The notes beneath the pieces were generated by a model that was given only the letters and a program-made list of their open reading frames with translations, ran no database searches and had not been told where the DNA came from. DNA of 64,000 nt from Salinicola halimionae (GTDB lineage: Bacteria; Pseudomonadota; Gammaproteobacteria; Pseudomonadales; Halomonadaceae): positions 195,554 through 259,553 of the forward strand of contig NZ_PZJQ01000004.1 of the NCBI RefSeq assembly GCF_003206065.1, written 5' to 3'. Shown in pieces: positions 1 to 64,000 of this stretch. Position numbers and translations under genes: made by a program. Position 1 is the first letter of the stretch. Every line of letters starts with the position of its first letter.

Positions 1-392
1 GCATGGAAGAGGCGGCTGCGGAGGAGATCGATCATCTGGCGTGGTGCGATCAGCGTCTGCAGGAGCTCGATAGTCGCACCAGCTATCTCAACCCGGCGTT
101 CTACGCCGCCTCTTTCGGGCTGGGCGCATTGGCCGGTGCCATTGGCGATCGAGTGAGTCTCGGCTTCGTCGCGGCGACGGAGGAGCAGGTCGGGCGGCAC
201 CTCGAAGCTCATCTGCGTAAATTGCCGATCGACGACAAGCGCTCGCGAGCGGTGCTGGAACAGATGCGCATCGACGAAGCGCAGCATGAGCTTTCGGCGC
301 TCGAGTCCGGTGGCCAGCGCTTTCCGTTGCCGCTGAAATGGGGCATGCGGCTGGTGTCGAAGGTCATGACGACGAGCGTCTATCGAATCTGA
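1..392 (+). CDS. coq7: 3-demethoxyubiquinol 3-hydroxylase (Coq7), 3' part
   Basis: Non-haem diiron monooxygenase that hydroxylates demethoxyubiquinol, the penultimate step of ubiquinone synthesis, at the membrane. The visible reading frame is open at the left edge, so the N-terminal third, with the first ferritin-like iron ligands, lies outside the window. What is seen fits the family C-terminal part: EEIDHLAWC with its E..H ligand pair, the LNP and GALAGAIGD segments of the hydrophobic surface, then RIDEAQHE... as E..H ligand pair, ending in the typical [10 protein letters not shown] tail. A methionine codon at position 3 is internal, not a start. It faces the OsmC gene tail to tail across a shared hairpin terminator. 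Confidence 0.9.
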
Positions 393-407
393 CGTTCGTC
401 TTTCTGA

Positions 408-445
408 AAACGCAAAAGCCAGCGACGTCGCTGGCTTTTGCGTTT
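408..445. terminator. Bidirectional hairpin terminator between coq7 and the OsmC gene
   Basis: A perfect inverted repeat of 19 bases per arm (408-426 and 427-445) with A-rich left and T-rich right flanks. It lies between two convergent genes, so it can stop transcription from both sides. Confidence 0.85.
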
Positions 446-480
446 GGGGAGAACGCGATCCGGCGTCGCGCGGGCCGATC

Positions 481-900
481 TCAGCCTTCGACGATCTCGT
501 AATCGTGAGTGATCTCGACGCCACCCTTGGCCAGCATCAGCGAGGCGCTGCAGTACTTCTCGGCGGAGAGGTCGACGGCGCGCTTGACCACGGCGTCCTT
601 CAGCCCCTTGCCGGTAACGACGAAGTGAACGTGGATCTTGGTGAATACGCTGGGCGTGCCGTCGAAGCGTTCGGCTTCCAGGGTGGCGACGCAATCGGTG
701 ACGTCGGCGCGTGCCTTCTCGAGAATCTGAATGACATCGAACGAGGTGCAGCCGCCCAGCCCCATCAACACCATTTCCATGGGACGCGGGCCGGTGTTGC
801 GACCGCCATCGTTGGGATTGCCGTCGATGACGACGCTATGGCCGCTGCCGGATTCGGTGACGAATTGGCGACCGTCGGTCCATTTGACTGTGGCTTTCAT
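481..900 (-). CDS. OsmC/YhfA-family protein
   Basis: A 139-residue OsmC-fold protein. The family contains thiol-dependent hydroperoxide reductases working as dimers in the cytoplasm. Both conserved cysteines are visible: C51 in GLGGCTSFDV and C117 in EKYCSAS, the peroxidatic and resolving positions. Length and the pattern PRPMEMVLMGLGGC resemble the YhfA subgroup more than OsmC or Ohr. The start at 900 gives the usual MKATVKW N-terminus. It is monocistronic and convergent with coq7. The substrate cannot be told from sequence. Confidence 0.85.
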   Translation of the reverse strand: MKATVKWTDGRQFVTESGSGHSVVIDGNPNDGGRNTGPRPMEMVLMGLGGCTSFDVIQILEKARADVTDCVATLEAERFDGTPSVFTKIHVHFVVTGKGLKDAVVKRAVDLSAEKYCSASLMLAKGGVEITHDYEIVEG

Positions 901-1011
901 GACGAGGGTTCCTTGCTGTGGAATTCGGTGTCGAATCGCGTATCGAATCGTTCGTGGGTCGATGACGGCAGGATAACATTCCCGCCAATCGGCTGTTCTA
1001 TCTGGGCAACA

Positions 1012-1731
1012 TCAAGATTGCCAGGCGTCATCAAGACCGGTGGCGCCGGGTTGGGGCGCGGCTGAATTCGAAACCAGGCGCGCTTCGAGTTCGGCCAGCC
1101 GAGCCGGGGTGCCGACATCGACCCAGTCGCCGCGATGATGCCAGCCGCCGACACGGCCGACCTGCATCGCTTCGACCAGCAGCGGGGCAAGCTTGGCGAC
1201 GGCGCCGTTCGGCAGTTCGGCGATCAGATTGGGGTGGATGATACCCAGGCCGGCATAGATCAGTCGCGGTTCGCCCTCGGCATGCAGGCGGCCGCGAGTA
1301 TCGAGATGAAAGTCACCGCGATGATGGAAATCGGTCGTGTCCACCATCACCAGTGAGGCCAGATCGCCTTTGGTCAACGCGAGTCGCTCGAGCGGGAAAT
1401 CCGTCCACACATCGCCGTTGACCAGCACGAAAGGGGCCTCGCCCAGTTCGGGTAGCGCCTGGCGTAGCCCGCCCGCGGTCTCCAGCGGTGTCTCCTCGAT
1501 ACTGAAGGTCAGCGATACGCCGTAACGCTCGCCGTTCCCGAGCGTGTCGATGATCTGCTGCGCGCGGTAGCTGACGTTGACCACGATGTCGTGAATTCCT
1601 GCTGCCGCCAGGCGCTCGAGATGATGGACGATCAGCGGTTTGCCGGCCACCGGCAGCAGCGGCTTGGGGCAGTGATCGGTGAGAGGGCGCATCCGCGTGC
1701 CGAGGCCGGCGGCGAGAATCATCGCTTTCAT
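1012..1731 (-). CDS. murU: N-acetylmuramate alpha-1-phosphate uridylyltransferase (MurU)
   Basis: Cytoplasmic nucleotidyltransferase that turns MurNAc-1-phosphate into UDP-MurNAc in the peptidoglycan recycling route that bypasses de novo synthesis (known from Pseudomonas). The N-terminus carries the sugar-nucleotidyltransferase signature GLGTRMRP followed by PKPLLPVAGKP; VNGDVW provides the metal-binding aspartate. The start at 1731 was chosen because it overlaps the stop of the upstream kinase gene in an ATGA, as expected for translational coupling, and it begins directly with MKAMILAAG. A longer upstream reading adds 51 residues unlike the family. Length 239 aa is typical. Confidence 0.9.
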   Translation of the reverse strand: MKAMILAAGLGTRMRPLTDHCPKPLLPVAGKPLIVHHLERLAAAGIHDIVVNVSYRAQQIIDTLGNGERYGVSLTFSIEETPLETAGGLRQALPELGEAPFVLVNGDVWTDFPLERLALTKGDLASLVMVDTTDFHHRGDFHLDTRGRLHAEGEPRLIYAGLGIIHPNLIAELPNGAVAKLAPLLVEAMQVGRVGGWHHRGDWVDVGTPARLAELEARLVSNSAAPQPGATGLDDAWQS

Positions 1732-2759
1732 GATGAGGCTCCACTGCCGATGGCCGCATGATGCTCGGCCAGGCGTGCCTCCATTGCCGGGCGATAAGTA
1801 TCGCGCAGCCAGCGGTGGAATTCGCCGAGCGCCGGCAGTGCGGCCAGGCCTTCGTCGAGATGGGCGTAGAAGTGGGGCAGCCATTCGAGATAGCGCGGCT
1901 TGCCGTCGCGCAGGTAGAGGCGGCAGAACTGGCCCAGGATCTTGAGCTGACGCTGGGCACCGATCGCTTCGACCCCGGCCCGGAAGCCTTCAACGTCGAG
2001 ATCCGGTGCGATTCGCCCGGCCTTGGCACATCGTTGGTGGAAATCTTCGATCCAGTCATCCATCTCTCGCCGCGACCAGCGATGATATCGGCCTCGCAGC
2101 AGCGATATCAGATCGTAGCCGAGCGGGCCGGCCAGCGCGCCCTGGAAATCGATGACCCACAGTCGGTCCCGGTAAACCATCAGGTTCATGGCATCGAAAT
2201 CGCGGTGCACGGCGACGGTGGGAAGCCTTGCGATAGTGTCGAGCAGGTAACGTTTGACCGTCGGCCATTGCGGCGGCGTCTCGATGCCGAGCCAGCGTGT
2301 CAGGCCCCACTCGGGAAAACGATCCATCTCCTCTTCGAGAAAGTCGAGGTCATACCGTGGCAGCGACGCGCTCGGGGCGTGCTGCTCGATCTCGTCGAGC
2401 ACGTCTAGCGCCCGCATCGTGGCCGCGCGGGCGCCGGCGTCCGTATCGAAGTGGTGGTGCAGGCTGTCGTTGCCGAGGTCGTCGAGCTCGATGAATCCCT
2501 GCTCGAGATCGACGGCGTGAATCGTCGGCACCGGCAAGCCCGCCGCGTGCCACTCACGCCCGATGGCCACGAAGGGTTGGCTGTCTTCCAGCGTCGGCGG
2601 CGCATCCATGACGATCCGGGTGCTGGCGTCGGGGAAGATCACGCGACAGTAGCCGCGAAGACTGGCATCACCGGCGACCGCCTCCAACCGACACGTCTGT
2701 GGTGAAAGATGATGTCGGGCAGCGATCCAGTGGCGAAGAGCATCAAGGCGCAAGGTCAT
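1728..2759 (-). CDS. amgK: N-acetylmuramate/N-acetylglucosamine kinase (AmgK)
   Basis: Anomeric sugar kinase of the aminoglycoside-phosphotransferase fold that phosphorylates MurNAc at C1, feeding MurU. The catalytic loop VHRDFDAMNLM and the metal-binding VIDFQGALAGPLGYDL are visible; length 343 aa is usual. Gene order amgK-murU with an ATGA overlap, divergent from lptD, is the arrangement known from pseudomonads and relatives. The pair should confer recycling of MurNAc independent of MurA, relevant to fosfomycin tolerance in relatives (family knowledge). Confidence 0.9.
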   Translation of the reverse strand: MTLRLDALRHWIAARHHLSPQTCRLEAVAGDASLRGYCRVIFPDASTRIVMDAPPTLEDSQPFVAIGREWHAAGLPVPTIHAVDLEQGFIELDDLGNDSLHHHFDTDAGARAATMRALDVLDEIEQHAPSASLPRYDLDFLEEEMDRFPEWGLTRWLGIETPPQWPTVKRYLLDTIARLPTVAVHRDFDAMNLMVYRDRLWVIDFQGALAGPLGYDLISLLRGRYHRWSRREMDDWIEDFHQRCAKAGRIAPDLDVEGFRAGVEAIGAQRQLKILGQFCRLYLRDGKPRYLEWLPHFYAHLDEGLAALPALGEFHRWLRDTYRPAMEARLAEHHAAIGSGASS

Positions 2760-3205
2760 GCAGGCTTCCGGTCGTTGGTGGGGTCGTGTAGCGATCGTGA
2801 TAACGGTAGTTATGCTGCATCGGCGTTAGCCGGCGCCGCAGCGAGTTGACGGGCCGGGAATGGCACCGCATGCTGGGCTCCATTGTGGGCTCGCGGTGCG
2901 AACCGTGCGCCACCTTGGTGGCACCACGGCATCTTGCAGAACGACCGTGACGATGGCACCGCGGCTGGTGGCCAGTGTGCCGCGTTTGCCCAGCGTCGCC
3001 AAATCGCATAGGCGGCGACGGACACGAAGTCACCGCCATATTTAGACGCCTCGCTGAATCGCTTGGGTCACTAAATCGAAGGGCCTCGTCGGATTCCGCT
3101 GGATGGCTCGGCCAAGGCCCAGACGGTTCAATAAGGAATGGCTTCGCGGCAACTCCCGTCGAGGTCTGTATACTACCGGCTTCACTCGGCAAGGACACAG
3201 AGGAC
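2760..3205. promoter_or_regulatory. Divergent amgK/lptD intergenic region
   Basis: A 446-base gap between divergent amgK and lptD. A TATACT at 3169-3174, 32 bases before the lptD start, is a plausible -10 box, but no good -35 box is seen at the right spacing. Several GC-rich stretches containing GGCACC and GGTGCC lie around 2860-2965. No coding potential matching a known protein was recognised. Confidence 0.4.
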
Positions 3206-5671
3206 ATGGGCAAGCGACTGGTCTGGACTGCCCTGACTGGCCTGATTTCATCGACGGCTCAGGCGGCGCCCCCCGCGCCATTACCGGCGGATCAACTGGA
3301 TTGGGCCCCATGGGGCGATCAAGCGCCGGCCGGCGAACTGTGTGGTGGCCGCTATATCGAGCCGGGCTATCTCCTGCCCGAAGGCAAGACTCCCGAAGAA
3401 GTGCTGTCCAACTCGGGATCGGCCGAGTATGGCGACGATGGCGAAACCATTCTGGGCGGGAATGTGGTGCTGCGTCGCGGCGAGAGCCAGCTGGAGTCGC
3501 CGCAGGTGCGGGTCAACGCGGCTCGGGATACGGCATTTGCCGAAGGTCCGCTCACGATCCGCTATCCCGGCATGCTGGTGCGGGGCGGAGAGGGCCAGGT
3601 ATCGCTCGACAGCGATGCCGCTCGTATCGACGACGCTCACTATGTGGTCCACGATCAGCGTCTGCGCGGTGATGCTCAATCGATGCAGCGTCTCAACGAC
3701 GGCCGCTATCGCATGACCGAAGCCAGCTTCACCACATGCGCACCGGATAGCCGCCTCTGGCGTATCGTCGGCAGTGACGTCACCATCGATCGTGAACAGG
3801 GTTTCGGCACAGCCTCCAATGCGCGGCTTGAGATGGGCGACGTCCCGGTCTTCTACTGGCCGTGGGTAAGGTTCCCGATCGACGATCGGCGTCAGAGCGG
3901 CTTCCTGTGGCCGACGATGGGGATCTCCAGTGACGGTCTCGACTACAGCCAGCCTTACTATCTCAACCTGGCTCCCAACTACGACGCCACGATCACGCCG
4001 CGTGCCATCACCGATCACGGCTTCATGCTGGGCGGTGAGTTCCGCTATCTGTTCGGCAGCGATCAGGGGACCATCGAAGGCGCCTACCTGCCCAACGATA
4101 GCGGCGGTGAAAACGAGAACCCCAACGATCCGAATGACGCTTTCGATGGCGAGGATCGCTGGTACATCGACTACAGCCATTACGGCCGGTTCACCGATCG
4201 ACTGGATTATGCCATGCGCTATGGCGCTGCCAGCGACGGGCGTTATTTCGAAGATTTCGGACGCGACTTCGGCGAGCAGGACACCGAATACCTCGAGCGG
4301 CTGGCGCGATTGAGTTATCAGGGCACGACCTGGAATCTCGATGCGCGGGCGCAGGGCTACCAGCGTCTGGATTATCCGCTGGACGAGGATGATAGGCCTT
4401 ACTACAAGCTACCGAGCCTGACCGCCAATGCGCGTTGGGATCAGGACAACGGTTTCTATCAGGAGTGGAATTCCAACGCGACCTACTTCTGGCGCGACTT
4501 GCACGGTGTCGACAGCGACGGCTTCTGGGAAGACGAAGAGACCGGCGACACGCGCCAGATTCGTCTGCGCGAAGCGGCCAATGGCTCTCGCGTCAATCTG
4601 ACGCCTGCCGTCGGTTGGCGTGGACAGCCCAGCTGGGGCTTCCTGGAGCCGCGTTTCCAGCTGTGGCAGACCAACTATCAGCTCGACTATGGCAACCGAG
4701 ACACCGACCGCGACGAGAGTCTCTCGCGCACGGTGCCGGTATCGTCGCTGGATTCAGGCCTGATCTTCGAGCGCGACGTGTCGCTGTTCGATCAGCAGTG
4801 GAAGCAGACCTTCGAGCCGCGTCTTTACTATGCCTACGTGCCGGAACGCGACCAGTCGGAATTCCCGGACTTTGATACCGACGAGCGGGCGATTTCCTGG
4901 AGTCAGCTATGGTCGCCGTATCGCTTTACCGGATCCGACCGCGTCGGCGACGTCAACAAGCTTTCCTACGGGGCTTCGACGCGATTCCTCGAGGACGATA
5001 CCGGACGTGAGCGGTTGTCCCTCTCGGTGGGACAGAGCGCCTACTTCTCCGATCGTAATATCGATATCGAGGGCGATCCGGATACGTTGCCGAACAAGGA
5101 AACCGACTACGAAGACTGGTACCGGGCCACGCGTGATCGTTCACCGGTCATCACCCAGTTGGACTGGCGAATCAACGACCAGTGGCGTTCGCGTTACGAA
5201 TGGTTCTACGATGCGGACCGCTCCAAGACCGAAAAGGCTTCGGCCTATCTCCAGTATCTGAGCCCGGCCGGTCACGTAGTGAACCTTGGCTATCGTTGGC
5301 AGCTCCAAGGTTTCGATCCGTCCGGCGATGAAGAGGACCGACTCAACTACAACCGTGAAGACTTCGACGTCTCGTTCGCCTACAAGGCGACGTCATCGCT
5401 GGATCTGATCGGACGCTATCTGTACGACAACACCAACAGTCGCGATCTGGAAACGCTGGCCGGCGTCCAGTTCAATAGCTGCTGTAGTGCGGTGCAGGTG
5501 GTATGGCGTGAGTGGGTCGATGACAATGACACCGCCAGCACCATCGACGACGACTACTCTGACCGGGGTCTGTTTCTGCGCTTCGTGTTCAAGGGGCTAG
5601 GTGGCGTCGGTCAGAATGCCGACAGCTACTTCGCGCGATCGGTACCGGGTTACCAGGCGACGCAGTTCTGA
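3206..5671 (+). CDS. lptD: LPS-assembly protein LptD
   Basis: Outer-membrane beta-barrel that with LptE inserts lipopolysaccharide into the outer leaflet. The start at 3206 gives a signal peptide (MGKRLVWTALTGLISSTAQA, then APP) and has an AGGAC-like ribosome site; length is 821 aa. After the signal comes an OstA/LptA-like jellyroll (roughly residues 60-190) and then the long barrel domain rich in alternating aromatic and acidic residues. Four cysteines match the disulfide pattern of the family: C46, C178 and the adjacent pair C759-C760 in NSCCSAV. It precedes surA, its own folding chaperone, which is the conserved order. Confidence 0.95.
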   Translation: MGKRLVWTALTGLISSTAQAAPPAPLPADQLDWAPWGDQAPAGELCGGRYIEPGYLLPEGKTPEEVLSNSGSAEYGDDGETILGGNVVLRRGESQLESPQVRVNAARDTAFAEGPLTIRYPGMLVRGGEGQVSLDSDAARIDDAHYVVHDQRLRGDAQSMQRLNDGRYRMTEASFTTCAPDSRLWRIVGSDVTIDREQGFGTASNARLEMGDVPVFYWPWVRFPIDDRRQSGFLWPTMGISSDGLDYSQPYYLNLAPNYDATITPRAITDHGFMLGGEFRYLFGSDQGTIEGAYLPNDSGGENENPNDPNDAFDGEDRWYIDYSHYGRFTDRLDYAMRYGAASDGRYFEDFGRDFGEQDTEYLERLARLSYQGTTWNLDARAQGYQRLDYPLDEDDRPYYKLPSLTANARWDQDNGFYQEWNSNATYFWRDLHGVDSDGFWEDEETGDTRQIRLREAANGSRVNLTPAVGWRGQPSWGFLEPRFQLWQTNYQLDYGNRDTDRDESLSRTVPVSSLDSGLIFERDVSLFDQQWKQTFEPRLYYAYVPERDQSEFPDFDTDERAISWSQLWSPYRFTGSDRVGDVNKLSYGASTRFLEDDTGRERLSLSVGQSAYFSDRNIDIEGDPDTLPNKETDYEDWYRATRDRSPVITQLDWRINDQWRSRYEWFYDADRSKTEKASAYLQYLSPAGHVVNLGYRWQLQGFDPSGDEEDRLNYNREDFDVSFAYKATSSLDLIGRYLYDNTNSRDLETLAGVQFNSCCSAVQVVWREWVDDNDTASTIDDDYSDRGLFLRFVFKGLGGVGQNADSYFARSVPGYQATQF

Positions 5672-5695
5672 TCGTCGTGCGGCCTGCTGATAGCC

Positions 5696-5815
5696 GAACG
5701 AATAGAGAAACAGGCTGTCGACGTTCGTCGATCAACGAACGTCGATCCGTCGGCCAACGAACGCCAGTCAAGCCACGAACCATTCAGTTCACTAACGTCA
5801 GTCAATTAACGTATA
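5696..5815. repeat. Degenerate short repeats between lptD and surA
   Basis: The 193-base gap after lptD contains repeated short blocks ending in CGAACG, CGAAC or TAACG (near 5696, 5735, 5758, 5776, 5793 and 5808) at irregular 15-40 base spacing. It includes an inverted repeat ACGTTCGT (5721-5728) and ACGAACGT (5735-5742). No T-run follows, so it is not a clear terminator. It looks like decayed tandem duplication. Confidence 0.35.
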
Positions 5816-5864
5816 GGGCGGGCCCCTCGGGATCCGCCTCTCCATCAAAGCAAGAGAGGTAGGC

Positions 5865-6824
5865 ATGCGTCTTAGAGTATGGATCCCCTTGGCGCTGGGA
5901 ATGCTGTTATCCCCGTTGCCCGCAATGGCGGAGGTCGTGCCGTTGGATCGTATCGTTGCCGTGGTCAACGACGATGCCATCATGCACAGTCAGCTCGAAA
6001 GTCGTGTTGCCCAGGCGCGCGATCAGCTTCGAAGCAACAATATCCAGATGCCGCCCGAGCAGGCGCTGGAACGCCAGGTGCTGGATCGCATGATCGTCGA
6101 ACAGATCGAACTGCAGATGGCCGACGACGCCAAGCTGAGCATCGACGAGACCCAGCTCAACAGCACCATGCGCGGTATCGCCCAGAACAACGGCATGAGC
6201 CTGGACGAGTTCGCCGATACGCTGGAGAAGCAGGGCCAGAGTCTGGCCGAAGTCCGCGAACAGGTTCGCCGTGAGCTGCTGGTTCGGCAGGTTCAGCAGA
6301 GCCAGGTGGCCAGCAAGATCACCGTATCCGATCGTGAAGTCGACCGCTTCCTGTCGCAGCGCAGCGAGAATAGCAACGTCGCCTATCATCTGGCGCAGAT
6401 ACTGATCGCCGTGCCGCAGTCGCCGACACCGGATCAGGTGACCCAGGCTCAGGCAGAGGCGCAGAAGGTCTACCAGCAGCTTCAGGATGGCGCCGACTTC
6501 CAGCAATTGGCAGTGGCCGAATCCGATGATTCCCAGGCACTCGAAGGCGGCGATCTCGGCTGGCGACAGGCGGCACAGATTCCGTCCGTTTTTGCCGACG
6601 TGATTCCCGATCTCTCCAAGGGCGAGGTCAGCGAGCCGATTCGCAGCCCCAGTGGGTTCCACCTGGTCAAGCTGCTTGATACTCGCGGTGGTGACGGTGG
6701 CGATATGAGTCGAGATCAGGCCAGCCAGGCGATCTTCCAGCGCAAGGTCAGCGACGAGATCGAGGCCTGGACCCAGGAGATCCGTGCCAGCGCCTATATC
6801 GACAACCGCCTCGATAACGATTGA
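5865..6824 (+). CDS. surA: Periplasmic chaperone SurA with a single parvulin domain
   Basis: Periplasmic chaperone and peptidyl-prolyl isomerase that escorts outer-membrane proteins to the Bam complex. A signal peptide (cleavage after AMA, about residue 22) is followed by the SurA N-domain (about 25-165), one parvulin domain (about 173-274, GGDLGW and PIRSPSGFHLVKLLD) and the C-terminal helix ending EIRASAYIDNRL. At 319 aa it is about 110 residues shorter than the E. coli protein, which has two parvulin domains; the one kept resembles the first domain. GAGAGGT lies just before the start. It overlaps pdxA by one base (TGATG). Confidence 0.9.
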   Translation: MRLRVWIPLALGMLLSPLPAMAEVVPLDRIVAVVNDDAIMHSQLESRVAQARDQLRSNNIQMPPEQALERQVLDRMIVEQIELQMADDAKLSIDETQLNSTMRGIAQNNGMSLDEFADTLEKQGQSLAEVREQVRRELLVRQVQQSQVASKITVSDREVDRFLSQRSENSNVAYHLAQILIAVPQSPTPDQVTQAQAEAQKVYQQLQDGADFQQLAVAESDDSQALEGGDLGWRQAAQIPSVFADVIPDLSKGEVSEPIRSPSGFHLVKLLDTRGGDGGDMSRDQASQAIFQRKVSDEIEAWTQEIRASAYIDNRLDND

Positions 6825-7831
6825 TGGCATTCCCGGTACTGGCGTTGACCACCGGCGAGCCCGCCGGTATCGGTCCCGAGCTCGCCCTGGCGGCGGCTCG
6901 TGACTGGCAGCGACTCGAGGCGGCAGTGGTCGCCGTGGGCGATCCTGATCTCTTGGCCGAACGCGCACGGCAGTTGGGCTGGCCGATCGAGCTGGAGATT
7001 GTGAACCCCGGCGATCCGCTGCCGGTGCCGGTCAACGGCCGGCTGCCGGTATGGCCGGTGGCGCTGGCGACACCTTCGACACCGGGTCGTTTGGAACCCG
7101 CCAACGCCGATTACGTGCTGAAGACCTTGGATGTCGCCATCGAGGCCTGTCGGCGGGGAGTGGCCGATGCCATGGTGACCGCACCGCTGCACAAGGGCGC
7201 GATCATCGAAGGCGGACACGCCGGTTTCACGGGGCATACCGAATATCTGCGCGATGCTTGTGGTGTCGATGAGGTGGTGATGATGCTGGCCACCGAACGT
7301 ACCGTCAGGCCGCTGCGAGTAGCATTGGCAACGACTCATCTACCGCTCTCCCGAGTGTCCAGCGCGATCACCGATGCGGGCTTGACTCGCGTCACCCGCA
7401 TTCTGGCCGAGGAGCTGACTCGGCGGTTCGGCATCGCCGCTCCTCGGATACTGGTCTGCGGACTCAACCCGCATGCGGGCGAGGACGGTCATCTAGGCCG
7501 AGAGGAGCTGGAGATCATCATCCCCGCGCTGGACCGGCTGCGTGCGGCGGGTCTCGATATCGTCGGCCCGCTGCCGGCGGATACGTTGTTCACGCCACGC
7601 CATCTCGATCACGCCGACGCCGTGCTGGCGATGTACCATGATCAAGGCTTGCCGGTACTCAAATATGCCGGGTTCGGGCAGGCCGCCAATATCACGCTGG
7701 GTCTGGGTATGGTGCGTACCTCCGTCGATCACGGCACCGCGCTCGATCTTGCCGGAAGTGGTCTGGCCGACGTGGGTAGCCTTCGGGTCGCATTGCAGGT
7801 TGCTCGTCAGATGACCGCCCGCGCCCACTGA
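6824..7831 (+). CDS. pdxA: 4-hydroxythreonine-4-phosphate dehydrogenase (PdxA)
   Basis: NAD-dependent, metal-dependent oxidation of 4-phosphohydroxy-L-threonine in the DXP-dependent pathway to pyridoxal phosphate. Family marks are TTGEPAGIGPE at the N-terminus, TAPLHKG, GHTEYL, the metal-binding NPHAGEDGHLG and AMYHDQGLPVLKY. The ATG at 6824 shares its A with the surA stop, giving coupling; a TTG three bases earlier is the alternative. It sits in the conserved surA-pdxA-rsmA-apaG-apaH run. Confidence 0.95.
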   Translation: MAFPVLALTTGEPAGIGPELALAAARDWQRLEAAVVAVGDPDLLAERARQLGWPIELEIVNPGDPLPVPVNGRLPVWPVALATPSTPGRLEPANADYVLKTLDVAIEACRRGVADAMVTAPLHKGAIIEGGHAGFTGHTEYLRDACGVDEVVMMLATERTVRPLRVALATTHLPLSRVSSAITDAGLTRVTRILAEELTRRFGIAAPRILVCGLNPHAGEDGHLGREELEIIIPALDRLRAAGLDIVGPLPADTLFTPRHLDHADAVLAMYHDQGLPVLKYAGFGQAANITLGLGMVRTSVDHGTALDLAGSGLADVGSLRVALQVARQMTARAH

Positions 7832-7846
7832 AGGAATTCGTTTTTC

Positions 7847-8725
7847 ATGTCTACACGCTCCTCCGATCGCTCCCCGTTGCCTCGCGCCCGGAAACGTTTC
7901 GGTCAGAATTTTCTCCAGGATTTCGGAGTGATCTCGCGCATCGTGCGGGCCATCGGCCCGCGTGCCGGGGATCGCCTGGTGGAAATCGGGCCGGGGCAGG
8001 GCGCCCTCACTGGCCCGATTCTCGAGGCCACCGGGGCGCTCGAGGTGATCGAGCTCGACCGGGATCTGATCCCCGGTCTGCGGGTCCAGTTCTACGATTA
8101 TCCTGATTTCACGATCCACGAAGGCGACGCGCTCAAGTTCGATTTTCACGAGCTATCCGAGAAGGACGGGCGGCAGTTGCGAGTCGTGGGCAATCTGCCC
8201 TACAACATCTCGACGCCGTTGATCTTCCATCTGTTGGCGTCCCGTGGGGCGATTGCCGACATGCATTTCATGCTGCAGAAGGAAGTGGTCGAGCGCCTCG
8301 CGGCAGAACCCGGAGGGACCAACTGGGGCCGGCTATCGGTGATGACCCAATATCACTGCGAGGTCGAATCGCTGTTCGTGGTTTCGCCGGATGCCTTCGT
8401 GCCGCAGCCCAAGGTCGACTCGGCGATCGTGCGGTTGACACCGTTTTCGGAGCTGCCGTCACCGGCCAATGACGAGGCGCATTTCTCCGATGTGGTGCGA
8501 CAGGCCTTCGGTCAGCGGCGCAAGACACTGCGCAACAACCTCAAGGGGATTATCGACGTCGAGGCCCTGGAAGCGTTGGGTATCGATCCCGGGCGCCGCC
8601 CGCAGACGCTGCGCGTCGACGAGCTGGTCGCCATCAGTAATTATCTGACGGCCGCGGATGCGACGGACGGCGATCCGATGGACACTCATTCAACGAGCAA
8701 TCCTGTAACGGGGAAGCCGTCATGA
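7847..8725 (+). CDS. rsmA: 16S rRNA dimethyladenosine transferase (RsmA/KsgA)
   Basis: Dimethylates A1518 and A1519 near the 3' end of 16S rRNA in late 30S assembly. The SAM-binding VEIGPGQGALT (about residues 45-55), the ELDRDL acidic loop and the catalytic NLPYN (116-120) are all present; length 292 aa. GRRPQTLRVDE near the C-terminus is typical. The stop overlaps the apaG start (ATGA at 8722-8725), implying translational coupling. Confidence 0.95.
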   Translation: MSTRSSDRSPLPRARKRFGQNFLQDFGVISRIVRAIGPRAGDRLVEIGPGQGALTGPILEATGALEVIELDRDLIPGLRVQFYDYPDFTIHEGDALKFDFHELSEKDGRQLRVVGNLPYNISTPLIFHLLASRGAIADMHFMLQKEVVERLAAEPGGTNWGRLSVMTQYHCEVESLFVVSPDAFVPQPKVDSAIVRLTPFSELPSPANDEAHFSDVVRQAFGQRRKTLRNNLKGIIDVEALEALGIDPGRRPQTLRVDELVAISNYLTAADATDGDPMDTHSTSNPVTGKPS

Positions 8726-9105
8726 GCGAAGCGCCTCCTGCCATCACGGTCGACATCGAGCCGGAGTTTCGCGAAGACGAATCGTCGCTCAGCGACAAGC
8801 GCTTCGTGTTCAGCTACACCGTGACGGTCCACAACCAATCCGAGCGCAGCGTACAGCTGCTGTCGCGCTACTGGAAGATCACCCAGGGCCACGGCAAGGT
8901 GCAGGAAGTGCGCGGCAACGGCGTGGTCGGCAAGCAACCGACGATCGCCGCCGGACACAGCTTCCGTTACACCAGTCGTGCGGTGATCGAATGTCCGGTG
9001 GGCGTCATGCAGGGCAGCTATACCTGTGTCGATCTGTCCAGCCAGGCCTCCTTCGATGTCGCCATCGCACCGTTTCGTCTGGCCGGACCCAATCAGATCC
9101 ACTGA
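8722..9105 (+). CDS. apaG: ApaG family protein
   Basis: Small beta-sandwich (fibronectin type III-like) protein of 127 aa, linked by conserved context to Ap4A hydrolysis but of unsettled function; related domains bind pyrophosphate compounds. It has the family pattern YTVTVHNQS, LLSRYWKITQG, the glycine loop RGNGVVGKQP and the CPVGVMQGSY segment. It is coupled to rsmA and followed by apaH after 93 bases. Confidence 0.93.
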   Translation: MSEAPPAITVDIEPEFREDESSLSDKRFVFSYTVTVHNQSERSVQLLSRYWKITQGHGKVQEVRGNGVVGKQPTIAAGHSFRYTSRAVIECPVGVMQGSYTCVDLSSQASFDVAIAPFRLAGPNQIH

Positions 9106-9198
9106 TTATCGGCAGTCTTGGCTAGCATCCGCTATCGGCTGCTTCCGATCGGGATTCGATTCTGGGCCAGGATCGGACCATCATCACGAGGATAGAGT

Positions 9199-10083
9199 AT
9201 GGCCACCTACGCAATCGGCGATCTGCATGGCTGTTACGCCGAGTTCGAAGCCTTGCTCGAGCGTCTCGATTTCTCGCCCTCGCGGGATCATCTCTGGCTG
9301 GCCGGCGATCTGGTCAACCGTGGCCCCGATTCGCTCGGCTGCCTGCGCAGGAGCGTGGCGCTGGATGGTGCCGCCAGCGTGGTACTTGGCAACCATGATC
9401 TGCATTTGCTGGCGGTGGCCCGTGGTCACGGCAAGCTCAAGCGCCATGACACGCTGACAGCGATTCTCGATGCCCCGGATCGAACCGAGATGCTGGAATG
9501 GCTGCGCCGTCAGCCGCTGATGGTTGCTGATGGTGGGCGAGACCCTGTTGCCCGCGGCTCTATTCAAAATGGCTATGTCGACAGAGACTATGTGATGACC
9601 CACGCCGGGTTGTTGCCGCAGTGGTCGATCGCTAAGGCAAGCGAACTCGCCGCCGAGGCCGAAGCCGTTCTGTGTGGCGATGATGTGGATGATTTTCTGA
9701 GCGTGATGTACGGCAATGTTCCGGCACGATTCACGTCTGATTTGGCCGGTCATGATCGTATCCGAGCCATCATCAACGTCTTCACCCGCATGCGTTTCAT
9801 TGCCGACGACGGCACCCTGGACTTCGCTGCCAAGGAGGGGCTCGACAGCGCCCCGGCGGGCTACGCACCCTGGTTTACCTATCCGCGTAACGGTGACGTT
9901 GTCGGTGGTGATGAGCCCGCGCTGCTTTTCGGCCATTGGGCCGCGTTGGAGGGGCACACCCCAGGGGCCCGGATCGACGTGGAAGCTCTGGATACCGGTT
10001 GCGTATGGGGTGGTACTTTGACCGCTATCGACCTTGCCAGCGGCGAACGCATCGAAGTACTTGCCAGCGCTGTCGGTCGCTGA
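9199..10083 (+). CDS. apaH: Symmetrical bis(5'-nucleosyl)-tetraphosphatase (ApaH)
   Basis: Cleaves Ap4A to two ADP; in E. coli it also removes Np4 caps from RNA (family knowledge). The calcineurin-like metallophosphatase motifs are visible: GDLHG with D8 and H10, GDLVNRG with D37, GNHD with N65 and H66, and THAG in the middle. Length 294 aa is slightly longer than E. coli. A strong hairpin terminator follows directly. Confidence 0.95.
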   Translation: MATYAIGDLHGCYAEFEALLERLDFSPSRDHLWLAGDLVNRGPDSLGCLRRSVALDGAASVVLGNHDLHLLAVARGHGKLKRHDTLTAILDAPDRTEMLEWLRRQPLMVADGGRDPVARGSIQNGYVDRDYVMTHAGLLPQWSIAKASELAAEAEAVLCGDDVDDFLSVMYGNVPARFTSDLAGHDRIRAIINVFTRMRFIADDGTLDFAAKEGLDSAPAGYAPWFTYPRNGDVVGGDEPALLFGHWAALEGHTPGARIDVEALDTGCVWGGTLTAIDLASGERIEVLASAVGR

Positions 10084-10089
10084 GTTGCC

Positions 10090-10119
10090 CGGGCTGTTTC
10101 GCCCAGCCCGACCTTTTTT
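10090..10119 (+). terminator. Rho-independent terminator after apaH
   Basis: Stem CGGGCTG (10090-10096) pairs with CAGCCCG (10104-10110) and is followed by a run of six T at 10114-10119. It lies six bases after the apaH stop and closes the lptD-apaH operon. Confidence 0.8.
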
Positions 10120-10133
10120 AGCTCAGGGGTCAG

Positions 10134-10196
10134 TCTATTTCGTTTCGGGCCTCACCTATTTCATCCCGAGCCCCCTCTATCTTGTCCCGAGCCCAA
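10134..10196. repeat. Three 21-bp tandem repeats upstream of glpE
   Basis: Three consecutive imperfect copies of exactly 21 bases (10134-10154, 10155-10175, 10176-10196), each starting YCTATYT and carrying a TTTCGGGCC or TCCCGAGCC core. They fill the gap between the apaH terminator and the glpE ribosome site (AGGAGTG). Confidence 0.75.
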
Positions 10197-10210
10197 TCCA
10201 GGAGTGATCC

Positions 10211-10537
10211 ATGACCCAGTCCTTCGAACATCTCGACCCGACGACGCTGGCGCAATGGCTGAGCGAAGGGCGCTCGCTGCAGCTGGTCGATATTCGCGAC
10301 CCGTTGAGCTTTGCGAAAGGCCATATCCCCGGCAGCCGCCATCTCGATAACACCACCGTAGCTGAGCTGGTGGACAAGACGCCCGGCGAGACGCCACTGG
10401 TTGTGGTCTGCTATCACGGCCACTCCAGCCAGCAAGCCGCGAGCTGGCTCGCCGACCAGGGCTTCGACCAGGTCTACAGCCTGGATGGTGGATTCGTGGA
10501 CTGGGAGCATCGCCGGCCCGAAAACGTCGAGCGTTAA
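10211..10537 (+). CDS. glpE: Thiosulfate sulfurtransferase GlpE (single-domain rhodanese)
   Basis: Transfers the sulfane sulfur of thiosulfate to cyanide or a thiol acceptor in the cytoplasm. It is a single rhodanese domain of 108 aa with the active-site loop CYHGHSS at residues 67-73 (C67 carries the persulfide). VDIRDPLSFAKGHIPGSRHL is the typical domain start. The ribosome site AGGAGTG stands 5-6 bases before the ATG. It lies 34 bases before cca. Confidence 0.9.
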   Translation: MTQSFEHLDPTTLAQWLSEGRSLQLVDIRDPLSFAKGHIPGSRHLDNTTVAELVDKTPGETPLVVVCYHGHSSQQAASWLADQGFDQVYSLDGGFVDWEHRRPENVER

Positions 10538-10571
10538 GTTTTTGCCCCGAACTTGACTACGGAGCCAGACG

Positions 10572-11741
10572 ATGAACACGCAACCCGATTCACGTCCCGA
10601 TCCTCGTCTCAGTGGACTGGAAGTCTATCTGGTCGGTGGCGCTGTTCGCGACGCTCGCCTGGGGTGGCCGGTCGGCGATCGCGACTGGGTCGTGGTCGGT
10701 GCGACGCCGGAAATCATGCGTCAACGCGGGTTCAAATCGGTCGGCCGGGATTTCCCGGTCTTTCTGCATCCCGATACCTTTGAGGAATATGCGCTGGCGC
10801 GCACCGAGCGCAAGCACGGCCACGGCTATACCGGATTCGAGATTCACGCCAGCCCCGACGTGACGCTGGAGGCTGACCTCGCGCGGCGCGACTTCACCAT
10901 AAACGCCATGGCCGAGACGCCGGACGGCGAGCTGATCGACCCCTATGGGGGCGCCGCCGATCTCGCCGCCGGACAGCTCAAGCACGTCTCGGCGGCGTTC
11001 GTCGAAGATCCTCTGCGCGTGCTGCGGGCGGCCCGGTTTCTGGCCCGCTATCGCAAACTGGGTTTCACGATCGCCCCGCAAACCCAGGCGCTGATGGGTC
11101 AGCTGGTGGCCAGTGGCGAGATGCGTCATCTGGTCGCCGAACGCGTCTGGACCGAGACACACAAGGCCCTCGGCGAAGCCGACCCCGGCGCCTACTTCGA
11201 GACGCTCGACGACTGCGGGGCACTGGCCGAGCTGATGCCGCCGCTGGCGACGCCGGCACTGGCCGACGTGATTGCCAGGCTCGGTCGCGTGCCGGACGAG
11301 TCCACGACGTCGCAGCAGGCGCTGTGGCGCTGGGCGCGACTCGGCGAGCATCTCGAGGACGTCGAACAGGCCCGGCTCAACGACGCCGTCAAGGCGCCCA
11401 ATGCGTACCGGGATGCCATGCGTCTCGCCGCCCTGTCTCGCCGTTTGCGTCAGCAGTTGGGCGAGGGGCGACCCGCGGCCGAAAGTGATCGCGCCGAAGC
11501 GATCATGACCTGGCTCGACGCCATCGATGCTTGGCGACGGCCGGAGCGGGTGGCGCCGCTGCTGGCCCTGATCGCGCACGACGACGGCGAACTGGCGGAC
11601 GACCTGGCACTGGCCTGGCGGCTGGCCGCGCAGATATTGCCCCAGGCGCTGCTCGACGAAGGCTTTCGCGGGCCAGCGCTTGGCGAGGAGCTTTCACGGC
11701 GGCGTGAGGAAACGGTGCGGGAAGCACTGGGAGCGCGCTAA
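10572..11741 (+). CDS. cca: CCA tRNA nucleotidyltransferase (no HD domain)
   Basis: Adds or repairs the 3' CCA end of tRNAs. The class II polymerase-beta head is clear: YLVGGAVRD, then GDRDWVVVG with the catalytic Dx[18 protein letters not shown] and the [12 protein letters not shown] segment. At 389 aa it ends without the C-terminal HD phosphohydrolase domain found in the E. coli enzyme, as in pseudomonads. An imperfect hairpin terminator follows at 11764. Confidence 0.93.
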
Positions 11742-11763
11742 AGAGAGGCCGACATCGGTAACG

Positions 11764-11800
11764 AAAGCGCTCGCTACGTGATTCACGCAGCGGGCGCTTT
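11764..11800. terminator. Hairpin terminator between cca and gntT
   Basis: Arms AAAGCGC (11764-11770) and GCGCTTT (11794-11800), extended inward by CGCT/AGCG with one offset, lie between two convergent genes. Confidence 0.6.
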
Positions 11801-11847
11801 GCATTCGATTGTCTCGCTTTAGGCGATAGTTTTGGCAATAGGCCGGC

Positions 11848-13194
11848 TTAGAGGAACAACCCGATGATCAGCGACATGACCAGTCCGACCAGGCCGATGA
11901 TGGTTTCCATCACCGTCCAGCTTCTCAGCGTCTGTGCTTCGGTGAGGCCAAAGTAGCGGTTAACCAGCCAGAACCCGGAGTCGTTGACGTGGCTCAGCAC
12001 CGTGGCGCCGGAAGCGATCGAGATCACCAGCAGGCCGAGCACCGGGCCATCGAGATTGAGCGTGGTGATGACCGGCGCCATCAGACCGGCGGCGGTGATC
12101 ATGGCGACCGTGGCCGACCCCTGAATCACGCGCACGGCGGCGGAGATCAGGAACGCCAGCAGAATCGGGGGCAGGGCACTGTCGGCCATGATGTTGCCCA
12201 TCACTTCGCCCACCCCGGAATCGATCAGCACCTGCTTGAACACGCCACCGGCGCCGGTGACCAGAATGATGATGCCGGCCGGCTCCAACGCCTTGGTGGC
12301 AACCTCCATGACCTGTTCACGTGTCATGCCACGGCGTGTTCCAAGCAGGGTAAAGGCAAGCAGCGTGGCCAGCGTCAGTGCCACGAACGGATGGCCCAGG
12401 AACGTCAGGGCTGCCAGTAGCGAGCTGTCGTCCGGGAGGATCAACCCGGAAACGGTGTTGAGCACGATCAGTGCCAGCGGCAGCAAAATGATCGACAGGA
12501 TCAGTTTGAAGCTGGGCAGACCGATGGTATCGATGTCGTTTTTCGGCAGCTCCATGTACTCGGGGATCTGCGCATCGATACGCTTGCCGATCCAGCGGCC
12601 GAATAGCGGGCCGGCGATGATCATGGCCGGCAGACCGGCGATGGCACCGAACAGAATCACGTAACCGAGATCGGCGCCGATCAGCTTGGCGACGGCAATC
12701 GGGCCTGGCGTCGGCGGAATGAACGAGTGCGTCACCGCAAGACCGGCCAGCAGCGGAATGCCGTAATGAAGCAGCGAGCGGCCTGTGCGGCGCGTCAGGG
12801 CATAGATCAAAGGCACCAGGATGATGAACGCCACATCGAGGAAGACCGGGATCGCCACCAGGAAGCCGGTGACGCCCATCGCCCACTGAGAGCGATCTTC
12901 GCCGAATTTATCGAGCAGCGTGCTGGCCAGACGGTCGACACCGCCCGAGACTTCCAGCATCTTGCCGAACATGGCACCCAGGCCGACCACGGTGGCAACG
13001 AAGCCTAGCGTGCCACCCATGCCTTTTTCGACCGTGTCCAGTATCTGGTCGACGTCCATGCCGGTGAACAGTCCGACCAGCCCGCTGACGACGAGCAGGG
13101 CGACGAACGCGTGCAGGCGCAATTTCATGACCAGATAAAGCAGCACGATGATGCTGCCCAGCGCGGCAAGTATCAGGGAAGTGGGGCTATCCAT
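11848..13194 (-). CDS. gntT: Gluconate:H+ symporter (GntP family, GntT-like)
   Basis: Inner-membrane proton symporter for gluconate with 12-14 hydrophobic segments and 448 aa. Family motifs include FVATVVGLGAMFGKMLE, the loop HSFIPPTPGPIA and the C-terminal GSATVAMITAAG and LSHVNDSGFW. The start at 13194 gives MDSPTSLILAALGSI; a longer reading to 13368 adds an unlike leader. The divergent gap to gntK carries a GntR operator at 13288, so it should be induced by gluconate. Confidence 0.9.
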   Translation of the reverse strand: MDSPTSLILAALGSIIVLLYLVMKLRLHAFVALLVVSGLVGLFTGMDVDQILDTVEKGMGGTLGFVATVVGLGAMFGKMLEVSGGVDRLASTLLDKFGEDRSQWAMGVTGFLVAIPVFLDVAFIILVPLIYALTRRTGRSLLHYGIPLLAGLAVTHSFIPPTPGPIAVAKLIGADLGYVILFGAIAGLPAMIIAGPLFGRWIGKRIDAQIPEYMELPKNDIDTIGLPSFKLILSIILLPLALIVLNTVSGLILPDDSSLLAALTFLGHPFVALTLATLLAFTLLGTRRGMTREQVMEVATKALEPAGIIILVTGAGGVFKQVLIDSGVGEVMGNIMADSALPPILLAFLISAAVRVIQGSATVAMITAAGLMAPVITTLNLDGPVLGLLVISIASGATVLSHVNDSGFWLVNRYFGLTEAQTLRSWTVMETIIGLVGLVMSLIIGLFL

Positions 13195-13287
13195 GGCAGT
13201 GAAATCCTTGGTGAGAACAAGCGATGCAAGGACTGGATATACGTCCTTGGTGGCGTTGTGCTTCGCGGTGGAGTTGGAGAAAATGGA

Positions 13288-13301
13288 TGTTACCGGTAAC
13301 A
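13288..13301. promoter_or_regulatory. GntR operator upstream of gntT
   Basis: Perfect palindrome TGTTACCGGTAACA, matching the known GntR/IdnR operator core. It is 94 bases upstream of the gntT start in the divergent gntT/gntK gap. A second copy of its 12-base core lies upstream of gntR. Confidence 0.85.
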
Positions 13302-13591
13302 ATATGATCCCAACAATGCGCCTAAAGATGTAGAGACAAGCCTGGCTGAATTGGTTTAGGGCACACAATCGTCATATTGGTTTCAGGCCCTGAGTTTTCG
13401 AATCGATCGAAGCTGCCTAGCGCTATAGAAGAGAACAGGGATGGAAGGGGGCAGGGATGGAAGACAACAGAAAGAGGAAAGTCGGCGGCGAACCGACATC
13501 AATGACACAGGCATGACGGCCTGTGCAAAAATCATCTATGCATGATTCCCTCATGCATCATTCACACACGTATCAATCGGAAGGCAACGTC
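13302..13591. promoter_or_regulatory. gntT/gntK divergent region, remainder
   Basis: The gap between the two divergent gluconate genes. Apart from the GntR operator it holds an inverted repeat ATGCATGA (13538-13545) and TCATGCAT (13551-13558) in an AT-richer stretch, and an AAGG ribosome site about 13580 for gntK. No second GTTACCGGTAAC copy is seen here. Confidence 0.4.
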
Positions 13592-14125
13592 ATGGACGCA
13601 AAGATGGGTCAGCGCATCGTCGTGATGGGCGTATCGAGCTGCGGCAAGACCGAAGTCGGACAGCGGCTGGCGACCGCACTGGGAGGGCGTTTCCTGGACG
13701 GAGACGACTATCACTCACCGGAAAGTGTCACCAAGATGTCCCAAGGCGAACCTCTTACCGACGACGATCGAGCCGGGTGGCTGCACCGGTTATCGGAGTT
13801 TCTGGCTGAAGCCCAGGCGCAAGGGGAGACGCTGGTCATCGGTTGTTCCGCATTGAAACGTCGTTATCGCGATATCCTTCGAAAAGGGGACGAGGCACTG
13901 ACCTTCGTCCATCTCGCCGGTGATCGCGAGCTGCTGCTGCAGCGCATTCAGTCGCGTCGGGATCACTTCTTCAAGGGCGAAGCGATGCTCGACAGCCAGC
14001 TGGCGACGCTCGAGGCACCGGGCGCTGACGAAGCCGTCACCGTCGATATCACCGGTACCCTCGATCAGGTGGTCAATGAAGCGGTGTTGAAACTCGAGAA
14101 GCGCTTTCTGGCCGCGGAGCGGTAA
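13592..14125 (+). CDS. gntK: Gluconokinase
   Basis: Phosphorylates D-gluconate to 6-phosphogluconate for the Entner-Doudoroff or pentose phosphate route. It is a P-loop kinase with Walker A GVSSCGKT (residues 13-20; more often GVSGSGKS), DGDDYHSPESV and the GCSALKRRYRDILR lid segment. The start at 13592 follows an AAGG site and gives 177 aa; an earlier in-frame ATG at 13523 adds 23 residues unlike the family. It converges with gntR. Confidence 0.9.
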   Translation: MDAKMGQRIVVMGVSSCGKTEVGQRLATALGGRFLDGDDYHSPESVTKMSQGEPLTDDDRAGWLHRLSEFLAEAQAQGETLVIGCSALKRRYRDILRKGDEALTFVHLAGDRELLLQRIQSRRDHFFKGEAMLDSQLATLEAPGADEAVTVDITGTLDQVVNEAVLKLEKRFLAAER

Positions 14126-14161
14126 AACGCCACGCTGTGATCATTGGATTCGAGACATTCG

Positions 14162-15169
14162 TCACAGGCTGCCGCCACGTCGAATCTGGAATCCCAGGTT
14201 CTCGCTGATCGGGGTTGGCGGTGCTCCCTGAAGTCGGGCCAGCAAGCGTGTGGCGATGGTCTCCCCGATACGGCGTCGCGGGGTTACCACCGTCGCCAGT
14301 GGCGGTGAGGTCGCTTCGGTGATGTCCAGGCCGTTGAAGCCTGCCAGCGCCAACTGACCCGGGACGTTCATACGACGTCTCTGACACTCGAACAGCGCCC
14401 CGGCGGCGAGATCGTCGTTGCCGCAGAAGATGCCTTCCAGATCCGGCCAGCGTTCCAGCATCGACGCCAGCATCTCTCCACCCAGCCGGTAAGACGAAGG
14501 ATGGGGCGTCGTCAGGCAGCGCTCGGTCGAGAGTCCCGCCTGTTGCATGGCTGCTTCCCATCCCGCCATACGCAACTGCGCGCGATAATCCATGCGTGCG
14601 CCGAGAAAGCCGACCCGACGATAGCCTTGATCGAGAAACGTTTGCGTCATCGCCTTGCCGGCTTCGTGCTGGTCGAGTCCAACGTTGATGTCCAGCGGCG
14701 TTTCGGTCAGTTCCAGCGTCTCGACCACCGGTACGCGGGCGCGCGTGAGCAGGCGGCGAGCATGATCGGTGTGGCGGGAGCCGGGAAGAATCAGCGCTTC
14801 CACGCCATAGCGCAAATAGGTGTCGATCAGCCGTTCTTCCTCGAGAATCGAGTAGCCGGTGTGGCCAATCAGTACCTGGTAACCGGCTTCACTCAACCCT
14901 TCCTCGATACCTCGCTGAATTTCCGAAAACACCGAATTGGAGAGCGAGGGAATCAGCAGCGCCACGCTGTGCGAGCGGCCGCTGGCCAGCGCGCCGGCGG
15001 AATGATTGGGAATATAGCCGAGCTCGTCGATGGCGGATTCGATCCGTAAACGCAGCGCCGCGGAGACGAGATGGGGCTCACGCAGGGCGCGTGACACCGT
15101 GATCTTGGTGACGCCGACACGTTCGGCAATATGCTGAAGCGTGACGCGCCCTGACGAACGACGCGGCAT
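14162..15169 (-). CDS. gntR: LacI-family gluconate regulator (GntR type)
   Basis: Transcription repressor of the gluconate genes. The LacI helix-turn-helix VTLQHIAERVGVTKITVSRAL is at the N-terminus (residues 9-29), the hinge GYIPNHSAGALASGRS follows, and the rest is a periplasmic-binding-protein-like sensor domain; 335 aa. Its own upstream gap carries a GTTACCGGTAAC site at 15216, so it probably represses itself as well as gntT. Ligand assignment rests on neighbours and the operator. Confidence 0.88.
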   Translation of the reverse strand: MPRRSSGRVTLQHIAERVGVTKITVSRALREPHLVSAALRLRIESAIDELGYIPNHSAGALASGRSHSVALLIPSLSNSVFSEIQRGIEEGLSEAGYQVLIGHTGYSILEEERLIDTYLRYGVEALILPGSRHTDHARRLLTRARVPVVETLELTETPLDINVGLDQHEAGKAMTQTFLDQGYRRVGFLGARMDYRAQLRMAGWEAAMQQAGLSTERCLTTPHPSSYRLGGEMLASMLERWPDLEGIFCGNDDLAAGALFECQRRRMNVPGQLALAGFNGLDITEATSPPLATVVTPRRRIGETIATRLLARLQGAPPTPISENLGFQIRRGGSL

Positions 15170-15215
15170 GGGAGTCCCCGAAAGTCGATGGCCATGATCG
15201 GCTGTTATTGCAATT

Positions 15216-15227
15216 GTTACCGGTAAC
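15216..15227. promoter_or_regulatory. GntR operator upstream of gntR
   Basis: Palindrome GTTACCGGTAAC 47 bases before the gntR start, identical in core to the site upstream of gntT; it points to autoregulation. Confidence 0.82.
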
Positions 15228-15319
15228 TTCGGATCAGATTATCATGCCAGGTTTGACCCTTTCCCTTGGGCCATGGTCGTAGGCATGGCTGTTGGTGAGG
15301 TCAGAAGAAAAGCTCGGAG

Positions 15320-16249
15320 TTAGAAAGACAGCAACAACAGAATCAGCGGCGGTGACAACAGCGACAGCAGAAAGCCGCTGACGATAGCCAGCGGTACACA
15401 GGTGATGCCGCCGTACTGCTGGATCACCGGCAGGCTGACATCCATCGAGGTGGCGCCGGCGTAGCCGATGGCCAGCGGCATCGCGCGACGAATGAACAGC
15501 GGCACCAGCAGGAAGGCCAGCAGTTCCCGCGCCAGATCGTTGAAGAACGCCGCACCGCCGAGAACCGGGCCGAGCTGATCGCCGATCAGGATGCCGGAGA
15601 GCGAATACCAGCCGAATCCTGCCGCCATCGCCATGCCTTCGTTCCAGGGCAGCTGCAGCAGTGGCGCGGCAATCAGCCCCGCCAGCATCGAACTCAGGAA
15701 GACCGTTACCGCGATCGCCAGCCCCAGCCGATTGAGCAGAATCTGGCGCAGCCCGAGGCCGGAATTGCGCAACTGACAGCCGATCAGGAAGAGCAGGACG
15801 TAGAGTGCCCAGGTGGCGAGTGTTTCCGCCAGTGCGGCCGGGCGCCAACCGAGAGCCTGAGCGCCAGCACCAAGGCATACGCCGACTAGCACGACGCCCG
15901 CCAACTGCAACGACCCCATTATTGCCTGCAATTTGCCAGCGGGAGCTGCGCTGTTTTCGCTATTCATCTGCGATTTCCGACGCGCCAGTCGTTGACGCGA
16001 CAACCAGGCCAGCGCCAGCAGGTTGATCGGCGAGATCACCAGAAACAGGACCAGTGCCGTGGACCCGATACGTGAGAGCTGGCCGAGTAGATCCTCGAGC
16101 CCACCCAGGCTGATGCCCATCAACAGCAGGATCACGTAGACCGACGCGCTGACGCCGCGGTCGATCATCTGGCGAAGGCCAGATTGCCGGACCGGAATCA
16201 GGTAGCCCACGATCAGAGGGAGCAGAATCCACAACAGTCCAAGCAGCAT
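15320..16249 (-). CDS. lysO: Lysine exporter LysO (YbjE family)
   Basis: Inner-membrane protein of about 8-10 hydrophobic segments matching the LysO/YbjE family, which exports L-lysine and toxic analogues such as thialysine. The N-terminus MLLGLLWILLPLIVGYLIPV and the loop GWYSLSGILIGDQLGP are characteristic. The start at 16249 was preferred because a GGAG site stands 5 bases upstream; the longer reading from 16291 has no such site. 309 aa. Confidence 0.85.
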   Translation of the reverse strand: MLLGLLWILLPLIVGYLIPVRQSGLRQMIDRGVSASVYVILLLMGISLGGLEDLLGQLSRIGSTALVLFLVISPINLLALAWLSRQRLARRKSQMNSENSAAPAGKLQAIMGSLQLAGVVLVGVCLGAGAQALGWRPAALAETLATWALYVLLFLIGCQLRNSGLGLRQILLNRLGLAIAVTVFLSSMLAGLIAAPLLQLPWNEGMAMAAGFGWYSLSGILIGDQLGPVLGGAAFFNDLARELLAFLLVPLFIRRAMPLAIGYAGATSMDVSLPVIQQYGGITCVPLAIVSGFLLSLLSPPLILLLLSF

Positions 16250-16291
16250 GCCGACTCCAGGCGCGGGATCAAGGGAAAGCGAGCACAACAC

Positions 16292-16320
16292 GAAAACGGA
16301 CGCCGATAAATCGGCGCCCG
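16292..16320 (-). terminator. Terminator after the DUF3108 gene
   Basis: Stem CGGACGCCGA (16297-16306) with TCGGCGCCCG (16311-16320), one mismatch, TAAA loop; read on the minus strand it is followed by TTTT. It separates the DUF3108 gene from lysO. Confidence 0.55.
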
Positions 16321-16394
16321 TGAATGGCTAAAGACTCTAGAGGATACGGGCTGAAGAGGGAAGAAAAGCCAAGCAATTCTTGCTCGCCAGGACG

Positions 16395-17129
16395 TTACGG
16401 TCTTTCGTTTTTGATCCTGTCGGACTTGGAGAGAGTGAGGTCGGTCAGCGTCAGATGGCTGCGTTCCTCGTCTTCACGGACGTAACGCATCTTCAGCAGC
16501 AGACCGGGAATCTCGCGATGGAAGGTAAAGTAGAGATGGCGGTCACGCTTTTCCGGATCCCAGGTGTCCACGGTAACGCCCGGAAAATTACCGGCGGGTG
16601 TCTTGATGTCGGCTTGCTCGATGACGCGATAGTAGAGTGTTTCGGTCTTGCCCTTGTGATTCTGGTAGTCGAGCTCGCAGGGCGAAACCTGCGGGCTGGC
16701 ACAGCGGGCTGCGGGGGCTTTCTGCGACAGCTCGAAAAGTGCCGTCTGGCGGTCCGGCAGTGACTGCAGCTGCGACCGATCCAGATGATATTCGTCGCCG
16801 ATCCCCACCAGCGAATAAGCGCTGGTGTAATCCAGCGCCTGCACGCGATCGCCGTCCAACTGGAAGCGCCCGCGCTCTTCTCCGCTGGCGACCTTGAGGC
16901 TGGCGCTCATGGCGCTCTGCCACACATCGCCGGGATGCGAGTCATTGCCCACGCGCGATAGCTGGTGGGTAATCGTCGCATCCGGCCAGCCGTTGATGTC
17001 GAGCTGATAGTGGGCGGTGAATGGCGTCGGCGCGGCCAACACCGAACCACTCCAGAGAAAAAGGACTGCCAGCATCAGGGTAGTGAAACGGGGTTTGAAA
17101 ACGCTCGTCGGCATCGAAGCTCCGATCAT
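16395..17129 (-). CDS. DUF3108 family exported protein
   Basis: A 244-residue protein with an N-terminal signal sequence (hydrophobic TLMLAVLFLWSGSVLA, cleavage about ALAA) and a beta-rich domain of the DUF3108 type: PFTAHYQLDINGWPDATITHQL and TPAGNFPGVTVDTWDPEKRDRHLYFTF. Function is unknown; a periplasmic or lipid-binding role is possible from the fold type. A second in-frame ATG five codons on is an alternative start. It is followed by a hairpin terminator. Confidence 0.8.
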   Translation of the reverse strand: MIGASMPTSVFKPRFTTLMLAVLFLWSGSVLAAPTPFTAHYQLDINGWPDATITHQLSRVGNDSHPGDVWQSAMSASLKVASGEERGRFQLDGDRVQALDYTSAYSLVGIGDEYHLDRSQLQSLPDRQTALFELSQKAPAARCASPQVSPCELDYQNHKGKTETLYYRVIEQADIKTPAGNFPGVTVDTWDPEKRDRHLYFTFHREIPGLLLKMRYVREDEERSHLTLTDLTLSKSDRIKNERP

Positions 17130-17187
17130 GAAAAGAGGATGCCTCTGAGACGCTAATCATTCGGCCAGGTTCCCCCGGCCGAGCCGC

Positions 17188-18117
17188 TCAATACCCCGCG
17201 TCGGGATCGATGGTCTTGACCGCCTTGCCCTTCGACATCGCATCCAGCGCGTCGGCGACCTGGTCGGCGGCGGCGCCGATCGGGGTCGGTCCGGCCATGT
17301 GCGGGGTGATCAGAATGCGCGGATGGCGCCATAGCGGGCTGTCTGCGGCCAACGGTTCATTCGGGAACGCATCCAGCAGAGCGCCGCGCAGACGACCCTC
17401 GGACTCTCCCACGCCGAGGGCGTCGAGCAGGGCGGGCTCGTCGATCAGCGTGCCGCGACCGGGGTTGATCAGGCTGGCACCGGCGGGGAGCTTGGCCAGA
17501 TTGTCGCGGTCGATGATGTGTCGCGTGGCCGGGGTATCCGGTAGCAGCGTGATCAGCGTCTTGACCTGTCGCAGCAGCGTGTCGAGCCCGTCATCGCCAT
17601 GATGACAGTTGATGCCTTCGATCTTCTTGGGAGAGCGGCTCCAGCCATGGACCGGGTAACCATCGGTAGCGAGAATCTGTGCGACACGGGTTCCGATGGC
17701 GCCGAGACCCAGCACGCCGATCGGCCAGTCGGGCTTGTCGACGACCGGAACCTCGCGCCATTCGCTCGTCGCCTGCTGGCGTCGATAGCGGTCGAAGTCG
17801 CGCTGGAAATGCAGCACGCCGTAGCGCGCGTAGTCGCCGATCAACTCGCCCATACCGGCGTCGCGCAGCTTGACGATGGGGAGCTCGCGGGGCAGCGAGG
17901 GGTTCTGTAAAAGGGCATCCACCCCGGCACCCAGATTGACGATGCCCTTGAGCGCCGTCTGTTCGTCGAAGACCGAGGCTGGCGGCTTCCAGGCGACCAG
18001 GTAATCGACCTGCGGGTTGCCGCTGTCCTTCGCGACGAAAATTTCGGCGGTCGGCAGGCGCTCGCGCAGAATGTGGCGCCATTGCTCGGCATCGTTGTGA
18101 TAGATCAGGACTCGCAT
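17188..18117 (-). CDS. ghrA: Glyoxylate/hydroxypyruvate reductase A
   Basis: Reduces glyoxylate and hydroxypyruvate with NADPH. It is a D-2-hydroxyacid dehydrogenase: Rossmann motif GLGAIG at 137-142, NPGRGTLIDEPALL around the catalytic arginine, and H273 in ILITPHMAGPT as the general acid. The short N-terminal half (IYHNDAEQW) and 309-residue length fit GhrA rather than GhrB or SerA. No clear operon partner; the neighbouring enuR gene reads the same way after a 128-base gap. Confidence 0.88.
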   Translation of the reverse strand: MRVLIYHNDAEQWRHILRERLPTAEIFVAKDSGNPQVDYLVAWKPPASVFDEQTALKGIVNLGAGVDALLQNPSLPRELPIVKLRDAGMGELIGDYARYGVLHFQRDFDRYRRQQATSEWREVPVVDKPDWPIGVLGLGAIGTRVAQILATDGYPVHGWSRSPKKIEGINCHHGDDGLDTLLRQVKTLITLLPDTPATRHIIDRDNLAKLPAGASLINPGRGTLIDEPALLDALGVGESEGRLRGALLDAFPNEPLAADSPLWRHPRILITPHMAGPTPIGAAADQVADALDAMSKGKAVKTIDPDAGY

Positions 18118-18245
18118 CTCGGCTCCGTTGCGGCTCTATTGTTGGCGTTCGCCATCATGGCAGGTTGTCCATGGCGAAAGAAATCGATGCGTGCAGCTTG
18201 GCGGGTTTGCTAATCAGTTGACGCTGTTTGCGCAGCTCGTGGCCT

Positions 18246-19652
18246 TCAATAAGCGATTTCCAGCATCGGCGGCGGCGCTTCGCCCAGCAGTTGGCTCAGC
18301 ACGTCCAGCCCGCTGGCGAGACGCGCCAGGTCCGGCTCGGCCCCCAGACTGATACGCACGCGGCGCGGCATGGCGGACTGCTCGACCAGAAACGGCTGCG
18401 CGGTGGTGATGGCGACGCCTTCCTGACGCGCCTGCTGCTGTAGCTCTTCCGCGCGCCATGGCTCCGGCAGCGCCAGCCAGATATGCAGGCTGCTGGGGCG
18501 CGATTCGATGGCATGGCCCGCCAGCTTGCGGGCGGCCATTGCCTGACGCTCCGCCAGCAGTTGGCGCTGCTCATGCGCCAGGGTGTCGACCATGCCGCTG
18601 GCCAGCCAGTAATCCGCAATTTCGAAGACCAGCGGCGTCGCCATCCAGCTGGTGGCACGCAGGCGAGGCAAGGTGTGATGCATCTGGCCGCGAGGCACGC
18701 TGAGGTAGCCGGCACGCAGCCCGGGTACCGTCGCCTTGGTCAGGCTGGTGACGTGAAAACTCTGCTGGGGCAGGCGGGCGGTCAGTGGAATCAACCCCGC
18801 GGGTTCCAGCAATGCATGGACGTCGTCCTCGATCAGCCAGACGTCGTGACGCAGCAGGATATCGGCCACGATATCGCGCCGGGCGTTCTCCATGGTGGCC
18901 CCGGTGGGGTTGAGCTGGGTCGGCGTCAGACAGACGGCGCGCGGGCGGTATTTGACGATGGCCGCCTCCAGCGCTTCGGGAATGACGCCCTGTTCGTCGA
19001 TCGCCACGCCGTGCAACTGAAAGCCGAGCGTGCGCGCCAGGGCGATAAGGCCGTGGTCGGTCAGTGTCTCCGTCAGCACGATATCGCCATGCTGCACGAC
19101 CGTGGCGATCGCCAGCATCAGCCCGTGGGCGGCGCCGTTGCAGAGCAGCCGGTCGTCGGTCTCACCGGGGACGCCGAGGCGCTCCTTCAGCCAGGCGTTG
19201 GCGCGCTCGCGCTGATGTTGCAAGCCAGCGATGGGGCGACAGGCGCCGATGACGTCGGCGTGGGCGGTTTCGGCGAGTTCCGCCAACGCCTGCCGAAAGC
19301 GCCGATGATGAGACGGTGGACACACGGGATGGGCGATCGACAGATCGATCGGCGCGGCATCGGTGACCGCAGCCGGGGCGCGCAGGTATTCGTTTTCGGA
19401 GTCGCCTTCGGCATCGCGAATCCAGGTGCCGCTACCGACACGCGCCTGAACGAGACCGCTCTTTTCCGCCTGTTCATAGGCCCGAGATACCGTCTGCACG
19501 CTGACACCGAGCGTCTCGGCCAGCTCGCGATGGGTAGGCAAGCGCATGCCGGGGGTCAGCACGCCGTGGCGGACCGCCTCGGCGAGTGCGCGGGCGATGG
19601 AAAGGTATTTGGGGCCGTGCCCACCGAGAAAGGGCGTCAGGTCGATTGTCAT
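18246..19652 (-). CDS. enuR: MocR/GntR-type ectoine-utilisation regulator (EnuR-like)
   Basis: Transcription factor with a GntR winged helix (residues about 15-78, RLPTHRELAETLGVSVQTVS) fused to a fold-type I aminotransferase-like domain. The PLP Schiff-base lysine is K306 in SLTKATVPGLRAGY, and D276/D277 may hold the cofactor ring. In characterised EnuR, PLP-bound intermediates of ectoine breakdown (ADABA, DABA) relieve repression. Divergent placement directly before doeA supports that role here. ATTGTCATGA sites lie over its start codon and between the two genes. 468 aa. Confidence 0.85.
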   Translation of the reverse strand: MTIDLTPFLGGHGPKYLSIARALAEAVRHGVLTPGMRLPTHRELAETLGVSVQTVSRAYEQAEKSGLVQARVGSGTWIRDAEGDSENEYLRAPAAVTDAAPIDLSIAHPVCPPSHHRRFRQALAELAETAHADVIGACRPIAGLQHQRERANAWLKERLGVPGETDDRLLCNGAAHGLMLAIATVVQHGDIVLTETLTDHGLIALARTLGFQLHGVAIDEQGVIPEALEAAIVKYRPRAVCLTPTQLNPTGATMENARRDIVADILLRHDVWLIEDDVHALLEPAGLIPLTARLPQQSFHVTSLTKATVPGLRAGYLSVPRGQMHHTLPRLRATSWMATPLVFEIADYWLASGMVDTLAHEQRQLLAERQAMAARKLAGHAIESRPSSLHIWLALPEPWRAEELQQQARQEGVAITTAQPFLVEQSAMPRRVRISLGAEPDLARLASGLDVLSQLLGEAPPPMLEIAY

Positions 19653-19654
19653 GA
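19645..19654. promoter_or_regulatory. Third regulator half-site over the enuR start codon
   Basis: ATTGTCATGA, identical to the two arms of the inverted repeat at 19721-19757, covers the enuR start codon (19650-19652), 76 bases from the nearest arm. Candidate auto-repression site. Confidence 0.5.
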
Positions 19655-19720
19655 TGCAATAAAGCCTTTGACGGCACGCTGAGCGACGATGCTACTATCG
19701 TCGCCGATGCATTGACCGAT

Positions 19721-19757
19721 AATTGTCATGAATACAGTAGTTTAAATCATGACAATT
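19721..19757. promoter_or_regulatory. Inverted-repeat operator between enuR and doeA
   Basis: Perfect arms AATTGTCATGA (19721-19731) and TCATGACAATT (19747-19757) separated by 15 bases, so like faces are about two and a half helical turns apart. It is the only strong dyad in the divergent gap and the natural candidate for EnuR binding. Confidence 0.7.
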
Positions 19758-19848
19758 TCTCACCCGGTCGGCAAGCGGCAGGACATTCGACCCGATCCCC
19801 TCGATGGCCGATGTCTCGATCATTCAGTCCCGTTAGTCGAGTGACGCC

Positions 19849-21048
19849 ATGTTTCAGGTTTCCTTGCCTTTCTCGCGTGAAGAGTACGCCAGCCGTTTGC
19901 ACAAAGTGCGTGTTTCGATGGCGAATCGCGGAATCGATGTTCTCGTCGTCAGCGACCCCTCCAACATGGGTTGGCTGACGGGCTATGACGGTTGGTCGTT
20001 CTACGTGCACCAGTGTGTGCTGGTAGGCCTGGAAGGCGAGCCAGTCTGGTACGGGCGGCGCCAGGATGCCAACGGTGCCTGGCGTACCTGCTGGATGGAC
20101 GCCGAGCGCGTGCGCTACTACCCCGACTACTATGTTCAGAATCCGGACATGCATCCGATGGAGTACCTGGCACAGTCAGTGCTGCCGGAGTATGGCTGGC
20201 ATACCGGCAACGTCGGTCTGGAAATGGACAACTACTACTTCTCGGGCAAGGCTTACGTCAGCCTGCTCAAGGAGCTACCGCATGCTCAGCTGATCGACGC
20301 CACGGCGCTGGTCAACTGGTGCCGGGCGATCAAGTCGCCCCAGGAAATCGCTTACATGCGCACGGCGGCGCGTATCGTCGAGTGCATGCATACGCGGATC
20401 ATCGAGATGATCGAGCCCGGCCTGGCCAAGAGCAAGCTGGTGTCCGAGATCTATCGTGTGGGCACCGAAGGCTGGACCGACGAGCATGGCACCGTATACG
20501 GCGGTGACTATCCGGCCATCGTGCCGCTGCTGCCCACCGGCAGCGATGCCGCCGCGCCCCACCTGACCTGGGACGACACCCCGTTTCGCAAGGGGGAGGG
20601 TACATTCTTCGAGATTGCCGGCTGCTACAAGCGCTATCACGCACCGCTGTCGCGCACCGTCTTCCTGGGAAAACCGCCGCAGGACTTCATCCGGGGGGAA
20701 TCCGCCCTGCTCGAAGGCATCGATAATGGCCTGGCCGTAGCCAAGCCGGGGAATCGCTGCGCCGATATCGCCCTGGCGCTGGGTTCGGCGATGGACAAAT
20801 ACGGCTTCGACCGGGGTGGCGCGCGCTGCGGTTATCCGATCGGGATCAGTTATCCGCCGGACTGGGGCGAGCGCACCATGAGTCTGCGCCCGTCCGACGA
20901 GACCATTCTCGAACCCGGCATGACCTTCCACTTCATGCCCGGTATGTGGATGGACGACTGGGGGCTCGAAATCACCGAGAGCATTCTGATCACCGAAAAC
21001 GGTGCCGAGCCGCTTTGCCACTTCCCTCGCCAGCTGTTCGTCAAATAG
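19849..21048 (+). CDS. doeA: Ectoine hydrolase DoeA (EutD)
   Basis: Opens the ectoine ring by hydrolysis to N-alpha-acetyl-L-2,4-diaminobutyrate, the first catabolic step in the cytoplasm. The protein has the creatinase/prolidase (M24) architecture: an N-terminal domain with DVLVVSDPSNMGWLTGYDGWSFY and a C-terminal pita-bread domain with SRTVFLG, EPGMTFHFMPGMWM and ITESILIT. Length 399 aa matches DoeA. Gene order doeA-doeB-doeX is that of Halomonas elongata. The final codons (LFVK stop) are echoed twice downstream. Confidence 0.93.
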   Translation: MFQVSLPFSREEYASRLHKVRVSMANRGIDVLVVSDPSNMGWLTGYDGWSFYVHQCVLVGLEGEPVWYGRRQDANGAWRTCWMDAERVRYYPDYYVQNPDMHPMEYLAQSVLPEYGWHTGNVGLEMDNYYFSGKAYVSLLKELPHAQLIDATALVNWCRAIKSPQEIAYMRTAARIVECMHTRIIEMIEPGLAKSKLVSEIYRVGTEGWTDEHGTVYGGDYPAIVPLLPTGSDAAAPHLTWDDTPFRKGEGTFFEIAGCYKRYHAPLSRTVFLGKPPQDFIRGESALLEGIDNGLAVAKPGNRCADIALALGSAMDKYGFDRGGARCGYPIGISYPPDWGERTMSLRPSDETILEPGMTFHFMPGMWMDDWGLEITESILITENGAEPLCHFPRQLFVK

Positions 21049-21104
21049 GCCGCGAGCTGTTCGTCAAATAAGACGCGTCAGTTGTTCGTAAGATAAGGTC
21101 GCAT
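21032..21104. repeat. Triplicated 3' end of doeA
   Basis: Three degenerate copies of a 23-25 base block beginning AGCTGTTCGTCAAATA (21032, 21055) or AGTTGTTCGTAAGATA (21080). The first spans the doeA stop codon; the later copies are untranslated and each repeats the LFVK-stop coding pattern. Confidence 0.75.
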
Positions 21105-21200
21105 TGACGGATCGCCCCGGCATTCCTGTTACCTTTCCATGACGCGCCTGTCAGCGATGAGCTTAGGGCGCGTCATCCGTTTCCACTTTGGAGCCTGCGC

Positions 21201-22331
21201 ATGTCTGCATCTCAGCGTCCCAGCCCGATCAGCGCCACCGTCGACTTCGACGCCCAAGGCGTTCAGCACGGTTTTCTCAAGCTGCCGATCTCCATCGACA
21301 CCTCCGCGTGGGGCGCGGTGATGATCCCGATTACCGTGGTCGCCAACGGCGAAGGGCCGACGGCTCTCTTGACCGGCGGCAATCACGGCGACGAGTACGA
21401 AGGCATTACCTCGCTGCTCAAGCTCGCCAGCACGCTCAAGGCAGAAGACGTGCGGGGCCGCGTGATCATCGTGCCGATGATGAACACACCGGCGGCGGAG
21501 GCTGGCAAACGAACCTCGCCGCTGGACGGCGGTAATCTGAACCGCAGCTTTCCCGGCGATCCCAACGGCGGCGTGACCTCGCAGATCGCCGACTATTTCA
21601 CTCGGGTGCTGGTACCGATGTGCGACGTGGCGCTGGATCTGCACTCCGGCGGTCGCACGCTGGACATCGTGCCGTTCGCCGCGGCGCACCGGCTCGACGA
21701 TCTCGCTCAGGAGAGTGCCAGCCTCGCCGGTGCGGTGGCCTTCGGCGCGCCTTACGCGATGATGATGTTCGAGCTCGACGCCACCAAGCTTTACGACACC
21801 GCGGTCGAGTCTCAGGGCAAGACCTTCGTCACTACCGAGCTCGGCGGGGGCGGCACCTCGACGCCACAGAGTCTGGCGCTGACCGAGCGCGGCGTGCGCA
21901 ACTTCCTGGTGCACTATGGTTTGCTGAAAACGGGCTTGGTCGAAGGCGAGTTAGAAAAGCCGACCGAACCCATGATCTACGTCGATATGCCGGATGCCAG
22001 TTGCTACGTCCAGAGCGAGCATTCCGGTCTGCTGGAGTTGACGGTATCGCTGGGGGAAATGGTCGAGCAGGGCGACGTGCTGGCGCGGGTCTACGACATG
22101 AGTCGCACCGGGGCCGAACCGGTCGAATATCGTGCCCAGCGTGATGGAGTGCTGATCGCTCGGCGGTTCCCGGCCAAGGTCGGGATGGGCGATACCATCG
22201 CTGTGGTCGCGGAAGTGGTCGAGTCGCTGGAGCGCGCGCAATCTTTATCGGCCCCGAAGCCGGCCGCAGTTCATTCATCGGCCCCGAAGCCGGCCGAAGC
22301 TCGTTCATCGGCCCCGAAGCTGGTCGAATGA
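21201..22331 (+). CDS. doeB: N-alpha-acetyl-L-2,4-diaminobutyrate deacetylase DoeB (EutE)
   Basis: Zinc deacetylase that releases acetate and L-2,4-diaminobutyrate, second step of ectoine breakdown. It belongs to the succinylglutamate-desuccinylase/aspartoacylase branch of M14: zinc ligands H62 and E65 in GGNHGDEYEG and H148 in LDLHSGG; GNLNRSFPGDP binds substrate. An odd feature is a C-terminal tail of about 27 residues made of ten-residue SAPKPA repeats, beyond the usual family end. The stop overlaps the doeX start (ATGA). Confidence 0.93.
   Translation: MSASQRPSPISATVDFDAQGVQHGFLKLPISIDTSAWGAVMIPITVVANGEGPTALLTGGNHGDEYEGITSLLKLASTLKAEDVRGRVIIVPMMNTPAAEAGKRTSPLDGGNLNRSFPGDPNGGVTSQIADYFTRVLVPMCDVALDLHSGGRTLDIVPFAAAHRLDDLAQESASLAGAVAFGAPYAMMMFELDATKLYDTAVESQGKTFVTTELGGGGTSTPQSLALTERGVRNFLVHYGLLKTGLVEGELEKPTEPMIYVDMPDASCYVQSEHSGLLELTVSLGEMVEQGDVLARVYDMSRTGAEPVEYRAQRDGVLIARRFPAKVGMGDTIAVVAEVVESLERAQSLSAPKPAAVHSSAPKPAEARSSAPKLVE
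22247..22331 (+). repeat. In-frame 30-bp tandem repeats in the doeB tail
   Basis: Units at 22247-22276 and 22277-22306 plus a partial third (22307-22331), each starting ATCGGCCCCGAAGC. They encode SAPKPAAVHS, SAPKPAEARS and SAPKLVE, and stop at the doeB terminator codon. Confidence 0.9.
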
Positions 22332-22801
22332 AGCTTGATCGCTACGACCTCAAGATTCTGGAGATCCTCAGCCGCGACGGCCGGATCACCAAGTCGCGGC
22401 TGGCGGAGGCGATCAGTCTTTCCGTCAGCCCCTGCTGGGAGCGGGTCAAGCGGCTGGAGAAAGCCGGGGTCATCGAAGGCTACAGCGCCCGCATCAATCC
22501 CGACGCCATCGTCAAACGCACGCCGGTATGGGTGCAGATCGAGCTCAAGCAGCACAATGCCGAAAGCTTTCAGCGTTTCGAGAGCGCCATGCGCGATGAG
22601 CCTGTCGTTGCCGAATGCGTCGCGGTCGGCGGCGGCGTGGATTATCTGGTCAAGATCGCTGCCGACAGCATCGACGCCTATCAGCGCCTGATCGATGCCT
22701 GGCTCGTTTCTGATCTCGGCATCGAGCGCTACTTCACTTACATCGTCACCAAGACGGTCAAGCGCGAAGGGCCGCCGTTACTACCTTCAATACCTGACTA
22801 G
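22328..22801 (+). CDS. doeX: Lrp/AsnC-family regulator DoeX
   Basis: A 157-residue leucine-responsive-type regulator: winged helix-turn-helix (LKILEILSRDGRITKSRLAEAISLS) and a C-terminal RAM ligand-binding domain with VAVGGGVDYLVKIAADS. In H. elongata DoeX belongs to the doeABX operon and binds upstream of doeA (recalled family knowledge). The gene is translationally coupled to doeB. Its stop codon TAG overlaps the stop of the opposing VOC gene in a shared CTAG. Confidence 0.9.
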   Translation: MKLDRYDLKILEILSRDGRITKSRLAEAISLSVSPCWERVKRLEKAGVIEGYSARINPDAIVKRTPVWVQIELKQHNAESFQRFESAMRDEPVVAECVAVGGGVDYLVKIAADSIDAYQRLIDAWLVSDLGIERYFTYIVTKTVKREGPPLLPSIPD

Positions 22802-23199
22802 CTCATTAGATGGTGTTTGAGCCTTCCGCAGTCATATGAAGTGATCTCGAAAGGGTTGCCATCCGGGTCCTTAAAGTAGAGAGACCACGATAATTCGTGG
22901 TCTTCGAGTTTCGGTGGTCGTTCCAAATATTTCTCGAGATGCTCTTTCCAAGCAATGAATTCCGCAGCATCGACGCCGAATGCGATCGTGGCGTGCCTGT
23001 CGCTGGCCGGGCGCTCGAAAAGCGAGAGACAAACAGCTCGCTCATCGTCTGCAATCATCAATGGGCCATCCGCAGTGGCCCACTGCTCGAATTCGGTAAG
23101 TCGCTTTAAGCCGAGCGTGTCGGCGTACCACTTTTCGGCGGTCGCTCTGTCGAGAACATGAACGTGTATGTGATCTATCTGCTTGAAGCGCGGTGTCAT
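22798..23199 (-). CDS. VOC (glyoxalase/bleomycin-resistance) family protein
   Basis: A 133-residue vicinal-oxygen-chelate fold protein: KQIDHIHVHVLDRATAEKWY at the start and SLYFKDPDGNPFEITSYD at the end are typical. Possible metal ligands are H10/H12 and the glutamate in PFEIT. The start at 23199 has a GGGAG site seven bases upstream; the longer reading from 23241 lacks support. It is reversed within the doe locus and its base composition is visibly AT-richer than the flanking genes, suggesting later insertion. Substrate unknown. Confidence 0.75.
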   Translation of the reverse strand: MTPRFKQIDHIHVHVLDRATAEKWYADTLGLKRLTEFEQWATADGPLMIADDERAVCLSLFERPASDRHATIAFGVDAAEFIAWKEHLEKYLERPPKLEDHELSWSLYFKDPDGNPFEITSYDCGRLKHHLMS

Positions 23200-23467
23200 C
23201 AGTTTCTCCCAGCTGACTCGCCGTCCAGCATGGAGCGGCAATGTTTGTTCAATCGACTATCCAATAACCAGGCTTTCGATCGCGACGCTCGAATACCAAA
23301 AAAACCGCAACTCCTGAGCGGCCTTTCGAAAGAAAGCGTGCCGCAAAGCGATCGAGACGAAAAGTTTTCTGCCGCCGACTCGATACCATGATCGTACTCG
23401 CAGGATAGGCACTACGTTCTGCTCACCGCCGACAGCCTTTGTTGTCCAGACCCAAGCAGGAGGCGAT

Positions 23468-24931
23468 ATGAAACTCAACGATCCCCGACTTTTTCGGCAG
23501 TACGCCTATATCGATGGCAAATGGACTCACGGCAGCGAGGGCCGCGAAGAGGCGGTCGTCGATCCTGCCACGGGCGAAGTCCTGGGGCATTGCGCGCTGC
23601 TGGAAGCGGCGCAGATCACCGACACGGTGACCGCGGCCGAGAACGCTTTCGCCGAATGGCGGGCGATCAACGTCCATGAGCGCGCCGAAAAGCTATACAC
23701 CTGGTATCGCCTGCTGCACGAGCACAAGGAAGATCTGGCGCTGCTGATGACCTACGAGCAGGGCAAGCCGCTCGACGACTCGCGTGGTGAGGTCGACTAC
23801 GGTGCCAGTTTCATTCAATGGTTCGCCGAGGAGGCCAAGCGCGCCTATGGCATGACCATCCCCAGCCATATTCCCAACGCGGCGCTGGGTACGATCAAGG
23901 AACCGGTCGGCGTTTCGGCGATGTTCACGCCGTGGAACTTTCCGCTGGCGATGATCACCCGCAAGGCAGGGGCGGCACTGGCTGCCGGCTGCACGGTGAT
24001 CGTTAAGCCGGCCAACGAGACGCCTTATTCCGCGCTGGCACTGGCCGAACTGGCCGAGCGGGCCGGTATCCCGGCGGGCGTGTTCAACGTCGTCACCGGC
24101 GATCCGGCGACCGTTTCCGAAGTGCTATGCAACGACAACCGCATCCGCAACATCTCGTTCACCGGCTCGACTCGTGTCGGCAAGCTGCTGATGCGTCAGA
24201 GCTCCTCCAGCGTCAAACGCATGTCGTTGGAGCTGGGCGGTAACGCGCCGTTCATCGTCTGCGACGACATGGACCCGGATGCCGCGGCGAAAGAAGCGGT
24301 CGCCGCCAAGTTCCAGACCGCCGGGCAGGATTGTCTCGCCGCCAACCGCATCTTCGTTCAGCGCGGTATCTACGACGCCTTCATCGAGCGTTTCCTGGTA
24401 CACATGCAGGCGCTCAAGGTCGGCAACGGCCTGGAGGGAAACGATATCGGCCCGCTGATTCACAAGCGCGCGGTCGACATGGCCAAGGGATTCGTCGAGG
24501 ACGGCGTCAGCAAGGGCGCGCGCCAGCTGGGGGGAGAGGACCAGGCGCCCGGCGAGAACTTCTTCATGCCGACGTTGCTGGCGGACATCACGCCGGAGAT
24601 GCGCGTGTTCCGCGAGGAGACCTTTTCTCCGGTCGCCGGTGTCTGTGCGTTCGACGATGACGACGAAGTCCTTAGGCTCGCCAACGACACCGAGTACGGT
24701 CTGGCCGCCTACGTCTATACAAACGACGTGCGGCGTATCTGGAAGCTGATGCGCGGGCTCGAGTACGGCATGGTCAGCGTCAACAGCGTCAAGATGACCG
24801 GCGCGCCGATTCCGTTCGGTGGCGTCAAGCAGTCGGGGCTCGGCCGCGAAGGCGGGGCTGCCGGACTCGATGAATATCTCGACACCAAGTATTACTGTCT
24901 CGGCAATATGCCCTCTGCCAGCAACTCTTAG
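23468..24931 (+). CDS. doeC: Aspartate-semialdehyde dehydrogenase DoeC (ALDH family)
   Basis: Oxidises L-aspartate-4-semialdehyde to aspartate, last step of ectoine breakdown. It is an NAD(P)-dependent aldehyde dehydrogenase close in sequence to succinate-semialdehyde dehydrogenases: N157 in TPWNFP, K180 in VKPANETP, E255 in LELGGNAPF and the nucleophile C289 in GQDCLAANR. Length 487 aa. The DoeC assignment rests on its place directly before doeD; on sequence alone GabD would be possible. AGGAGGC precedes the start. Confidence 0.88.
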
Positions 24932-24992
24932 ATTGATCGATTTTATAGCGGGTATGACACAAGGATCACTCCGATCGCTGCGCCCGCCGCCT

Positions 24993-25025
24993 GAAACGCT
25001 GCCCACAACAGGCGGCGTTTCATTT
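24993..25025 (+). terminator. Hairpin between doeC and doeD (attenuator candidate)
   Basis: GAAACGC (24993-24999) pairs with GCGTTTC (25015-25021), continued by GCC/GGC after one mismatch, and is followed by ATTTT. It ends about 15 bases before the doeD start, so it may be a partial terminator or stabilise the doeC message. Confidence 0.55.
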
Positions 25026-25040
25026 TGGGAAGGAAAGGTT

Positions 25041-26441
25041 ATGACCGATACCCGTACCCTGATCGACAACGATCGCCGCCACGTTTTCCATGCGTCCACT
25101 CATCTGCGCGACTACGCCCACGGCGATGCGCCGGGACGCGTCATCACTGGTGGCAAGGGGATCTCCATCGTCGATCGCGACGGCCGCGAGATGATCGACG
25201 CCTTTGCCGGGCTCTATTGCGTCAACATCGGTTACGGGCGCACCGAAATCGCCGAGGCGATCTATGCCCAGGCCAAGGAACTGGCGTATTACCATACCTA
25301 TGTCGGCCACTCCAACGAGCCGCTGATCGCGCTTTCCGAGCGCATCGCCAAGCTCGCCGGCAATGGTTTGAACAAGGTCTATTACGGACTTTCCGGTAGC
25401 GACGCCAACGAGACCCAGATCAAGTTGGTGCGCTACTACCACAACGTCACCGGACAGCCGAAGAAGAAAAAGATCATCGCGCGTCAGCGCGGCTACCACG
25501 GCTCCAGCATCGCTGCAGGCTCGCTGACCGGCTTGCCCGCGTTCCATCAGCATTTCGACCTTCCCATCGATGGCGTGCTACATACCAAAGCCCCTTACTA
25601 CTATCGCCGGGAACGGGGCGATATGAGCGAGCGGGAGTTCTCCGCCTACTGCGCCGAGCAGCTCGAGGCGCTGATTCAGCGCGAGGGGCCGGAAACCATC
25701 GGCGCCTTCATCGGCGAGCCGGTGCTGGGTACTGGCGGCATCATTCCGCCGCCGGCAGGCTACTGGGACGCGATTCAGGCCGTGCTCAAGCGTCACGATA
25801 TCCTGCTGATCGCCGACGAGGTCGTCAGCGGTTTTGGCCGGCTGGGCAGCGATTTCGGCTTTCAGCACTACGGCATCAAGCCGGATCTGGTCACCATCGC
25901 CAAGGGACTGACCAGCGCGTATCAGCCGCTTTCCGGCGTAATCGTCGGCGAACGGGTGTGGAAGGCGCTGGAAGATGGCACCGGCGAATACGGCCCGATC
26001 GGCCACGGCTGGACCTATTCCGGCCATCCGTTGGGTGCCGCTGCCGCCATGGCCAACCTGGATATCATCGAGCGCGAAAATCTGGTGGGTAACGCTGCCG
26101 AGACCGGTGCCTACTTCAATGCCCAGCTCAAGAAGACCTTCGGCGAGCACCCGCTGGTCGGCGACGTGCGTGGCGAGGGCTTGATGGCCGCGCTGGAATT
26201 CGCGCCAACCAAGGGTGAGTACACGCCGTTCGATCCTTCGCTCAAGGTCGGTGCCCGGGTCGCGGCCGCGGCGATGGAAGAGAACCTGATCGCCCGCGCC
26301 ATGCCTAACGGTGACATTCTCGGCTTTGCGCCGCCGCTGGTGATCGATCGTGGCCAGGTCGATGAAGTGATCGCGCGGGCCAAGCGTGCCATCGACAAGG
26401 TGACCGATGAGCTGACGCGCGAAGGCAAGCTGAGCGGGTAA
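25041..26441 (+). CDS. doeD: L-2,4-diaminobutyrate transaminase DoeD
   Basis: PLP-dependent class III aminotransferase converting L-2,4-diaminobutyrate to aspartate semialdehyde. The motif [13 protein letters not shown] carries D259 and K288 in [15 protein letters not shown] is the Schiff-base lysine; 466 aa. The start at 25041 follows GGAAAGG; upstream in-frame codons overlap doeC in another frame and are rejected. It belongs to the doeC-doeD-eutB-eutC run. The 21 bases spanning its stop are duplicated immediately downstream. Confidence 0.9.
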
Positions 26442-26465
26442 AGAGGCAAGCTACGCAGATAAGCC
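26424..26465 (+). repeat. Duplicated 21-bp stop region of doeD
   Basis: Two units of 21 bases (26424-26444 and 26445-26465). Both begin GGCAAGCT and carry TAA at the same place, so the second copy keeps frame and encodes GKLRR-stop after GKLSG-stop. Confidence 0.7.
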
Positions 26466-26471
26466 ACGTTA

Positions 26472-26527
26472 CGGCGTCTTGATGACGCCGCGAACCTGCG
26501 GCAGGGTGGAGCATTCCATCCTGCCGC
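26472..26527 (+). terminator. Two hairpins between doeD and eutB
   Basis: First stem CGGCGTC (26472-26478) with GACGCCG (26484-26490). Second, very strong, 13 base pairs with a GCAT loop: 26498-26510 against 26515-26527, one G-T pair. No T-run follows, so an RNA processing, stabilising or attenuation role is as likely as termination. The second ends 26 bases before eutB. Confidence 0.5.
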
Positions 26528-26553
26528 GTTCGTCTATCGATCTGGGAGTTTGC

Positions 26554-27540
26554 ATGTCCGACCCTGTCACGCTTCACGACGTCTACCTGGCCCGTCAGCG
26601 CATCGCCGGACAGGCAGCACGTACGCCGCTGTTGCTGTCGCAGAATCTGTCGGCGCGCTTCGATGCCGAAGTCTACCTCAAGCTCGAAACCATGCAGCCG
26701 AGCGGCGCGTTCAAGCTAAGAGGCGCGCTCAACAAGATCGCGTCGCTGTCGCCAGAACAGCTCGAACGTGGCGTGACCACGGCCTCCACAGGCAATCACG
26801 GCCGCGCGGTGGCCTGGGCCGCGAAGCGTCTCGGCGCTCGCGCGATCGTCTGCCTCTCCGAGCTGGTACCGGCCAACAAGGTGGCCGCTATCGAGGCACT
26901 GGGCGCGGAAGCCCGCGTGATCGGTCGTTCTCAGGACGATGCTTTCATCGAGGCGCGGCGTCTCGTCGACGAGGAGGGCATGGCGCTGATCGAACCCTTC
27001 GACGATCCGTTGATTGCGGCGGGGCAAGGCACCATCGGGCTCGAGCTGATGGAAGACGTCCCCGATCTCGACCGTGTGCTGATTGGCCTCTCCGGTGGCG
27101 GTCTGCTCGGCGGGGTCGGCCGCGCGCTCAAGGGCATCAACCCGGGGATCCACGTCTCCGGCGTCAGCATGCAGGAGGGTGCGGCGATGATCGAAAGCCT
27201 GGCCGCTGGCCACCCGGTCGACGTCGAAGAAGAGGCAACCTTTGCCGACTCTCTGGGTGGAGGCATTGGGCTTCACAACCGCTGCACCTTCGAGCTGGTG
27301 CGCGAGGTGATGGACGACCATTACCAGGTGTCGGAAACGGCGATTGCCCGCGCCATGCTGCACTTCTTCGAGCAGGAAAAGATGCTGGTGGAGGGCGCCG
27401 CCGTGGTCGGGCTGGCCGCCATCGACGAGCACACCATCGATATTCGGGGCGAAAAGGTCGCGCTGATCGTCTCGGGTAATGGCGTCGACGCCGCAACCCT
27501 GATGCGTGCTCGCGCCATGCTCGACTATCCAGAGCGCTGA
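26554..27540 (+). CDS. eutB: EutB, threonine dehydratase-like enzyme of hydroxyectoine use
   Basis: PLP-dependent fold-type II enzyme similar to threonine/serine dehydratases: K54 in PSGAFKLRGALN binds PLP, STGNHGRAVAW holds the substrate carboxylate, and GLSGGGLLGG the phosphate. Length 328 aa, catalytic domain only. In ectoine-utilising bacteria eutB and eutC accompany doeA/doeB and are thought to remove the hydroxyl from the 5-hydroxyectoine-derived intermediate. TGGGAG precedes the start. Confidence 0.85.
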   Translation: MSDPVTLHDVYLARQRIAGQAARTPLLLSQNLSARFDAEVYLKLETMQPSGAFKLRGALNKIASLSPEQLERGVTTASTGNHGRAVAWAAKRLGARAIVCLSELVPANKVAAIEALGAEARVIGRSQDDAFIEARRLVDEEGMALIEPFDDPLIAAGQGTIGLELMEDVPDLDRVLIGLSGGGLLGGVGRALKGINPGIHVSGVSMQEGAAMIESLAAGHPVDVEEEATFADSLGGGIGLHNRCTFELVREVMDDHYQVSETAIARAMLHFFEQEKMLVEGAAVVGLAAIDEHTIDIRGEKVALIVSGNGVDAATLMRARAMLDYPER

Positions 27541-27591
27541 TCGCCCGAATGATGCTACGAATTCAAATGAACGGACTCAGGAGCTACCCCG

Positions 27592-28539
27592 GTGGAACTC
27601 TATAACCGACAACAGATTCAGGACGTCGTCAGTCTCGATCACGCTGCTCTCGAAGCCGTCGAGTCAGGCTTTCGTGCGCTGGGCGAAGGCAACGTGGTGC
27701 AGCCGCCGATTCTGTCGATGGCGATCGAGGAGGCCAACGGCGAGGTCGACGTCAAGACCGCCCATATCAAGGGCAACTCGCGATTCGCGATCAAGGTCAG
27801 CCCGGGTTTCTTTGATAACCCGAAATTGGGCCTGCCGAGTCTCAACGGCCTGATGATCGTTTTTTCGGCAAAGACCGGGCTGGTCGAGGCGGTGCTGTTC
27901 GACGAAGGCTATCTCACCGATATTCGCACCGCGCTGGCCGGCGCCATCGCTGCCAAGCATCTCTCGCGTGCGAATAGCCGTCGCGTGACGGTTCTGGGTG
28001 CCGGGCTGCAGGCGGAACTCCAGGTCGCCGCGCTCAAGCTGGTACGCGATATCGACACCCTCGACGTGTGGGCGCGGGACGTTGCCAAAGCCGAGGCCTA
28101 CGCGGCGCGAATGCAGGAAACCTACGGCCTGACCGTAGCGGTCCATACCGATATCGGCGAGGCCTGCCGCGAAGCGGACATCATCGTCACCACCACGCCT
28201 TCGCGGGAACCGTTGCTGAGCGGCGAGCACCTACGCGAGGGCGTTCATGTCACCGCGATGGGCTCGGATAGCCCCGATAAGCGCGAGCTGGATACCTCGG
28301 TGATGGAGCGAGCCGATCACTACGTCGTCGATACCCGGGCGCAGAGCGAGAACAATGGTGAGCTCAAGGCCTACGCCGGCCACGAACCGCCGTTTGCCGT
28401 CAACGAGCTGGGCCGCGTGATCGCCAGCGGCAAGAGCCTGCGTAGCGCGGCTTCCCAGATCACCGTCTGCGACCTCACCGGCACCGGCGTGCAGGACACC
28501 GCGATTGCCGGTTTTGCGCTGGGCCGGCTGATGAAGTGA
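27592..28539 (+). CDS. eutC: EutC, ornithine cyclodeaminase-like enzyme of hydroxyectoine use
   Basis: Member of the ornithine cyclodeaminase/mu-crystallin family: KVSPGFFDN near the N-terminus, GYLTDIRTALAGAIAAKHL, and the dinucleotide-binding VLGAGLQAELQ. 315 aa. The start is GTG at 27592 behind AGGAG. It is the partner of EutB and the last gene of the doeCD-eutBC run. Exact reaction unproven; imine reduction or cyclodeamination of a diaminobutyrate-type intermediate is plausible. Confidence 0.87.
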   Translation: MELYNRQQIQDVVSLDHAALEAVESGFRALGEGNVVQPPILSMAIEEANGEVDVKTAHIKGNSRFAIKVSPGFFDNPKLGLPSLNGLMIVFSAKTGLVEAVLFDEGYLTDIRTALAGAIAAKHLSRANSRRVTVLGAGLQAELQVAALKLVRDIDTLDVWARDVAKAEAYAARMQETYGLTVAVHTDIGEACREADIIVTTTPSREPLLSGEHLREGVHVTAMGSDSPDKRELDTSVMERADHYVVDTRAQSENNGELKAYAGHEPPFAVNELGRVIASGKSLRSAASQITVCDLTGTGVQDTAIAGFALGRLMK

Positions 28540-28568
28540 ACGCCAGCACCGCTGGAATCATGGGTTGT

Positions 28569-29750
28569 TTAAGATTGGGGTGAGTCTTCCGGTGCTTTCT
28601 CGAGGCTAGTTCGAGGAGCCGGTTTCAGCGCCGAGGCCTTGACGACGATCACCAGTGCCAGAACGCCGAGCAGGGCGAAGGCGTAGTGCAGCGTGATGAA
28701 GTGCGCCGTGAAGCCGATCAGCGGCGGGCCGATCAGGATCCCACCGTAGCCGAGGGTAGCGACGCTCGCGATGGCCACACCTGGCGGAGTATGCGGGTCG
28801 TTGGCGGCGCGTGAAAAGGCCAGCGGCATGATCAGCGCGTAGCCCAGCCCGAGCAACACGAAGCCCGCCAACGCCGTCGTAAAGCTGGCGGGAATGACTG
28901 CCAGCAGAACGCCAGCTGCGGCCGAACAACCGGCGAGCCGGGCGACACGAACTTCCCCCAGGCGAGTGATGACGCTCGCTCCGAACAAGCGCATGACGAC
29001 CATTGCCGCCGAAAACACCGCGTAACCCAGCGCCCCCTGAGCCTGAGTCGCCGAGGTGACGCTGACCAGAAACAGCGCGCTCCAGTCGGCGATGGCGCCT
29101 TCTCCGAGAGCGGCGCACATCGCGACGAGACCGATCCAGAAAAGAGCGCCATGGGGCAGCGGAAAGCGCCTGGCTCCCTTGATCGGCTTGCGAGTCTCTG
29201 ATGGCCAGCCGATCGCGGCGAGCCAAGTGGTCAGAGCCCAGAACGCGATGCCGACCAGCGCGAAATGCGCCATCAGACCAAGTTCGAATGTTGTCGCCAG
29301 GTAGCCGCCCACCGCCCCGACGCCGGCACCCAGGCTCCACATGGCGTGAAACGTGGACATGACCGGTTTGGCGATATGTCTTTCGGCCTCGCCGGCCCAG
29401 CTGTTCATGGTGACGTCCATGCCTCCATGGCCGGCGCCGAACAGACACAAGGCCACGCCGGTCAGCCAGACGTTGGGCGCGCAGGCGATCAGGATCAACG
29501 CGATTGTGTAAGCCAGTGCGATGACGAGCGTCGCACGCGCCGCGCCGAAAGTATCCGAGGCCCGTCCGGCTAGCGGAAACGAGGCGATGGCCCCGGCGGC
29601 CAGGGTCAACAGAAGCAGCCCCAGCTGGCCGCCATCGAGGGCATGGCGTTCGACTACCGTGGGGATGCGTGACGCCCAGGTGCCGAACAGTCCTCCGTTC
29701 AAGACAAACATTGCGGCGACGGCGATCCAGGTCTTCTTGACGCTAGGCAT
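28569..29750 (-). CDS. MFS transporter (YbjJ-like)
   Basis: Twelve-helix major facilitator of 393 aa resembling E. coli YbjJ: FVLNGGLFGTWASRIP in helix 1 and FGAGHGGMDVTMNSWAGEAE between helices 4 and 5. Substrate unknown. Its start overlaps the end of the upstream DeoR gene by eight bases, so the two are co-transcribed and likely co-regulated. Convergent with eutC, so it is probably not part of the ectoine operon. Confidence 0.8.
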   Translation of the reverse strand: MPSVKKTWIAVAAMFVLNGGLFGTWASRIPTVVERHALDGGQLGLLLLTLAAGAIASFPLAGRASDTFGAARATLVIALAYTIALILIACAPNVWLTGVALCLFGAGHGGMDVTMNSWAGEAERHIAKPVMSTFHAMWSLGAGVGAVGGYLATTFELGLMAHFALVGIAFWALTTWLAAIGWPSETRKPIKGARRFPLPHGALFWIGLVAMCAALGEGAIADWSALFLVSVTSATQAQGALGYAVFSAAMVVMRLFGASVITRLGEVRVARLAGCSAAAGVLLAVIPASFTTALAGFVLLGLGYALIMPLAFSRAANDPHTPPGVAIASVATLGYGGILIGPPLIGFTAHFITLHYAFALLGVLALVIVVKASALKPAPRTSLEKAPEDSPQS

Positions 29751-30495
29751 GCAAGATTTCCAGTTTTGGGTGGTCGAAGGCGGCTACCTCGGCCTCGGTG
29801 GCGTCAGTCACCAGATAGTCCAGCGACTGTGATTCGAGCGCCCGATGACGCGCGCGTCTGCCGATTTTGTCTCGTGACGCCAGTGCCATAGTGCTCTCGG
29901 CGGCCTCTGCCATGGCGCGTTTGAGCTGTGCTTCCTGCAGGTTGTCGGCGCTGAGGCCGAATTCACTGTCGATGCCGCAGACACCTAGCACGGCGAGATC
30001 CGCGTAGGTGGTCGAAGCAGTCAGTACGGCAGTCTCACCAACGTTGATACCTCCGCTCGGGCTCAGCGCGCCTCCCAGCATGTACACCTCTACCCCGTTT
30101 TTCTGACATGCCACCGCAATCCAGGGGGAGGGGGTCATGACCAGTCGCCCAGGGATAGCTGGCAGTTTCTCGGCCAACGCAAGCACACTGGTTCCTCCAT
30201 CGAGCCATAGCGTCTTGATGTCATCGATCTCTCTGAGGGCGCGTCTGATGATCGCGTCCATGGCCGACGTCGGAGGGACGACACGATACGGCAGGGCCGG
30301 CGATATCGGTGCGGTGGGCACGGCGCCACCGCGGACGCGATGCGCCTTGCCCAGCTGCTCCAGCGCGATGATGTCGCGACGGATGGTGTCTAACGAGACG
30401 CCGAACGCCTCGGCGAGTTCCTGCGCGACCAACGGATCACCGCTGGCAAGCATATCGAGCAGACGTTGCTGACGAGTTTCAGGCACGTTGAACAT
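29743..30495 (-). CDS. DeoR-family transcription regulator
   Basis: Repressor with an N-terminal DeoR winged helix (RQQRLLDMLASGDPLVAQEL, then LDTIRRDIIALEQLGKAHRVRGGA) and a C-terminal sugar-phosphate-isomerase-like sensor (LWLDGGTSVLALAEKLP, GVCGIDSEFGLS). 250 aa. It is coupled to the MFS gene downstream. A strong dyad with an embedded TATAAT on the minus strand at 30557-30592 suggests self-repression. Effector is probably a phosphorylated sugar, by family. Confidence 0.85.
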   Translation of the reverse strand: MFNVPETRQQRLLDMLASGDPLVAQELAEAFGVSLDTIRRDIIALEQLGKAHRVRGGAVPTAPISPALPYRVVPPTSAMDAIIRRALREIDDIKTLWLDGGTSVLALAEKLPAIPGRLVMTPSPWIAVACQKNGVEVYMLGGALSPSGGINVGETAVLTASTTYADLAVLGVCGIDSEFGLSADNLQEAQLKRAMAEAAESTMALASRDKIGRRARHRALESQSLDYLVTDATEAEVAAFDHPKLEILHA

Positions 30496-30556
30496 GGGGA
30501 CTCTCTGCTAGGGAACGCTACCCTGAAGCGCTTTGCTTCAGGCCCGTACGTTTTCA

Positions 30557-30592
30557 TGCACGCAGAATGCATTATATTGCATTTTGCGTGCA
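30557..30592 (-). promoter_or_regulatory. Dyad operator with -10 box upstream of the DeoR gene
   Basis: Arms TGCACGCAGAATGCA (30557-30571) and TGCATTTTGCGTGCA (30578-30592), one mismatch, 6-base spacer. On the minus strand 30571-30576 reads TATAAT, about 75 bases from the DeoR start, so repressor binding would cover the promoter. A further short dyad TGCAC-GTTA-GTGCA is at 30609-30622. The remainder of the gap to zwf (30623-30789) shows nothing recognisable. Confidence 0.65.
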
Positions 30593-30789
30593 ATTTTATG
30601 CGCTTTGTTGCACGTTAGTGCATGGGTTGCCGAATCCACAGCTTCTGCTCGAGGTGACGTGAGGCTAACGATATTCACGGGGCTCTTTCGAGAGAAGCCT
30701 CAATGCGGTCAGATTGACACGAATCAGTGACGCTAACGCGTTGAGCCCGGGGATGAGCCAGGCGGCGTGGGAGTGGGCGAGAAGGATTA

Positions 30790-30826
30790 GAAAAAAGAAG
30801 AGCACTCCACGTTCAATGGAGTGCTC
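30790..30826 (-). terminator. Rho-independent terminator after zwf
   Basis: Stem GAGCACTCCA (30800-30809) and TGGAGTGCTC (30817-30826), 7-base loop; on the minus strand it is followed by CTTCTTTTTTC. Ends zwf transcription. Confidence 0.85.
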
Positions 30827-30865
30827 CTGAGGATGTCTAGAGATGATGCAGGGTTTGGTAATGCC

Positions 30866-32452
30866 TCACCGGCCACTCGGCACCGGCGCGACGCCGGGCC
30901 CGGTGGGCTCGCCGACCTTGTGCCATAGCCGGCCGTCGCGCTGAATCAACTCGTGGGCGCTGTCGGGGCCGTCGGTACCGGCGGCATAACCTTCGATCCC
31001 TGGCTCCTCGGCGCTGGATTCCTGGGACCAGGCTTTCAGGAAAGGCTGCACGGCACGCCAGCCGTTTTCGATGGTATCGGCGCGCTGGAACAGCATTTGA
31101 TCGCCGGTCAGGCAGTCGTAGATCAATGTTTCGTAGCCGGTGACGGCAGGCAGGTCGAAGAAGTCCTTGTAAGCGAACCCCATCTTGACGGTGTCCATTT
31201 CTAGCTCGGGCCCGGGCCGCTTGGCCTGGAAATCGAACCACATTCCTTCGTTGGGCTGGATCTGGATGATCAGCCAGTTGGACGCCATCCGTTCCACATC
31301 GGTGTTGCGAAACTGGGCATAAGGTGCCGGTTTGAAGCAGATCGCGATCTCGGTATCCCGCGCGCTCATGCGTTTGCCGGTGCGCAGGTAGAACGGCACG
31401 CCGACCCAGCGCCAGTTGTCGACCATCACTTTCATGGCGACGAAAGTTTCGGTCTGGCTGTCGGCATCGACGCCGTGCTCCTCGAGATAGCCCGGTACCT
31501 GCCGATCATCCATTTGCCCGGCTTCGTACCTGCCACGGGCGGAATGATGAGCGGCTTCCTCGGTCGTCCAGGGGCGAATGGCACCCAACACCTTGGATTT
31601 TTCGCTGCGCAAGGCGTCGGCGGCAAAAGCGGCCGGCGGTTCGATGGCAACCATGGCGAGTAGCTGGAACAGGTGATTGGGGACCATGTCGCGCATGGCG
31701 CCAGCTTTGTCATAGAAAGCCGCACGCTCCTCGACGCCCACGGTTTCCGCTGCGGTGATCTGAATGTGATCGATGTAGTGGTTATTCCAGAATGGCTCGA
31801 ACAGCACGTTGGCAAAGCGGGCAACGAGGATGTTCTGAACCGTCTCCTTGCCCAGGAAATGATCGATCCGATAGATCTGGTCTTCTTTCATGACCTCTAG
31901 CAGGTTCGCATTCAATGCCTGTGCCGATTCGAGGTCATGTCCGAAAGGTTTCTCGACGATGACCCGTCGATAATTCCCGCCCTGCTCGGTCAATAATCCG
32001 GCCTGGCCTAGTTGTTTGGCGATGTCACTAAAGAACCGGGAAGACGTTGCACAATAGAAGATCGCATTATCACTACCAGAAGAGACAATGGCTTCTTTGA
32101 TCTCGTGATAAATGGCTTCATCGGTGAAGTCACCCTGCAGATAATGGAGCCGTTTCTCGAACTCGGCCCAGCGAGATTCGTCCAGCGTATTGCCACGACC
32201 TTCCGAGTGATTATCTGCGGCCTTGTCGGCGATGAACTGCTTGAGATGCGTGCGAAATCCGTCGTCGTCATGCTCGGCGAGATCGATTCCGACGATTTGC
32301 ATTTCAAGGTCGATCAGTCGATCCCGGTCCAGGTTATAGAGTGAAGGGATCAATAGCCGCTTCACCAGATCTCCGCCGGCGCCAAAAATGAACATCGTGG
32401 TGTTGTCGGCAGCGGGTGTCCGCTCATGTTGCGCTTGCGTCGAATGGGGCAC
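30866..32452 (-). CDS. zwf: Glucose-6-phosphate dehydrogenase
   Basis: Oxidises glucose 6-phosphate to 6-phosphogluconolactone, making NADPH. The nucleotide-binding GAGGDLVKRLL (from residue 24) and the substrate site RIDHFLGKE are intact; VEKPFGHDL and YLRTGKRM are also typical. At 528 aa it is about 35 residues longer than E. coli Zwf, mostly in the N-terminal leader and a C-terminal extension rich in Gly, Pro and Ser. No edd, pgl or eda gene lies beside it, unlike pseudomonads. Confidence 0.93.
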   Translation of the reverse strand: MPHSTQAQHERTPAADNTTMFIFGAGGDLVKRLLIPSLYNLDRDRLIDLEMQIVGIDLAEHDDDGFRTHLKQFIADKAADNHSEGRGNTLDESRWAEFEKRLHYLQGDFTDEAIYHEIKEAIVSSGSDNAIFYCATSSRFFSDIAKQLGQAGLLTEQGGNYRRVIVEKPFGHDLESAQALNANLLEVMKEDQIYRIDHFLGKETVQNILVARFANVLFEPFWNNHYIDHIQITAAETVGVEERAAFYDKAGAMRDMVPNHLFQLLAMVAIEPPAAFAADALRSEKSKVLGAIRPWTTEEAAHHSARGRYEAGQMDDRQVPGYLEEHGVDADSQTETFVAMKVMVDNWRWVGVPFYLRTGKRMSARDTEIAICFKPAPYAQFRNTDVERMASNWLIIQIQPNEGMWFDFQAKRPGPELEMDTVKMGFAYKDFFDLPAVTGYETLIYDCLTGDQMLFQRADTIENGWRAVQPFLKAWSQESSAEEPGIEGYAAGTDGPDSAHELIQRDGRLWHKVGEPTGPGVAPVPSGR

Positions 32453-32655
32453 GGACTCTCACCTCGTCATGTGGGTTGCCAGGAGCAGGTCGTCTCGTCT
32501 GAACCCATCATGGAAGACAATCTGTCGGGGAGCCAGTGAATATGATTCGACGATTCCTGGTTCGACGATTCCCAGCAGCATCTTCTTTGCGCGTCCCGGC
32601 GGGCTGAGCCAGACTGCTCCGACTTGTCTTCCAGTTTTAACGGAGTCGCGTGATC

Positions 32656-32976
32656 ATGAGTCGTATTTCCCGACAGCCTGCCGAGACGTCTGCCGGCAAC
32701 GAGTCGTTGACGCTTCATTTTGGCCGTGACGAGCTCGTCATTCGTCAACGCTACGAAATATTGAGTATTGCCAACGATATCCTGATCGGTGTCTGGTTCG
32801 TCATCGGCAGTATCTTCTTTTTCTATGATTCCCTGGCCTATGCCGGGACTTGGCTGTTCGTGATCGGCAGCGTCGAGATGCTGATTCGACCGGTCATTCG
32901 CCTGGTTCGCCGGCTGCATCTGCAACGTATGAATGCCGATTCCCCGGCACCGAGTGCAGCCGAGCACGACTTTTGA
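32656..32976 (+). CDS. YrhK-like membrane protein
   Basis: Small protein of 106 aa. After a polar N-terminus, FGRDELVIRQRYEILSIANDILIGVWFVIGS and the second hydrophobic stretch match the YrhK domain, with two predicted membrane helices. Function unknown. Start ATG 32656 is preferred over an in-frame GTG two codons earlier. Confidence 0.7.
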   Translation: MSRISRQPAETSAGNESLTLHFGRDELVIRQRYEILSIANDILIGVWFVIGSIFFFYDSLAYAGTWLFVIGSVEMLIRPVIRLVRRLHLQRMNADSPAPSAAEHDF

Positions 32977-33085
32977 AGCGCCCGATGGCGTAAAGCCGCT
33001 CCCGATATCGACGTTGCGCCGCCGCTGAATCGCCGACTAGGCTTGAGCGTGACAAAAATCGTGTAGCACAGGACGTGGAGGGATT

Positions 33086-34513
33086 GTGAGCAATACCGAT
33101 CTGGGGGCTGATCTTGGAAACATGGACGCCGGAAAGCTCGAGCGATTATATCGGTCCGGTGAGGCATCTCCGCTCGAGGCAACACGGGCGGCGCTAGGCC
33201 GTATCGATCGTTTCAACGATGCCGTGAATGCTTATGTTCATGTGGATCACGAGGGCGCCGAAAAGGCTGCCAAAGCGTCGGCACGCCGCTGGGGTCAAGG
33301 CAAGCAGCTGAGCGCCATCGATGGTATTCCCGTGTCGATGAAGGACCTTGCCGAAGTGGCCGGCATGCCGGCGCGTGGCGGTTCGCTGACCTCGTCGGAG
33401 GCGTTGTGTGAAGAGGACTGCCCCCCGGCCCGGATGCTCCGGGAAGCAGGTGCCGTGATTCTGGGCAAGACCAATACGCCCGAGTTCGGCTGGAAGGCAG
33501 TGACCGACAACCGGGTGTTCGGGGCGACCTACAATCCCTGGGATACCCGGCTGACACCGGGAGGATCCTCCGGCGGCGCTGCTGCCGCTGCCGCGCTCAA
33601 TATGGGCGTACTACACCAGGGTGGCGATTCCGGTGGCTCGATCCGCATTCCCGCCTCATTCACCGGCGTTTTCGGGTTCAAGCCGACCTATGGCTGGACG
33701 CCCCAATGGCCACCGGCTACCGAGCCGTCACTGTCTCATATCGGGCCACTGACACGTAGCGTCGACGATGCCGTACGCATGCTCAACGTGATCGGACGCT
33801 ACGATTATCGCGACCCCTACGCCACTCGTGGCCAGCCTGCGGATTGGGGGGCCGATCTCGATCGTGATTTACGCGGGCTGCGTATCGCCTATTCGCCGAC
33901 ACTGGGCTATGCCGAGGTCGACGAGCAGGTCGCCACCCGCGTGCGCGAAGCCGCCCGTAACCTCGAGCAGTTGGGCGCCGAGGTCGAAGAGATTCATCCG
34001 GGCTTCGAGTCGCCGATCGATATTTTCCAGAAGCTCTGGTTCACCGCATCGCTGGATTTCTGGTCGAAGTGCAGCGAAAAGCAGCGTCAACAGCTCGACC
34101 CCGGGCTGGTTGCCAACGCGCGTAATGCGCAGCAATGGAGCGCACTCGATCTGTTTCAGGCTCTCGGCCGCAGGGCCAATTTCACCGAGTGCCTGGAGCG
34201 ATTCAACCAGAAGTATCATCTGTTGATGACGCCGACTGTGCCGATCGGGCCGTTCGAGGCCGGCCATGAAGTGCCACCGGGCCGCGACATGCGCGACTGG
34301 GAAGAGTGGGCGCCGTTTTCCTATCCTTTCAATCTGAGTCAGCAGCCGGCGGCTTCCGTGCCCTGTGGCTTCACCGAGGCCGGTCTGCCAGTGGGGTTCC
34401 AATTGGCCGGTGGCAAGCATGACGACGTACGCGTTCTGCGCGCCTGTCATGCCTATATGAAAGCGCACCCGCCACGGTTCCCGCGGATGCCTGATCCGGC
34501 GGAGAGAGTCTAA
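33086..34513 (+). CDS. Amidase signature family hydrolase
   Basis: Ser-cisSer-Lys amidase of 475 aa: K86 in GIPVSMKDLAE, the cis-serine in TPGGSSGGAAAA (about 161-162) and the nucleophile S185 in GGDSGGSIRIPAS. It acts on an unidentified amide; no GatB or GatC neighbour exists, so it is not the tRNA amidotransferase. GTG at 33086 has a GGAGGG site; ATG 33122 is an alternative. Confidence 0.85.
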   Translation: MSNTDLGADLGNMDAGKLERLYRSGEASPLEATRAALGRIDRFNDAVNAYVHVDHEGAEKAAKASARRWGQGKQLSAIDGIPVSMKDLAEVAGMPARGGSLTSSEALCEEDCPPARMLREAGAVILGKTNTPEFGWKAVTDNRVFGATYNPWDTRLTPGGSSGGAAAAAALNMGVLHQGGDSGGSIRIPASFTGVFGFKPTYGWTPQWPPATEPSLSHIGPLTRSVDDAVRMLNVIGRYDYRDPYATRGQPADWGADLDRDLRGLRIAYSPTLGYAEVDEQVATRVREAARNLEQLGAEVEEIHPGFESPIDIFQKLWFTASLDFWSKCSEKQRQQLDPGLVANARNAQQWSALDLFQALGRRANFTECLERFNQKYHLLMTPTVPIGPFEAGHEVPPGRDMRDWEEWAPFSYPFNLSQQPAASVPCGFTEAGLPVGFQLAGGKHDDVRVLRACHAYMKAHPPRFPRMPDPAERV

Positions 34514-34646
34514 TGGCGATACCCTGGATCGATGTCTCGTGTCGAGAAGCCTGAATAAGCACATGCGCGACCAAAGATGAATGGGGTTTGTATGACAAAG
34601 TCGCTTGAATGGCGTAACCGACTCATTCAACGCGAACGGAAATCCG

Positions 34647-35783
34647 ATGACTTCACGCATGGCTTTTGCCGGTCTGATGACCGGGATGCTGCTCTCGACT
34701 CACGTAGCCTCGGCCCAAGCCGCCACTTACGTTTATGTCTCCAATGCCGACGACGGCACGATCACCAGCTACACGCTCGACCGTGACCGGGGTACGCTCC
34801 AGCCGCTGGTGACGACGGCGGCTGGGGGGAATGTCATGCCCATGGCGTTGAGTCCCGATCAGCATCATCTGTACGCCGCGATACGCAGCGAGCCCTATCG
34901 TGTCGTGACGTATCGTCTCGATTCCGCGAGCGGCGTGCTCACCGAGCAGGGGAGCGGCACGTTGCCTGTCAGCATGGCGAATATCGATGTCGATCCCAGC
35001 GGGAGCTATTTGTTTGGCGCTTCCTACAGCGATGATGTCGTCAGCGTCAGTCCGATCGATGATGCTGGCATCGTTGGTGATGCTCGGCAAACGGTGGCAA
35101 CGGGTCATCATGCTCACGCCATGCACGCGTCGCCCGATGGCCGCTTCGCCTATGTCACCAATCTGGGTGATGACCAGATCGCCCAGTTTCGTTTCGACGC
35201 CGAGAGTGGCGCCCTCGTACCCTTGACACCGAGCGCCGCTAAAACGCCGTCGCAAACCGGACCGAGACATTTTGTCTTTTCTCCCGACGGTCAATATGTC
35301 TACGTACTGGGTGAGTTTTCCGGGGATGTCACCACTTACGCCTATGATGATCAAAGCGGCAAGCTGACAGCGCTGGGCACGGCTTCGGGAGTCCCCGCGT
35401 CATTCAAGCTGATGCGCGGCATGGCTCAGGAAACCATCCCCGAGGGCGACAACACGCCGCGCGTGTGGGCAGCGGACATTCACGTGACGCCCGATGGTCG
35501 CTTCGTCTACACCAGCGAGCGCACCGGTAGCCGGATCAGTACCTTTCAGGCCGACCCACAGGACGGCAAGTTGACCTTCCTGCGCACGACCGATGTGGAA
35601 ACGCAGCCGCGAGGGTTTCAGATCGACGATAGTGGCGCTTTCATCGTGGTCACGGGACAGCTCGACGATGAGGTGGGGCTCTACCGGATTGCACCGCAGA
35701 CGGGTGAGCTGACCCGAGTGGACACCGCGCCAACCGGTAAAAACGCCAACTGGGTCGAGATCGTGACGTTTGACGACGTTTGA
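34647..35783 (+). CDS. Exported lactonase-type beta-propeller (6-phosphogluconolactonase-like)
   Basis: A 378-residue seven-bladed propeller of the lactonase family that includes cytoplasmic YbhE/Pgl. Repeated blade motifs are visible, such as SPDQHHLYAA, SPDGRFAYVTN, SPDGQYVYV and TPDGRFVYTSER. The start at 34647 gives a clear signal peptide (GLMTGMLLSTHVASAQA), implying a periplasmic enzyme, so a role in the pentose phosphate pathway is unlikely despite zwf nearby. An ATG at 34605 would add 14 residues. Confidence 0.8.
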   Translation: MTSRMAFAGLMTGMLLSTHVASAQAATYVYVSNADDGTITSYTLDRDRGTLQPLVTTAAGGNVMPMALSPDQHHLYAAIRSEPYRVVTYRLDSASGVLTEQGSGTLPVSMANIDVDPSGSYLFGASYSDDVVSVSPIDDAGIVGDARQTVATGHHAHAMHASPDGRFAYVTNLGDDQIAQFRFDAESGALVPLTPSAAKTPSQTGPRHFVFSPDGQYVYVLGEFSGDVTTYAYDDQSGKLTALGTASGVPASFKLMRGMAQETIPEGDNTPRVWAADIHVTPDGRFVYTSERTGSRISTFQADPQDGKLTFLRTTDVETQPRGFQIDDSGAFIVVTGQLDDEVGLYRIAPQTGELTRVDTAPTGKNANWVEIVTFDDV

Positions 35784-35943
35784 GCGATGACTTGCCACAG
35801 TCGTTCTCCGGTTCATTTGCCAATGGCTTTTGAGCCGGAGAGGAACGCTGATTTGCACGTGTCTCGTTGAATGAAGCTTCTCGTTTCGCTCAGATTCTCG
35901 TGCCTTGGGGGCTTATCATCGCATCATCTCCTGTTGTCTCTCC

Positions 35944-36609
35944 TCATTCGGAAACTGGCGCGTTCTCGTCGAATACGCGCAATTGAGCTTGCAGGGCGCG
36001 CTTGAAGGCTGGCCGTGTGGTGCATCGTTGTACATAGCTAGCGAGCGTGGGGCGCTCTGCGAGTAACGCGGTATGATCGAGGATGCGCAGGACCGTGGTC
36101 ATCATCAGATCCGCGACGCTGAATTCGTCGACCAGATAGCTTCGGTCGCCCAGCGCACGCTCCAGATCATCCAGCCGACGGACGACGTTGCCCAGCACGA
36201 AACTGCGATGACGCGCCTTGACCGTCTCGTCCTCGACGAAGAAATCCAGCTCGGCCAATGTCATGATGGCGGGTTCGACGCTGCTGAGGCTGGCGAATAG
36301 CCAGCTCAGTGTCTGGTCGCGCTGTCGGGAAGCACGGGATAGCAACGGCTCGTACTGCTCTGCGATCTTGAGCACGATGGCGCCGGACTCGAACATGGCT
36401 TCGCCATCCACCTCCATCAGGGGAACTTGCCCGAAGGGCTGTCGACACAGGTAATTCGGGCTGCGTTTCTCGACGAAGTCGATAGCCTCTGTCTCGTAGG
36501 GCAGGCCGGCCTCTTCCAACGCCCAACGGACACGCAAGTCCCGAACCTTGCCGCGGGCGAAATCGGGCACCCAGCGAAACGCGCTGACTCGAATACGGCT
36601 CCCCAACAT
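35944..36609 (-). CDS. Glutathione S-transferase family protein
   Basis: Two-domain GST of 221 aa: thioredoxin-like N-domain (about 5-85, with QPFGQVPLMEVDG and ESGAIVLKIAE binding glutathione) and an all-helical C-domain with FSVADLMMTTVL. The catalytic residue is not evident; R or S near the N-terminus is possible. Stands alone. Confidence 0.8.
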   Translation of the reverse strand: MLGSRIRVSAFRWVPDFARGKVRDLRVRWALEEAGLPYETEAIDFVEKRSPNYLCRQPFGQVPLMEVDGEAMFESGAIVLKIAEQYEPLLSRASRQRDQTLSWLFASLSSVEPAIMTLAELDFFVEDETVKARHRSFVLGNVVRRLDDLERALGDRSYLVDEFSVADLMMTTVLRILDHTALLAERPTLASYVQRCTTRPAFKRALQAQLRVFDENAPVSE

Positions 36610-36913
36610 GATGTTCCCCTGGTGATGGCTCTACATCTATTGTCTGGATGTTCAGTAATAGGCCATGTCTCGAAGAACGGCCGCTACGACTTTGGCGATT
36701 CGAGCCGTGTTCCCTCGACGCTTCAGGCCTTCGACGCGTCAGACGAAATTCCGATCGCCGACTACGCTTGAACAGGACGCCGCGCAATCAGGCGCGGTGG
36801 TCCATCTGTTTGTCTTTTCATCGCCCAGTTCATCGGGCCAACACGGCCGGCGTCGCCGAAGGTAGCGCAGCGGTGCTTCGGCAGCGCCTTCCGGCCGTGA
36901 CAGGAGTCGCAAC
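36610..36913. other. Intergenic region before poxB
   Basis: 304 bases between divergent GST and poxB genes. No homologous protein, convincing promoter or dyad was recognised. The ribosome site for poxB is CAGGAG just before 36914. Confidence 0.4.
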
Positions 36914-38626
36914 ATGAGTCATCAGAACGTCGCCGAAATCATCGTCGAAACGCTTTCCAATGCTGGCGCCAAGCGCTGCTATGGTGTGGTCGGCGATACC
37001 ATCAATCACTTCACCGATGCCATTCGACGCAGCGAGCTCGAGTGGGTGCATGTGCGCCACGAGGAGGTCGGTGGTTTTGCTGCCGGTGGCGAAGCCTACA
37101 TGACCCGGGAGCTTGCGCTGTGTGCCGGCACTTGTGGTCCGGGTACTCTGCATTTCGTCAACGGGCTGTTCGAAGCTCATCGCAGCGGCTCGCCGGTCGT
37201 GCTAATTGCCTCTCAGGTGGGCACCGCCGATACCGGAATCGGATTCCCGCAGGACGTCGATCCCAAGCCGATCTACGAACAGTGCAGCGTCTTCTGCGAA
37301 CGGATCGTCAATCCCGATCAGGTGCGCCGGATGACGGCCCTGGCGGCCCAGGCGGCACTGGCCAAGAACGGCGTCGCGGTGCTGATCGTGCATGGCGATC
37401 TGTTCACTCAGAAGCCCAGCCAGGATCTGCCGTATCGCACCCATCGCTTCAACCCGGTCACGCGACCGAGCGCCGAGGAGCTGGTGCCGGCGATCAAGGC
37501 GCTCAACGCCGGCGGCAAGATCTCGATTTTCGCCGGGTCCGGCTGCGAGCACGCGCGTAACGAGGTGATGGTGCTGGCGGCCAAGCTCAACGCGCCGGTG
37601 GCGTGGACTTCACGTGCCAAGGATTTCATCGAACCGGACAACCCCTTCGAGGTCGGCATGACCGGGGTTTTCGGGCTGGCCGGCGGCTATCATGCTGTGG
37701 CCGAATGCGACACCTTGCTGCTGCTCGGCTGCAACTTCGCCTGGACACAGTTCTATCCCGAGAAAGCGACGATCATTCAGGTCGATATCGATCCGCAGCA
37801 GATCGGCAAGCGTCATCCGGTCGATATCGGACTGCTCGGCAGCGTGCGCGATACCTGTGCCGCGCTGGCCCAGATCGTCGACGAGCAGCCCGATACGAAA
37901 TGGCTGGAGCGTTGCCGCAAGAGCTACCACAAGGCGCTGGAGCGCGACGCTCACGAGTCTGACGACGATGGCCTGATTCACCCGCAGGAACTGACGCTGG
38001 CGCTGGACGAAGCCGCCCACGACGATGCCTTCTTTACCGCCGATGGCGGCAGCCCCATGGTCTGGATGCTGCGTCATATCCGCGCCAACGGAAAGCGTCG
38101 CACGCTGTCGAGTCTTGTCCATGGCACCATGGCCAACGCCTATCCACAGGCGATAGGCATTCAGAAGGCTTTTCCCGAACGTCAGGTCATTGCGATGTGC
38201 GGCGACGGCGGCATGACCATGTTGATGGGCGACCTGCTGACCCTGAAGCAGGAGAAGATTCCGCTCAAAATCGTCGTCTTCAACAATAGCTCGCTGGGTT
38301 TCGTCGAGCTGGAACAGAAGGTGGATGGCCTGCTGGATAGCTACACCGATCTCGAGAACCCCGATTTCGGCCTGCTGGCGCAATCGATTGGCCTGTGGGG
38401 GCGGCGGGTCGAGCAGGAACACGAGCTCAAGCACGCCATCGCCGAGTGGTTGGCTCATCCCGGCCCGGCCATTCTCGATGTCAAGGTCAACCGCATGGAG
38501 CTGGTAATGCCACCCAAGATCGAACCGGGTCAGGTGACGTCCACCGCGCTCTATTCCGGCAAGGCCGTACTCAACGGGCGGATGAGTGACGTGGTCGATC
38601 TGGTGAAGAGCAATTTCTGGAAGTAG
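36914..38626 (+). CDS. poxB: Pyruvate dehydrogenase (quinone) PoxB
   Basis: Thiamine-diphosphate and FAD flavoprotein that decarboxylates pyruvate to acetate and passes electrons to ubiquinone at the inner membrane. E50 in HVRHEEVGGFAA activates the cofactor, and GDGGMTMLMGDLLTL followed by VVFNNSSLGFVELE is the TPP/Mg site, very close to E. coli PoxB. Length 570 aa includes the C-terminal lipid-binding tail. Monocistronic, closed by a strong hairpin. Confidence 0.9.
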   Translation: MSHQNVAEIIVETLSNAGAKRCYGVVGDTINHFTDAIRRSELEWVHVRHEEVGGFAAGGEAYMTRELALCAGTCGPGTLHFVNGLFEAHRSGSPVVLIASQVGTADTGIGFPQDVDPKPIYEQCSVFCERIVNPDQVRRMTALAAQAALAKNGVAVLIVHGDLFTQKPSQDLPYRTHRFNPVTRPSAEELVPAIKALNAGGKISIFAGSGCEHARNEVMVLAAKLNAPVAWTSRAKDFIEPDNPFEVGMTGVFGLAGGYHAVAECDTLLLLGCNFAWTQFYPEKATIIQVDIDPQQIGKRHPVDIGLLGSVRDTCAALAQIVDEQPDTKWLERCRKSYHKALERDAHESDDDGLIHPQELTLALDEAAHDDAFFTADGGSPMVWMLRHIRANGKRRTLSSLVHGTMANAYPQAIGIQKAFPERQVIAMCGDGGMTMLMGDLLTLKQEKIPLKIVVFNNSSLGFVELEQKVDGLLDSYTDLENPDFGLLAQSIGLWGRRVEQEHELKHAIAEWLAHPGPAILDVKVNRMELVMPPKIEPGQVTSTALYSGKAVLNGRMSDVVDLVKSNFWK

Positions 38627-38712
38627 ACGGTCCGGCGGCTTTTTCTGCCGAGCGTGCGGTGGCATCGATGGCGGCCGGAGGTTGTCGATCCATACCGGAG
38701 AGGCTGCACAAT

Positions 38713-38746
38713 AAAGGGGGCGGCATTGTCACTTGCCGCCCCCTTT
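38713..38746. terminator. Bidirectional terminator between poxB and the DUF1330 gene
   Basis: A perfect 13-bp stem, 38713-38725 against 38734-38746, with AAA/TTT ends and an 8-base loop, between convergent genes. Confidence 0.85.
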
Positions 38747-38778
38747 GCACTGGAATTTCTACCGGCAATCGCTAGCCG

Positions 38779-39066
38779 TTAAACCCCTTCCACCAGCATG
38801 ACACGGTAGTCGGCGCCTTTAAGACGATGCTGCTTGGCCTCCTGATAGGCCGGGCTTTCATACCACGCCAGCGCGGCCTGCCGGTCGGGAAACTCCAGCA
38901 CCACGGCGCCCTCGGCTTCGGGGCCTTCCAGTGTGGTGATATCGCCATAGGATACCAGCGGCTTGGGAGGATTCTCGCCCCTCGCCTTGCTGGCCTTGTC
39001 GGCGTAGATCGCCATCTCCGCGCTATCGAGAGTGGCGTCCTTGATGAAGATCACGTAAGTGCTCAT
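38779..39066 (-). CDS. DUF1330 domain protein
   Basis: A 95-residue dimeric alpha-beta-barrel-type protein: YVIFIKDATLD, VVLEFPDRQAALAWYESPAYQEAKQHR are typical of DUF1330. Function unknown. It follows the DJ-1-like gene by four bases, so the two form an operon. Confidence 0.85.
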   Translation of the reverse strand: MSTYVIFIKDATLDSAEMAIYADKASKARGENPPKPLVSYGDITTLEGPEAEGAVVLEFPDRQAALAWYESPAYQEAKQHRLKGADYRVMLVEGV

Positions 39067-39070
39067 TGAA

Positions 39071-39757
39071 CTATCCTTTTCCGTTGAGTCGTTGCAGCAG
39101 GGCCTTCGCGGTTTCGGCGGAGGAGCCCGGGTTCTGGCCGGTAATCAGCAGGCCGTCGGTCAGAACGTAAGAGGACCAGTCAGCGCCTTTGCTGTAGTCG
39201 CCACCCTGTGACTTGAGCACGTCCTCGACCAGAAACGGCACCACGTCTGTCAAGCCGACCGCTTCTTCCTCGCTGTTGGAGAAGCCGGTGACCTTTTTGC
39301 CCTTCACGATCGACGCGCCGTCGGCGTCCTTCACGTGGCGCAGCACGCCCGGCGCATGACAAACGAGGGCTGCCGGGCGACCGGCCTGCAGAGTCTTTTC
39401 GATCAGCGCGATGGATGCCTTGTCTTCGGCCAGATCCCACAGCGGGCCGTGGCCGCCGGGATAGAAGACCGCATCGAAATCGTTGCTATCGATATCCCCC
39501 AGTACATGAGTGTTGGCCAGTGCTTTGATGGCCTCCGAGTCAGCGCGGAAACGTTTGACCTCTTCGGTATCCAATGTCGGGTCGTCGCTTTTGGGGTCAA
39601 GCGGTGGCTGACCACCTTTGGGAGAGGCCAGCGTGATCTCGACCCCCGCGTCCTGGAAGACGACGTAAGGCGCCGCCAGCTCCTCGAGCCAGAAGCCGGT
39701 TTTCTTGCCCGTGTCACCAAGCTGATCGTGTGATGTGAGTACCATTAATACTTTCAT
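39071..39757 (-). CDS. DJ-1/PfpI superfamily protein (Hsp31-like)
   Basis: A 228-residue class I amidotransferase-fold protein. The nucleophile elbow LVCHAPGVL holds the catalytic cysteine, YPGGHGPLWDL is the acidic/His neighbour loop, and GFWLEELAAPY carries the conserved glutamate. This set matches Hsp31-type glutathione-independent glyoxalases/deglycases. With DUF1330, CurA and TetR it suggests an electrophile-stress group. Confidence 0.82.
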   Translation of the reverse strand: MKVLMVLTSHDQLGDTGKKTGFWLEELAAPYVVFQDAGVEITLASPKGGQPPLDPKSDDPTLDTEEVKRFRADSEAIKALANTHVLGDIDSNDFDAVFYPGGHGPLWDLAEDKASIALIEKTLQAGRPAALVCHAPGVLRHVKDADGASIVKGKKVTGFSNSEEEAVGLTDVVPFLVEDVLKSQGGDYSKGADWSSYVLTDGLLITGQNPGSSAETAKALLQRLNGKG

Positions 39758-39777
39758 GGGATAAGAACCTTTCCGGC

Positions 39778-39837
39778 TGTGATGGAATACGTTGTGGCGA
39801 TATGAATTGTGACGGAATGAGTTGTCGCGGAACTTGC
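39778..39837. repeat. Two degenerate 30-bp repeats upstream of the DJ-1 gene
   Basis: Copies at 39778-39807 and 39808-39837 share TGTGAYGGAATRMGTTGTSGCG. They occupy the gap between curA and the DJ-1-like gene. Confidence 0.55.
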
Positions 39838-39862
39838 TGTCTCCAAGTTCCGCTGCGCGGCA

Positions 39863-40897
39863 TCAGCGCTCGCCGACCTGGATCACGAGCTTTCCGAAAT
39901 TGTCGCCTCTCAGCAGACCGTTGAACGCCTCGGGGGCATTTTCCAGGCCTTCCTTGATCTCTTCGCGATAGTGAATGCGACCTTCCTCGACCCAGCGCGA
40001 CATATCAGTGAAGAATTCGTCGAAACGATGACCGTAGTCATCGAAGATGATGAACCCGCGCACGGTGAGGCGCTTCTTGAGAATGGTCGTCATCAACAGA
40101 GGCAGGCGGTCGGGCCCCTCCGGCAGATCCGTCGCGTTGTACTGCGCGACCACGCCGCAGACCGGTATCCGAGCGCTGGTGTTCAGCAGCGGCAGGACGG
40201 CATCGAAGACCTTGCCGCCCACGTTTTCGTAATAGACATCGACGCCTGCATCGCAGGCGGCTTTTAGCTGGGCTTCGAAGTCGTCGGCTCGGTGGTCGAT
40301 ACAGGCATCGAAGCCAAGTGTCTCGACCACATAGCGGCACTTTTCTTCGCCCCCGGCAATACCGACGACCCGCATGCCTTTGATCTTTCCGATCTGTCCG
40401 ACAGTCGCGCCGACAGGGCCGCTCGCGGCGGCGACCACCAGGGTCTCGCCCGCCTTGGGTTGGCCGATATCCGTCAGCCCCATGTAAGCGGTGAACCCCG
40501 GCATGCCCATGACGCCCAGGGTGTAGGACGGATTCTCGGGTTGCTGGCCCAGGTTGGTCAGTGCCGTGCCGTCCGACAGCGCATAGTCCTGCCAGCCGGT
40601 GAAGCCGAGTACCCAATCGCCCGGCTTGAAATCGTCATGGCGGGACTCGACGACACGGCTGACGGTGCCGCCGACCATGACCTGATCGATTTCCACGGGT
40701 GGGGCATAGGAGGGCGCGTCGCTCATTCGGCCACGCATGTAGGGGTCCAGCGAGAGATAGACCGTGCGCAGTAATACCGAGCCTTCGGTAACGGCGGGAA
40801 TCTCGGTCTCTTCCAGGCGAAAATTATCCCGATTCGGCTCGCCGTGAGGGCGCGAGGCCAGTACCCACTGTCGGTTGGTTGCCTGATTCTGCGTCAT
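39863..40897 (-). CDS. curA: NADPH-dependent curcumin/2-alkenal reductase (CurA)
   Basis: Zinc-free medium-chain reductase that saturates activated double bonds of curcumin and reactive enals. Nearly every landmark of E. coli CurA is seen: NRQWVLASRPHGEP, YLSLDPYMRGRMSD, GMPGFTAYMGL, AAASGPVGATVGQ for NADP binding, and YYENVGGKVFDAVLPLLN. 344 aa. A TAGAC-N5-GTCTA site 37 bases upstream is shared with the adjacent tetR gene. Confidence 0.9.
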   Translation of the reverse strand: MTQNQATNRQWVLASRPHGEPNRDNFRLEETEIPAVTEGSVLLRTVYLSLDPYMRGRMSDAPSYAPPVEIDQVMVGGTVSRVVESRHDDFKPGDWVLGFTGWQDYALSDGTALTNLGQQPENPSYTLGVMGMPGFTAYMGLTDIGQPKAGETLVVAAASGPVGATVGQIGKIKGMRVVGIAGGEEKCRYVVETLGFDACIDHRADDFEAQLKAACDAGVDVYYENVGGKVFDAVLPLLNTSARIPVCGVVAQYNATDLPEGPDRLPLLMTTILKKRLTVRGFIIFDDYGHRFDEFFTDMSRWVEEGRIHYREEIKEGLENAPEAFNGLLRGDNFGKLVIQVGER

Positions 40898-40933
40898 GAG
40901 GCACTCCTTTTGCGTCGATGAAGTCGATCCGAT

Positions 40934-40948
40934 TAGACCAGTCGTCTA
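40934..40948. promoter_or_regulatory. TetR-type operator upstream of curA
   Basis: TAGAC-CAGTC-GTCTA, an inverted repeat with a 5-base spacer, 37 bases before the curA start. The same dyad with spacer TGGTC precedes tetR. Confidence 0.75.
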
Positions 40949-41000
40949 GTCGCGATGAAAATAAAAGAGCCAAATCATCGGCCCTGGATTCACTCTCGAT

Positions 41001-41600
41001 TCAGTGACGACCGAGCAAGCGTCGCGTTGTGTTCAATGCCGACTGCAACGGTCTATCATCCTGGGTCACCTTAGCCAACATGCTGGCCCCTAGCCACATC
41101 TGGTAAAGCGAGGCAGCCAGCTCTCTGGCATCGCCGTCGGCAGCCATTTCTCCGCTTTGCCGGGCGCGTGTCAGCTCGCGGGTCAGACGTTCGATGATTC
41201 GATCCGTGCCGCTTTCCAGGACCTGGCGCATCGAATCGGAAAGATCGCTGACCTCGGCACCCAGCTTGACCACCAGACAACGGCTTTGCAGGTCGTGCCC
41301 GCTCTGTGTTTCGACCCACCGCTGCCAGTAACGCATCAGCCGCGAGACAGCGGAACTCTCGTCGCTAGAGGCGAGCAACACATCGAGTTCAACCAGATAG
41401 CGGCTGAAGTAACGTTCCAGCAGTGCCACTCCAAACGCTTCCTTCGACTCGAAGTAATGGTAGAAAGAGCCCTTCGGTACCTGGGCCGCTTTGAGAATTT
41501 CATTCAGCCCGACCGCAGAAAACCCCCGGCTTCCCATGGTGGACTGAGCGATATCAAGGATCTGCGTCTTGACGTCGCGGTTGGCAGGTGAATTGTTCAT
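41001..41600 (-). CDS. TetR-family regulator (NemR/AcuR-like)
   Basis: A 199-residue repressor with the N-terminal helix-turn-helix GFSAVGLNEILKAAQVPKGSFYHYFESKE and a C-terminal TetR_C domain containing C107 in LQSRCLVVKLGAE, a position where electrophile-sensing relatives such as NemR use cysteine. It reads into curA; matching operators precede both genes, so it should repress itself and curA and release on electrophiles (inference). Confidence 0.82.
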   Translation of the reverse strand: MNNSPANRDVKTQILDIAQSTMGSRGFSAVGLNEILKAAQVPKGSFYHYFESKEAFGVALLERYFSRYLVELDVLLASSDESSAVSRLMRYWQRWVETQSGHDLQSRCLVVKLGAEVSDLSDSMRQVLESGTDRIIERLTRELTRARQSGEMAADGDARELAASLYQMWLGASMLAKVTQDDRPLQSALNTTRRLLGRH

Positions 41601-41620
41601 GCTTCTACTTTAGTCGTGAA

Positions 41621-41635
41621 TAGACTGGTCGTCTA
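41621..41635. promoter_or_regulatory. TetR-type operator upstream of tetR
   Basis: TAGAC-TGGTC-GTCTA 21 bases before the tetR start; arms identical to those upstream of curA and both followed by GT. Confidence 0.75.
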
Positions 41636-41682
41636 GTACTCGTTGATCATAGGCCGCCGGACCGGGGCGGTTGAAGTCTCCA

Positions 41683-42597
41683 CTAACAGGACGTGCCGTC
41701 TAATGCTTCTTTCAGCCAGTCGAGCAAAGTCCGGCAAGCATGGCGATCTATCGTCTCGCGGTGGGTGTAGACGGCGATAGCCTCGGGTTGAACGAGAAAT
41801 TCCTCGACCGGCCTTACCAGTTCACCGGCGTCGATCAAGCGCTCGGTCGTACGCTGCCATCCCAATGCGATACCGTGTCCGGCCAGTGCGGCCTGCAACA
41901 TCAGTGGATAGCTATCGAACACTTTTCCCGGTAACGGCGGCGACACTTTCCGGCCCATGGCCGCGAACCATGCGCTCCACTCCATCCAGTCCGGGGGCTC
42001 TGCGCGATGATGCAACAAGTCGGCGCCAGCCAGCGCGTCCACCGAAATTGGCGCGCTCCGCGCGGCCGAATGATCGGGACTGCAGACGGGATAGATTGTA
42101 TCCGCGGCGGTAAACGCCAGCGTGTGATTGCCATGAGGTCTGCCATGCGTCTGCAAGGCGATGTCGAATGGATCGCGTTGTTCGGTCAATGGTCGGGTCG
42201 ATGTCACCAGCTTCAGATCGATATCGGGGTGGCGCTGATTGAACCCCGCTAACCGAGGCATCAGCCAGTAGAACGCTTCGCAAAGCTGGCAGAAGAGAAT
42301 GACCCGAGGCGCGCGCTCGCCGCCGCGGAGGTCATCGGCACGCTGTGCGATACGAGACATACCCCGAGAGACCGCATCTGCCAGTTCCCGCCCAGCAGGC
42401 GTCAGAAAGACGCCGCGGTTTCTACGCTCGAACAGGGTCGTTCCAAGATCCTGTTCCAGCAATCGTATCTGGCGGCTGATGGCAGCCTGAGTCAGGCCGA
42501 GTTCTTCGGCGGCGCGAGTGAAGCTTTCCCACCTGGCGGCGGCTTCGAAGGGAAGCAGGGTGGCGAGAGGTGGCAGCGAGCGGTTCAGCGGATACAT
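41683..42597 (-). CDS. LysR-family regulator (GcvA-like)
   Basis: A 304-residue LysR protein: winged helix FEAAARWESFTRAAEELGLTQAAISRQI near the N-terminus, linker helix, and a substrate-binding-type C-domain. The start LPPLATLLPFEAAAR is of the GcvA subgroup. It diverges from an EamA transporter gene 94 bases away, the likely target. Confidence 0.85.
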   Translation of the reverse strand: MYPLNRSLPPLATLLPFEAAARWESFTRAAEELGLTQAAISRQIRLLEQDLGTTLFERRNRGVFLTPAGRELADAVSRGMSRIAQRADDLRGGERAPRVILFCQLCEAFYWLMPRLAGFNQRHPDIDLKLVTSTRPLTEQRDPFDIALQTHGRPHGNHTLAFTAADTIYPVCSPDHSAARSAPISVDALAGADLLHHRAEPPDWMEWSAWFAAMGRKVSPPLPGKVFDSYPLMLQAALAGHGIALGWQRTTERLIDAGELVRPVEEFLVQPEAIAVYTHRETIDRHACRTLLDWLKEALDGTSC

Positions 42598-42691
42598 AAC
42601 CCTGGCTCATGAATGATGACGTAACCATCGTTAGTGGCGATTGCGGCCGGTGAGGCACGCTCTGTCGGTTGATACCGACAGGAGAGCCGCC

Positions 42692-43633
42692 ATGAAAGCA
42701 CCTTACGCGTTCGAAGATAACCCGCACCGAGGCGTTCAATTGATCGTCGGTGCGGTTTTCCTCCTCGCCCTGGCTGATGCAACGGTCAAATATCTCAGCG
42801 ACAGCCTTTCTCTATGGCAATTGTTCATCCTCGCGCCGCTGATCTCATTGCCGATACTGATATGGGGGTGGCGACGTCAGGACGAGCGCCTTCCACGAGG
42901 CTTGGAGACCTTCGGTTGGATCGCGTTGCGTAGCCTGCTGCTGCTGGCAATGTGGATTGCGTTCTATGCCGCATTGCCCTGGATTCCGCTGAGCATCGCC
43001 GCCGTCGGAATCTACACGACGCCGCTGTTTATCGCGGTACTGGCCGCAGTGACAGGCGAGCCTTTGACAGGACGACGTTGGGCTGCGCTGTGGCTCGGCT
43101 TCGCTGGCGTGGTGATCGTACTGCGTCCCGGCGGAGCATTATTCTCGACAGCCATGTTGCTTCCGCTATTGGCGGCGCTCTGCTATGCCGGTGCGATGGT
43201 CCTGACGCGAACGCGCTGCCGCCATATCTCTCCGTGGCTGTTGGCCCTCGGGCTCAATGTCGCTTTCCTGCTGGCAGGCGTGGTCGGTCATGTCACTGTG
43301 ACTGTGGTCGTGTCTGAGGCGTCATCCGGATTTCTCACCCGTGGCTGGCAGCGACTCGACGCGTATCCGTACCTGCTGATCGTGCTTTATGCGTTACTGA
43401 TGGTGAGCGTCAATACCGCCGTTGCCCGGGCCTATCAGATTGCTCCAGCGGCGCTGGTGGGGATTTTCGACTACGCCTATCTGATATTCGCCACCGGCTG
43501 GGGGTTCTGGTTATTCGACGAGGTTCCCGATGGTCCAACGCTGGTGGGCATGGCGACTATCCTGATCGCGGGATGGCTGATGATCCGGCAGCAAAGCGTT
43601 ATGATCGCTGGCAAGCGCAGGACCTCAAGCTAG
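42692..43633 (+). CDS. EamA/DMT-family permease
   Basis: Ten-helix drug/metabolite transporter with two EamA repeats in 313 aa (the first near VFLLALADATVKYL, ending GFAGVVIVLRPGG; the second from about residue 145). Substrate unknown. AGGAGAG precedes the ATG at 42692; the longer reading to 42641 has no such site. Probably controlled by the divergent LysR gene. Confidence 0.82.
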   Translation: MKAPYAFEDNPHRGVQLIVGAVFLLALADATVKYLSDSLSLWQLFILAPLISLPILIWGWRRQDERLPRGLETFGWIALRSLLLLAMWIAFYAALPWIPLSIAAVGIYTTPLFIAVLAAVTGEPLTGRRWAALWLGFAGVVIVLRPGGALFSTAMLLPLLAALCYAGAMVLTRTRCRHISPWLLALGLNVAFLLAGVVGHVTVTVVVSEASSGFLTRGWQRLDAYPYLLIVLYALLMVSVNTAVARAYQIAPAALVGIFDYAYLIFATGWGFWLFDEVPDGPTLVGMATILIAGWLMIRQQSVMIAGKRRTSS

Positions 43634-43703
43634 GTTGATAACAAGCGCCGTTGATAAAGAATGAAAGAGCGATGATCTGAGTCGGTTCCAAGGGGAGGTC
43701 GGG

Positions 43704-44501
43704 ATGCGTAATCATGGTTTTATCTGTGCTACCTGCGGTGTGCAATATCCACCGAGCGAGGCACCGCCGGAGCACTGCGAGATCTGCGAGGACGAGCGTC
43801 AATTCGTGCCCGTCGAGGGTCAGCGCTGGACGACGCCAACCCAACTGGCGACCCGTCACACCAACACCTTCCGCCACATGGCGCCGGGCCTGATGGCGAT
43901 AGGCACCACGCCAAGCTTCGCCATCGGTCAGCGTGCCTTCCTGTTGCGAACGCCGGCCGGCAATGTGCTGTGGGACTGCCTGACGTTACTCGACGAGGCG
44001 ACCATCGAGATCATCGAAGGACTCGGCGGGCTCGATGCCATTGTGCTGTCGCACCCGCATTTCTTTTCCACCATGGCGGATTGGGCGCAGGCGTTCGATT
44101 GTCCAGTTCACGTTCATGCGGCGGATCGTGACTGGGTCACGATGGCGGATTCGCGAATCGAGTTCTGGGAAGGAGAGTCACGCGAGATCTTGCCTGGCAT
44201 CGATGTCCATCGTCTGGGCGGTCATTTTCCCGGTGCCAGCGTGCTGCACTGGCCCAAGCAAGAGGTTCTGCTGACTAGCGATACGCTGATGGTGACGCCG
44301 GATCGGATGGCATCGTTCATGTGGTCCTATCCCAACAATATTCCTCTCGACGCCAACACGGTCGAGAGTATCGCCAGTCGCCTCGAGCCGCTCGGTTTCG
44401 ACAGCGCCTATTCCGCTTTCTGGGGACGCGAGATACTGATCGATGCCAAACACGTCATCGAGGAGTCGGCGCAGCGGCACTGTCGGGCTCTGCGCGGGTG
44501 A
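43704..44501 (+). CDS. MBL-fold protein with N-terminal zinc ribbon
   Basis: A 265-residue protein. The N-terminus holds two CxxC pairs, C8/C11 and C25/C28, a rubredoxin-like or zinc-ribbon knuckle. The rest is metallo-beta-lactamase-like, but the usual HxHxDH is replaced by SHPHFFSTMADW; GGHFPGAS and TSDTL give later metal ligands. The altered motif suggests a mononuclear or inactive site. GGGGAGG precedes the start. Function unknown. Confidence 0.75.
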   Translation: MRNHGFICATCGVQYPPSEAPPEHCEICEDERQFVPVEGQRWTTPTQLATRHTNTFRHMAPGLMAIGTTPSFAIGQRAFLLRTPAGNVLWDCLTLLDEATIEIIEGLGGLDAIVLSHPHFFSTMADWAQAFDCPVHVHAADRDWVTMADSRIEFWEGESREILPGIDVHRLGGHFPGASVLHWPKQEVLLTSDTLMVTPDRMASFMWSYPNNIPLDANTVESIASRLEPLGFDSAYSAFWGREILIDAKHVIEESAQRHCRALRG

Positions 44502-44533
44502 CAGTTTTCACCGCTCCGATCTCTTCGATGCGG

Positions 44534-45721
44534 TCAACGATGGGGATCGATGCCCGATCGTGAATCCGGTTGGCGTTTGCCGGCGCCGCTGATGTCGATA
44601 TCCACTCCTACCATCATGCCGGGGCCGATCAGGTCGGTGGGGCCGTCGTCGAAGCGGATGCGTACGGGAATTCGCTGCGTGATCTTGGTGAAGTTGCCGG
44701 AAGGATTGGGATCCGGTAACAGGGCGAATTGACTGGTCGCGGCGCGGCCGATGACGGCGACGTGACCGCTGAAGGTCTGGTCGGGAAAGGCATCGACCGT
44801 GATGGCGACGGATTGGCCAATTCGTAGGGCGCCGATGTCGGTTTCCTTGATGTTGGCCTCGACCCACAGCTTCGAGGGATCGTGCATCATCAGGATCGGC
44901 TGCCCGGCGCTGACGTATTCGCCCTGGTCGATGAGCGTCTTGTCGATTACGCCACCCATCGGGCTCTTGACCTGCAGGTCGGCGATGCGCAGTTTCTCCT
45001 CATCACGTTTGGCTTCGGCAGACGCAAGGTGGCTTTCGGCAATCTTTACCTGTTGCCGTAACACATCGGGGTTGGGAAGCGGCATCTGCGAACCGTTGAT
45101 GAAGCCGATCTGGGCGTTGTCCGCCAACGCCTGATTGACCTGGACCTCCTGCTGCGCCTGGGCATGTTCGGCGAGAGCGGCCTGATAGGCGTAGTAATCC
45201 TGGTCACGGCGCTGCTCGGAGACCGAGCGTTTCTGGTAGAGCGTGTCGGAGCGCTTGTAATCCCGTTGGGCTTGAGTCAGTCGCGCCTGGGCTGCGTCTT
45301 CGGCGGCCTTGCTGGCCTCGAGTTGACGATGCGTCAGATGCATCCCTCCTTTCAGCTGTTTCCCGGCCATCGACAACCGCGCTCGCTCGTAATCCAGTTG
45401 GGCCTGCTGAGCGGCGACCTCGGCTTCCAGCGCGGTCAGTCTGCGCGCATCGGGTTTTCGATAAAGCGCCGCTACGGCATCGCCGCGGTGCAGTGCGTCA
45501 CCTTCGGTCAGAGCGAATCTTGTCACCCAGCCTTCGAGACGACTACTGACGGTCACCTGATCGGTCATGACGCGAGCATCCTGGGCGCTGACATGCGACA
45601 GATGGTGGGCAATCGCCATGCCGATCCAGATCAGACACACCACCACGACGATGGCGAGTATCAGCAGTTTGCCGCTGCGTGGCAGACGGCGTTTAGCGGG
45701 TCTAGCTGAATCAGCGGTCAT
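44534..45721 (-). CDS. HlyD/EmrA-type membrane fusion protein
   Basis: Periplasmic adaptor of 395 aa: one N-terminal membrane helix (LLILAIVVVVCLIWIGMAIA), a barrel-sandwich half with VSSRLEGWVTRFALTEGD, a long coiled-coil hairpin rich in Ala, Gln and Arg (about 95-210), and the second lipoyl half PMGGVIDKTLIDQGEYVSAG. It follows the DHA2 permease gene after 50 bases and should link it to an outer-membrane channel; no TolC gene is present here. Confidence 0.85.
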   Translation of the reverse strand: MTADSARPAKRRLPRSGKLLILAIVVVVCLIWIGMAIAHHLSHVSAQDARVMTDQVTVSSRLEGWVTRFALTEGDALHRGDAVAALYRKPDARRLTALEAEVAAQQAQLDYERARLSMAGKQLKGGMHLTHRQLEASKAAEDAAQARLTQAQRDYKRSDTLYQKRSVSEQRRDQDYYAYQAALAEHAQAQQEVQVNQALADNAQIGFINGSQMPLPNPDVLRQQVKIAESHLASAEAKRDEEKLRIADLQVKSPMGGVIDKTLIDQGEYVSAGQPILMMHDPSKLWVEANIKETDIGALRIGQSVAITVDAFPDQTFSGHVAVIGRAATSQFALLPDPNPSGNFTKITQRIPVRIRFDDGPTDLIGPGMMVGVDIDISGAGKRQPDSRSGIDPHR

Positions 45722-45771
45722 GATGCGAATGGGTCCTTCAAAGTCGGGTGAACATTAGGTAGTGCGCAAGA

Positions 45772-47325
45772 TCAGACACGAGACACGCCTCGCCAGCGGC
45801 TGAGCAGTATCGAGGGAATCACGACCAGAAGCAGGCTCCCGATCAGAATCCAGAAACCGTCCTGATAGGCGAGGATCGAAGCCCAGATTGCCTCGATCCG
45901 GCCCATCAGATAGCCGGCCATGGCCTGCTGGTGCGTTTCCGGTACGCCGAGGCGGCCGACCAGATCGGTCAATTGGCCCAGCTGCTGGCGTGCGATGGCG
46001 TTACCGGCGTTGACGCCGGCATTCAGGATTTGACCGTGGTAGACGGTCTGGCGATCGAGCAGTATGACCAGCCCCGCCGTGCCCAGCGCGCCGCCCAGCT
46101 GCAGCGCGAAGTTGATCGCGCCCGAGCCATGGCCGGTGAGGTGGCTGGGCAGACCGGCGATAGCGTTGGATAGCGTCGGCGGCGGAAACGAAGCCATGCC
46201 GATGGAGAGAATGCCCATCGCCGTGGCGAGATAAACGAAGGAAGTATTCCAGTCCATCTGCGCCATCAGCCATACCGAGAACAGCGTGCAGGCGAGACCG
46301 GGCAGCGTGATCCAATGGGGTGGGTAACGATCGCTCAGCCAACCGACCAGCGGTACCAGAATGCCGAGCACGGCGGTGGAGGGCAGGAATATCTGCCCGG
46401 CCGTGATCGGACTGTAGTGCAGCACCGCCTGCACGAATTGCGGTAGCAGGTACATGATGCCGTAGAAGGTGCCGCCGAACAGGCACATCGCCAGCGTGCC
46501 GACGACGAACAGGCGATTGCGGAAGATCGCCAGGTCGAGCAGCGGGTGCGCGGCTCGGCGTTGCCAGGCGATGAACGCGGCGCCACAGAGTACCGACACC
46601 AGTATCAGCTCGGGGACGCGAGGATCGTACCAGCCCCAGCGCTGGCCGTTGGAAAGCGCCGCCAGTAGCGAAAACACGGCCACGAACAACAGCACCACGC
46701 CGGCCCAGTCGAAGGGCGTACGCGGACCCTTCTGTTCGCGGGTCGGCAGAAAGAACAGCCCCATCACGATCGCGGCGGCGCAGATCGGCAGCGTGACGAA
46801 AAATACGTAGCGCCAGGTGAAATGCTCCACCAGCCAGCCGCCGACGACGGTCGCCAGCGTGAGTGGCAGGCCCAGACACATGCCGTACATGGCAGTCGCC
46901 ATGCCGCGCCCTTCGGGTGGATAGACGGCGAACAGGGCCTGCATGGCGACCGGGCGAATCAACCCGGTCATGCCGCCCTGTACGATTCTCGCGGCCACCA
47001 GAGCCGCCATGCCCTGGCCCAGACCGCCGAGTATCGAGGCGGCGATGAACGTCAGCAGCAGCCCGACGAACGTGGCTCGCTGGCCGACAGCGGCAACCAG
47101 CCAGGGGGCGACAAGCAGCGAGACGGTGGTCGAGGCCAGAAAACCGGTGGAGAGCCACTGTACCTGCGAGTCGCTCATGCCGAAGGCGCCCTTGATATAG
47201 GGGATGGCCACATTGACGATGGTGATCGACATGCCCAGCGCTACCAATCCCAGCATCACGGTCAACGTGACCCACAGCCGATAGCGTTGACCGTAGCGCT
47301 CGAAAAGCTGCTCGACCTGGGTCAT
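45772..47325 (-). CDS. DHA2-family MFS efflux permease (EmrB-like)
   Basis: Fourteen-helix drug:H+ antiporter of 517 aa with motif C-like ARIVQGGMTGLIRPVAMQ and motif A-like loops. Helix 1 LTVMLGLVALGMSITIVNVAIPYIKGAFG is typical of EmrB/DHA2. With the HlyD protein downstream it makes a tripartite pump; substrates unknown. No adjacent regulator is seen. Confidence 0.87.
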   Translation of the reverse strand: MTQVEQLFERYGQRYRLWVTLTVMLGLVALGMSITIVNVAIPYIKGAFGMSDSQVQWLSTGFLASTTVSLLVAPWLVAAVGQRATFVGLLLTFIAASILGGLGQGMAALVAARIVQGGMTGLIRPVAMQALFAVYPPEGRGMATAMYGMCLGLPLTLATVVGGWLVEHFTWRYVFFVTLPICAAAIVMGLFFLPTREQKGPRTPFDWAGVVLLFVAVFSLLAALSNGQRWGWYDPRVPELILVSVLCGAAFIAWQRRAAHPLLDLAIFRNRLFVVGTLAMCLFGGTFYGIMYLLPQFVQAVLHYSPITAGQIFLPSTAVLGILVPLVGWLSDRYPPHWITLPGLACTLFSVWLMAQMDWNTSFVYLATAMGILSIGMASFPPPTLSNAIAGLPSHLTGHGSGAINFALQLGGALGTAGLVILLDRQTVYHGQILNAGVNAGNAIARQQLGQLTDLVGRLGVPETHQQAMAGYLMGRIEAIWASILAYQDGFWILIGSLLLVVIPSILLSRWRGVSRV

Positions 47326-47789
47326 GCGTCACTGCCTGGGCTACCGATGGCAGCGGCTGTCCGATTCATGGAAGACAAGGCGTGTCCTTGGTCAATGCAT
47401 TGATGCCATCAGTCGCCCGCTCCGCCCGTATCGGCGAGGCAGTCAGTGACAGGCCCGTACAGGAAGCTGCGACGAATACCGCTGACAGGACATGAGGATT
47501 TGGCAACGAAGAAAGCAGGCGAATCGATAACGCGTCTATTTTTCGCTCGCTAAGCGATTATCCCGATTCGATTGTCTGACTTTCAAGGTGCTTGCGACTA
47601 AGGTCGCAGGAGACGAAGCGCGACGGTAGTGGGCTTACCGGGCCGGGGTATTCTCCAGGACGGCGTCGATCTTCACGGGATCGTCTACGCTGGAGAGTCA
47701 TGTTCATCGACGGCGCCGCCTTACAGGTGCGATCTATTTCCAGCGACGCCGTGATCTCGCAAGTTCTTGTTTTCGAAAGGAGGTAACTC
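47326..47789. other. Gap between the efflux pair and the SDR gene
   Basis: 464 bases between divergent genes. A small dyad TGCGAC-TAAG-GTCGCA lies at 47593-47608. Just before the SDR gene there is a nearly perfect Shine-Dalgarno AAAGGAGG. No protein-coding sequence was recognised. Confidence 0.4.
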
Positions 47790-48638
47790 ATGTCCATGCC
47801 CGATTCCCCCGTCTGGCTGATCACGGGCTGTTCCACCGGTTTTGGCCGCGAACTGGCCAAATTGATCATCGAACAGGGCGTTAACGTCATCGCGACGGCT
47901 CGGTCGAGCGATCGAGTCACTGATCTGACCGCGGGTGTCGAGGATCGCGTTCTCGCACTGGCGCTGGACGTCACCGATGCGGCACAGATCGATGGTGTCG
48001 TCGCAGCGGCGAACGACAAGTTCGGCCGAATCGATGTCTTGGTCAACAACGCGGGGTACGGCTATCAGGCGTCCTGCGAGGAGGGTGATGAGAGTGCAAT
48101 CCGCGCCCAGTTCGATGCCAACGTCTTCGGCCTGTTCGCGATGACGCGAGCGGTATTGCCAGGAATGCGTGATCGGCGTGCCGGGCACATCATCAACATC
48201 AGTTCGGTGGCCGGCTTCATCGGTTTCCCAGGTTCCGGCTACTACGCCGCCAGCAAGCATGCGGTGGAAGGGTGGTCGGATTCGCTCAAGGCCGAGGTCG
48301 AGCCGCTCGGCATTCACGTCACCTGTGTCGAACCGGGGCCGTTTCGCACCGATTGGGCTGGGCGCTCGCTGCAGCAGACGCCGAGCCGGATCGATGATTA
48401 CGCCGACACGGCCAAGGCCCGCATGGCGGGGACCAGCAGCAACAGTGGCAAGCAGCCGGGCGACCCGGCGCGGGCCGCTCAGGCGATGATGGATCTGGTC
48501 GCCCATCCGCAGCCGCCGCGCCATCTGGTGCTGGGGGCTTGGGGTGTCGACAAGGTGATCGAGCAGCTCGAGGAGAGACTGGCGGAAATTCGCGAGTGGC
48601 GTGCGGTCGGGGAAGCTACCGACTACCCGGCCCCGTGA
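47790..48638 (+). CDS. Short-chain dehydrogenase/reductase
   Basis: Classical SDR of 282 aa: TGCSTGFGRELA binds the cofactor, NNAGYG stabilises the fold, S in NISSVAG with YYAASKHAVEG forms the Ser-Tyr-Lys triad, and PGPFRTDW follows. Substrate unknown. AAAGGAGG 7 bases before the ATG predicts strong translation. An imperfect hairpin terminator separates it from the convergent sugar permease gene. Confidence 0.87.
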   Translation: MSMPDSPVWLITGCSTGFGRELAKLIIEQGVNVIATARSSDRVTDLTAGVEDRVLALALDVTDAAQIDGVVAAANDKFGRIDVLVNNAGYGYQASCEEGDESAIRAQFDANVFGLFAMTRAVLPGMRDRRAGHIINISSVAGFIGFPGSGYYAASKHAVEGWSDSLKAEVEPLGIHVTCVEPGPFRTDWAGRSLQQTPSRIDDYADTAKARMAGTSSNSGKQPGDPARAAQAMMDLVAHPQPPRHLVLGAWGVDKVIEQLEERLAEIREWRAVGEATDYPAP

Positions 48639-48692
48639 TCGAGTGGCAGGATTCGCGAACGTAATGCGGGTTCCCGCTCTCCCTGCTAACGC

Positions 48693-48738
48693 AAAACGCC
48701 CCTCGATGGTTACATGGATAACTTCGGAGAGGCGTTTT
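48693..48738. terminator. Bidirectional terminator between SDR and sugar permease
   Basis: AAAACGCCCCTC (48693-48704) pairs with GAGAGGCGTTTT (48727-48738), one mismatch; A-rich and T-rich ends suit both directions. Confidence 0.7.
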
Positions 48739-48776
48739 ACATTGTCTTCGATTTCACGCCGTTAGCTCAGCGTCTT

Positions 48777-50072
48777 TCAAACCGTCTGTGCTTCGCTTTC
48801 CGAGGCCGGGTGCGGGTTGATGACTCGGGAACCGCGGAAGCCGTAGAAGGCGATGAACAGATAGCAGATCAGCGGCAGCACGAAGGCGTGATGAATGCCC
48901 ACGCTATCGGCAATCATGCCCTGGGCGACCGGCAGAATGGCGCCGCCGACGATGGCCATGATCAGCAGGCTCGAGGCCTTGCTGGTCAGCGGGCCGAGCT
49001 TGGCGATGCCGAGCGTGAAGATGGTCGGGAACATGATCGAGTTGAACAGGCCGATGGCAACGATGCTCCACATGGCGATATGCCCGGAGGTCAACATGGT
49101 CGCGACGGTCAGCAGTGCCGCAACGATCGCGAACACGCCGAGCATCAGGCTGGGGCGAATCTTCTGCATCAGCGCCGAGCCGATGAAGCGCCCGATCATG
49201 GCGCCGCCCCAGTAGTATGCGACATAGCTTGCCGCGCTACTTTCGCTCATGTTGCCGATGTCTGGCAGCGAAATGTAATTGATCAGAAAGCTGCCAATGG
49301 AGACCTCTGCCCCGACGTAGGCGAAGATGCCGATCACGCCGAACAGTACGTGAGGATGGCGCAGAGCCTCGGCGGCGGTGACGTTATCGGTCGGGCTATC
49401 GTCTCGGGCCTGATCCTTGAAGTTGGGCAGCTTCCACAGATAGATCACGATCGCGAGGATGGCGAGAATGGCGGCCAGCAGCAGGTAGGGCAACTGGACG
49501 CTCTGGGCCTGCTGAACCTTGTAGGCCACCCGGTCGGCGCTGGACATGTCGGCCAGCTCACTGGCACCCAGCACCGTGGCGCCCAGAATCAGCATGCCGC
49601 CGAAGTAGGGCGCCAGCGTCGTGCCCAGCGAGTTGAACGCCTGGGCCAGATTGAGTCGGCTGGAAGCGGAATCGTCCGATCCCAGCAGGCTGACGTAGGG
49701 GTTGGCAGCGACCTGCAGCATGGTGACGCCGCTGGCCAGCACGAACAGCGCGGTCAGGAACAATGGGTAAGAGGGCGCCCGCGCCGCCGGGTAGAACATC
49801 ACCGCGCCCACGGCGGCAATCAACAACCCCAGGCTGATGGCGTTCTTGTAGCCGACCTTGGTGAGCACCTTGCCCATCGGCAATGACATGATGAAATACG
49901 CGCCGAAGAAGGTGAACTGGATCAGCATGGTCTGGGTGTAGTTCAGCGAGAAGACCGCTTTCAAGTGGGGAATCAGAATGTCATTGAGACAGGTGATGAA
50001 ACCCCACATGAAAAAGATCGTCGTGACGACGACCAGCGCGCTGCGATAGTTCGGTCGTTGCATGTCGGACAT
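48777..50072 (-). CDS. Sugar MFS transporter (GluP/FucP family)
   Basis: Twelve-helix sugar:H+ symporter of 431 aa. The signature FFMWGFITCLNDILIPHLK in helix 1 and LQVAANPYVSLLG in helix 4 are of the glucose/galactose/fucose permease family; FNSLGTTLAPYFGG is also typical. Sugar specificity cannot be fixed. No sugar catabolic gene is adjacent. Confidence 0.85.
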   Translation of the reverse strand: MSDMQRPNYRSALVVVTTIFFMWGFITCLNDILIPHLKAVFSLNYTQTMLIQFTFFGAYFIMSLPMGKVLTKVGYKNAISLGLLIAAVGAVMFYPAARAPSYPLFLTALFVLASGVTMLQVAANPYVSLLGSDDSASSRLNLAQAFNSLGTTLAPYFGGMLILGATVLGASELADMSSADRVAYKVQQAQSVQLPYLLLAAILAILAIVIYLWKLPNFKDQARDDSPTDNVTAAEALRHPHVLFGVIGIFAYVGAEVSIGSFLINYISLPDIGNMSESSAASYVAYYWGGAMIGRFIGSALMQKIRPSLMLGVFAIVAALLTVATMLTSGHIAMWSIVAIGLFNSIMFPTIFTLGIAKLGPLTSKASSLLIMAIVGGAILPVAQGMIADSVGIHHAFVLPLICYLFIAFYGFRGSRVINPHPASESEAQTV

Positions 50073-50549
50073 GATCGAAATCCTGTTGGTAAGGCGTCCA
50101 GAGAAAGGGTCGCGGGCTCGACGTTAATCGTGTCAGCGGCAAGCTGGAACGAGATGATGCATTAAGCAAGGTGGCTTATAAAGTAGCTGTTCATCATTAG
50201 AACGGTAAGTGAGTTATCGCCTGCTGACGGCCGGACCATGGTGGTGTTGACGCCGAGCAGTGTTATTGCACAAGAGTTAAGTAATATTTTTTCTTTATTG
50301 CCTATCAGTGTTCGAAAACTGTCAAAATCCACCAAAATCGTCTTTTTTGTTGTAATAAAACCACATTGTGCAGGATCTTATGAGCCTGCAGTCGTCGGGA
50401 TTTGGCGAACCTGAGTGCAGGACCCCGCTTGTTGAAGCCATCGAACGTTTCTATACCTGAGACAGAATTTTGCCACGACACGGCGATGGACTCCGGTTGG
50501 CACTGGATAGCCAAGGAATCCTCAAGGGAACGTAAAGGAGAGCAACAAG
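50073..50549. other. AT-rich gap upstream of the DUF4396 gene
   Basis: 477 bases between divergent genes. The stretch 50275-50375 is strikingly AT-rich for this genome (runs of T and A around TAATATTTTTTC and TCTTTTTTG), consistent with promoters or a silencing-protein target. The ribosome site for the next gene is AAAGGAG at about 50535. No gene recognised. Confidence 0.4.
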
Positions 50550-51245
50550 ATGCTGATTTTCTGGTCCTGGTTTTTTCTGTTTCTGGGTTTCGCGACTGCC
50601 TTGGTGATTGCTGTCGATGTCTCGAAACGGCCCCAACCCATGAAGATCATGAACGTGACCTGGCCGATCACCGGACTCTACATGCCGGTTTTCGGCTGGT
50701 GGGCTTATCGCCGCATGGGCCGTGCGCCGAGTAAACCGGAACAGGCGAAGCAGTCGTCGCGGGAGGGGCAGCAGGGGCACGAGCATCATCACGGCGGTGA
50801 CAAGCCCAAGTGGCAAAGCGTCTTCGTTTCTGCCACCCACTGCGGGGGTGGGTGCACGCTAGGCGACGTGGTGACGGCACCGATCGCAACGGCTACTGGC
50901 TTCGCGCTATTGGGCTCGGCGGTATTGGGACACTTTGTACTCGCTTTCATCGGGGCCTATCTGTTCGGCGTAATGTTTCAATATCTACCCATTCGCGCGA
51001 TGAGCGACTCGGGCCCCGGTGCGGCGCTGCGTGATGCGATCAAGGCCGATACGTTGTCATTGATCGCCTTTCAGATCGGCATGTATCTCTGGATGCTGAT
51101 TGCTCTCTATGGCTGGATGGGAGAGCTCAACGCGTTCACCGCGCCATTCTGGTTCATGATGCAGATCGCGATGCTGATCGGCTTTGTCACTTCTTATCCG
51201 GCCAACTGGATATTGATCAATCGGGGCATCAAGCACGGCATGTAG
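50550..51245 (+). CDS. DUF4396 domain membrane protein
   Basis: A 231-residue protein with about five hydrophobic segments. A His-rich cytoplasmic-type loop (HEHHHGG, near residue 76) precedes the family hallmark SATHCGGGCTLGDV with its two cysteines and histidine, a likely metal site. Function unknown; heavy-metal or copper handling is a guess from the residues. The bases around its stop are repeated downstream. Confidence 0.8.
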   Translation: MLIFWSWFFLFLGFATALVIAVDVSKRPQPMKIMNVTWPITGLYMPVFGWWAYRRMGRAPSKPEQAKQSSREGQQGHEHHHGGDKPKWQSVFVSATHCGGGCTLGDVVTAPIATATGFALLGSAVLGHFVLAFIGAYLFGVMFQYLPIRAMSDSGPGAALRDAIKADTLSLIAFQIGMYLWMLIALYGWMGELNAFTAPFWFMMQIAMLIGFVTSYPANWILINRGIKHGM

Positions 51246-51283
51246 CGCCCGTATAGCCGCCATGTAGCGGCCATATAGCACCG
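51240..51283. repeat. Duplicated 22-bp stop region of the DUF4396 gene
   Basis: ATGTAGCGCCCGTATAGC at 51240 recurs as ATGTAGCGGCCATATAGC at 51262; the period is 22 bases. The first copy contains the stop codon TAG. Confidence 0.65.
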
Positions 51284-51291
51284 TGGTCGGC

Positions 51292-52176
51292 TCAGTAGGG
51301 CTTCCCCTCGCAGTTTGAGCCGGAGCCGTTATCGATCAGGCCAGCGAGTAGCGTTTTGAGTGCTTCATTGTTGGTGTCGTCTCCCAGCTGCTCATAAAGC
51401 GATGCAAAGCCCTCGAAAGCCTGCCGCCCGGCGGGATTGGTGCCCTGAGGATCGCTGGTATCGAGGAAATCGGCGATCTCGCGCATTTCCGGGTGCCAGC
51501 GCCACGCCTTGGTCAGCATATCCGGAATGCCGCTATCGATACGCGTGATGACCTCGGGCAGGCTATGTTCGAGTTCCGCACGTAACGCATCGCCGGCGCC
51601 ACTGCGCCCGGCAGCGATCAGCATGATCGTGGTCAACGCTGTCATGCCCTTGTTGATTCCTGCAAAACACATCTTCAGCGCGGAAGCGCTGCCGCTCTCT
51701 CCTTCCAGCACCCGAATGTCCAGGCCGTGATCGTTGAGCTGGGCCAGTTTGGAGGCCTGTTCGCCGGCCACGTAGATTCGCGGCGTCTTGGTCTCGGAGA
51801 GCGGTGGACCGATGATGCCGCCATCGACGAATGCCGCGCCGCTATCTCGCACGATACGTTCGACGCGGGCCAGCGTGGCGGTGCTGATGGCATTCAAGTC
51901 ACAGTAAATCGGTGGTGTTTCACAGTCGGCCAGTAGCGGGGCGATTTTGCTGGCAATCGCCTCGGCTTGCGCCGGTGGTACGACGGAAAGCAGTAGATCG
52001 GCCTGCATCAATTCAGACAGTTCGACGTCACGCATGCCAGCGTGCTTGGCACGTTCTCGGCTGCGCTCACTGCGATCCTTCAGTGAGGTAATCACCTCGA
52101 CATTGTTCTCGCTCAAGCGTTTGCCGATGGCGGCCCCCATCGCGCCCGGAGCGATCAATGCAACGGTCAGTGTCAT
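51292..52176 (-). CDS. NAD(P)-binding dehydrogenase with DUF1932 C-domain
   Basis: A 294-residue protein with a 6-phosphogluconate-dehydrogenase-type Rossmann domain (VALIAPGAMGAAIG) and a helical C-domain of the DUF1932 kind (ALKMCFAGINKGMTALTT). The lysine in ALKM would be the catalytic base by analogy with beta-hydroxyacid dehydrogenases. Start 52176 is preferred since MTLTVALIAPGAMG is the usual beginning and AGGAG lies upstream. Substrate unknown. Confidence 0.78.
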   Translation of the reverse strand: MTLTVALIAPGAMGAAIGKRLSENNVEVITSLKDRSERSRERAKHAGMRDVELSELMQADLLLSVVPPAQAEAIASKIAPLLADCETPPIYCDLNAISTATLARVERIVRDSGAAFVDGGIIGPPLSETKTPRIYVAGEQASKLAQLNDHGLDIRVLEGESGSASALKMCFAGINKGMTALTTIMLIAAGRSGAGDALRAELEHSLPEVITRIDSGIPDMLTKAWRWHPEMREIADFLDTSDPQGTNPAGRQAFEGFASLYEQLGDDTNNEALKTLLAGLIDNGSGSNCEGKPY

Positions 52177-52315
52177 GGTCTGGTTTCTCCTGTCGAGTTT
52201 GTATGACAAATACTATCGGACAGGATTCGGCCTTCGACCATGCCCCTTGTGTCTAAGGGAGAAGATTCCAGGGCGAGGAGTTTTAGTCTCAAGAGATTAA
52301 CAATACAGAGATCGA

Positions 52316-53065
52316 TCAACTCGGCAATGTAACGATGATGGCCCCTCGATCCGTGGCGACGATAGTGTGTTCATACTGCACAGTTGGAGCGTGTGGCTCG
52401 CTGTAAAGCGTCCAGCCGTCATTCCCATCGGTTGCCCAGTGTCCGCCGGTGGACAGGAATGGCTCGATGGTCAGCACGAGTCCTTTGTTGATGCGTCTTT
52501 TCTCGCCGCGGGTGGGCCAGGTCGCGATTTCCTCGGGGTACTCGTGCAGTGATCGGCCAACACCATGGCTGGCGAGGTTGCGGATCAATGTGTAGCCCCG
52601 ATCCGAAGCAAAGCGCCCGATGGCATTGCCGATGCCGGATAACGGCCGTGAGTTGCCAACCTGTTCGATTCCGATCTGCATGGCTCGCCTACCGTCTCGG
52701 CAAAGTGTGTCGAGTGCAGGCGCGACTGGTGTGACACGGAATGTCGAGCCGGTATCCGCAAAATAACCATTCTTGGAGGCTGAGACGTCGATATTGACCA
52801 GATCGCCCTGAGCGATAACTCTATCTCCCGGAATTCCATGGGCGATCTCTTCATTGACACTGATGCAAGTCGTTCCCGGAAAGTGATAACTGGATTGCGG
52901 CGCAGACAGGGCGCCCTCACGCTCCAGTAACGCTTTACCGATCTCATCCAGTTCTCGTGTCGTCATGCCGGGCTCCAACGATTTCGACATGGCGAGCATC
53001 GTGTTGGCGACAATTCGACCGATTTCCTTGAGCCCATCCAGCTCATCTTGTTTCGTGATCGTCAT
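52316..53065 (-). CDS. map: Type I methionine aminopeptidase
   Basis: Removes initiator methionine from new proteins. All five metal ligands are present: D93, D104, H167, E201 and E232, plus H76 in EEIAHGIPGD. 249 aa. It stands apart from rpsB/tsf, the usual neighbours of the essential copy, so it is probably a second, accessory enzyme (inference). Confidence 0.87.
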   Translation of the reverse strand: MTITKQDELDGLKEIGRIVANTMLAMSKSLEPGMTTRELDEIGKALLEREGALSAPQSSYHFPGTTCISVNEEIAHGIPGDRVIAQGDLVNIDVSASKNGYFADTGSTFRVTPVAPALDTLCRDGRRAMQIGIEQVGNSRPLSGIGNAIGRFASDRGYTLIRNLASHGVGRSLHEYPEEIATWPTRGEKRRINKGLVLTIEPFLSTGGHWATDGNDGWTLYSEPHAPTVQYEHTIVATDRGAIIVTLPS

Positions 53066-53248
53066 TCAGAAGCCTCTTTCGAAATGGTGCTCTGGCCAGG
53101 AACTTTGAGCTGTGACTTTGAGTTAAACCCGTGAATCAGATCTTTGAAGTAGCGCTCGCCATTGAACATGGCTTTGAGTCTATCCACTACTGTATCTCGA
53201 CACTTCAACCTGCCGGTATTCGACGCTGATATCCGCTATCCGATCCGC

Positions 53249-54214
53249 TTAGCGATGCATTGGTCGACTGGCGTCGAGTAGCCCTTCGGCGGCGAGTTGG
53301 GTCAGCAGCCAGTCACGAAAGGCGGCGACCCTGGGCAGCTCGGCGCAGCGGCGGGTGCAGACCCAGTAGCAGCTTAGGCCGATGACATGACCGGCACCGA
53401 ACGGCTCGATTAACTGGCCGCTGGCGATCAGTGGATGCGCGATCTCCTGATGGGTAATGGCAACGCCGAGCCCTGTCATCACCGCTTCGAGTGCGAGGCT
53501 ATCGTTATCGAAGGTGGGGCCACTGCCGTCATCGAGGTGGGCCAGCCCTCTGGGCGTTAGCCACGCCCGCCAACCCTCCGGCCGCAGTCGGGTCTGAATA
53601 TGCGTGACGCGAGTGAGATCATCGGGCGTCGTCAGTTTTGATGCCATTCCCGGTGCGCAAACCACGGTCAGTCTTTCGTGAAATAGAAATCGGGTATCGA
53701 GCGAGGTGTCCGGCGGCTTCGACAGGTAACGAATGGCGACGTCGACGTTCATGCCGCCGACGTCAGCGCGTTCGACATCGATCAGATCGACCGAGGTCTC
53801 CAGGCGCACTTGATAGCCGGGATAGGCGGTTTGAAAGTCGGCGAGACGCGGGATCAGCCAGCCGCTGGCAAAAATCGGCACCGTCGATACGGTGAGCACC
53901 GGGTCCTCCTGTTGCGTTTTAACCGACACCGCCGCCGCGCTGATGCGATCCAGCCCCTCACGGACGCCATCGAACAGGCGACGCCCGGCATCGGTCAATA
54001 GCACCTGACGCGTGCGGCGCACGAACAGTGTCGTCTGCAGCGCTTCTTCCAGTCCGCGAACCTGATGGCTGATCGCCGACGCCGTGACGTGAAGTTCTTG
54101 CGAGGCGTGATGAAAACTCTCGTGTCTGGCGGCGGCTTCGAAGGCACGCAACGCATTGAGAGGGGGCAGATAACGCATCGTCGATGGCACCATGAGTGAG
54201 ATATTTTCATCCAT
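53249..54214 (-). CDS. LysR-family regulator (GcvA-like)
   Basis: LysR protein with LPPLNALRAFEAAARHESFHHASQELHVTASAISHQVRGLEEAL at its start and a periplasmic-binding-like sensor domain. The start is uncertain: ATG codons at 54214, 54193 and 54178 are all possible and none has a clear ribosome site; a GTG at 54283 is less likely. It diverges from a CynX-type MFS gene 165 bases away, the likely target. Confidence 0.8.
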   Translation of the reverse strand: MDENISLMVPSTMRYLPPLNALRAFEAAARHESFHHASQELHVTASAISHQVRGLEEALQTTLFVRRTRQVLLTDAGRRLFDGVREGLDRISAAAVSVKTQQEDPVLTVSTVPIFASGWLIPRLADFQTAYPGYQVRLETSVDLIDVERADVGGMNVDVAIRYLSKPPDTSLDTRFLFHERLTVVCAPGMASKLTTPDDLTRVTHIQTRLRPEGWRAWLTPRGLAHLDDGSGPTFDNDSLALEAVMTGLGVAITHQEIAHPLIASGQLIEPFGAGHVIGLSCYWVCTRRCAELPRVAAFRDWLLTQLAAEGLLDASRPMHR

Positions 54215-54378
54215 TATGGCAAGAAGTTTCTTTTGTCGCAGTCCGGCCGATTGCCTAGATTGCGCTGATATCGTCAGAGACACTCACACGATGCTTTGCT
54301 GACCTTTTCTCATCGACTCGTGATCGTCTTTTCATCGCGCCCGGTCATTGCCGGGCGCTGGCTAACACAGGTGGCGTC

Positions 54379-55635
54379 ATGGCTCTGTTTGCACGCGCGC
54401 AGTCTTATGTCTCGTCGATTGTCTCTTCGACAAAGACCGACTCGGCTTTGCCATGGGGTGCGCTGGCACTGCTGTGGTTGGTCGGGTTGTATATGCGCCT
54501 GCCCATTCTGATCATGCCGCCACTGGCCGGAGAGATCGCCGAGTCGCTGTCTCTGGGAAGCGCTGCTATTGGCGCACTGACCACGGTGCCTTATGTGGTG
54601 CTGGCGTTGAGCATGATGCTGGCGGTGCGATTCGCCCGACGCGTCGGCATGCTGCGGGCATTGACGCTGGCCTTGGCGATCGTGGCGCTGGGTTCCGCGG
54701 CACGGGGTCTGACGCTCTCCGCCCCCGTTCTGTTCACGGCCTCGGTCGTCATGGGGCTCGGGCTGGCGGTCATGCAGGTCACGGTGCCCGCACTGTTGCG
54801 GGACTGGACGCCCAGTCACCTGGGGTTGGGCAGCGCGATCTATCTCAACGGCATGACGGTGGGTGAATTGATCGGTGCCGGAGGCACGCGACCCATCGTG
54901 CTGGCGTTGGCGGGCGATAGCTGGCAGTTGGCGCTGCTGCTGTGGTCGTTGCCGGCGCTGGTGATCGTCGCGTTGCTGGCGGTGCGTCTCCGCAAAAGTT
55001 CTCGACATCGCAAGGGCGCGGCCGTACCCGAAGCGGTGCCGTCTCGTTCGTTGTCACTGCGCTCGGCGCGTGTGTGGCTGATGGGCGTACCGCTGGCAGC
55101 GTCGATAGGGCTATTCATGGCCACTAACGCCTATCTCAGCACTGTTCTCGCGGCTCGCGGAGAATCCGACCTGCTCACGCTGGCGCTGCTGTTTTACAAC
55201 GCTAGCCCGTTGGCGGCGTCGCTGGTCATGTTGTGGCGGGGGCGCCGCTGGATTACTCGACGTCGGCCGTTGGGCATCTTCGCTGCGCTGGGCGTTCTGG
55301 GACTGCTGGGTTTCCTGGGCATGGAGGGCTGGCCAGCACTGGTCGCGCTGGTGATCTCCGGCTTCGGCATTACCCTCGAACTCACCCTGATCATGGCGCT
55401 GCCTCCATGTCTGGAACGAGGTGAGGCGGTGGCTTCCTTGACCGCCGGGATGTCCTTCGTCGGCTACTCCATGGCCTTCGTCATGCCCATGCTGGGTGGC
55501 TGGTTGGCCGAGGTGTACTCGAACCAGAGTCTAGCGCTGTGGCCGATGCTGCTGTTCGCCAGCCTGAGTCTTTTCGCGGTCTATCGGATGCCGCTGTCGG
55601 CGAGCAAGGAAGATGATCCGTCGGCCATCTCCTAG
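54379..55635 (+). CDS. CynX-type MFS transporter
   Basis: Twelve-helix MFS protein of 418 aa similar to the cyanate-transport CynX/NimT group: LYMRLPILIMPPLAGEIAESLSLGSAAIGALTTVP and VMGLGLAVMQVTVPALLRDW are characteristic. No cyanase gene is nearby, so cyanate is not a safe assignment; small aromatic or nitroimidazole-like substrates are known for relatives. Followed 39 bases on by a cupin gene. Confidence 0.8.
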   Translation: MALFARAQSYVSSIVSSTKTDSALPWGALALLWLVGLYMRLPILIMPPLAGEIAESLSLGSAAIGALTTVPYVVLALSMMLAVRFARRVGMLRALTLALAIVALGSAARGLTLSAPVLFTASVVMGLGLAVMQVTVPALLRDWTPSHLGLGSAIYLNGMTVGELIGAGGTRPIVLALAGDSWQLALLLWSLPALVIVALLAVRLRKSSRHRKGAAVPEAVPSRSLSLRSARVWLMGVPLAASIGLFMATNAYLSTVLAARGESDLLTLALLFYNASPLAASLVMLWRGRRWITRRRPLGIFAALGVLGLLGFLGMEGWPALVALVISGFGITLELTLIMALPPCLERGEAVASLTAGMSFVGYSMAFVMPMLGGWLAEVYSNQSLALWPMLLFASLSLFAVYRMPLSASKEDDPSAIS

Positions 55636-55674
55636 GGTCTGGGAGAGTCAACGTTGAAAGTCGAGGAGAACGAT

Positions 55675-56190
55675 ATGGCTACGCTGCAACCCGAAACGCT
55701 GGTTTTCGACGCCGATGAGGCCAGCGGCTTTCCCAACTCGTCGCTGCCGGTTTTGATCTACCGTCAGGTTCTCGACGTCTCCAAGTCGGATCCGGCCGCC
55801 GGTTTCGAGGCACTGTTCGCTCGCCACCAATGGCCGCCACAGTGGCGTTATGGTCTTTATGATTTCGACCATTTTCATTCCACCGCGCATGAGGCGTTGG
55901 GAGTCTTTCATGGTCGGGCGCATATTCGCCTGGGCGGCCCTAACGGTCGCGAGCACGATATCGCTGCAGGCGACGTACTGGTGCTTCCCGCGGGTGTCGG
56001 CCACGCCTGCCTGGAAGCCAGTGATGACTTCACCATGGTCGGCGCCTATCCGCCAGGCCAATCCTGGGAAGTGGAGCGTGGCGAGCCGGGTGAGCTCGAA
56101 TCCGCCCGCCAGCGCGTGGCCGCGGTCGCGTTACCCGACGACGATCCCGTCGGCGGAACGCTGTTGTCTTTATGGCGCGGTCATCGTTAA
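55675..56190 (+). CDS. Cupin domain protein (YjlB-like)
   Basis: A 171-residue single-cupin protein. DHFHSTAHEALGVFHGRAHIRLGG is the first cupin motif with two histidines and a glutamate; GDVLVLPAGVGHACLE is the second with a further histidine, so a metal site is likely. Start 55675 sits behind GAGGAG; a TTG at 55654 is the alternative. Function unknown; it may share a transcript with the CynX-type gene. Confidence 0.8.
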   Translation: MATLQPETLVFDADEASGFPNSSLPVLIYRQVLDVSKSDPAAGFEALFARHQWPPQWRYGLYDFDHFHSTAHEALGVFHGRAHIRLGGPNGREHDIAAGDVLVLPAGVGHACLEASDDFTMVGAYPPGQSWEVERGEPGELESARQRVAAVALPDDDPVGGTLLSLWRGHR

Positions 56191-56322
56191 AAAGGCGCCT
56201 AGGCAAGGGAACGATAGAGGAAGGGCGTCGCGTGAAATCGGGCCTCGAGCTTGAAGGATGTGACTTTCGTCTATAGTTTCCTTTGTGATTAGCAGCCTAC
56301 ACTTTTCTCGAGGAACATTCCG

Positions 56323-57207
56323 ATGTCCGATTCTCGTTCCATTGCCGTACTGGGCCTGGGTGCGATGGGCCACGCCTTCGCGGCCAATCTCGTGCAAGCC
56401 GGATTTCACGTTGGCGTGTGGAATCGCTCTCCCGGCAAGGCGGATGACCTGATCGAAGGCGGTGCTAAAGTGGCCGGGTCACCTGCCGATGCCGTGTCGA
56501 ACGCCCAGGCCGTCGTCGTCATGCTGCCGGATCTCGCGGCAACGCGAGACGTTCTGCTGGGTGACGACGGTGCGCTGGCCGCCATGCCCATAGATGCCTT
56601 ACTGATTCAGATGGGCACGCTGGGTGTAGCCGAAACCGACCGCCTGATCGCCGAAGTCGGCGAAGCGCGCAGTGACGTCGCTTTCATCGACGCTCCGGTT
56701 TCCGGCACCAAGGCCCCGGCGCAGCAGGGTAAGATTACCATTCTGGCCAGCGGTGATCGTGATCGCGCGGGCGCCATGGTCGAGCCGATCTTCGACGTGC
56801 TGGGCCAGAAGACCCATTGGCTGGGGCAGGCCGGGCAGGGCGCGCGAATGAAGGTCGTCATCAACGCCTGGCTGATTTCGATGATGCAGGGCATCGCCGA
56901 GACCGCACAGCTTGCCGATACGCTCGGCTTCACCACCGACGATCTCTGGCAGGTGATCGAGGGTGGCCCGCTGGCCACGCCCTACATGAAGCTCAAGATG
57001 GACATGATCGCCAGCGGGGAATTCGATCCGCAGATGGCGATGCAGTGGGGGCTCAAGGATATCGGGCTGGCACTGGAGGCGGGCGACGACAAGGCGCTGC
57101 CGTCGCTTTCCCATATCCGCAATCTCTGGTTCGATGCCGTCAATGCAGGGCATGGCGAGCAGGATATCGCGGCGATCTATGCGTTTCTGGAAACGTATCG
57201 ACGCTGA
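56323..57207 (+). CDS. Beta-hydroxyacid dehydrogenase (HIBADH/GlxR-like)
   Basis: NAD(P)-dependent oxidoreductase of 294 aa: GLGAMG at 11-16, the substrate loop DAPVSGTKAPAQQG and the catalytic lysine K177 in GARMKVVINAWL. Candidate substrates by family are 3-hydroxyisobutyrate, tartronate semialdehyde or succinic semialdehyde; the genes around do not decide. Convergent with argC. Confidence 0.85.
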   Translation: MSDSRSIAVLGLGAMGHAFAANLVQAGFHVGVWNRSPGKADDLIEGGAKVAGSPADAVSNAQAVVVMLPDLAATRDVLLGDDGALAAMPIDALLIQMGTLGVAETDRLIAEVGEARSDVAFIDAPVSGTKAPAQQGKITILASGDRDRAGAMVEPIFDVLGQKTHWLGQAGQGARMKVVINAWLISMMQGIAETAQLADTLGFTTDDLWQVIEGGPLATPYMKLKMDMIASGEFDPQMAMQWGLKDIGLALEAGDDKALPSLSHIRNLWFDAVNAGHGEQDIAAIYAFLETYRR

Positions 57208-57299
57208 TCGATCGGCGCTCACAGACCGACTCTCGACAAGATACAACTCTGAACTCTTCGGGTCTGGATCGCTGAAATCCAGGTCCGGCGAGTTTCGCG

Positions 57300-58313
57300 T
57301 CAGATGCTGAGGCCTGTCATCTCGTCCACGCCGAGGTGAACGTTCATGTTTTGTACGGCGGACCCGGCGGCGCCCTTGCCGAGATTGTCGAGCCTCGACA
57401 CCAGACAGACGCGCTCTTCGTTGCCGAACACGAACAGGTCGACGCGATTGGTCTCGTTGGCGCCCTGAACGTCGAAGAAACCGTTGTCCAGGTTATCGAT
57501 ATCCTCGAACGGCCTGACTTGCACGAAAGGCTCTTCGGCGTAATGGGCGCGGTAGGCATTCAGCAAATCCTCCGCCCGAATGCCGGCAGGTAGATGGGAT
57601 AGCTGCAGCGGCACGCTGACCATCAACCCTTTCAGGAAAGGACCGACGATCGGAGAGAACACCGGCGGCCGCGCCAAGCGGCCATGCTGCTGCATCTCCG
57701 GCAGGTGCTTGTGGCCGAGCGACATGGCATAGGGGCGTGGTGCCTGCAGTCTGCTGCTGTCGTCCTCACTCGCCTGATAGTCGGCGATCATTGCCTTGCC
57801 GCCGCCGCTGTAGCCGGTCAGCGAAAAGGCGGATAGCGGGTAGTCCGCCGGCAGCAGTCCCGCGTCCACCAGCGGCCGCACCAGCAGAATGAACGCGCTG
57901 GCATGACAGCCGACATTGGCGATGCGCTTGCTGGCGCGAATCCGGTCGCGCTGGCCCTCATCCAGTTCCGGCAGCCCGTAGACCCAAGCGGGATCGGTAC
58001 GAAACGCCGTACTGGCATCGATCAGACAGGTGTCCGGATTTTCGACCATCGCTGCAGCCTCGCGGGAGGCTGCATCCGGCAGGCACAGGAACGCGACATC
58101 GGCAGCATTCAGCAGTCGTGCGCGCTCGACCGGGTCCTTGCGCTTGTCGCTGTCGATACGCAGCAGTTCGATATCGTCGCGAGCCTGAAGATAATCGAAC
58201 AGGCGCAGGCCGGTGGTGCCTTCCTGGCCGTCGACATACACCTTGAAAGAGCCCTTGTAAGGACGCTTGGAAGAGCCCTCGAAGGTGCGCTGGGATGAGT
58301 CCTGAGATGCCAT
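57300..58313 (-). CDS. argC: N-acetyl-gamma-glutamyl-phosphate reductase (type 2)
   Basis: NADPH-dependent reductase of arginine synthesis. The short-form marks are [16 protein letters not shown] for nucleotide binding and the catalytic C136 in [19 protein letters not shown] and the C-terminal [16 protein letters not shown] complete it. About 23 polar N-terminal residues exceed the family norm and may reflect a later true start, though no internal ATG is suitable. Confidence 0.88.
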
Positions 58314-58375
58314 GGGCGTTGTCCTGCCGTTTATCTATGACGATGTCGTGATCGCGATATTGTGCGGATTTGGCG

Positions 58376-59626
58376 TCAGCTTGTCATGCCGTTGAGCGGT
58401 CTGGCTGCCAGCCGGGATTCGCCCTGGCATTCCTGGGCACAGCGCTCGACTCGCCAACAGGCTTCACGCAGACGCTCGGCGTCCACCGTCAGACTCAGCC
58501 TGATAAAACCCGCTGCGGAAGGACCGAAGGCCTCGCCCGCGAGCACCGAGACCCCATGCTCATCGAGCAGGCGGTCGGCGAAGGCATGGGTGCTGAGTCC
58601 GGTGGCGCGAATATCGATCATCATGAACATGCCCGCGGCGGGTGACAGCGTGGCGATGACCTCGCTGTCGCGCAGGGTTTCGACCACTGCATCGCGGCGC
58701 TGCCGATAAGTCTCGCGCATCTTGGCAATCGCCGTTGGCGGCTCGTCGAAGGCGGCGATCGCGGCGTCCTGAATGAACGGCTGACAGCCGTAGAGCATGC
58801 ACAGGGCGAGATTGACCAGGTGCGCCATCAGCGCCGGCGGGCCGACGACCCAGCCGAGTCGCCAGCCGGTCATGGCGTGGGATTTCGACAGACTACTGAT
58901 CACCACCGTGCGCTCGCGCATGCCCGGCAGGCTGTCGGGGCTTGCGTGCTCACCGTCGAAGATCAGATCGGCGTAGACGGCATCGACGATCAGCCATAGG
59001 TCACGCTCGCGGCAGAGCGTGGCGATCGACTCCCACATGGCCGGTGTCAGGCACTGGCCGGTGGGATTGTGCGGGCTGTTGACCAGAATCGCTCGCGTTC
59101 GAGGGGTGATCGCCGCCTCGATGTCGGCCGCCCGTGGTTGGAAGCCCTCATCGGCGGATAACGGCACCCAGACCGGCACGGCGCCGGTGGACTGCACCAC
59201 GGCTTCGTAGGTGACGTAGGCCGGTTCGGGAATGATTACCTCGTCGCCCGGATCGAGCAGACACTGGGCCGTGGCGTAGAGCCCGCACTGTGCGCCGGCG
59301 AGCACGGCGACGTTATTCGCGTCGGTATCGGCGTGGCCACCGTGACCGCGATGAAAGGCCGCGATGCGCTCACGCAGCGCCGGTTTGCCCTGCACGTCTG
59401 TGTAATGGGTGGCGCCGCTACGCAGACTGGTGACGGCGGCCTCGACGATGGTAGGCGGCGTATCGAAATCGGGATCGCCCACCGACAGGATGATCACGTC
59501 CTCGCCGCGGGCCTGACGGGCCTTGGCGCGGAAGTGGATATTCCAGGCGCTGGCACCCTCACCGGCGATGCGCTGCGTCAGTTGGGCATAGGGGGGAGAA
59601 GTATCGTGTGAATCGGCTGAACGCAT
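58376..59626 (-). CDS. Arginine:pyruvate transaminase-like aminotransferase (AruH-like)
   Basis: Fold-type I aminotransferase of 416 aa. K248 in SLSKSHAMTGWRLGWVVGP binds PLP, and SPHNPTGQ, SVGDPDFDTP and LAGAQCGLYATAQCLLDPGDEV closely recall Pseudomonas AruH, which starts the arginine transaminase pathway. The usual DEVY is DAVY here. Start 59626 gives MRSADSHDTSPPYAQLTQRIAGEG; earlier codons add an unlike leader. argC lies downstream on the same strand (62 bases). Another substrate amino acid is possible. Confidence 0.78.
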   Translation of the reverse strand: MRSADSHDTSPPYAQLTQRIAGEGASAWNIHFRAKARQARGEDVIILSVGDPDFDTPPTIVEAAVTSLRSGATHYTDVQGKPALRERIAAFHRGHGGHADTDANNVAVLAGAQCGLYATAQCLLDPGDEVIIPEPAYVTYEAVVQSTGAVPVWVPLSADEGFQPRAADIEAAITPRTRAILVNSPHNPTGQCLTPAMWESIATLCRERDLWLIVDAVYADLIFDGEHASPDSLPGMRERTVVISSLSKSHAMTGWRLGWVVGPPALMAHLVNLALCMLYGCQPFIQDAAIAAFDEPPTAIAKMRETYRQRRDAVVETLRDSEVIATLSPAAGMFMMIDIRATGLSTHAFADRLLDEHGVSVLAGEAFGPSAAGFIRLSLTVDAERLREACWRVERCAQECQGESRLAARPLNGMTS

Positions 59627-59753
59627 GACAGTCCCGTGGTCGCAAGTCGCGGATTGGAAGCAAGCTGATACGGACAGACTAACGATTACACACCTCGACG
59701 AACAGCCGCCGGACGGCACCAGGGCCGTTCGGCGACCATCTCATCAGAACCGA

Positions 59754-60710
59754 TTACTGCAGACTGGCCGTCACGGCATCGAGTGCCGGTTTGCCGTCGC
59801 GGGTCTTCACGCCGTCTAGGAACTCGGCAACCCGGTCAGGGTGATCCTGCAACCACTGGCGGGCGACATCCTTGGCCGAAAGCTCCTGACGACCGTAACC
59901 GTCGATGAATTCGCTCTGTTCGTCGGCAGTCAGCGTGAACTGCTCGAGCAGCGCGAGCAGGTTGGGATTGGCTGCGGCGAACGCCTTGTTGACGATAGTG
60001 CGCACGTCGCTCTGGCCGTTGTCCGGGCCGTAGACCGACTTCGGATCGTCGAGAATGTGCATGTCGTAAGCCGGAGCCATCCAGTGCGGCGTCCACCCGT
60101 ACCAGACGATCCAGCGCTTGTCGTTGAAGGCCGCGTCGACCTCCGACAGCATGCCCGGCGTCGATGAGTCGAGAATCTGCCAGTCCCCCAAACCGTATAG
60201 ATCCTGGTCCTGGGCATCATGAATGAAAGTGCTGACCGTCGAGCCGGATTCGATCGAGTAGAAGCGACCGCCGAATCGATCGCGCTGTGCATCGAGGTCC
60301 TCGGCGCTGTGGATACCGGCATCGTAGACGTAGCCCGGTACTGCGAAGCCCATTCGGGCACCGGTCACGCTGTTGCCGAGATCCTCGATCTTGCCGCTGG
60401 CCATGGCTTTGTCGTGACTCTCCTGCTGGGCCGGCAGCCAGCCAGCCAGGAACACATCGCTGTCGCCAGTCTGCAGCGTCTGATAGCCGACGGTACTGCT
60501 GACCTCCTGAGTCTCGCTCTCATAGCCGAGCGGTGCGATCAACTGACTGAAGACTTCGGTCTTGACGGTCACGCCGGGCCAGGGCGGCACGACGAAGTTG
60601 ACGCTGTCGGCCTGATCCTGCCGTGGGCTCTGGGCGAAAGCCGATATCGATAAGGTCATCAGCGATAGCGGCAGCAGCGTGGCGGCCACGAGTGCGGTGC
60701 GCAGTGTCAT
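59754..60710 (-). CDS. Glycine betaine/carnitine-type ABC substrate-binding protein
   Basis: Periplasmic binding protein of the ProX/OpuAC cluster, 318 aa, with a signal peptide ending SISAFAQS. Tryptophans likely to form the aromatic cage for a trimethylammonium group occur in VPPWPGVTVK, AGWLPAQ and WYGWTPHWM. No permease or ATPase gene is adjacent, so like Pseudomonas CaiX and CbcX it may serve a core transporter encoded elsewhere. Its neighbours suggest carnitine or gamma-butyrobetaine as ligand. Confidence 0.85.
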   Translation of the reverse strand: MTLRTALVAATLLPLSLMTLSISAFAQSPRQDQADSVNFVVPPWPGVTVKTEVFSQLIAPLGYESETQEVSSTVGYQTLQTGDSDVFLAGWLPAQQESHDKAMASGKIEDLGNSVTGARMGFAVPGYVYDAGIHSAEDLDAQRDRFGGRFYSIESGSTVSTFIHDAQDQDLYGLGDWQILDSSTPGMLSEVDAAFNDKRWIVWYGWTPHWMAPAYDMHILDDPKSVYGPDNGQSDVRTIVNKAFAAANPNLLALLEQFTLTADEQSEFIDGYGRQELSAKDVARQWLQDHPDRVAEFLDGVKTRDGKPALDAVTASLQ

Positions 60711-60766
60711 GGTGACTCCTCGTTGTTGTGAAATTAGTGGGCGTTACGATCGACGAGCGCGCGGGC

Positions 60767-61345
60767 TTAGCCGGTCGAAACGCTGGGCAGCCCCTCGCCT
60801 TCGAACGGCGGGCGTGCCAGAACTCGCTCGAGTAGCGGACGGAAGTGCTCGAGCGGAAGCGTGTCGTAATCGGGGTCGAACGAGGTCTGATCCCATTCGT
60901 CGCAGAAACGAACCGTGCGTTGGTAGCCGGGGTGGCCGCGGTAATCGTCGCGGGCGTGGCGATCCAGATCGTAGAAGTGACGGTAATGATAGCCCTGGAA
61001 CAGCTCGTGATGACGAATCATCCAGACATTCAACGGATCGATGAACGGTTCGAGAATGGCGGCCGCGATCTCGGCATGATTGTCCGGCGCCAGATCGTCG
61101 CCGATATCGTGAAGCAGGGCGCAGACGATGGTTTCGTCATCGGCCCCGGCGCGCTCGGCGCGGGTCGCCGTCTGCAGGCAGTGCGTGTAGCGATCGACCG
61201 GATAGCCGTGTGTATCGCCCTCGAGGCGCAACAGATGCGTGATGACCCGCTCGACGACGCCTTCGCGATAGTCGCGAAAATGGGCGTCGATGACGCGCCA
61301 GTCATCCTCTTGGCTATTGTCGAAACGGGTGAAGTTGGTGCTCAT
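60767..61345 (-). CDS. HD-domain protein, candidate diiron oxygenase or phosphohydrolase
   Basis: A 192-residue HD-fold protein (COG4341-like). Candidate metal ligands are H55, H79-D80 (LLHDIGD), H90 (NHAEIAA), H112/H113 (RHHELFQ) and D152 (EWDQTSFDP), the H-HD-H-H-D pattern used by mixed-valence diiron oxygenases such as MIOX, PhnZ and TmpB as well as by phosphohydrolases. Its start overlaps the stop of the dioxygenase gene (ATGA), so the two are made together; a TmpB-like second oxidation is the working hypothesis. Confidence 0.75.
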   Translation of the reverse strand: MSTNFTRFDNSQEDDWRVIDAHFRDYREGVVERVITHLLRLEGDTHGYPVDRYTHCLQTATRAERAGADDETIVCALLHDIGDDLAPDNHAEIAAAILEPFIDPLNVWMIRHHELFQGYHYRHFYDLDRHARDDYRGHPGYQRTVRFCDEWDQTSFDPDYDTLPLEHFRPLLERVLARPPFEGEGLPSVSTG

Positions 61346-62469
61346 GCGGACTCCAGCTGCGAGAGGGAAGGGGCATCGTGCCGGCGACGCAACGTCAGAC
61401 GCCGGCTGGAAGTCGTGTCGCGGTCGACGTAACCCTGACGCAGATGGCGAACGCCCTGGCTGAGACGGAACGCGGTTCGCCCGTGCAGCAGACGGTAGTT
61501 GTCCATGATCAGCATCTCGCCCGGCGCCAGTTTGGGTGTCAGCGTCATTTCCGGGTCGGTGATCAAGGCGAAGAACGCGCGCCGGGCAGCGTAGTAGTGT
61601 TCCAGCTGCTCGGGCGGGAGCGGCGGGACGCGCTCGGTGCGATTGTTGTAGCGCACGCGGATGACGTCGCCACGGCTATCGAGTTCGATCAGCGGTCCTT
61701 CGCTTTCCAGATGCGTGCTGTCGTCGACGTAGCGGAACCGCGTCGAGATCCGGGTCAGGCAGTCGAACGCGTCGGGATCGTGCCGACGCAGCCGCTCGGC
61801 GGCCATGAAACCGTCGGCCAGCGTGCTGTCGCCGCCGCTATCGGCATTGCTCAGGCAGTGCAGCCAGATATAACCCGGGATCGGATCGCGGTAGGGGTTG
61901 TCGGTGTGCGGCTCGAGCCCGCGCTGGGTCATGGTCAGATCATAGGCATCGGCGATCGACTTGACGTCGGCGATGCCGCCCCAGTTGGTCTGGCGCAGTG
62001 GGCCGAGACGTTCCACCAGCGGCATCATCCCGTCGAGCGTCAACGGCACGCCGCTCACCTTGATGAAACCGTAACGCTCGAGCGATTCGAGCATCGCGGC
62101 CAACGTCCCGTCATCCTCGAGGGCGCGATCGAAATCGGCGCTGGGCAGTTCGGCCAGTGACGCATCCCAGTGTTCGTGGATCACGTCCGACGACGAGAGA
62201 ACAAGGTCGCCCAAGGCAAAATCGGCTTGATGACCATCGCTGAACGCGAGATGGATCCGGTCGCCGCTGCAGCTTGCCTCGAGAAGAGAGAGGTCCAGCG
62301 GCAGCGCCGCGGCCTCGATCAGACGCTGGCCGGTGCGCGGGTCGAGGGTTCCGGCATCCGGCGAGCGCTCGCGCAGCCACAGCGCATGAAGCCGCGTTTC
62401 CCGGTTATCCACGATCACTCTCAGTTGGCGGGCGTGGGTTTCCGGAATGATCTCGACGAAAATGTCCAT
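61342..62469 (-). CDS. Gamma-butyrobetaine hydroxylase-like (TmpA-like) Fe(II)/2OG dioxygenase
   Basis: A 375-residue dioxygenase with an N-terminal GBBH-like domain (about 10-95) and a TauD/TfdA domain. The iron triad is H188 and D190 in LEPHTDNPYRDP and H329 in LLHGRTAF; R331 would hold 2-oxoglutarate. The N-domain lacks the cysteine zinc site of human GBBH. Start 62469 gives MDIFVEIIPETHARQ. It hydroxylates a trimethylammonium substrate by family: gamma-butyrobetaine to carnitine, or a trimethylaminoethyl phosphonate as in TmpA. Confidence 0.8.
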   Translation of the reverse strand: MDIFVEIIPETHARQLRVIVDNRETRLHALWLRERSPDAGTLDPRTGQRLIEAAALPLDLSLLEASCSGDRIHLAFSDGHQADFALGDLVLSSSDVIHEHWDASLAELPSADFDRALEDDGTLAAMLESLERYGFIKVSGVPLTLDGMMPLVERLGPLRQTNWGGIADVKSIADAYDLTMTQRGLEPHTDNPYRDPIPGYIWLHCLSNADSGGDSTLADGFMAAERLRRHDPDAFDCLTRISTRFRYVDDSTHLESEGPLIELDSRGDVIRVRYNNRTERVPPLPPEQLEHYYAARRAFFALITDPEMTLTPKLAPGEMLIMDNYRLLHGRTAFRLSQGVRHLRQGYVDRDTTSSRRLTLRRRHDAPSLSQLESA

Positions 62470-62491
62470 GGCGACTGCTCTTGGTGTGTCA

Positions 62492-62503
62492 GTGTCATGA
62501 CAC
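62492..62503. promoter_or_regulatory. Palindrome in the dioxygenase/AraC divergent gap
   Basis: Perfect 12-base palindrome GTGTCATGACAC, 23 bases before the dioxygenase start and 62 before the AraC-type gene. Candidate binding site for a regulator of this cluster. Confidence 0.5.
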
Positions 62504-62564
62504 CCTATGAGGTATGGCGCTAAAGCATTTGATATTTCTGGCCGTATCGGAGAGGATTTTCGCC

Positions 62565-63584
62565 ATGACCGATCATTCGACGCCGCAATGGCTCTATCCG
62601 CGCCCCGACCAGCCACCCGTGCTCTCGCCGGACGAAGCGGACATCACGGTCAATCTCTGGCTGCTGCCCAAATTCTCGATGCTGACGCTCTATTGTCTGC
62701 TCGAACCGCTGCGCGTCGCCAATCGATTCGGTCGTTCGCTGTTCGCCTGGCGGTTGTTTTCCAACGACGGTGAAGCGGTGACCGCTAGCAACGGCGTGAC
62801 CGTCGACGTCGACGCTGCACTGGGTGAAACGCCGATCTTCGATAATCTGTTCGTCATCGCTTCCTATGAAGCCGAGGCGACCGTGGCACCGTCGCAGTGG
62901 GCCGTGCTGCGTCGGGTTGCCGCCCACGGCGGGTTGCTCGCGGCGCTGGATACCGGCGCCTTCATCCTGGCGCGAGCCGGATTGATGGAAGGCTACGAGA
63001 CGGCGCTGCACTGGGAAAGCGCCCCCGCGTTCGTCGAGGAGTTTCCGGGGCTTGCGCTGAGCGATGCACGCTACCGCTTCGATCGTCAGCGCCTGACCGG
63101 CGGCGGCGGGGCGGCAAGTCTCGACCTGATGATGGCTTTCATTGAGCGCGAGCACGGCGCCAACCTGGTGACGGCCCTGAGCCGCCAGCTGGTGCATTCC
63201 CGCCTGGATCCACGTATCGACAATGAGGGCGATGTCGATATCGGCTCGGAGTATTGCCCACGCAGCGTGCGGCGGGCGGAAGCGATCATGGAGGGCCATC
63301 TGGCGCAACCGCTGACGATTCCCGACATCTGTCAGCGGATCGGCCAGTCCCAGCGTCAGCTCAATCGGCTCTTTCAGCGTTATCGGGGCGAGACGGCGAA
63401 AGGGCGCTATCTCTCGCTGCGTCTCGACCGCGCCCAGCAGATTCTCGCCGATAGCCGCACCAGTGTGACCCAGGCCGCGCTGGCGGCCGGATTCGGTCAG
63501 CCCGCGCATTTTTCTCGTGTCTATCGTAATCGATTCGGGGAGTCGCCGCGGACGACGGCACAGCGGGGCAAACGACCATCATGA
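62565..63584 (+). CDS. GlxA-family AraC-type activator (CdhR/GbdR-like)
   Basis: A 339-residue regulator: DJ-1/PfpI-like N-domain (about 25-200, including DTGAFILARAGLMEGYETALHW without a catalytic cysteine) and two AraC helix-turn-helices (IPDICQRIGQSQRQLNRLFQRY and VTQAALAAGFGQPAHFSRVYRNRFGESPR). This is the architecture of the glycine betaine and carnitine regulators GbdR and CdhR. Start 62565 follows GGAGAGG. The next gene is a BKACE, as in carnitine clusters. Confidence 0.83.
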   Translation: MTDHSTPQWLYPRPDQPPVLSPDEADITVNLWLLPKFSMLTLYCLLEPLRVANRFGRSLFAWRLFSNDGEAVTASNGVTVDVDAALGETPIFDNLFVIASYEAEATVAPSQWAVLRRVAAHGGLLAALDTGAFILARAGLMEGYETALHWESAPAFVEEFPGLALSDARYRFDRQRLTGGGGAASLDLMMAFIEREHGANLVTALSRQLVHSRLDPRIDNEGDVDIGSEYCPRSVRRAEAIMEGHLAQPLTIPDICQRIGQSQRQLNRLFQRYRGETAKGRYLSLRLDRAQQILADSRTSVTQAALAAGFGQPAHFSRVYRNRFGESPRTTAQRGKRPS

Positions 63585-63743
63585 CAGCGCTTCGGTCGTC
63601 GTCTCAGGTCAATATCATGGCGTTTAATGACAATAGGTGAGTCGATTCGGTGGCCACAATGGATGCATCGCAACGCACCAGCAGGTGCGCTCAACCATTG
63701 CCCCGCGCTGCCAAGGTTCGGGGTCGGACCGAGAGGCTCTTTC

Positions 63744-64000
63744 ATGAATCGCGACGTTATCCTGACCTGTGCCGTTACCGGTGCTGGCGACACGGCCGGC
63801 AAGCACCCGGATCTCCCGATCACGCCCAAGCAGATCGCCGACAGCGCGCTGGATGCCGCCCGCGCTGGCGCCAGCATCGTCCACCTTCACGTTCGCGATC
63901 CGGAAACCGGCGGTATCAGCCATTCGACGGATCACTTCCGTGAAGTCGTCGAGCGCATCCGCGAGTCCGATGTCGATGCAGTGATCAACATCACCGCCGG
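63744..64000 (+). CDS. Beta-keto acid cleavage enzyme (BKACE, DUF849), 5' part
   Basis: The first 85 codons of a BKACE TIM barrel, cut by the right edge. [28 protein letters not shown] and the zinc-binding [13 protein letters not shown] are family marks (two histidines in HLH). In Pseudomonas carnitine loci the homologue converts dehydrocarnitine plus acetyl-CoA to betainyl-CoA and acetoacetate; the position behind a CdhR-like gene supports that role here. GAGAGG lies 11 bases before the start. Confidence 0.83.

Follow-up and report, generated by a model that had tools for sequence, protein, structure and literature searches.

The window (the whole stretch of Salinicola halimionae DNA that was analysed, 64 kb in length) encodes on its minus strand a TmpA/GBBH-like Fe(II)/2-oxoglutarate (2OG) dioxygenase, here called OX, and an HD-domain protein, here called HD (Table 1). 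As the preliminary description of this DNA had it, both open reading frames are present and share an ATGA overlap: the start codon of HD, at 61345, lies inside the stop codon of OX, the minus-strand ATGA being 61345-61342. The same description named an orphan betaine-type binding protein, a CdhR-like regulator and a BKACE gene as neighbours, and each was recovered. The binding protein is an OpuAC protein of the choline-binding type; no permease or ATPase gene was found next to it, and it keeps the three Trp that align with Trp of ChoX (chain 2reg), which we take to have a role in ligand binding. The regulator belongs to the AraC family, and the BKACE gene leaves the window, past whose end lie genes for carnitine dehydrogenase, a thioesterase, a second GBBH-like protein and a second AraC regulator. 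Searches of the 64-kb window found no tRNA and, at the Rfam gathering threshold, no match.

Table 1. Genes of the OX/HD locus, in window positions
Feature	Positions	Strand	Remarks
ArgC-like reductase	57300..58313	minus	argC_other, 460 bits (passes the cut-off); remains beside the carnitine genes within the genus
Class I aminotransferase	58376..59629 (ORF open to 59719)	minus	close to the pair in eight of the nine named loci
OpuAC substrate-binding protein, choline/betaine type	59754..60710	minus	259 bits, under the cut-off of the choline-binding model
HD protein, 192 aa	60767..61345	minus	predicted mixed-valent diiron oxygenase: H55, H79-D80, H90, H113, D152
OX, TmpA/GBBH-like Fe(II)/2OG dioxygenase, 375 aa	61342..62469	minus	overlaps HD by ATGA
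AraC regulator, GbdR/CdhR-like	62565..63584	plus	divergent from OX; best model GbdR, 225 bits, under cut-off
BKACE gene (start)	63717..63998	plus	runs off the window; carnitine dehydrogenase and thioesterase genes follow
GBBH-like gene	66258-67520 (window-equivalent)		about 4 kb from the pair

The OX-HD order and the 4-base overlap are kept in all nine named Halomonadaceae loci (L033-L041; start codons for this comparison were assigned by rule), indicating that the overlap is not due to chance. The pairing is thus conserved in relatives, a point on which the preliminary description had let its proposal stand or fall. A view of HD as a phosphohydrolase or as an inactive partner, with OX alone doing the chemistry, would agree with the detection of only an HD domain by Pfam, with a public plasmid record that names a relative phosphohydrolase, and with a scan of 80 HD loci from the genome collection (tblastn, E 1e-8), in which an OX- or GBBH-like stretch was found in 10 (nine Halomonadaceae loci and one metagenome locus); the 70 loci in which no OX-like gene was found indicate that the HD family has other roles too. 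Against this reading, which we consider improbable, stand the joint distribution of OX and HD among related genomes described below, the metal ligands and the predicted fold. H55, H79, D80, H90, H113 and D152, the H-HD-H-H-D set noted in the preliminary description, show no variation across 48 aligned sequences, and R52, D83 and Q117 are equally constant; D152 is taken as the metal ligand because the first D of FCDEWD varies. A PDB sequence search with the HD protein alone retrieves only TmpB and PhnZ at E <= 0.001, and the 48-sequence profile matches both at about 1e-10, the next match being at 0.09. Confidence in the AlphaFold model is high (mean pLDDT 93.6); a Foldseek search with it has TmpB and PhnZ at ranks 1-10, and VIA-align, in which folds missing from the list are no evidence against those folds, places three known HD oxygenases first: PhnZ (Z 18.4, rmsd 2.5, 153 aligned), TmpB (Z 17.4, rmsd 2.9, 154 aligned) and MIOX (Z 12.2, rmsd 3.1, 138 aligned), followed across a gap by a tRNA-processing enzyme (Z 8.9, rmsd 4.5, 130 aligned). 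The grouping with phosphohydrolases that would have told against the preliminary description was therefore not seen, and the analysis supports a conserved pair of a hydroxylase and an HD oxygenase, the latter of the oxygenase rather than the hydrolase type, within a quaternary-amine/carnitine cluster.

Judged by its sequence and predicted structure, HD has an oxygenase-type fold and a diiron ligand set, but it is not TmpB. It fails the curated cut-offs for TmpB (42.2 against 300 bits) and PhnZ (44 against 214.6 bits), whereas the HD protein of the control pair L186 scores 346 bits with the TmpB model. PhnZ is reported to bind its metals through His34, His58, Asp59, His80, His104 and Asp161, and to have a YxxE loop formed by Tyr24 and Glu27 as well as a His62 that touches the substrate hydroxyl (PMC7916636, PMC8177086, in the parts available). 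The alignment and tree called for at the outset find the ligands kept in HD and the phosphonate-site residues lost. In an alignment of 29 HD proteins, the YxxE loop is absent from all 27 members of the window clade, which have T-H-G-Y (the window protein) or similar in its place, and is present in both controls (L185 and L186, HD proteins beside TmpA-like genes). The window protein reads HDIGD where the controls read HDIGH, and its clade HDxGD, without His62; the clade likewise lacks the AKRYL segment and has an acidic or other residue at the position of PhnZ Arg158, and the window protein is without the R-x-x-D motif that the controls have, whereas YxxE, HDIGH, AKRYL and the Arg are all present in both controls. 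In the HD tree, a long branch (100/99) splits the 27 other rows from the two controls. MIOX, a C-C cleaving HD diiron oxygenase, also lacks the YxxE loop according to the available part of PMC8177086, but it is only 18% identical to HD, its chains have 241-258 residues against 192, and HD has no polyol context. The residue directly after HDxG is Asp in HD, unlike in MIOX, where it is presumably Lys.

OX contains the TauD and GBBH-like N-terminal Pfam domains, and its best PDB match is 6npb. It passes the TmpA model NF049936 with 422.3 bits, over a cut-off of 400 that is loose, as the model also passes L177 (403.2) and nearly passes L184 (398.1); it fails the TMLD model (164 against 268.3 bits) and the GBBH model (256 against 414.75 bits), the latter being a weak test because the GBBH-like neighbour (306 bits) fails the same cut-off. 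The label of GBBH-like dioxygenase given previously needs correction in that the sequence is closer to TmpA than to GBBH. The pair might accordingly be a divergent TmpA/TmpB, in which OX hydroxylates 2-trimethylaminoethylphosphonate or a similar compound and HD cuts the C-P bond to yield glycine betaine and phosphate, a reading to which the GbdR-type regulator and the partly kept phosphonate site of OX (one Asn and the Arg) also lend themselves, and which the residues, trees and controls nevertheless make very unlikely.

Residues of OX were placed on hBBOX numbering, in which hBBOX Asn191 equals TMLH Asp231. The window type (15 rows, drawn from the same genus, from elsewhere in the Halomonadaceae and from three genomes further away) has W177, A181, D191, M194, N293 and R294; the sister type (10 rows, with OX directly adjoining HD in eight and lying about 3 kb from it in L179 and L180) has F177, F181, D191, Y194, P293 and R294; TmpA, L185 and L186 have Y177, F181, N191, Y194 and R294; and the GBBH-like neighbours have F177, F181, S191 and Y194. 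In TmpA, the phosphonate is held by Asn187 (position 191 in hBBOX numbering), Asn287 and Arg288 (PMC9296572, available portion). Asp replaces Asn187 in all 25 rows of both OX clades, Arg288 is kept in all 25, and the Asn287 position holds Asn in 15/15 window-type and Pro in 10/10 sister-type rows. In a tree of 33 rows the window type (100/99) and the sister type (100/99) are joined at 98/97 and lie outside the group of TmpA with L185 and L186, itself not strongly supported (83/92); hBBOX and L189 are long branches whose placement is unsure. The recommended comparison by tree and active-site alignment therefore puts OX in a clade of its own, outside TmpA, with residues that fit none of TmpA, GBBH and TMLH. 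A pair of genuine TmpA/TmpB type was available in the same survey (L186) and scores 540 and 346 bits, and no phosphonate transport or C-P gene was found among the window proteins scanned. The TmpA of PMC12506109 is a different one.

Given these residues, trees and controls, straight TmpA/TmpB identity was rejected, and the analogy drawn in the preliminary description survives in its fold and general logic, the phosphonate-marking residues being absent. TmpA/TmpB of Leisingera caerulea, which converts 2-trimethylaminoethylphosphonate to glycine betaine, is likewise a two-gene operon of a GBBH-like 2OG dioxygenase and an HD diiron oxygenase, with the same folds and quaternary-amine setting; it differs in having Asn187 where OX has Asp, in the YxxE, His62 and Lys/Arg segments that HD lacks, in the position of OX and HD outside it in both trees, and in a phosphonate rather than carnitine context. 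PhnY/PhnZ and GmPhnY/GmPhnZ1 share the logic of a hydroxylase followed by an HD mixed-valent diiron oxygenase, and PhnZ is the best structural match of HD, but its substrate residues are lost in HD and its hydroxylase probably belongs to another family. PhnY/PhnZ and TmpA/TmpB are treated as hydroxylase and HD-oxygenase tandems in a review (PMC10574752, available part), and from its sequence the OX/HD pair would appear to work like them while failing the residue tests for TmpA, TmpB, GBBH and TMLH.

Two further members of the dioxygenase family bear on the substrate. TMLH, whose route ends in gamma-butyrobetaine (GBB), has an aromatic cage of Tyr217, Trp221 and Tyr234 and an Asp231, homologous to BBOX Asn191, that is thought to hold the alpha-ammonium group of trimethyllysine (TML), as the available part of PMC7764450 has it. 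OX has the equivalent of Asp231, but its cage residues are W, A and M, so that the cage of TMLH is partly replaced and this half of the TMLH signature is absent. psBBOX, the bacterial GBBH of Pseudomonas sp. AK1, has the same fold family as OX; the F-F-Y cage of BBOX (Phe184, Phe188 and Tyr201; PMC4736438, excerpt) is found at this locus in the separate gene about 4 kb away, whereas OX combines W-A-M with Asp. Because the GBBH-like neighbour lies under the curated cut-off, we infer its GBBH identity from its neighbourhood, F-F-Y cage and family.

Occurrence of the pair was compared in 58 related genomes, with thresholds placed at the wide gap in each list of scores (HD, at least 306 bits, the next genome having 223; OX, at least 482 bits, the next having 222; neighbouring GBBH, E 1e-70 or better; carnitine dehydrogenase, at least 480 bits). 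OX, HD and the GBBH-like gene are present in the same 19 genomes (G000-G003, G006-G008, G010, G011, G015, G017, G018, G022, G024, G027-G030 and G035), in two of which (G018 and G022) OX and GBBH are on different contigs. Carnitine dehydrogenase, a family of which one member exceeds the cut-off of the curated L-carnitine dehydrogenase model (437 against 414 bits), is present in 28 of the 58 (33 at E 1e-40), including all 19; the other nine (G004, G005, G009, G012-G014, G016, G026 and G031) are without OX, HD and GBBH at these thresholds. The pair therefore follows GBBH and not carnitine breakdown as such. Fisher tests give 1e-15 for the 58 genomes and 1.4e-7 for the 28, figures to be read with the relatedness of the genomes in mind: when the shared label is mapped on a tree of carnitine dehydrogenases from 29 genomes, it requires seven changes, at least four of them forced by supported branches, and four independent switches with support are too few for a sign test to become significant. 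In each of the four pair-less loci of the genus that were read (L216-L219), OX, HD, OpuAC and GBBH are missing together, with BKACE, carnitine dehydrogenase, thioesterase and a single AraC gene still in place; since in paired genomes the missing genes flank the kept block on both sides, a single deletion would not remove them. G258 has GBBH without a window-type OX, and most members of the genus have weaker GBBH-like paralogues.

The neighbours had been thought to point to carnitine or gamma-butyrobetaine. The link to gamma-butyrobetaine holds, but as the likely product: with a separate GBBH-like enzyme encoded about 4 kb away and present in the same genomes, gamma-butyrobetaine is disfavoured as the substrate of the pair. 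Carnitine is an unlikely substrate, as nine of the 28 carnitine dehydrogenase genomes are without OX, HD and GBBH together. OX and HD could instead act on another quaternary amine, for example converting beta-alanine betaine to glycine betaine, their association with GBBH reflecting shared regulation or habitat. This alternative draws on a sister pair (L134) that adjoins a choline-type binding protein, a choline dehydrogenase and an aldehyde dehydrogenase; on L189, where an HD relative and a GBBH-like gene lie among genes for an MTTB methyltransferase and an FAD/GcvT-type dehydrogenase; and on the F-F-Y cage of the sister OX, which the GBBH from Pseudomonas sp. AK1 is also reported to have. 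It is rather unlikely for the window type, which tracks GBBH exactly in the 58 genomes, including the two with separate contigs, and whose OX cage is unlike those of short-substrate enzymes.

Other genes accompany the pair in relatives, in which genes were called by a composition-based caller; because the caller missed some (HD in L033 and L126, the aminotransferase in L177 and L178), tblastn was used to verify which genes are present and which are absent. On this basis OpuAC is near the pair in 9/9 named loci; a ThDP decarboxylase (absent from L036), the aminotransferase and a lysine/arginine-type binding protein (both absent from L040) and GBBH (absent from L033, and cut by the end of the stretch in one locus) in eight each; a betaine-aldehyde-type dehydrogenase in six; and a class II aldolase in five. 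The decarboxylase belongs to the 5-guanidino-2-oxopentanoate decarboxylase subfamily NF005712 (766 bits, cut-off 500); it lies 3' of HD in 8/9 named loci, and in L034, L035, L037, L038 and L040 its called start is 4 bases inside the HD gene, within the HD stop codon. The association reaches other families. In G212 and G322 (same class), the aminotransferase (54-56%), the decarboxylase (49%) and HD are consecutive, a window-type OX lies on the strand opposite to them, and the G212 stretch has transporter genes as well; in G417, OX, the decarboxylase, the aminotransferase, BKACE and carnitine dehydrogenase share a single stretch, but only a sister-type HD was found. The decarboxylase of the other-family stretch in this set (G212/G322/G417) scores 728 bits. 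G714 belongs to another class of the same phylum; there, genes for BKACE, carnitine dehydrogenase, a thioesterase and an AraC regulator run divergently from a window-type OX, and HD is on a separate contig.

The core of OX, HD and OpuAC also occurs without the aminotransferase and decarboxylase (L128) or without the decarboxylase (L036, L129 and the loci of the window's own genus). The decarboxylase was accordingly rejected as an essential partner, as it is missing from the stretches examined around the pair in L031, L036, L123-L125, L128 and L129, and no close decarboxylase was found in the window's own genome (best match, 30% identity). A strict tie of the aminotransferase to the pair is weakened by L040, L125 and L128, where the pair has none in the stretch; the aminotransferase also stands beside carnitine genes in two of the four pair-less loci (L217 and L219).

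From the name of the decarboxylase model, the lysine/arginine type of the transporter and a dimethylargininase-like gene (236 bits, cut-off 340) near the cluster in L177, it might be supposed that the pair acts on a guanidino substrate from an arginine transaminase route and that the carnitine neighbours are incidental. That supposition is highly improbable in view of the three Trp kept in the betaine-type binding protein, the adjacency of OX to BKACE and carnitine dehydrogenase in distant genomes, and an aldehyde dehydrogenase that is nearest to betaine-aldehyde dehydrogenase (445 bits, under cut-off).

These observations lead us to propose tentatively, and with a chance somewhat short of even, that the pair shortens a longer trimethylammonium compound of TML origin to GBB. 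In the version that we prefer, delta-valerobetaine (5-trimethylaminopentanoate) would be imported via the betaine-type binding protein or, alternatively, be supplied from TML by the aminotransferase, the cationic 2-oxo-acid decarboxylase and the aldehyde dehydrogenase of relatives; OX would hydroxylate it beside the carboxylate (C2); HD, with O2 at its diiron site, would cut C1-C2 to give GBB and CO2; and GBBH, carnitine dehydrogenase and BKACE would then carry GBB through carnitine to glycine betaine. The alpha-hydroxy acid might chelate the diiron site, as citrate appears to do in PhnZ (4n6w, going by the title of the entry). Delta-valerobetaine is preferred because the conserved core consists of a betaine-type binding protein, OX and HD, and because the accessory genes (transporter, aminotransferase, decarboxylase and dehydrogenase) would make exactly this compound from TML; in the genome of the window itself, where no close decarboxylase was found, it would need to be imported. 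Taken singly, this route is possible but somewhat unlikely. The Asp that OX has in place of TmpA Asn187 is better suited to an alpha-amino group, such as TMLH binds, than to a lone carboxylate, and the aromatic cage of OX is partly lost (W/A/M against Y/F/Y in TmpA). A variant with the same product, in which OX would hydroxylate TML at C3 and HD would cut C2-C3, explains the Asp better and uses the decarboxylase less well; we regard it as distinctly unlikely. Gut bacteria reportedly make delta-valerobetaine by another route, DavB/DavA, and mammalian BBOX hydroxylates it at C3 (PMC11773067, available portion), so that attack at C2 by OX would be a different outcome.

In the literature searched, from which subscription papers were mostly absent and whose silence is weak evidence of absence, no description of the pair, or of the HD family, in a carnitine setting was found, in line with the earlier suggestion of a two-step oxidation not yet described for this context. 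We suggest, more tentatively still, that HD represents a new subclass within the HD diiron oxygenases, acting on a hydroxylated quaternary-ammonium compound by C-C bond cleavage, and that together with a dedicated TmpA-like hydroxylase it forms an aerobic bacterial route from TML or delta-valerobetaine to GBB and carnitine, replacing the aldolase and aldehyde dehydrogenase of eukaryotes; the eukaryotic carnitine pathway is described as using an aldolase and a dehydrogenase instead of an HD oxygenase (PMC7764450, available part). The HD oxygenases covered in the accessible part of a review act on inositol and hydroxy-phosphonates (PMC8177086), and a carnitine-linked member, if real, would extend the range of this small class of enzymes. 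Such a member would also provide a bacterial answer to the O2-dependent degradation of trimethyllysine and of delta-valerobetaine, a gut-derived metabolite that has been called an obesogen (PMC11773067, excerpt). Because OX passes the NCBI TmpA model, genomes that bear it may be credited with a use of phosphonate that they lack.

The NCBIfam model for TmpA, the dioxygenase of the known phosphonate tandem TmpA/TmpB, is passed by window-type OX enzymes (NF049936; 422 and 403 bits against a cut-off of 400), the partners of which are not TmpB; accordingly, NF049936 may over-call phosphonate use. On a Pseudomonas plasmid (L134), three genes come after a sister-type OX-HD pair: those for a binding protein of the choline type (458 bits, over the cut-off), for a choline dehydrogenase (756 bits, exceeding the cut-off of its subfamily) and for an aldehyde dehydrogenase. 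A further hydroxylase and HD combination is found at two loci (L042 and L070), where a PhyH-type 2OG oxygenase and a class II aldolase adjoin the HD relative, with a BKACE gene nearby. At another locus (L189), an HD gene and a GBBH-like gene lie together with genes for an MTTB methyltransferase (PF06253, 764 bits) and a dehydrogenase of the FAD/GcvT type.

Among the 80 HD loci surveyed, 21 have the neighbour cluster of class II aldolase/adducin genes, which often adjoin HD relatives in several lineages (loci including L047, L048, L069, L076, L083, L094 and L100), and 23 have the neighbour cluster of Mpo1-like genes. At L045 and other Pseudomonas loci, this small gene, assigned at L045 with 138 bits to PF06127 (2-hydroxy-palmitic acid dioxygenase Mpo1-like), directly precedes a stand-alone HD relative, a possible hint at a wider role of stand-alone HD proteins.

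S. halimionae itself encodes a third GBBH-like paralogue on another contig, with Asn residues like those of human BBOX, adjoining another OpuAC gene. The ArgC-like reductase of the window adjoins the carnitine genes in all four genus members read that have no OX-HD pair. The window also carries a cluster for ectoine breakdown, in which, among the named genes scanned, DoeA (ectoine hydrolase, 654 bits) and DoeB (deacetylase, 477 bits) exceed their model cut-offs and the cyclodeaminase passes PRK08291; a GntR/MocR-type regulator lies upstream.

Coordinates of the loci and genes discussed
Feature	Location	Remarks
Sister-type OX-HD pair locus	L134 4866-10823	Pseudomonas aeruginosa plasmid pF045_1
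HD and GBBH-like genes in one stretch	L189 7385-19155	With MTTB methyltransferase and FAD/GcvT-type dehydrogenase
Mpo1-like gene and stand-alone HD relative	L045 9500-9892	Pseudomonas
Third GBBH-like paralogue	L254 4787-7186	Salinicola halimionae, contig 7
ArgC-like reductase	window 57300-58313	
Ectoine breakdown cluster	window 18246-28539
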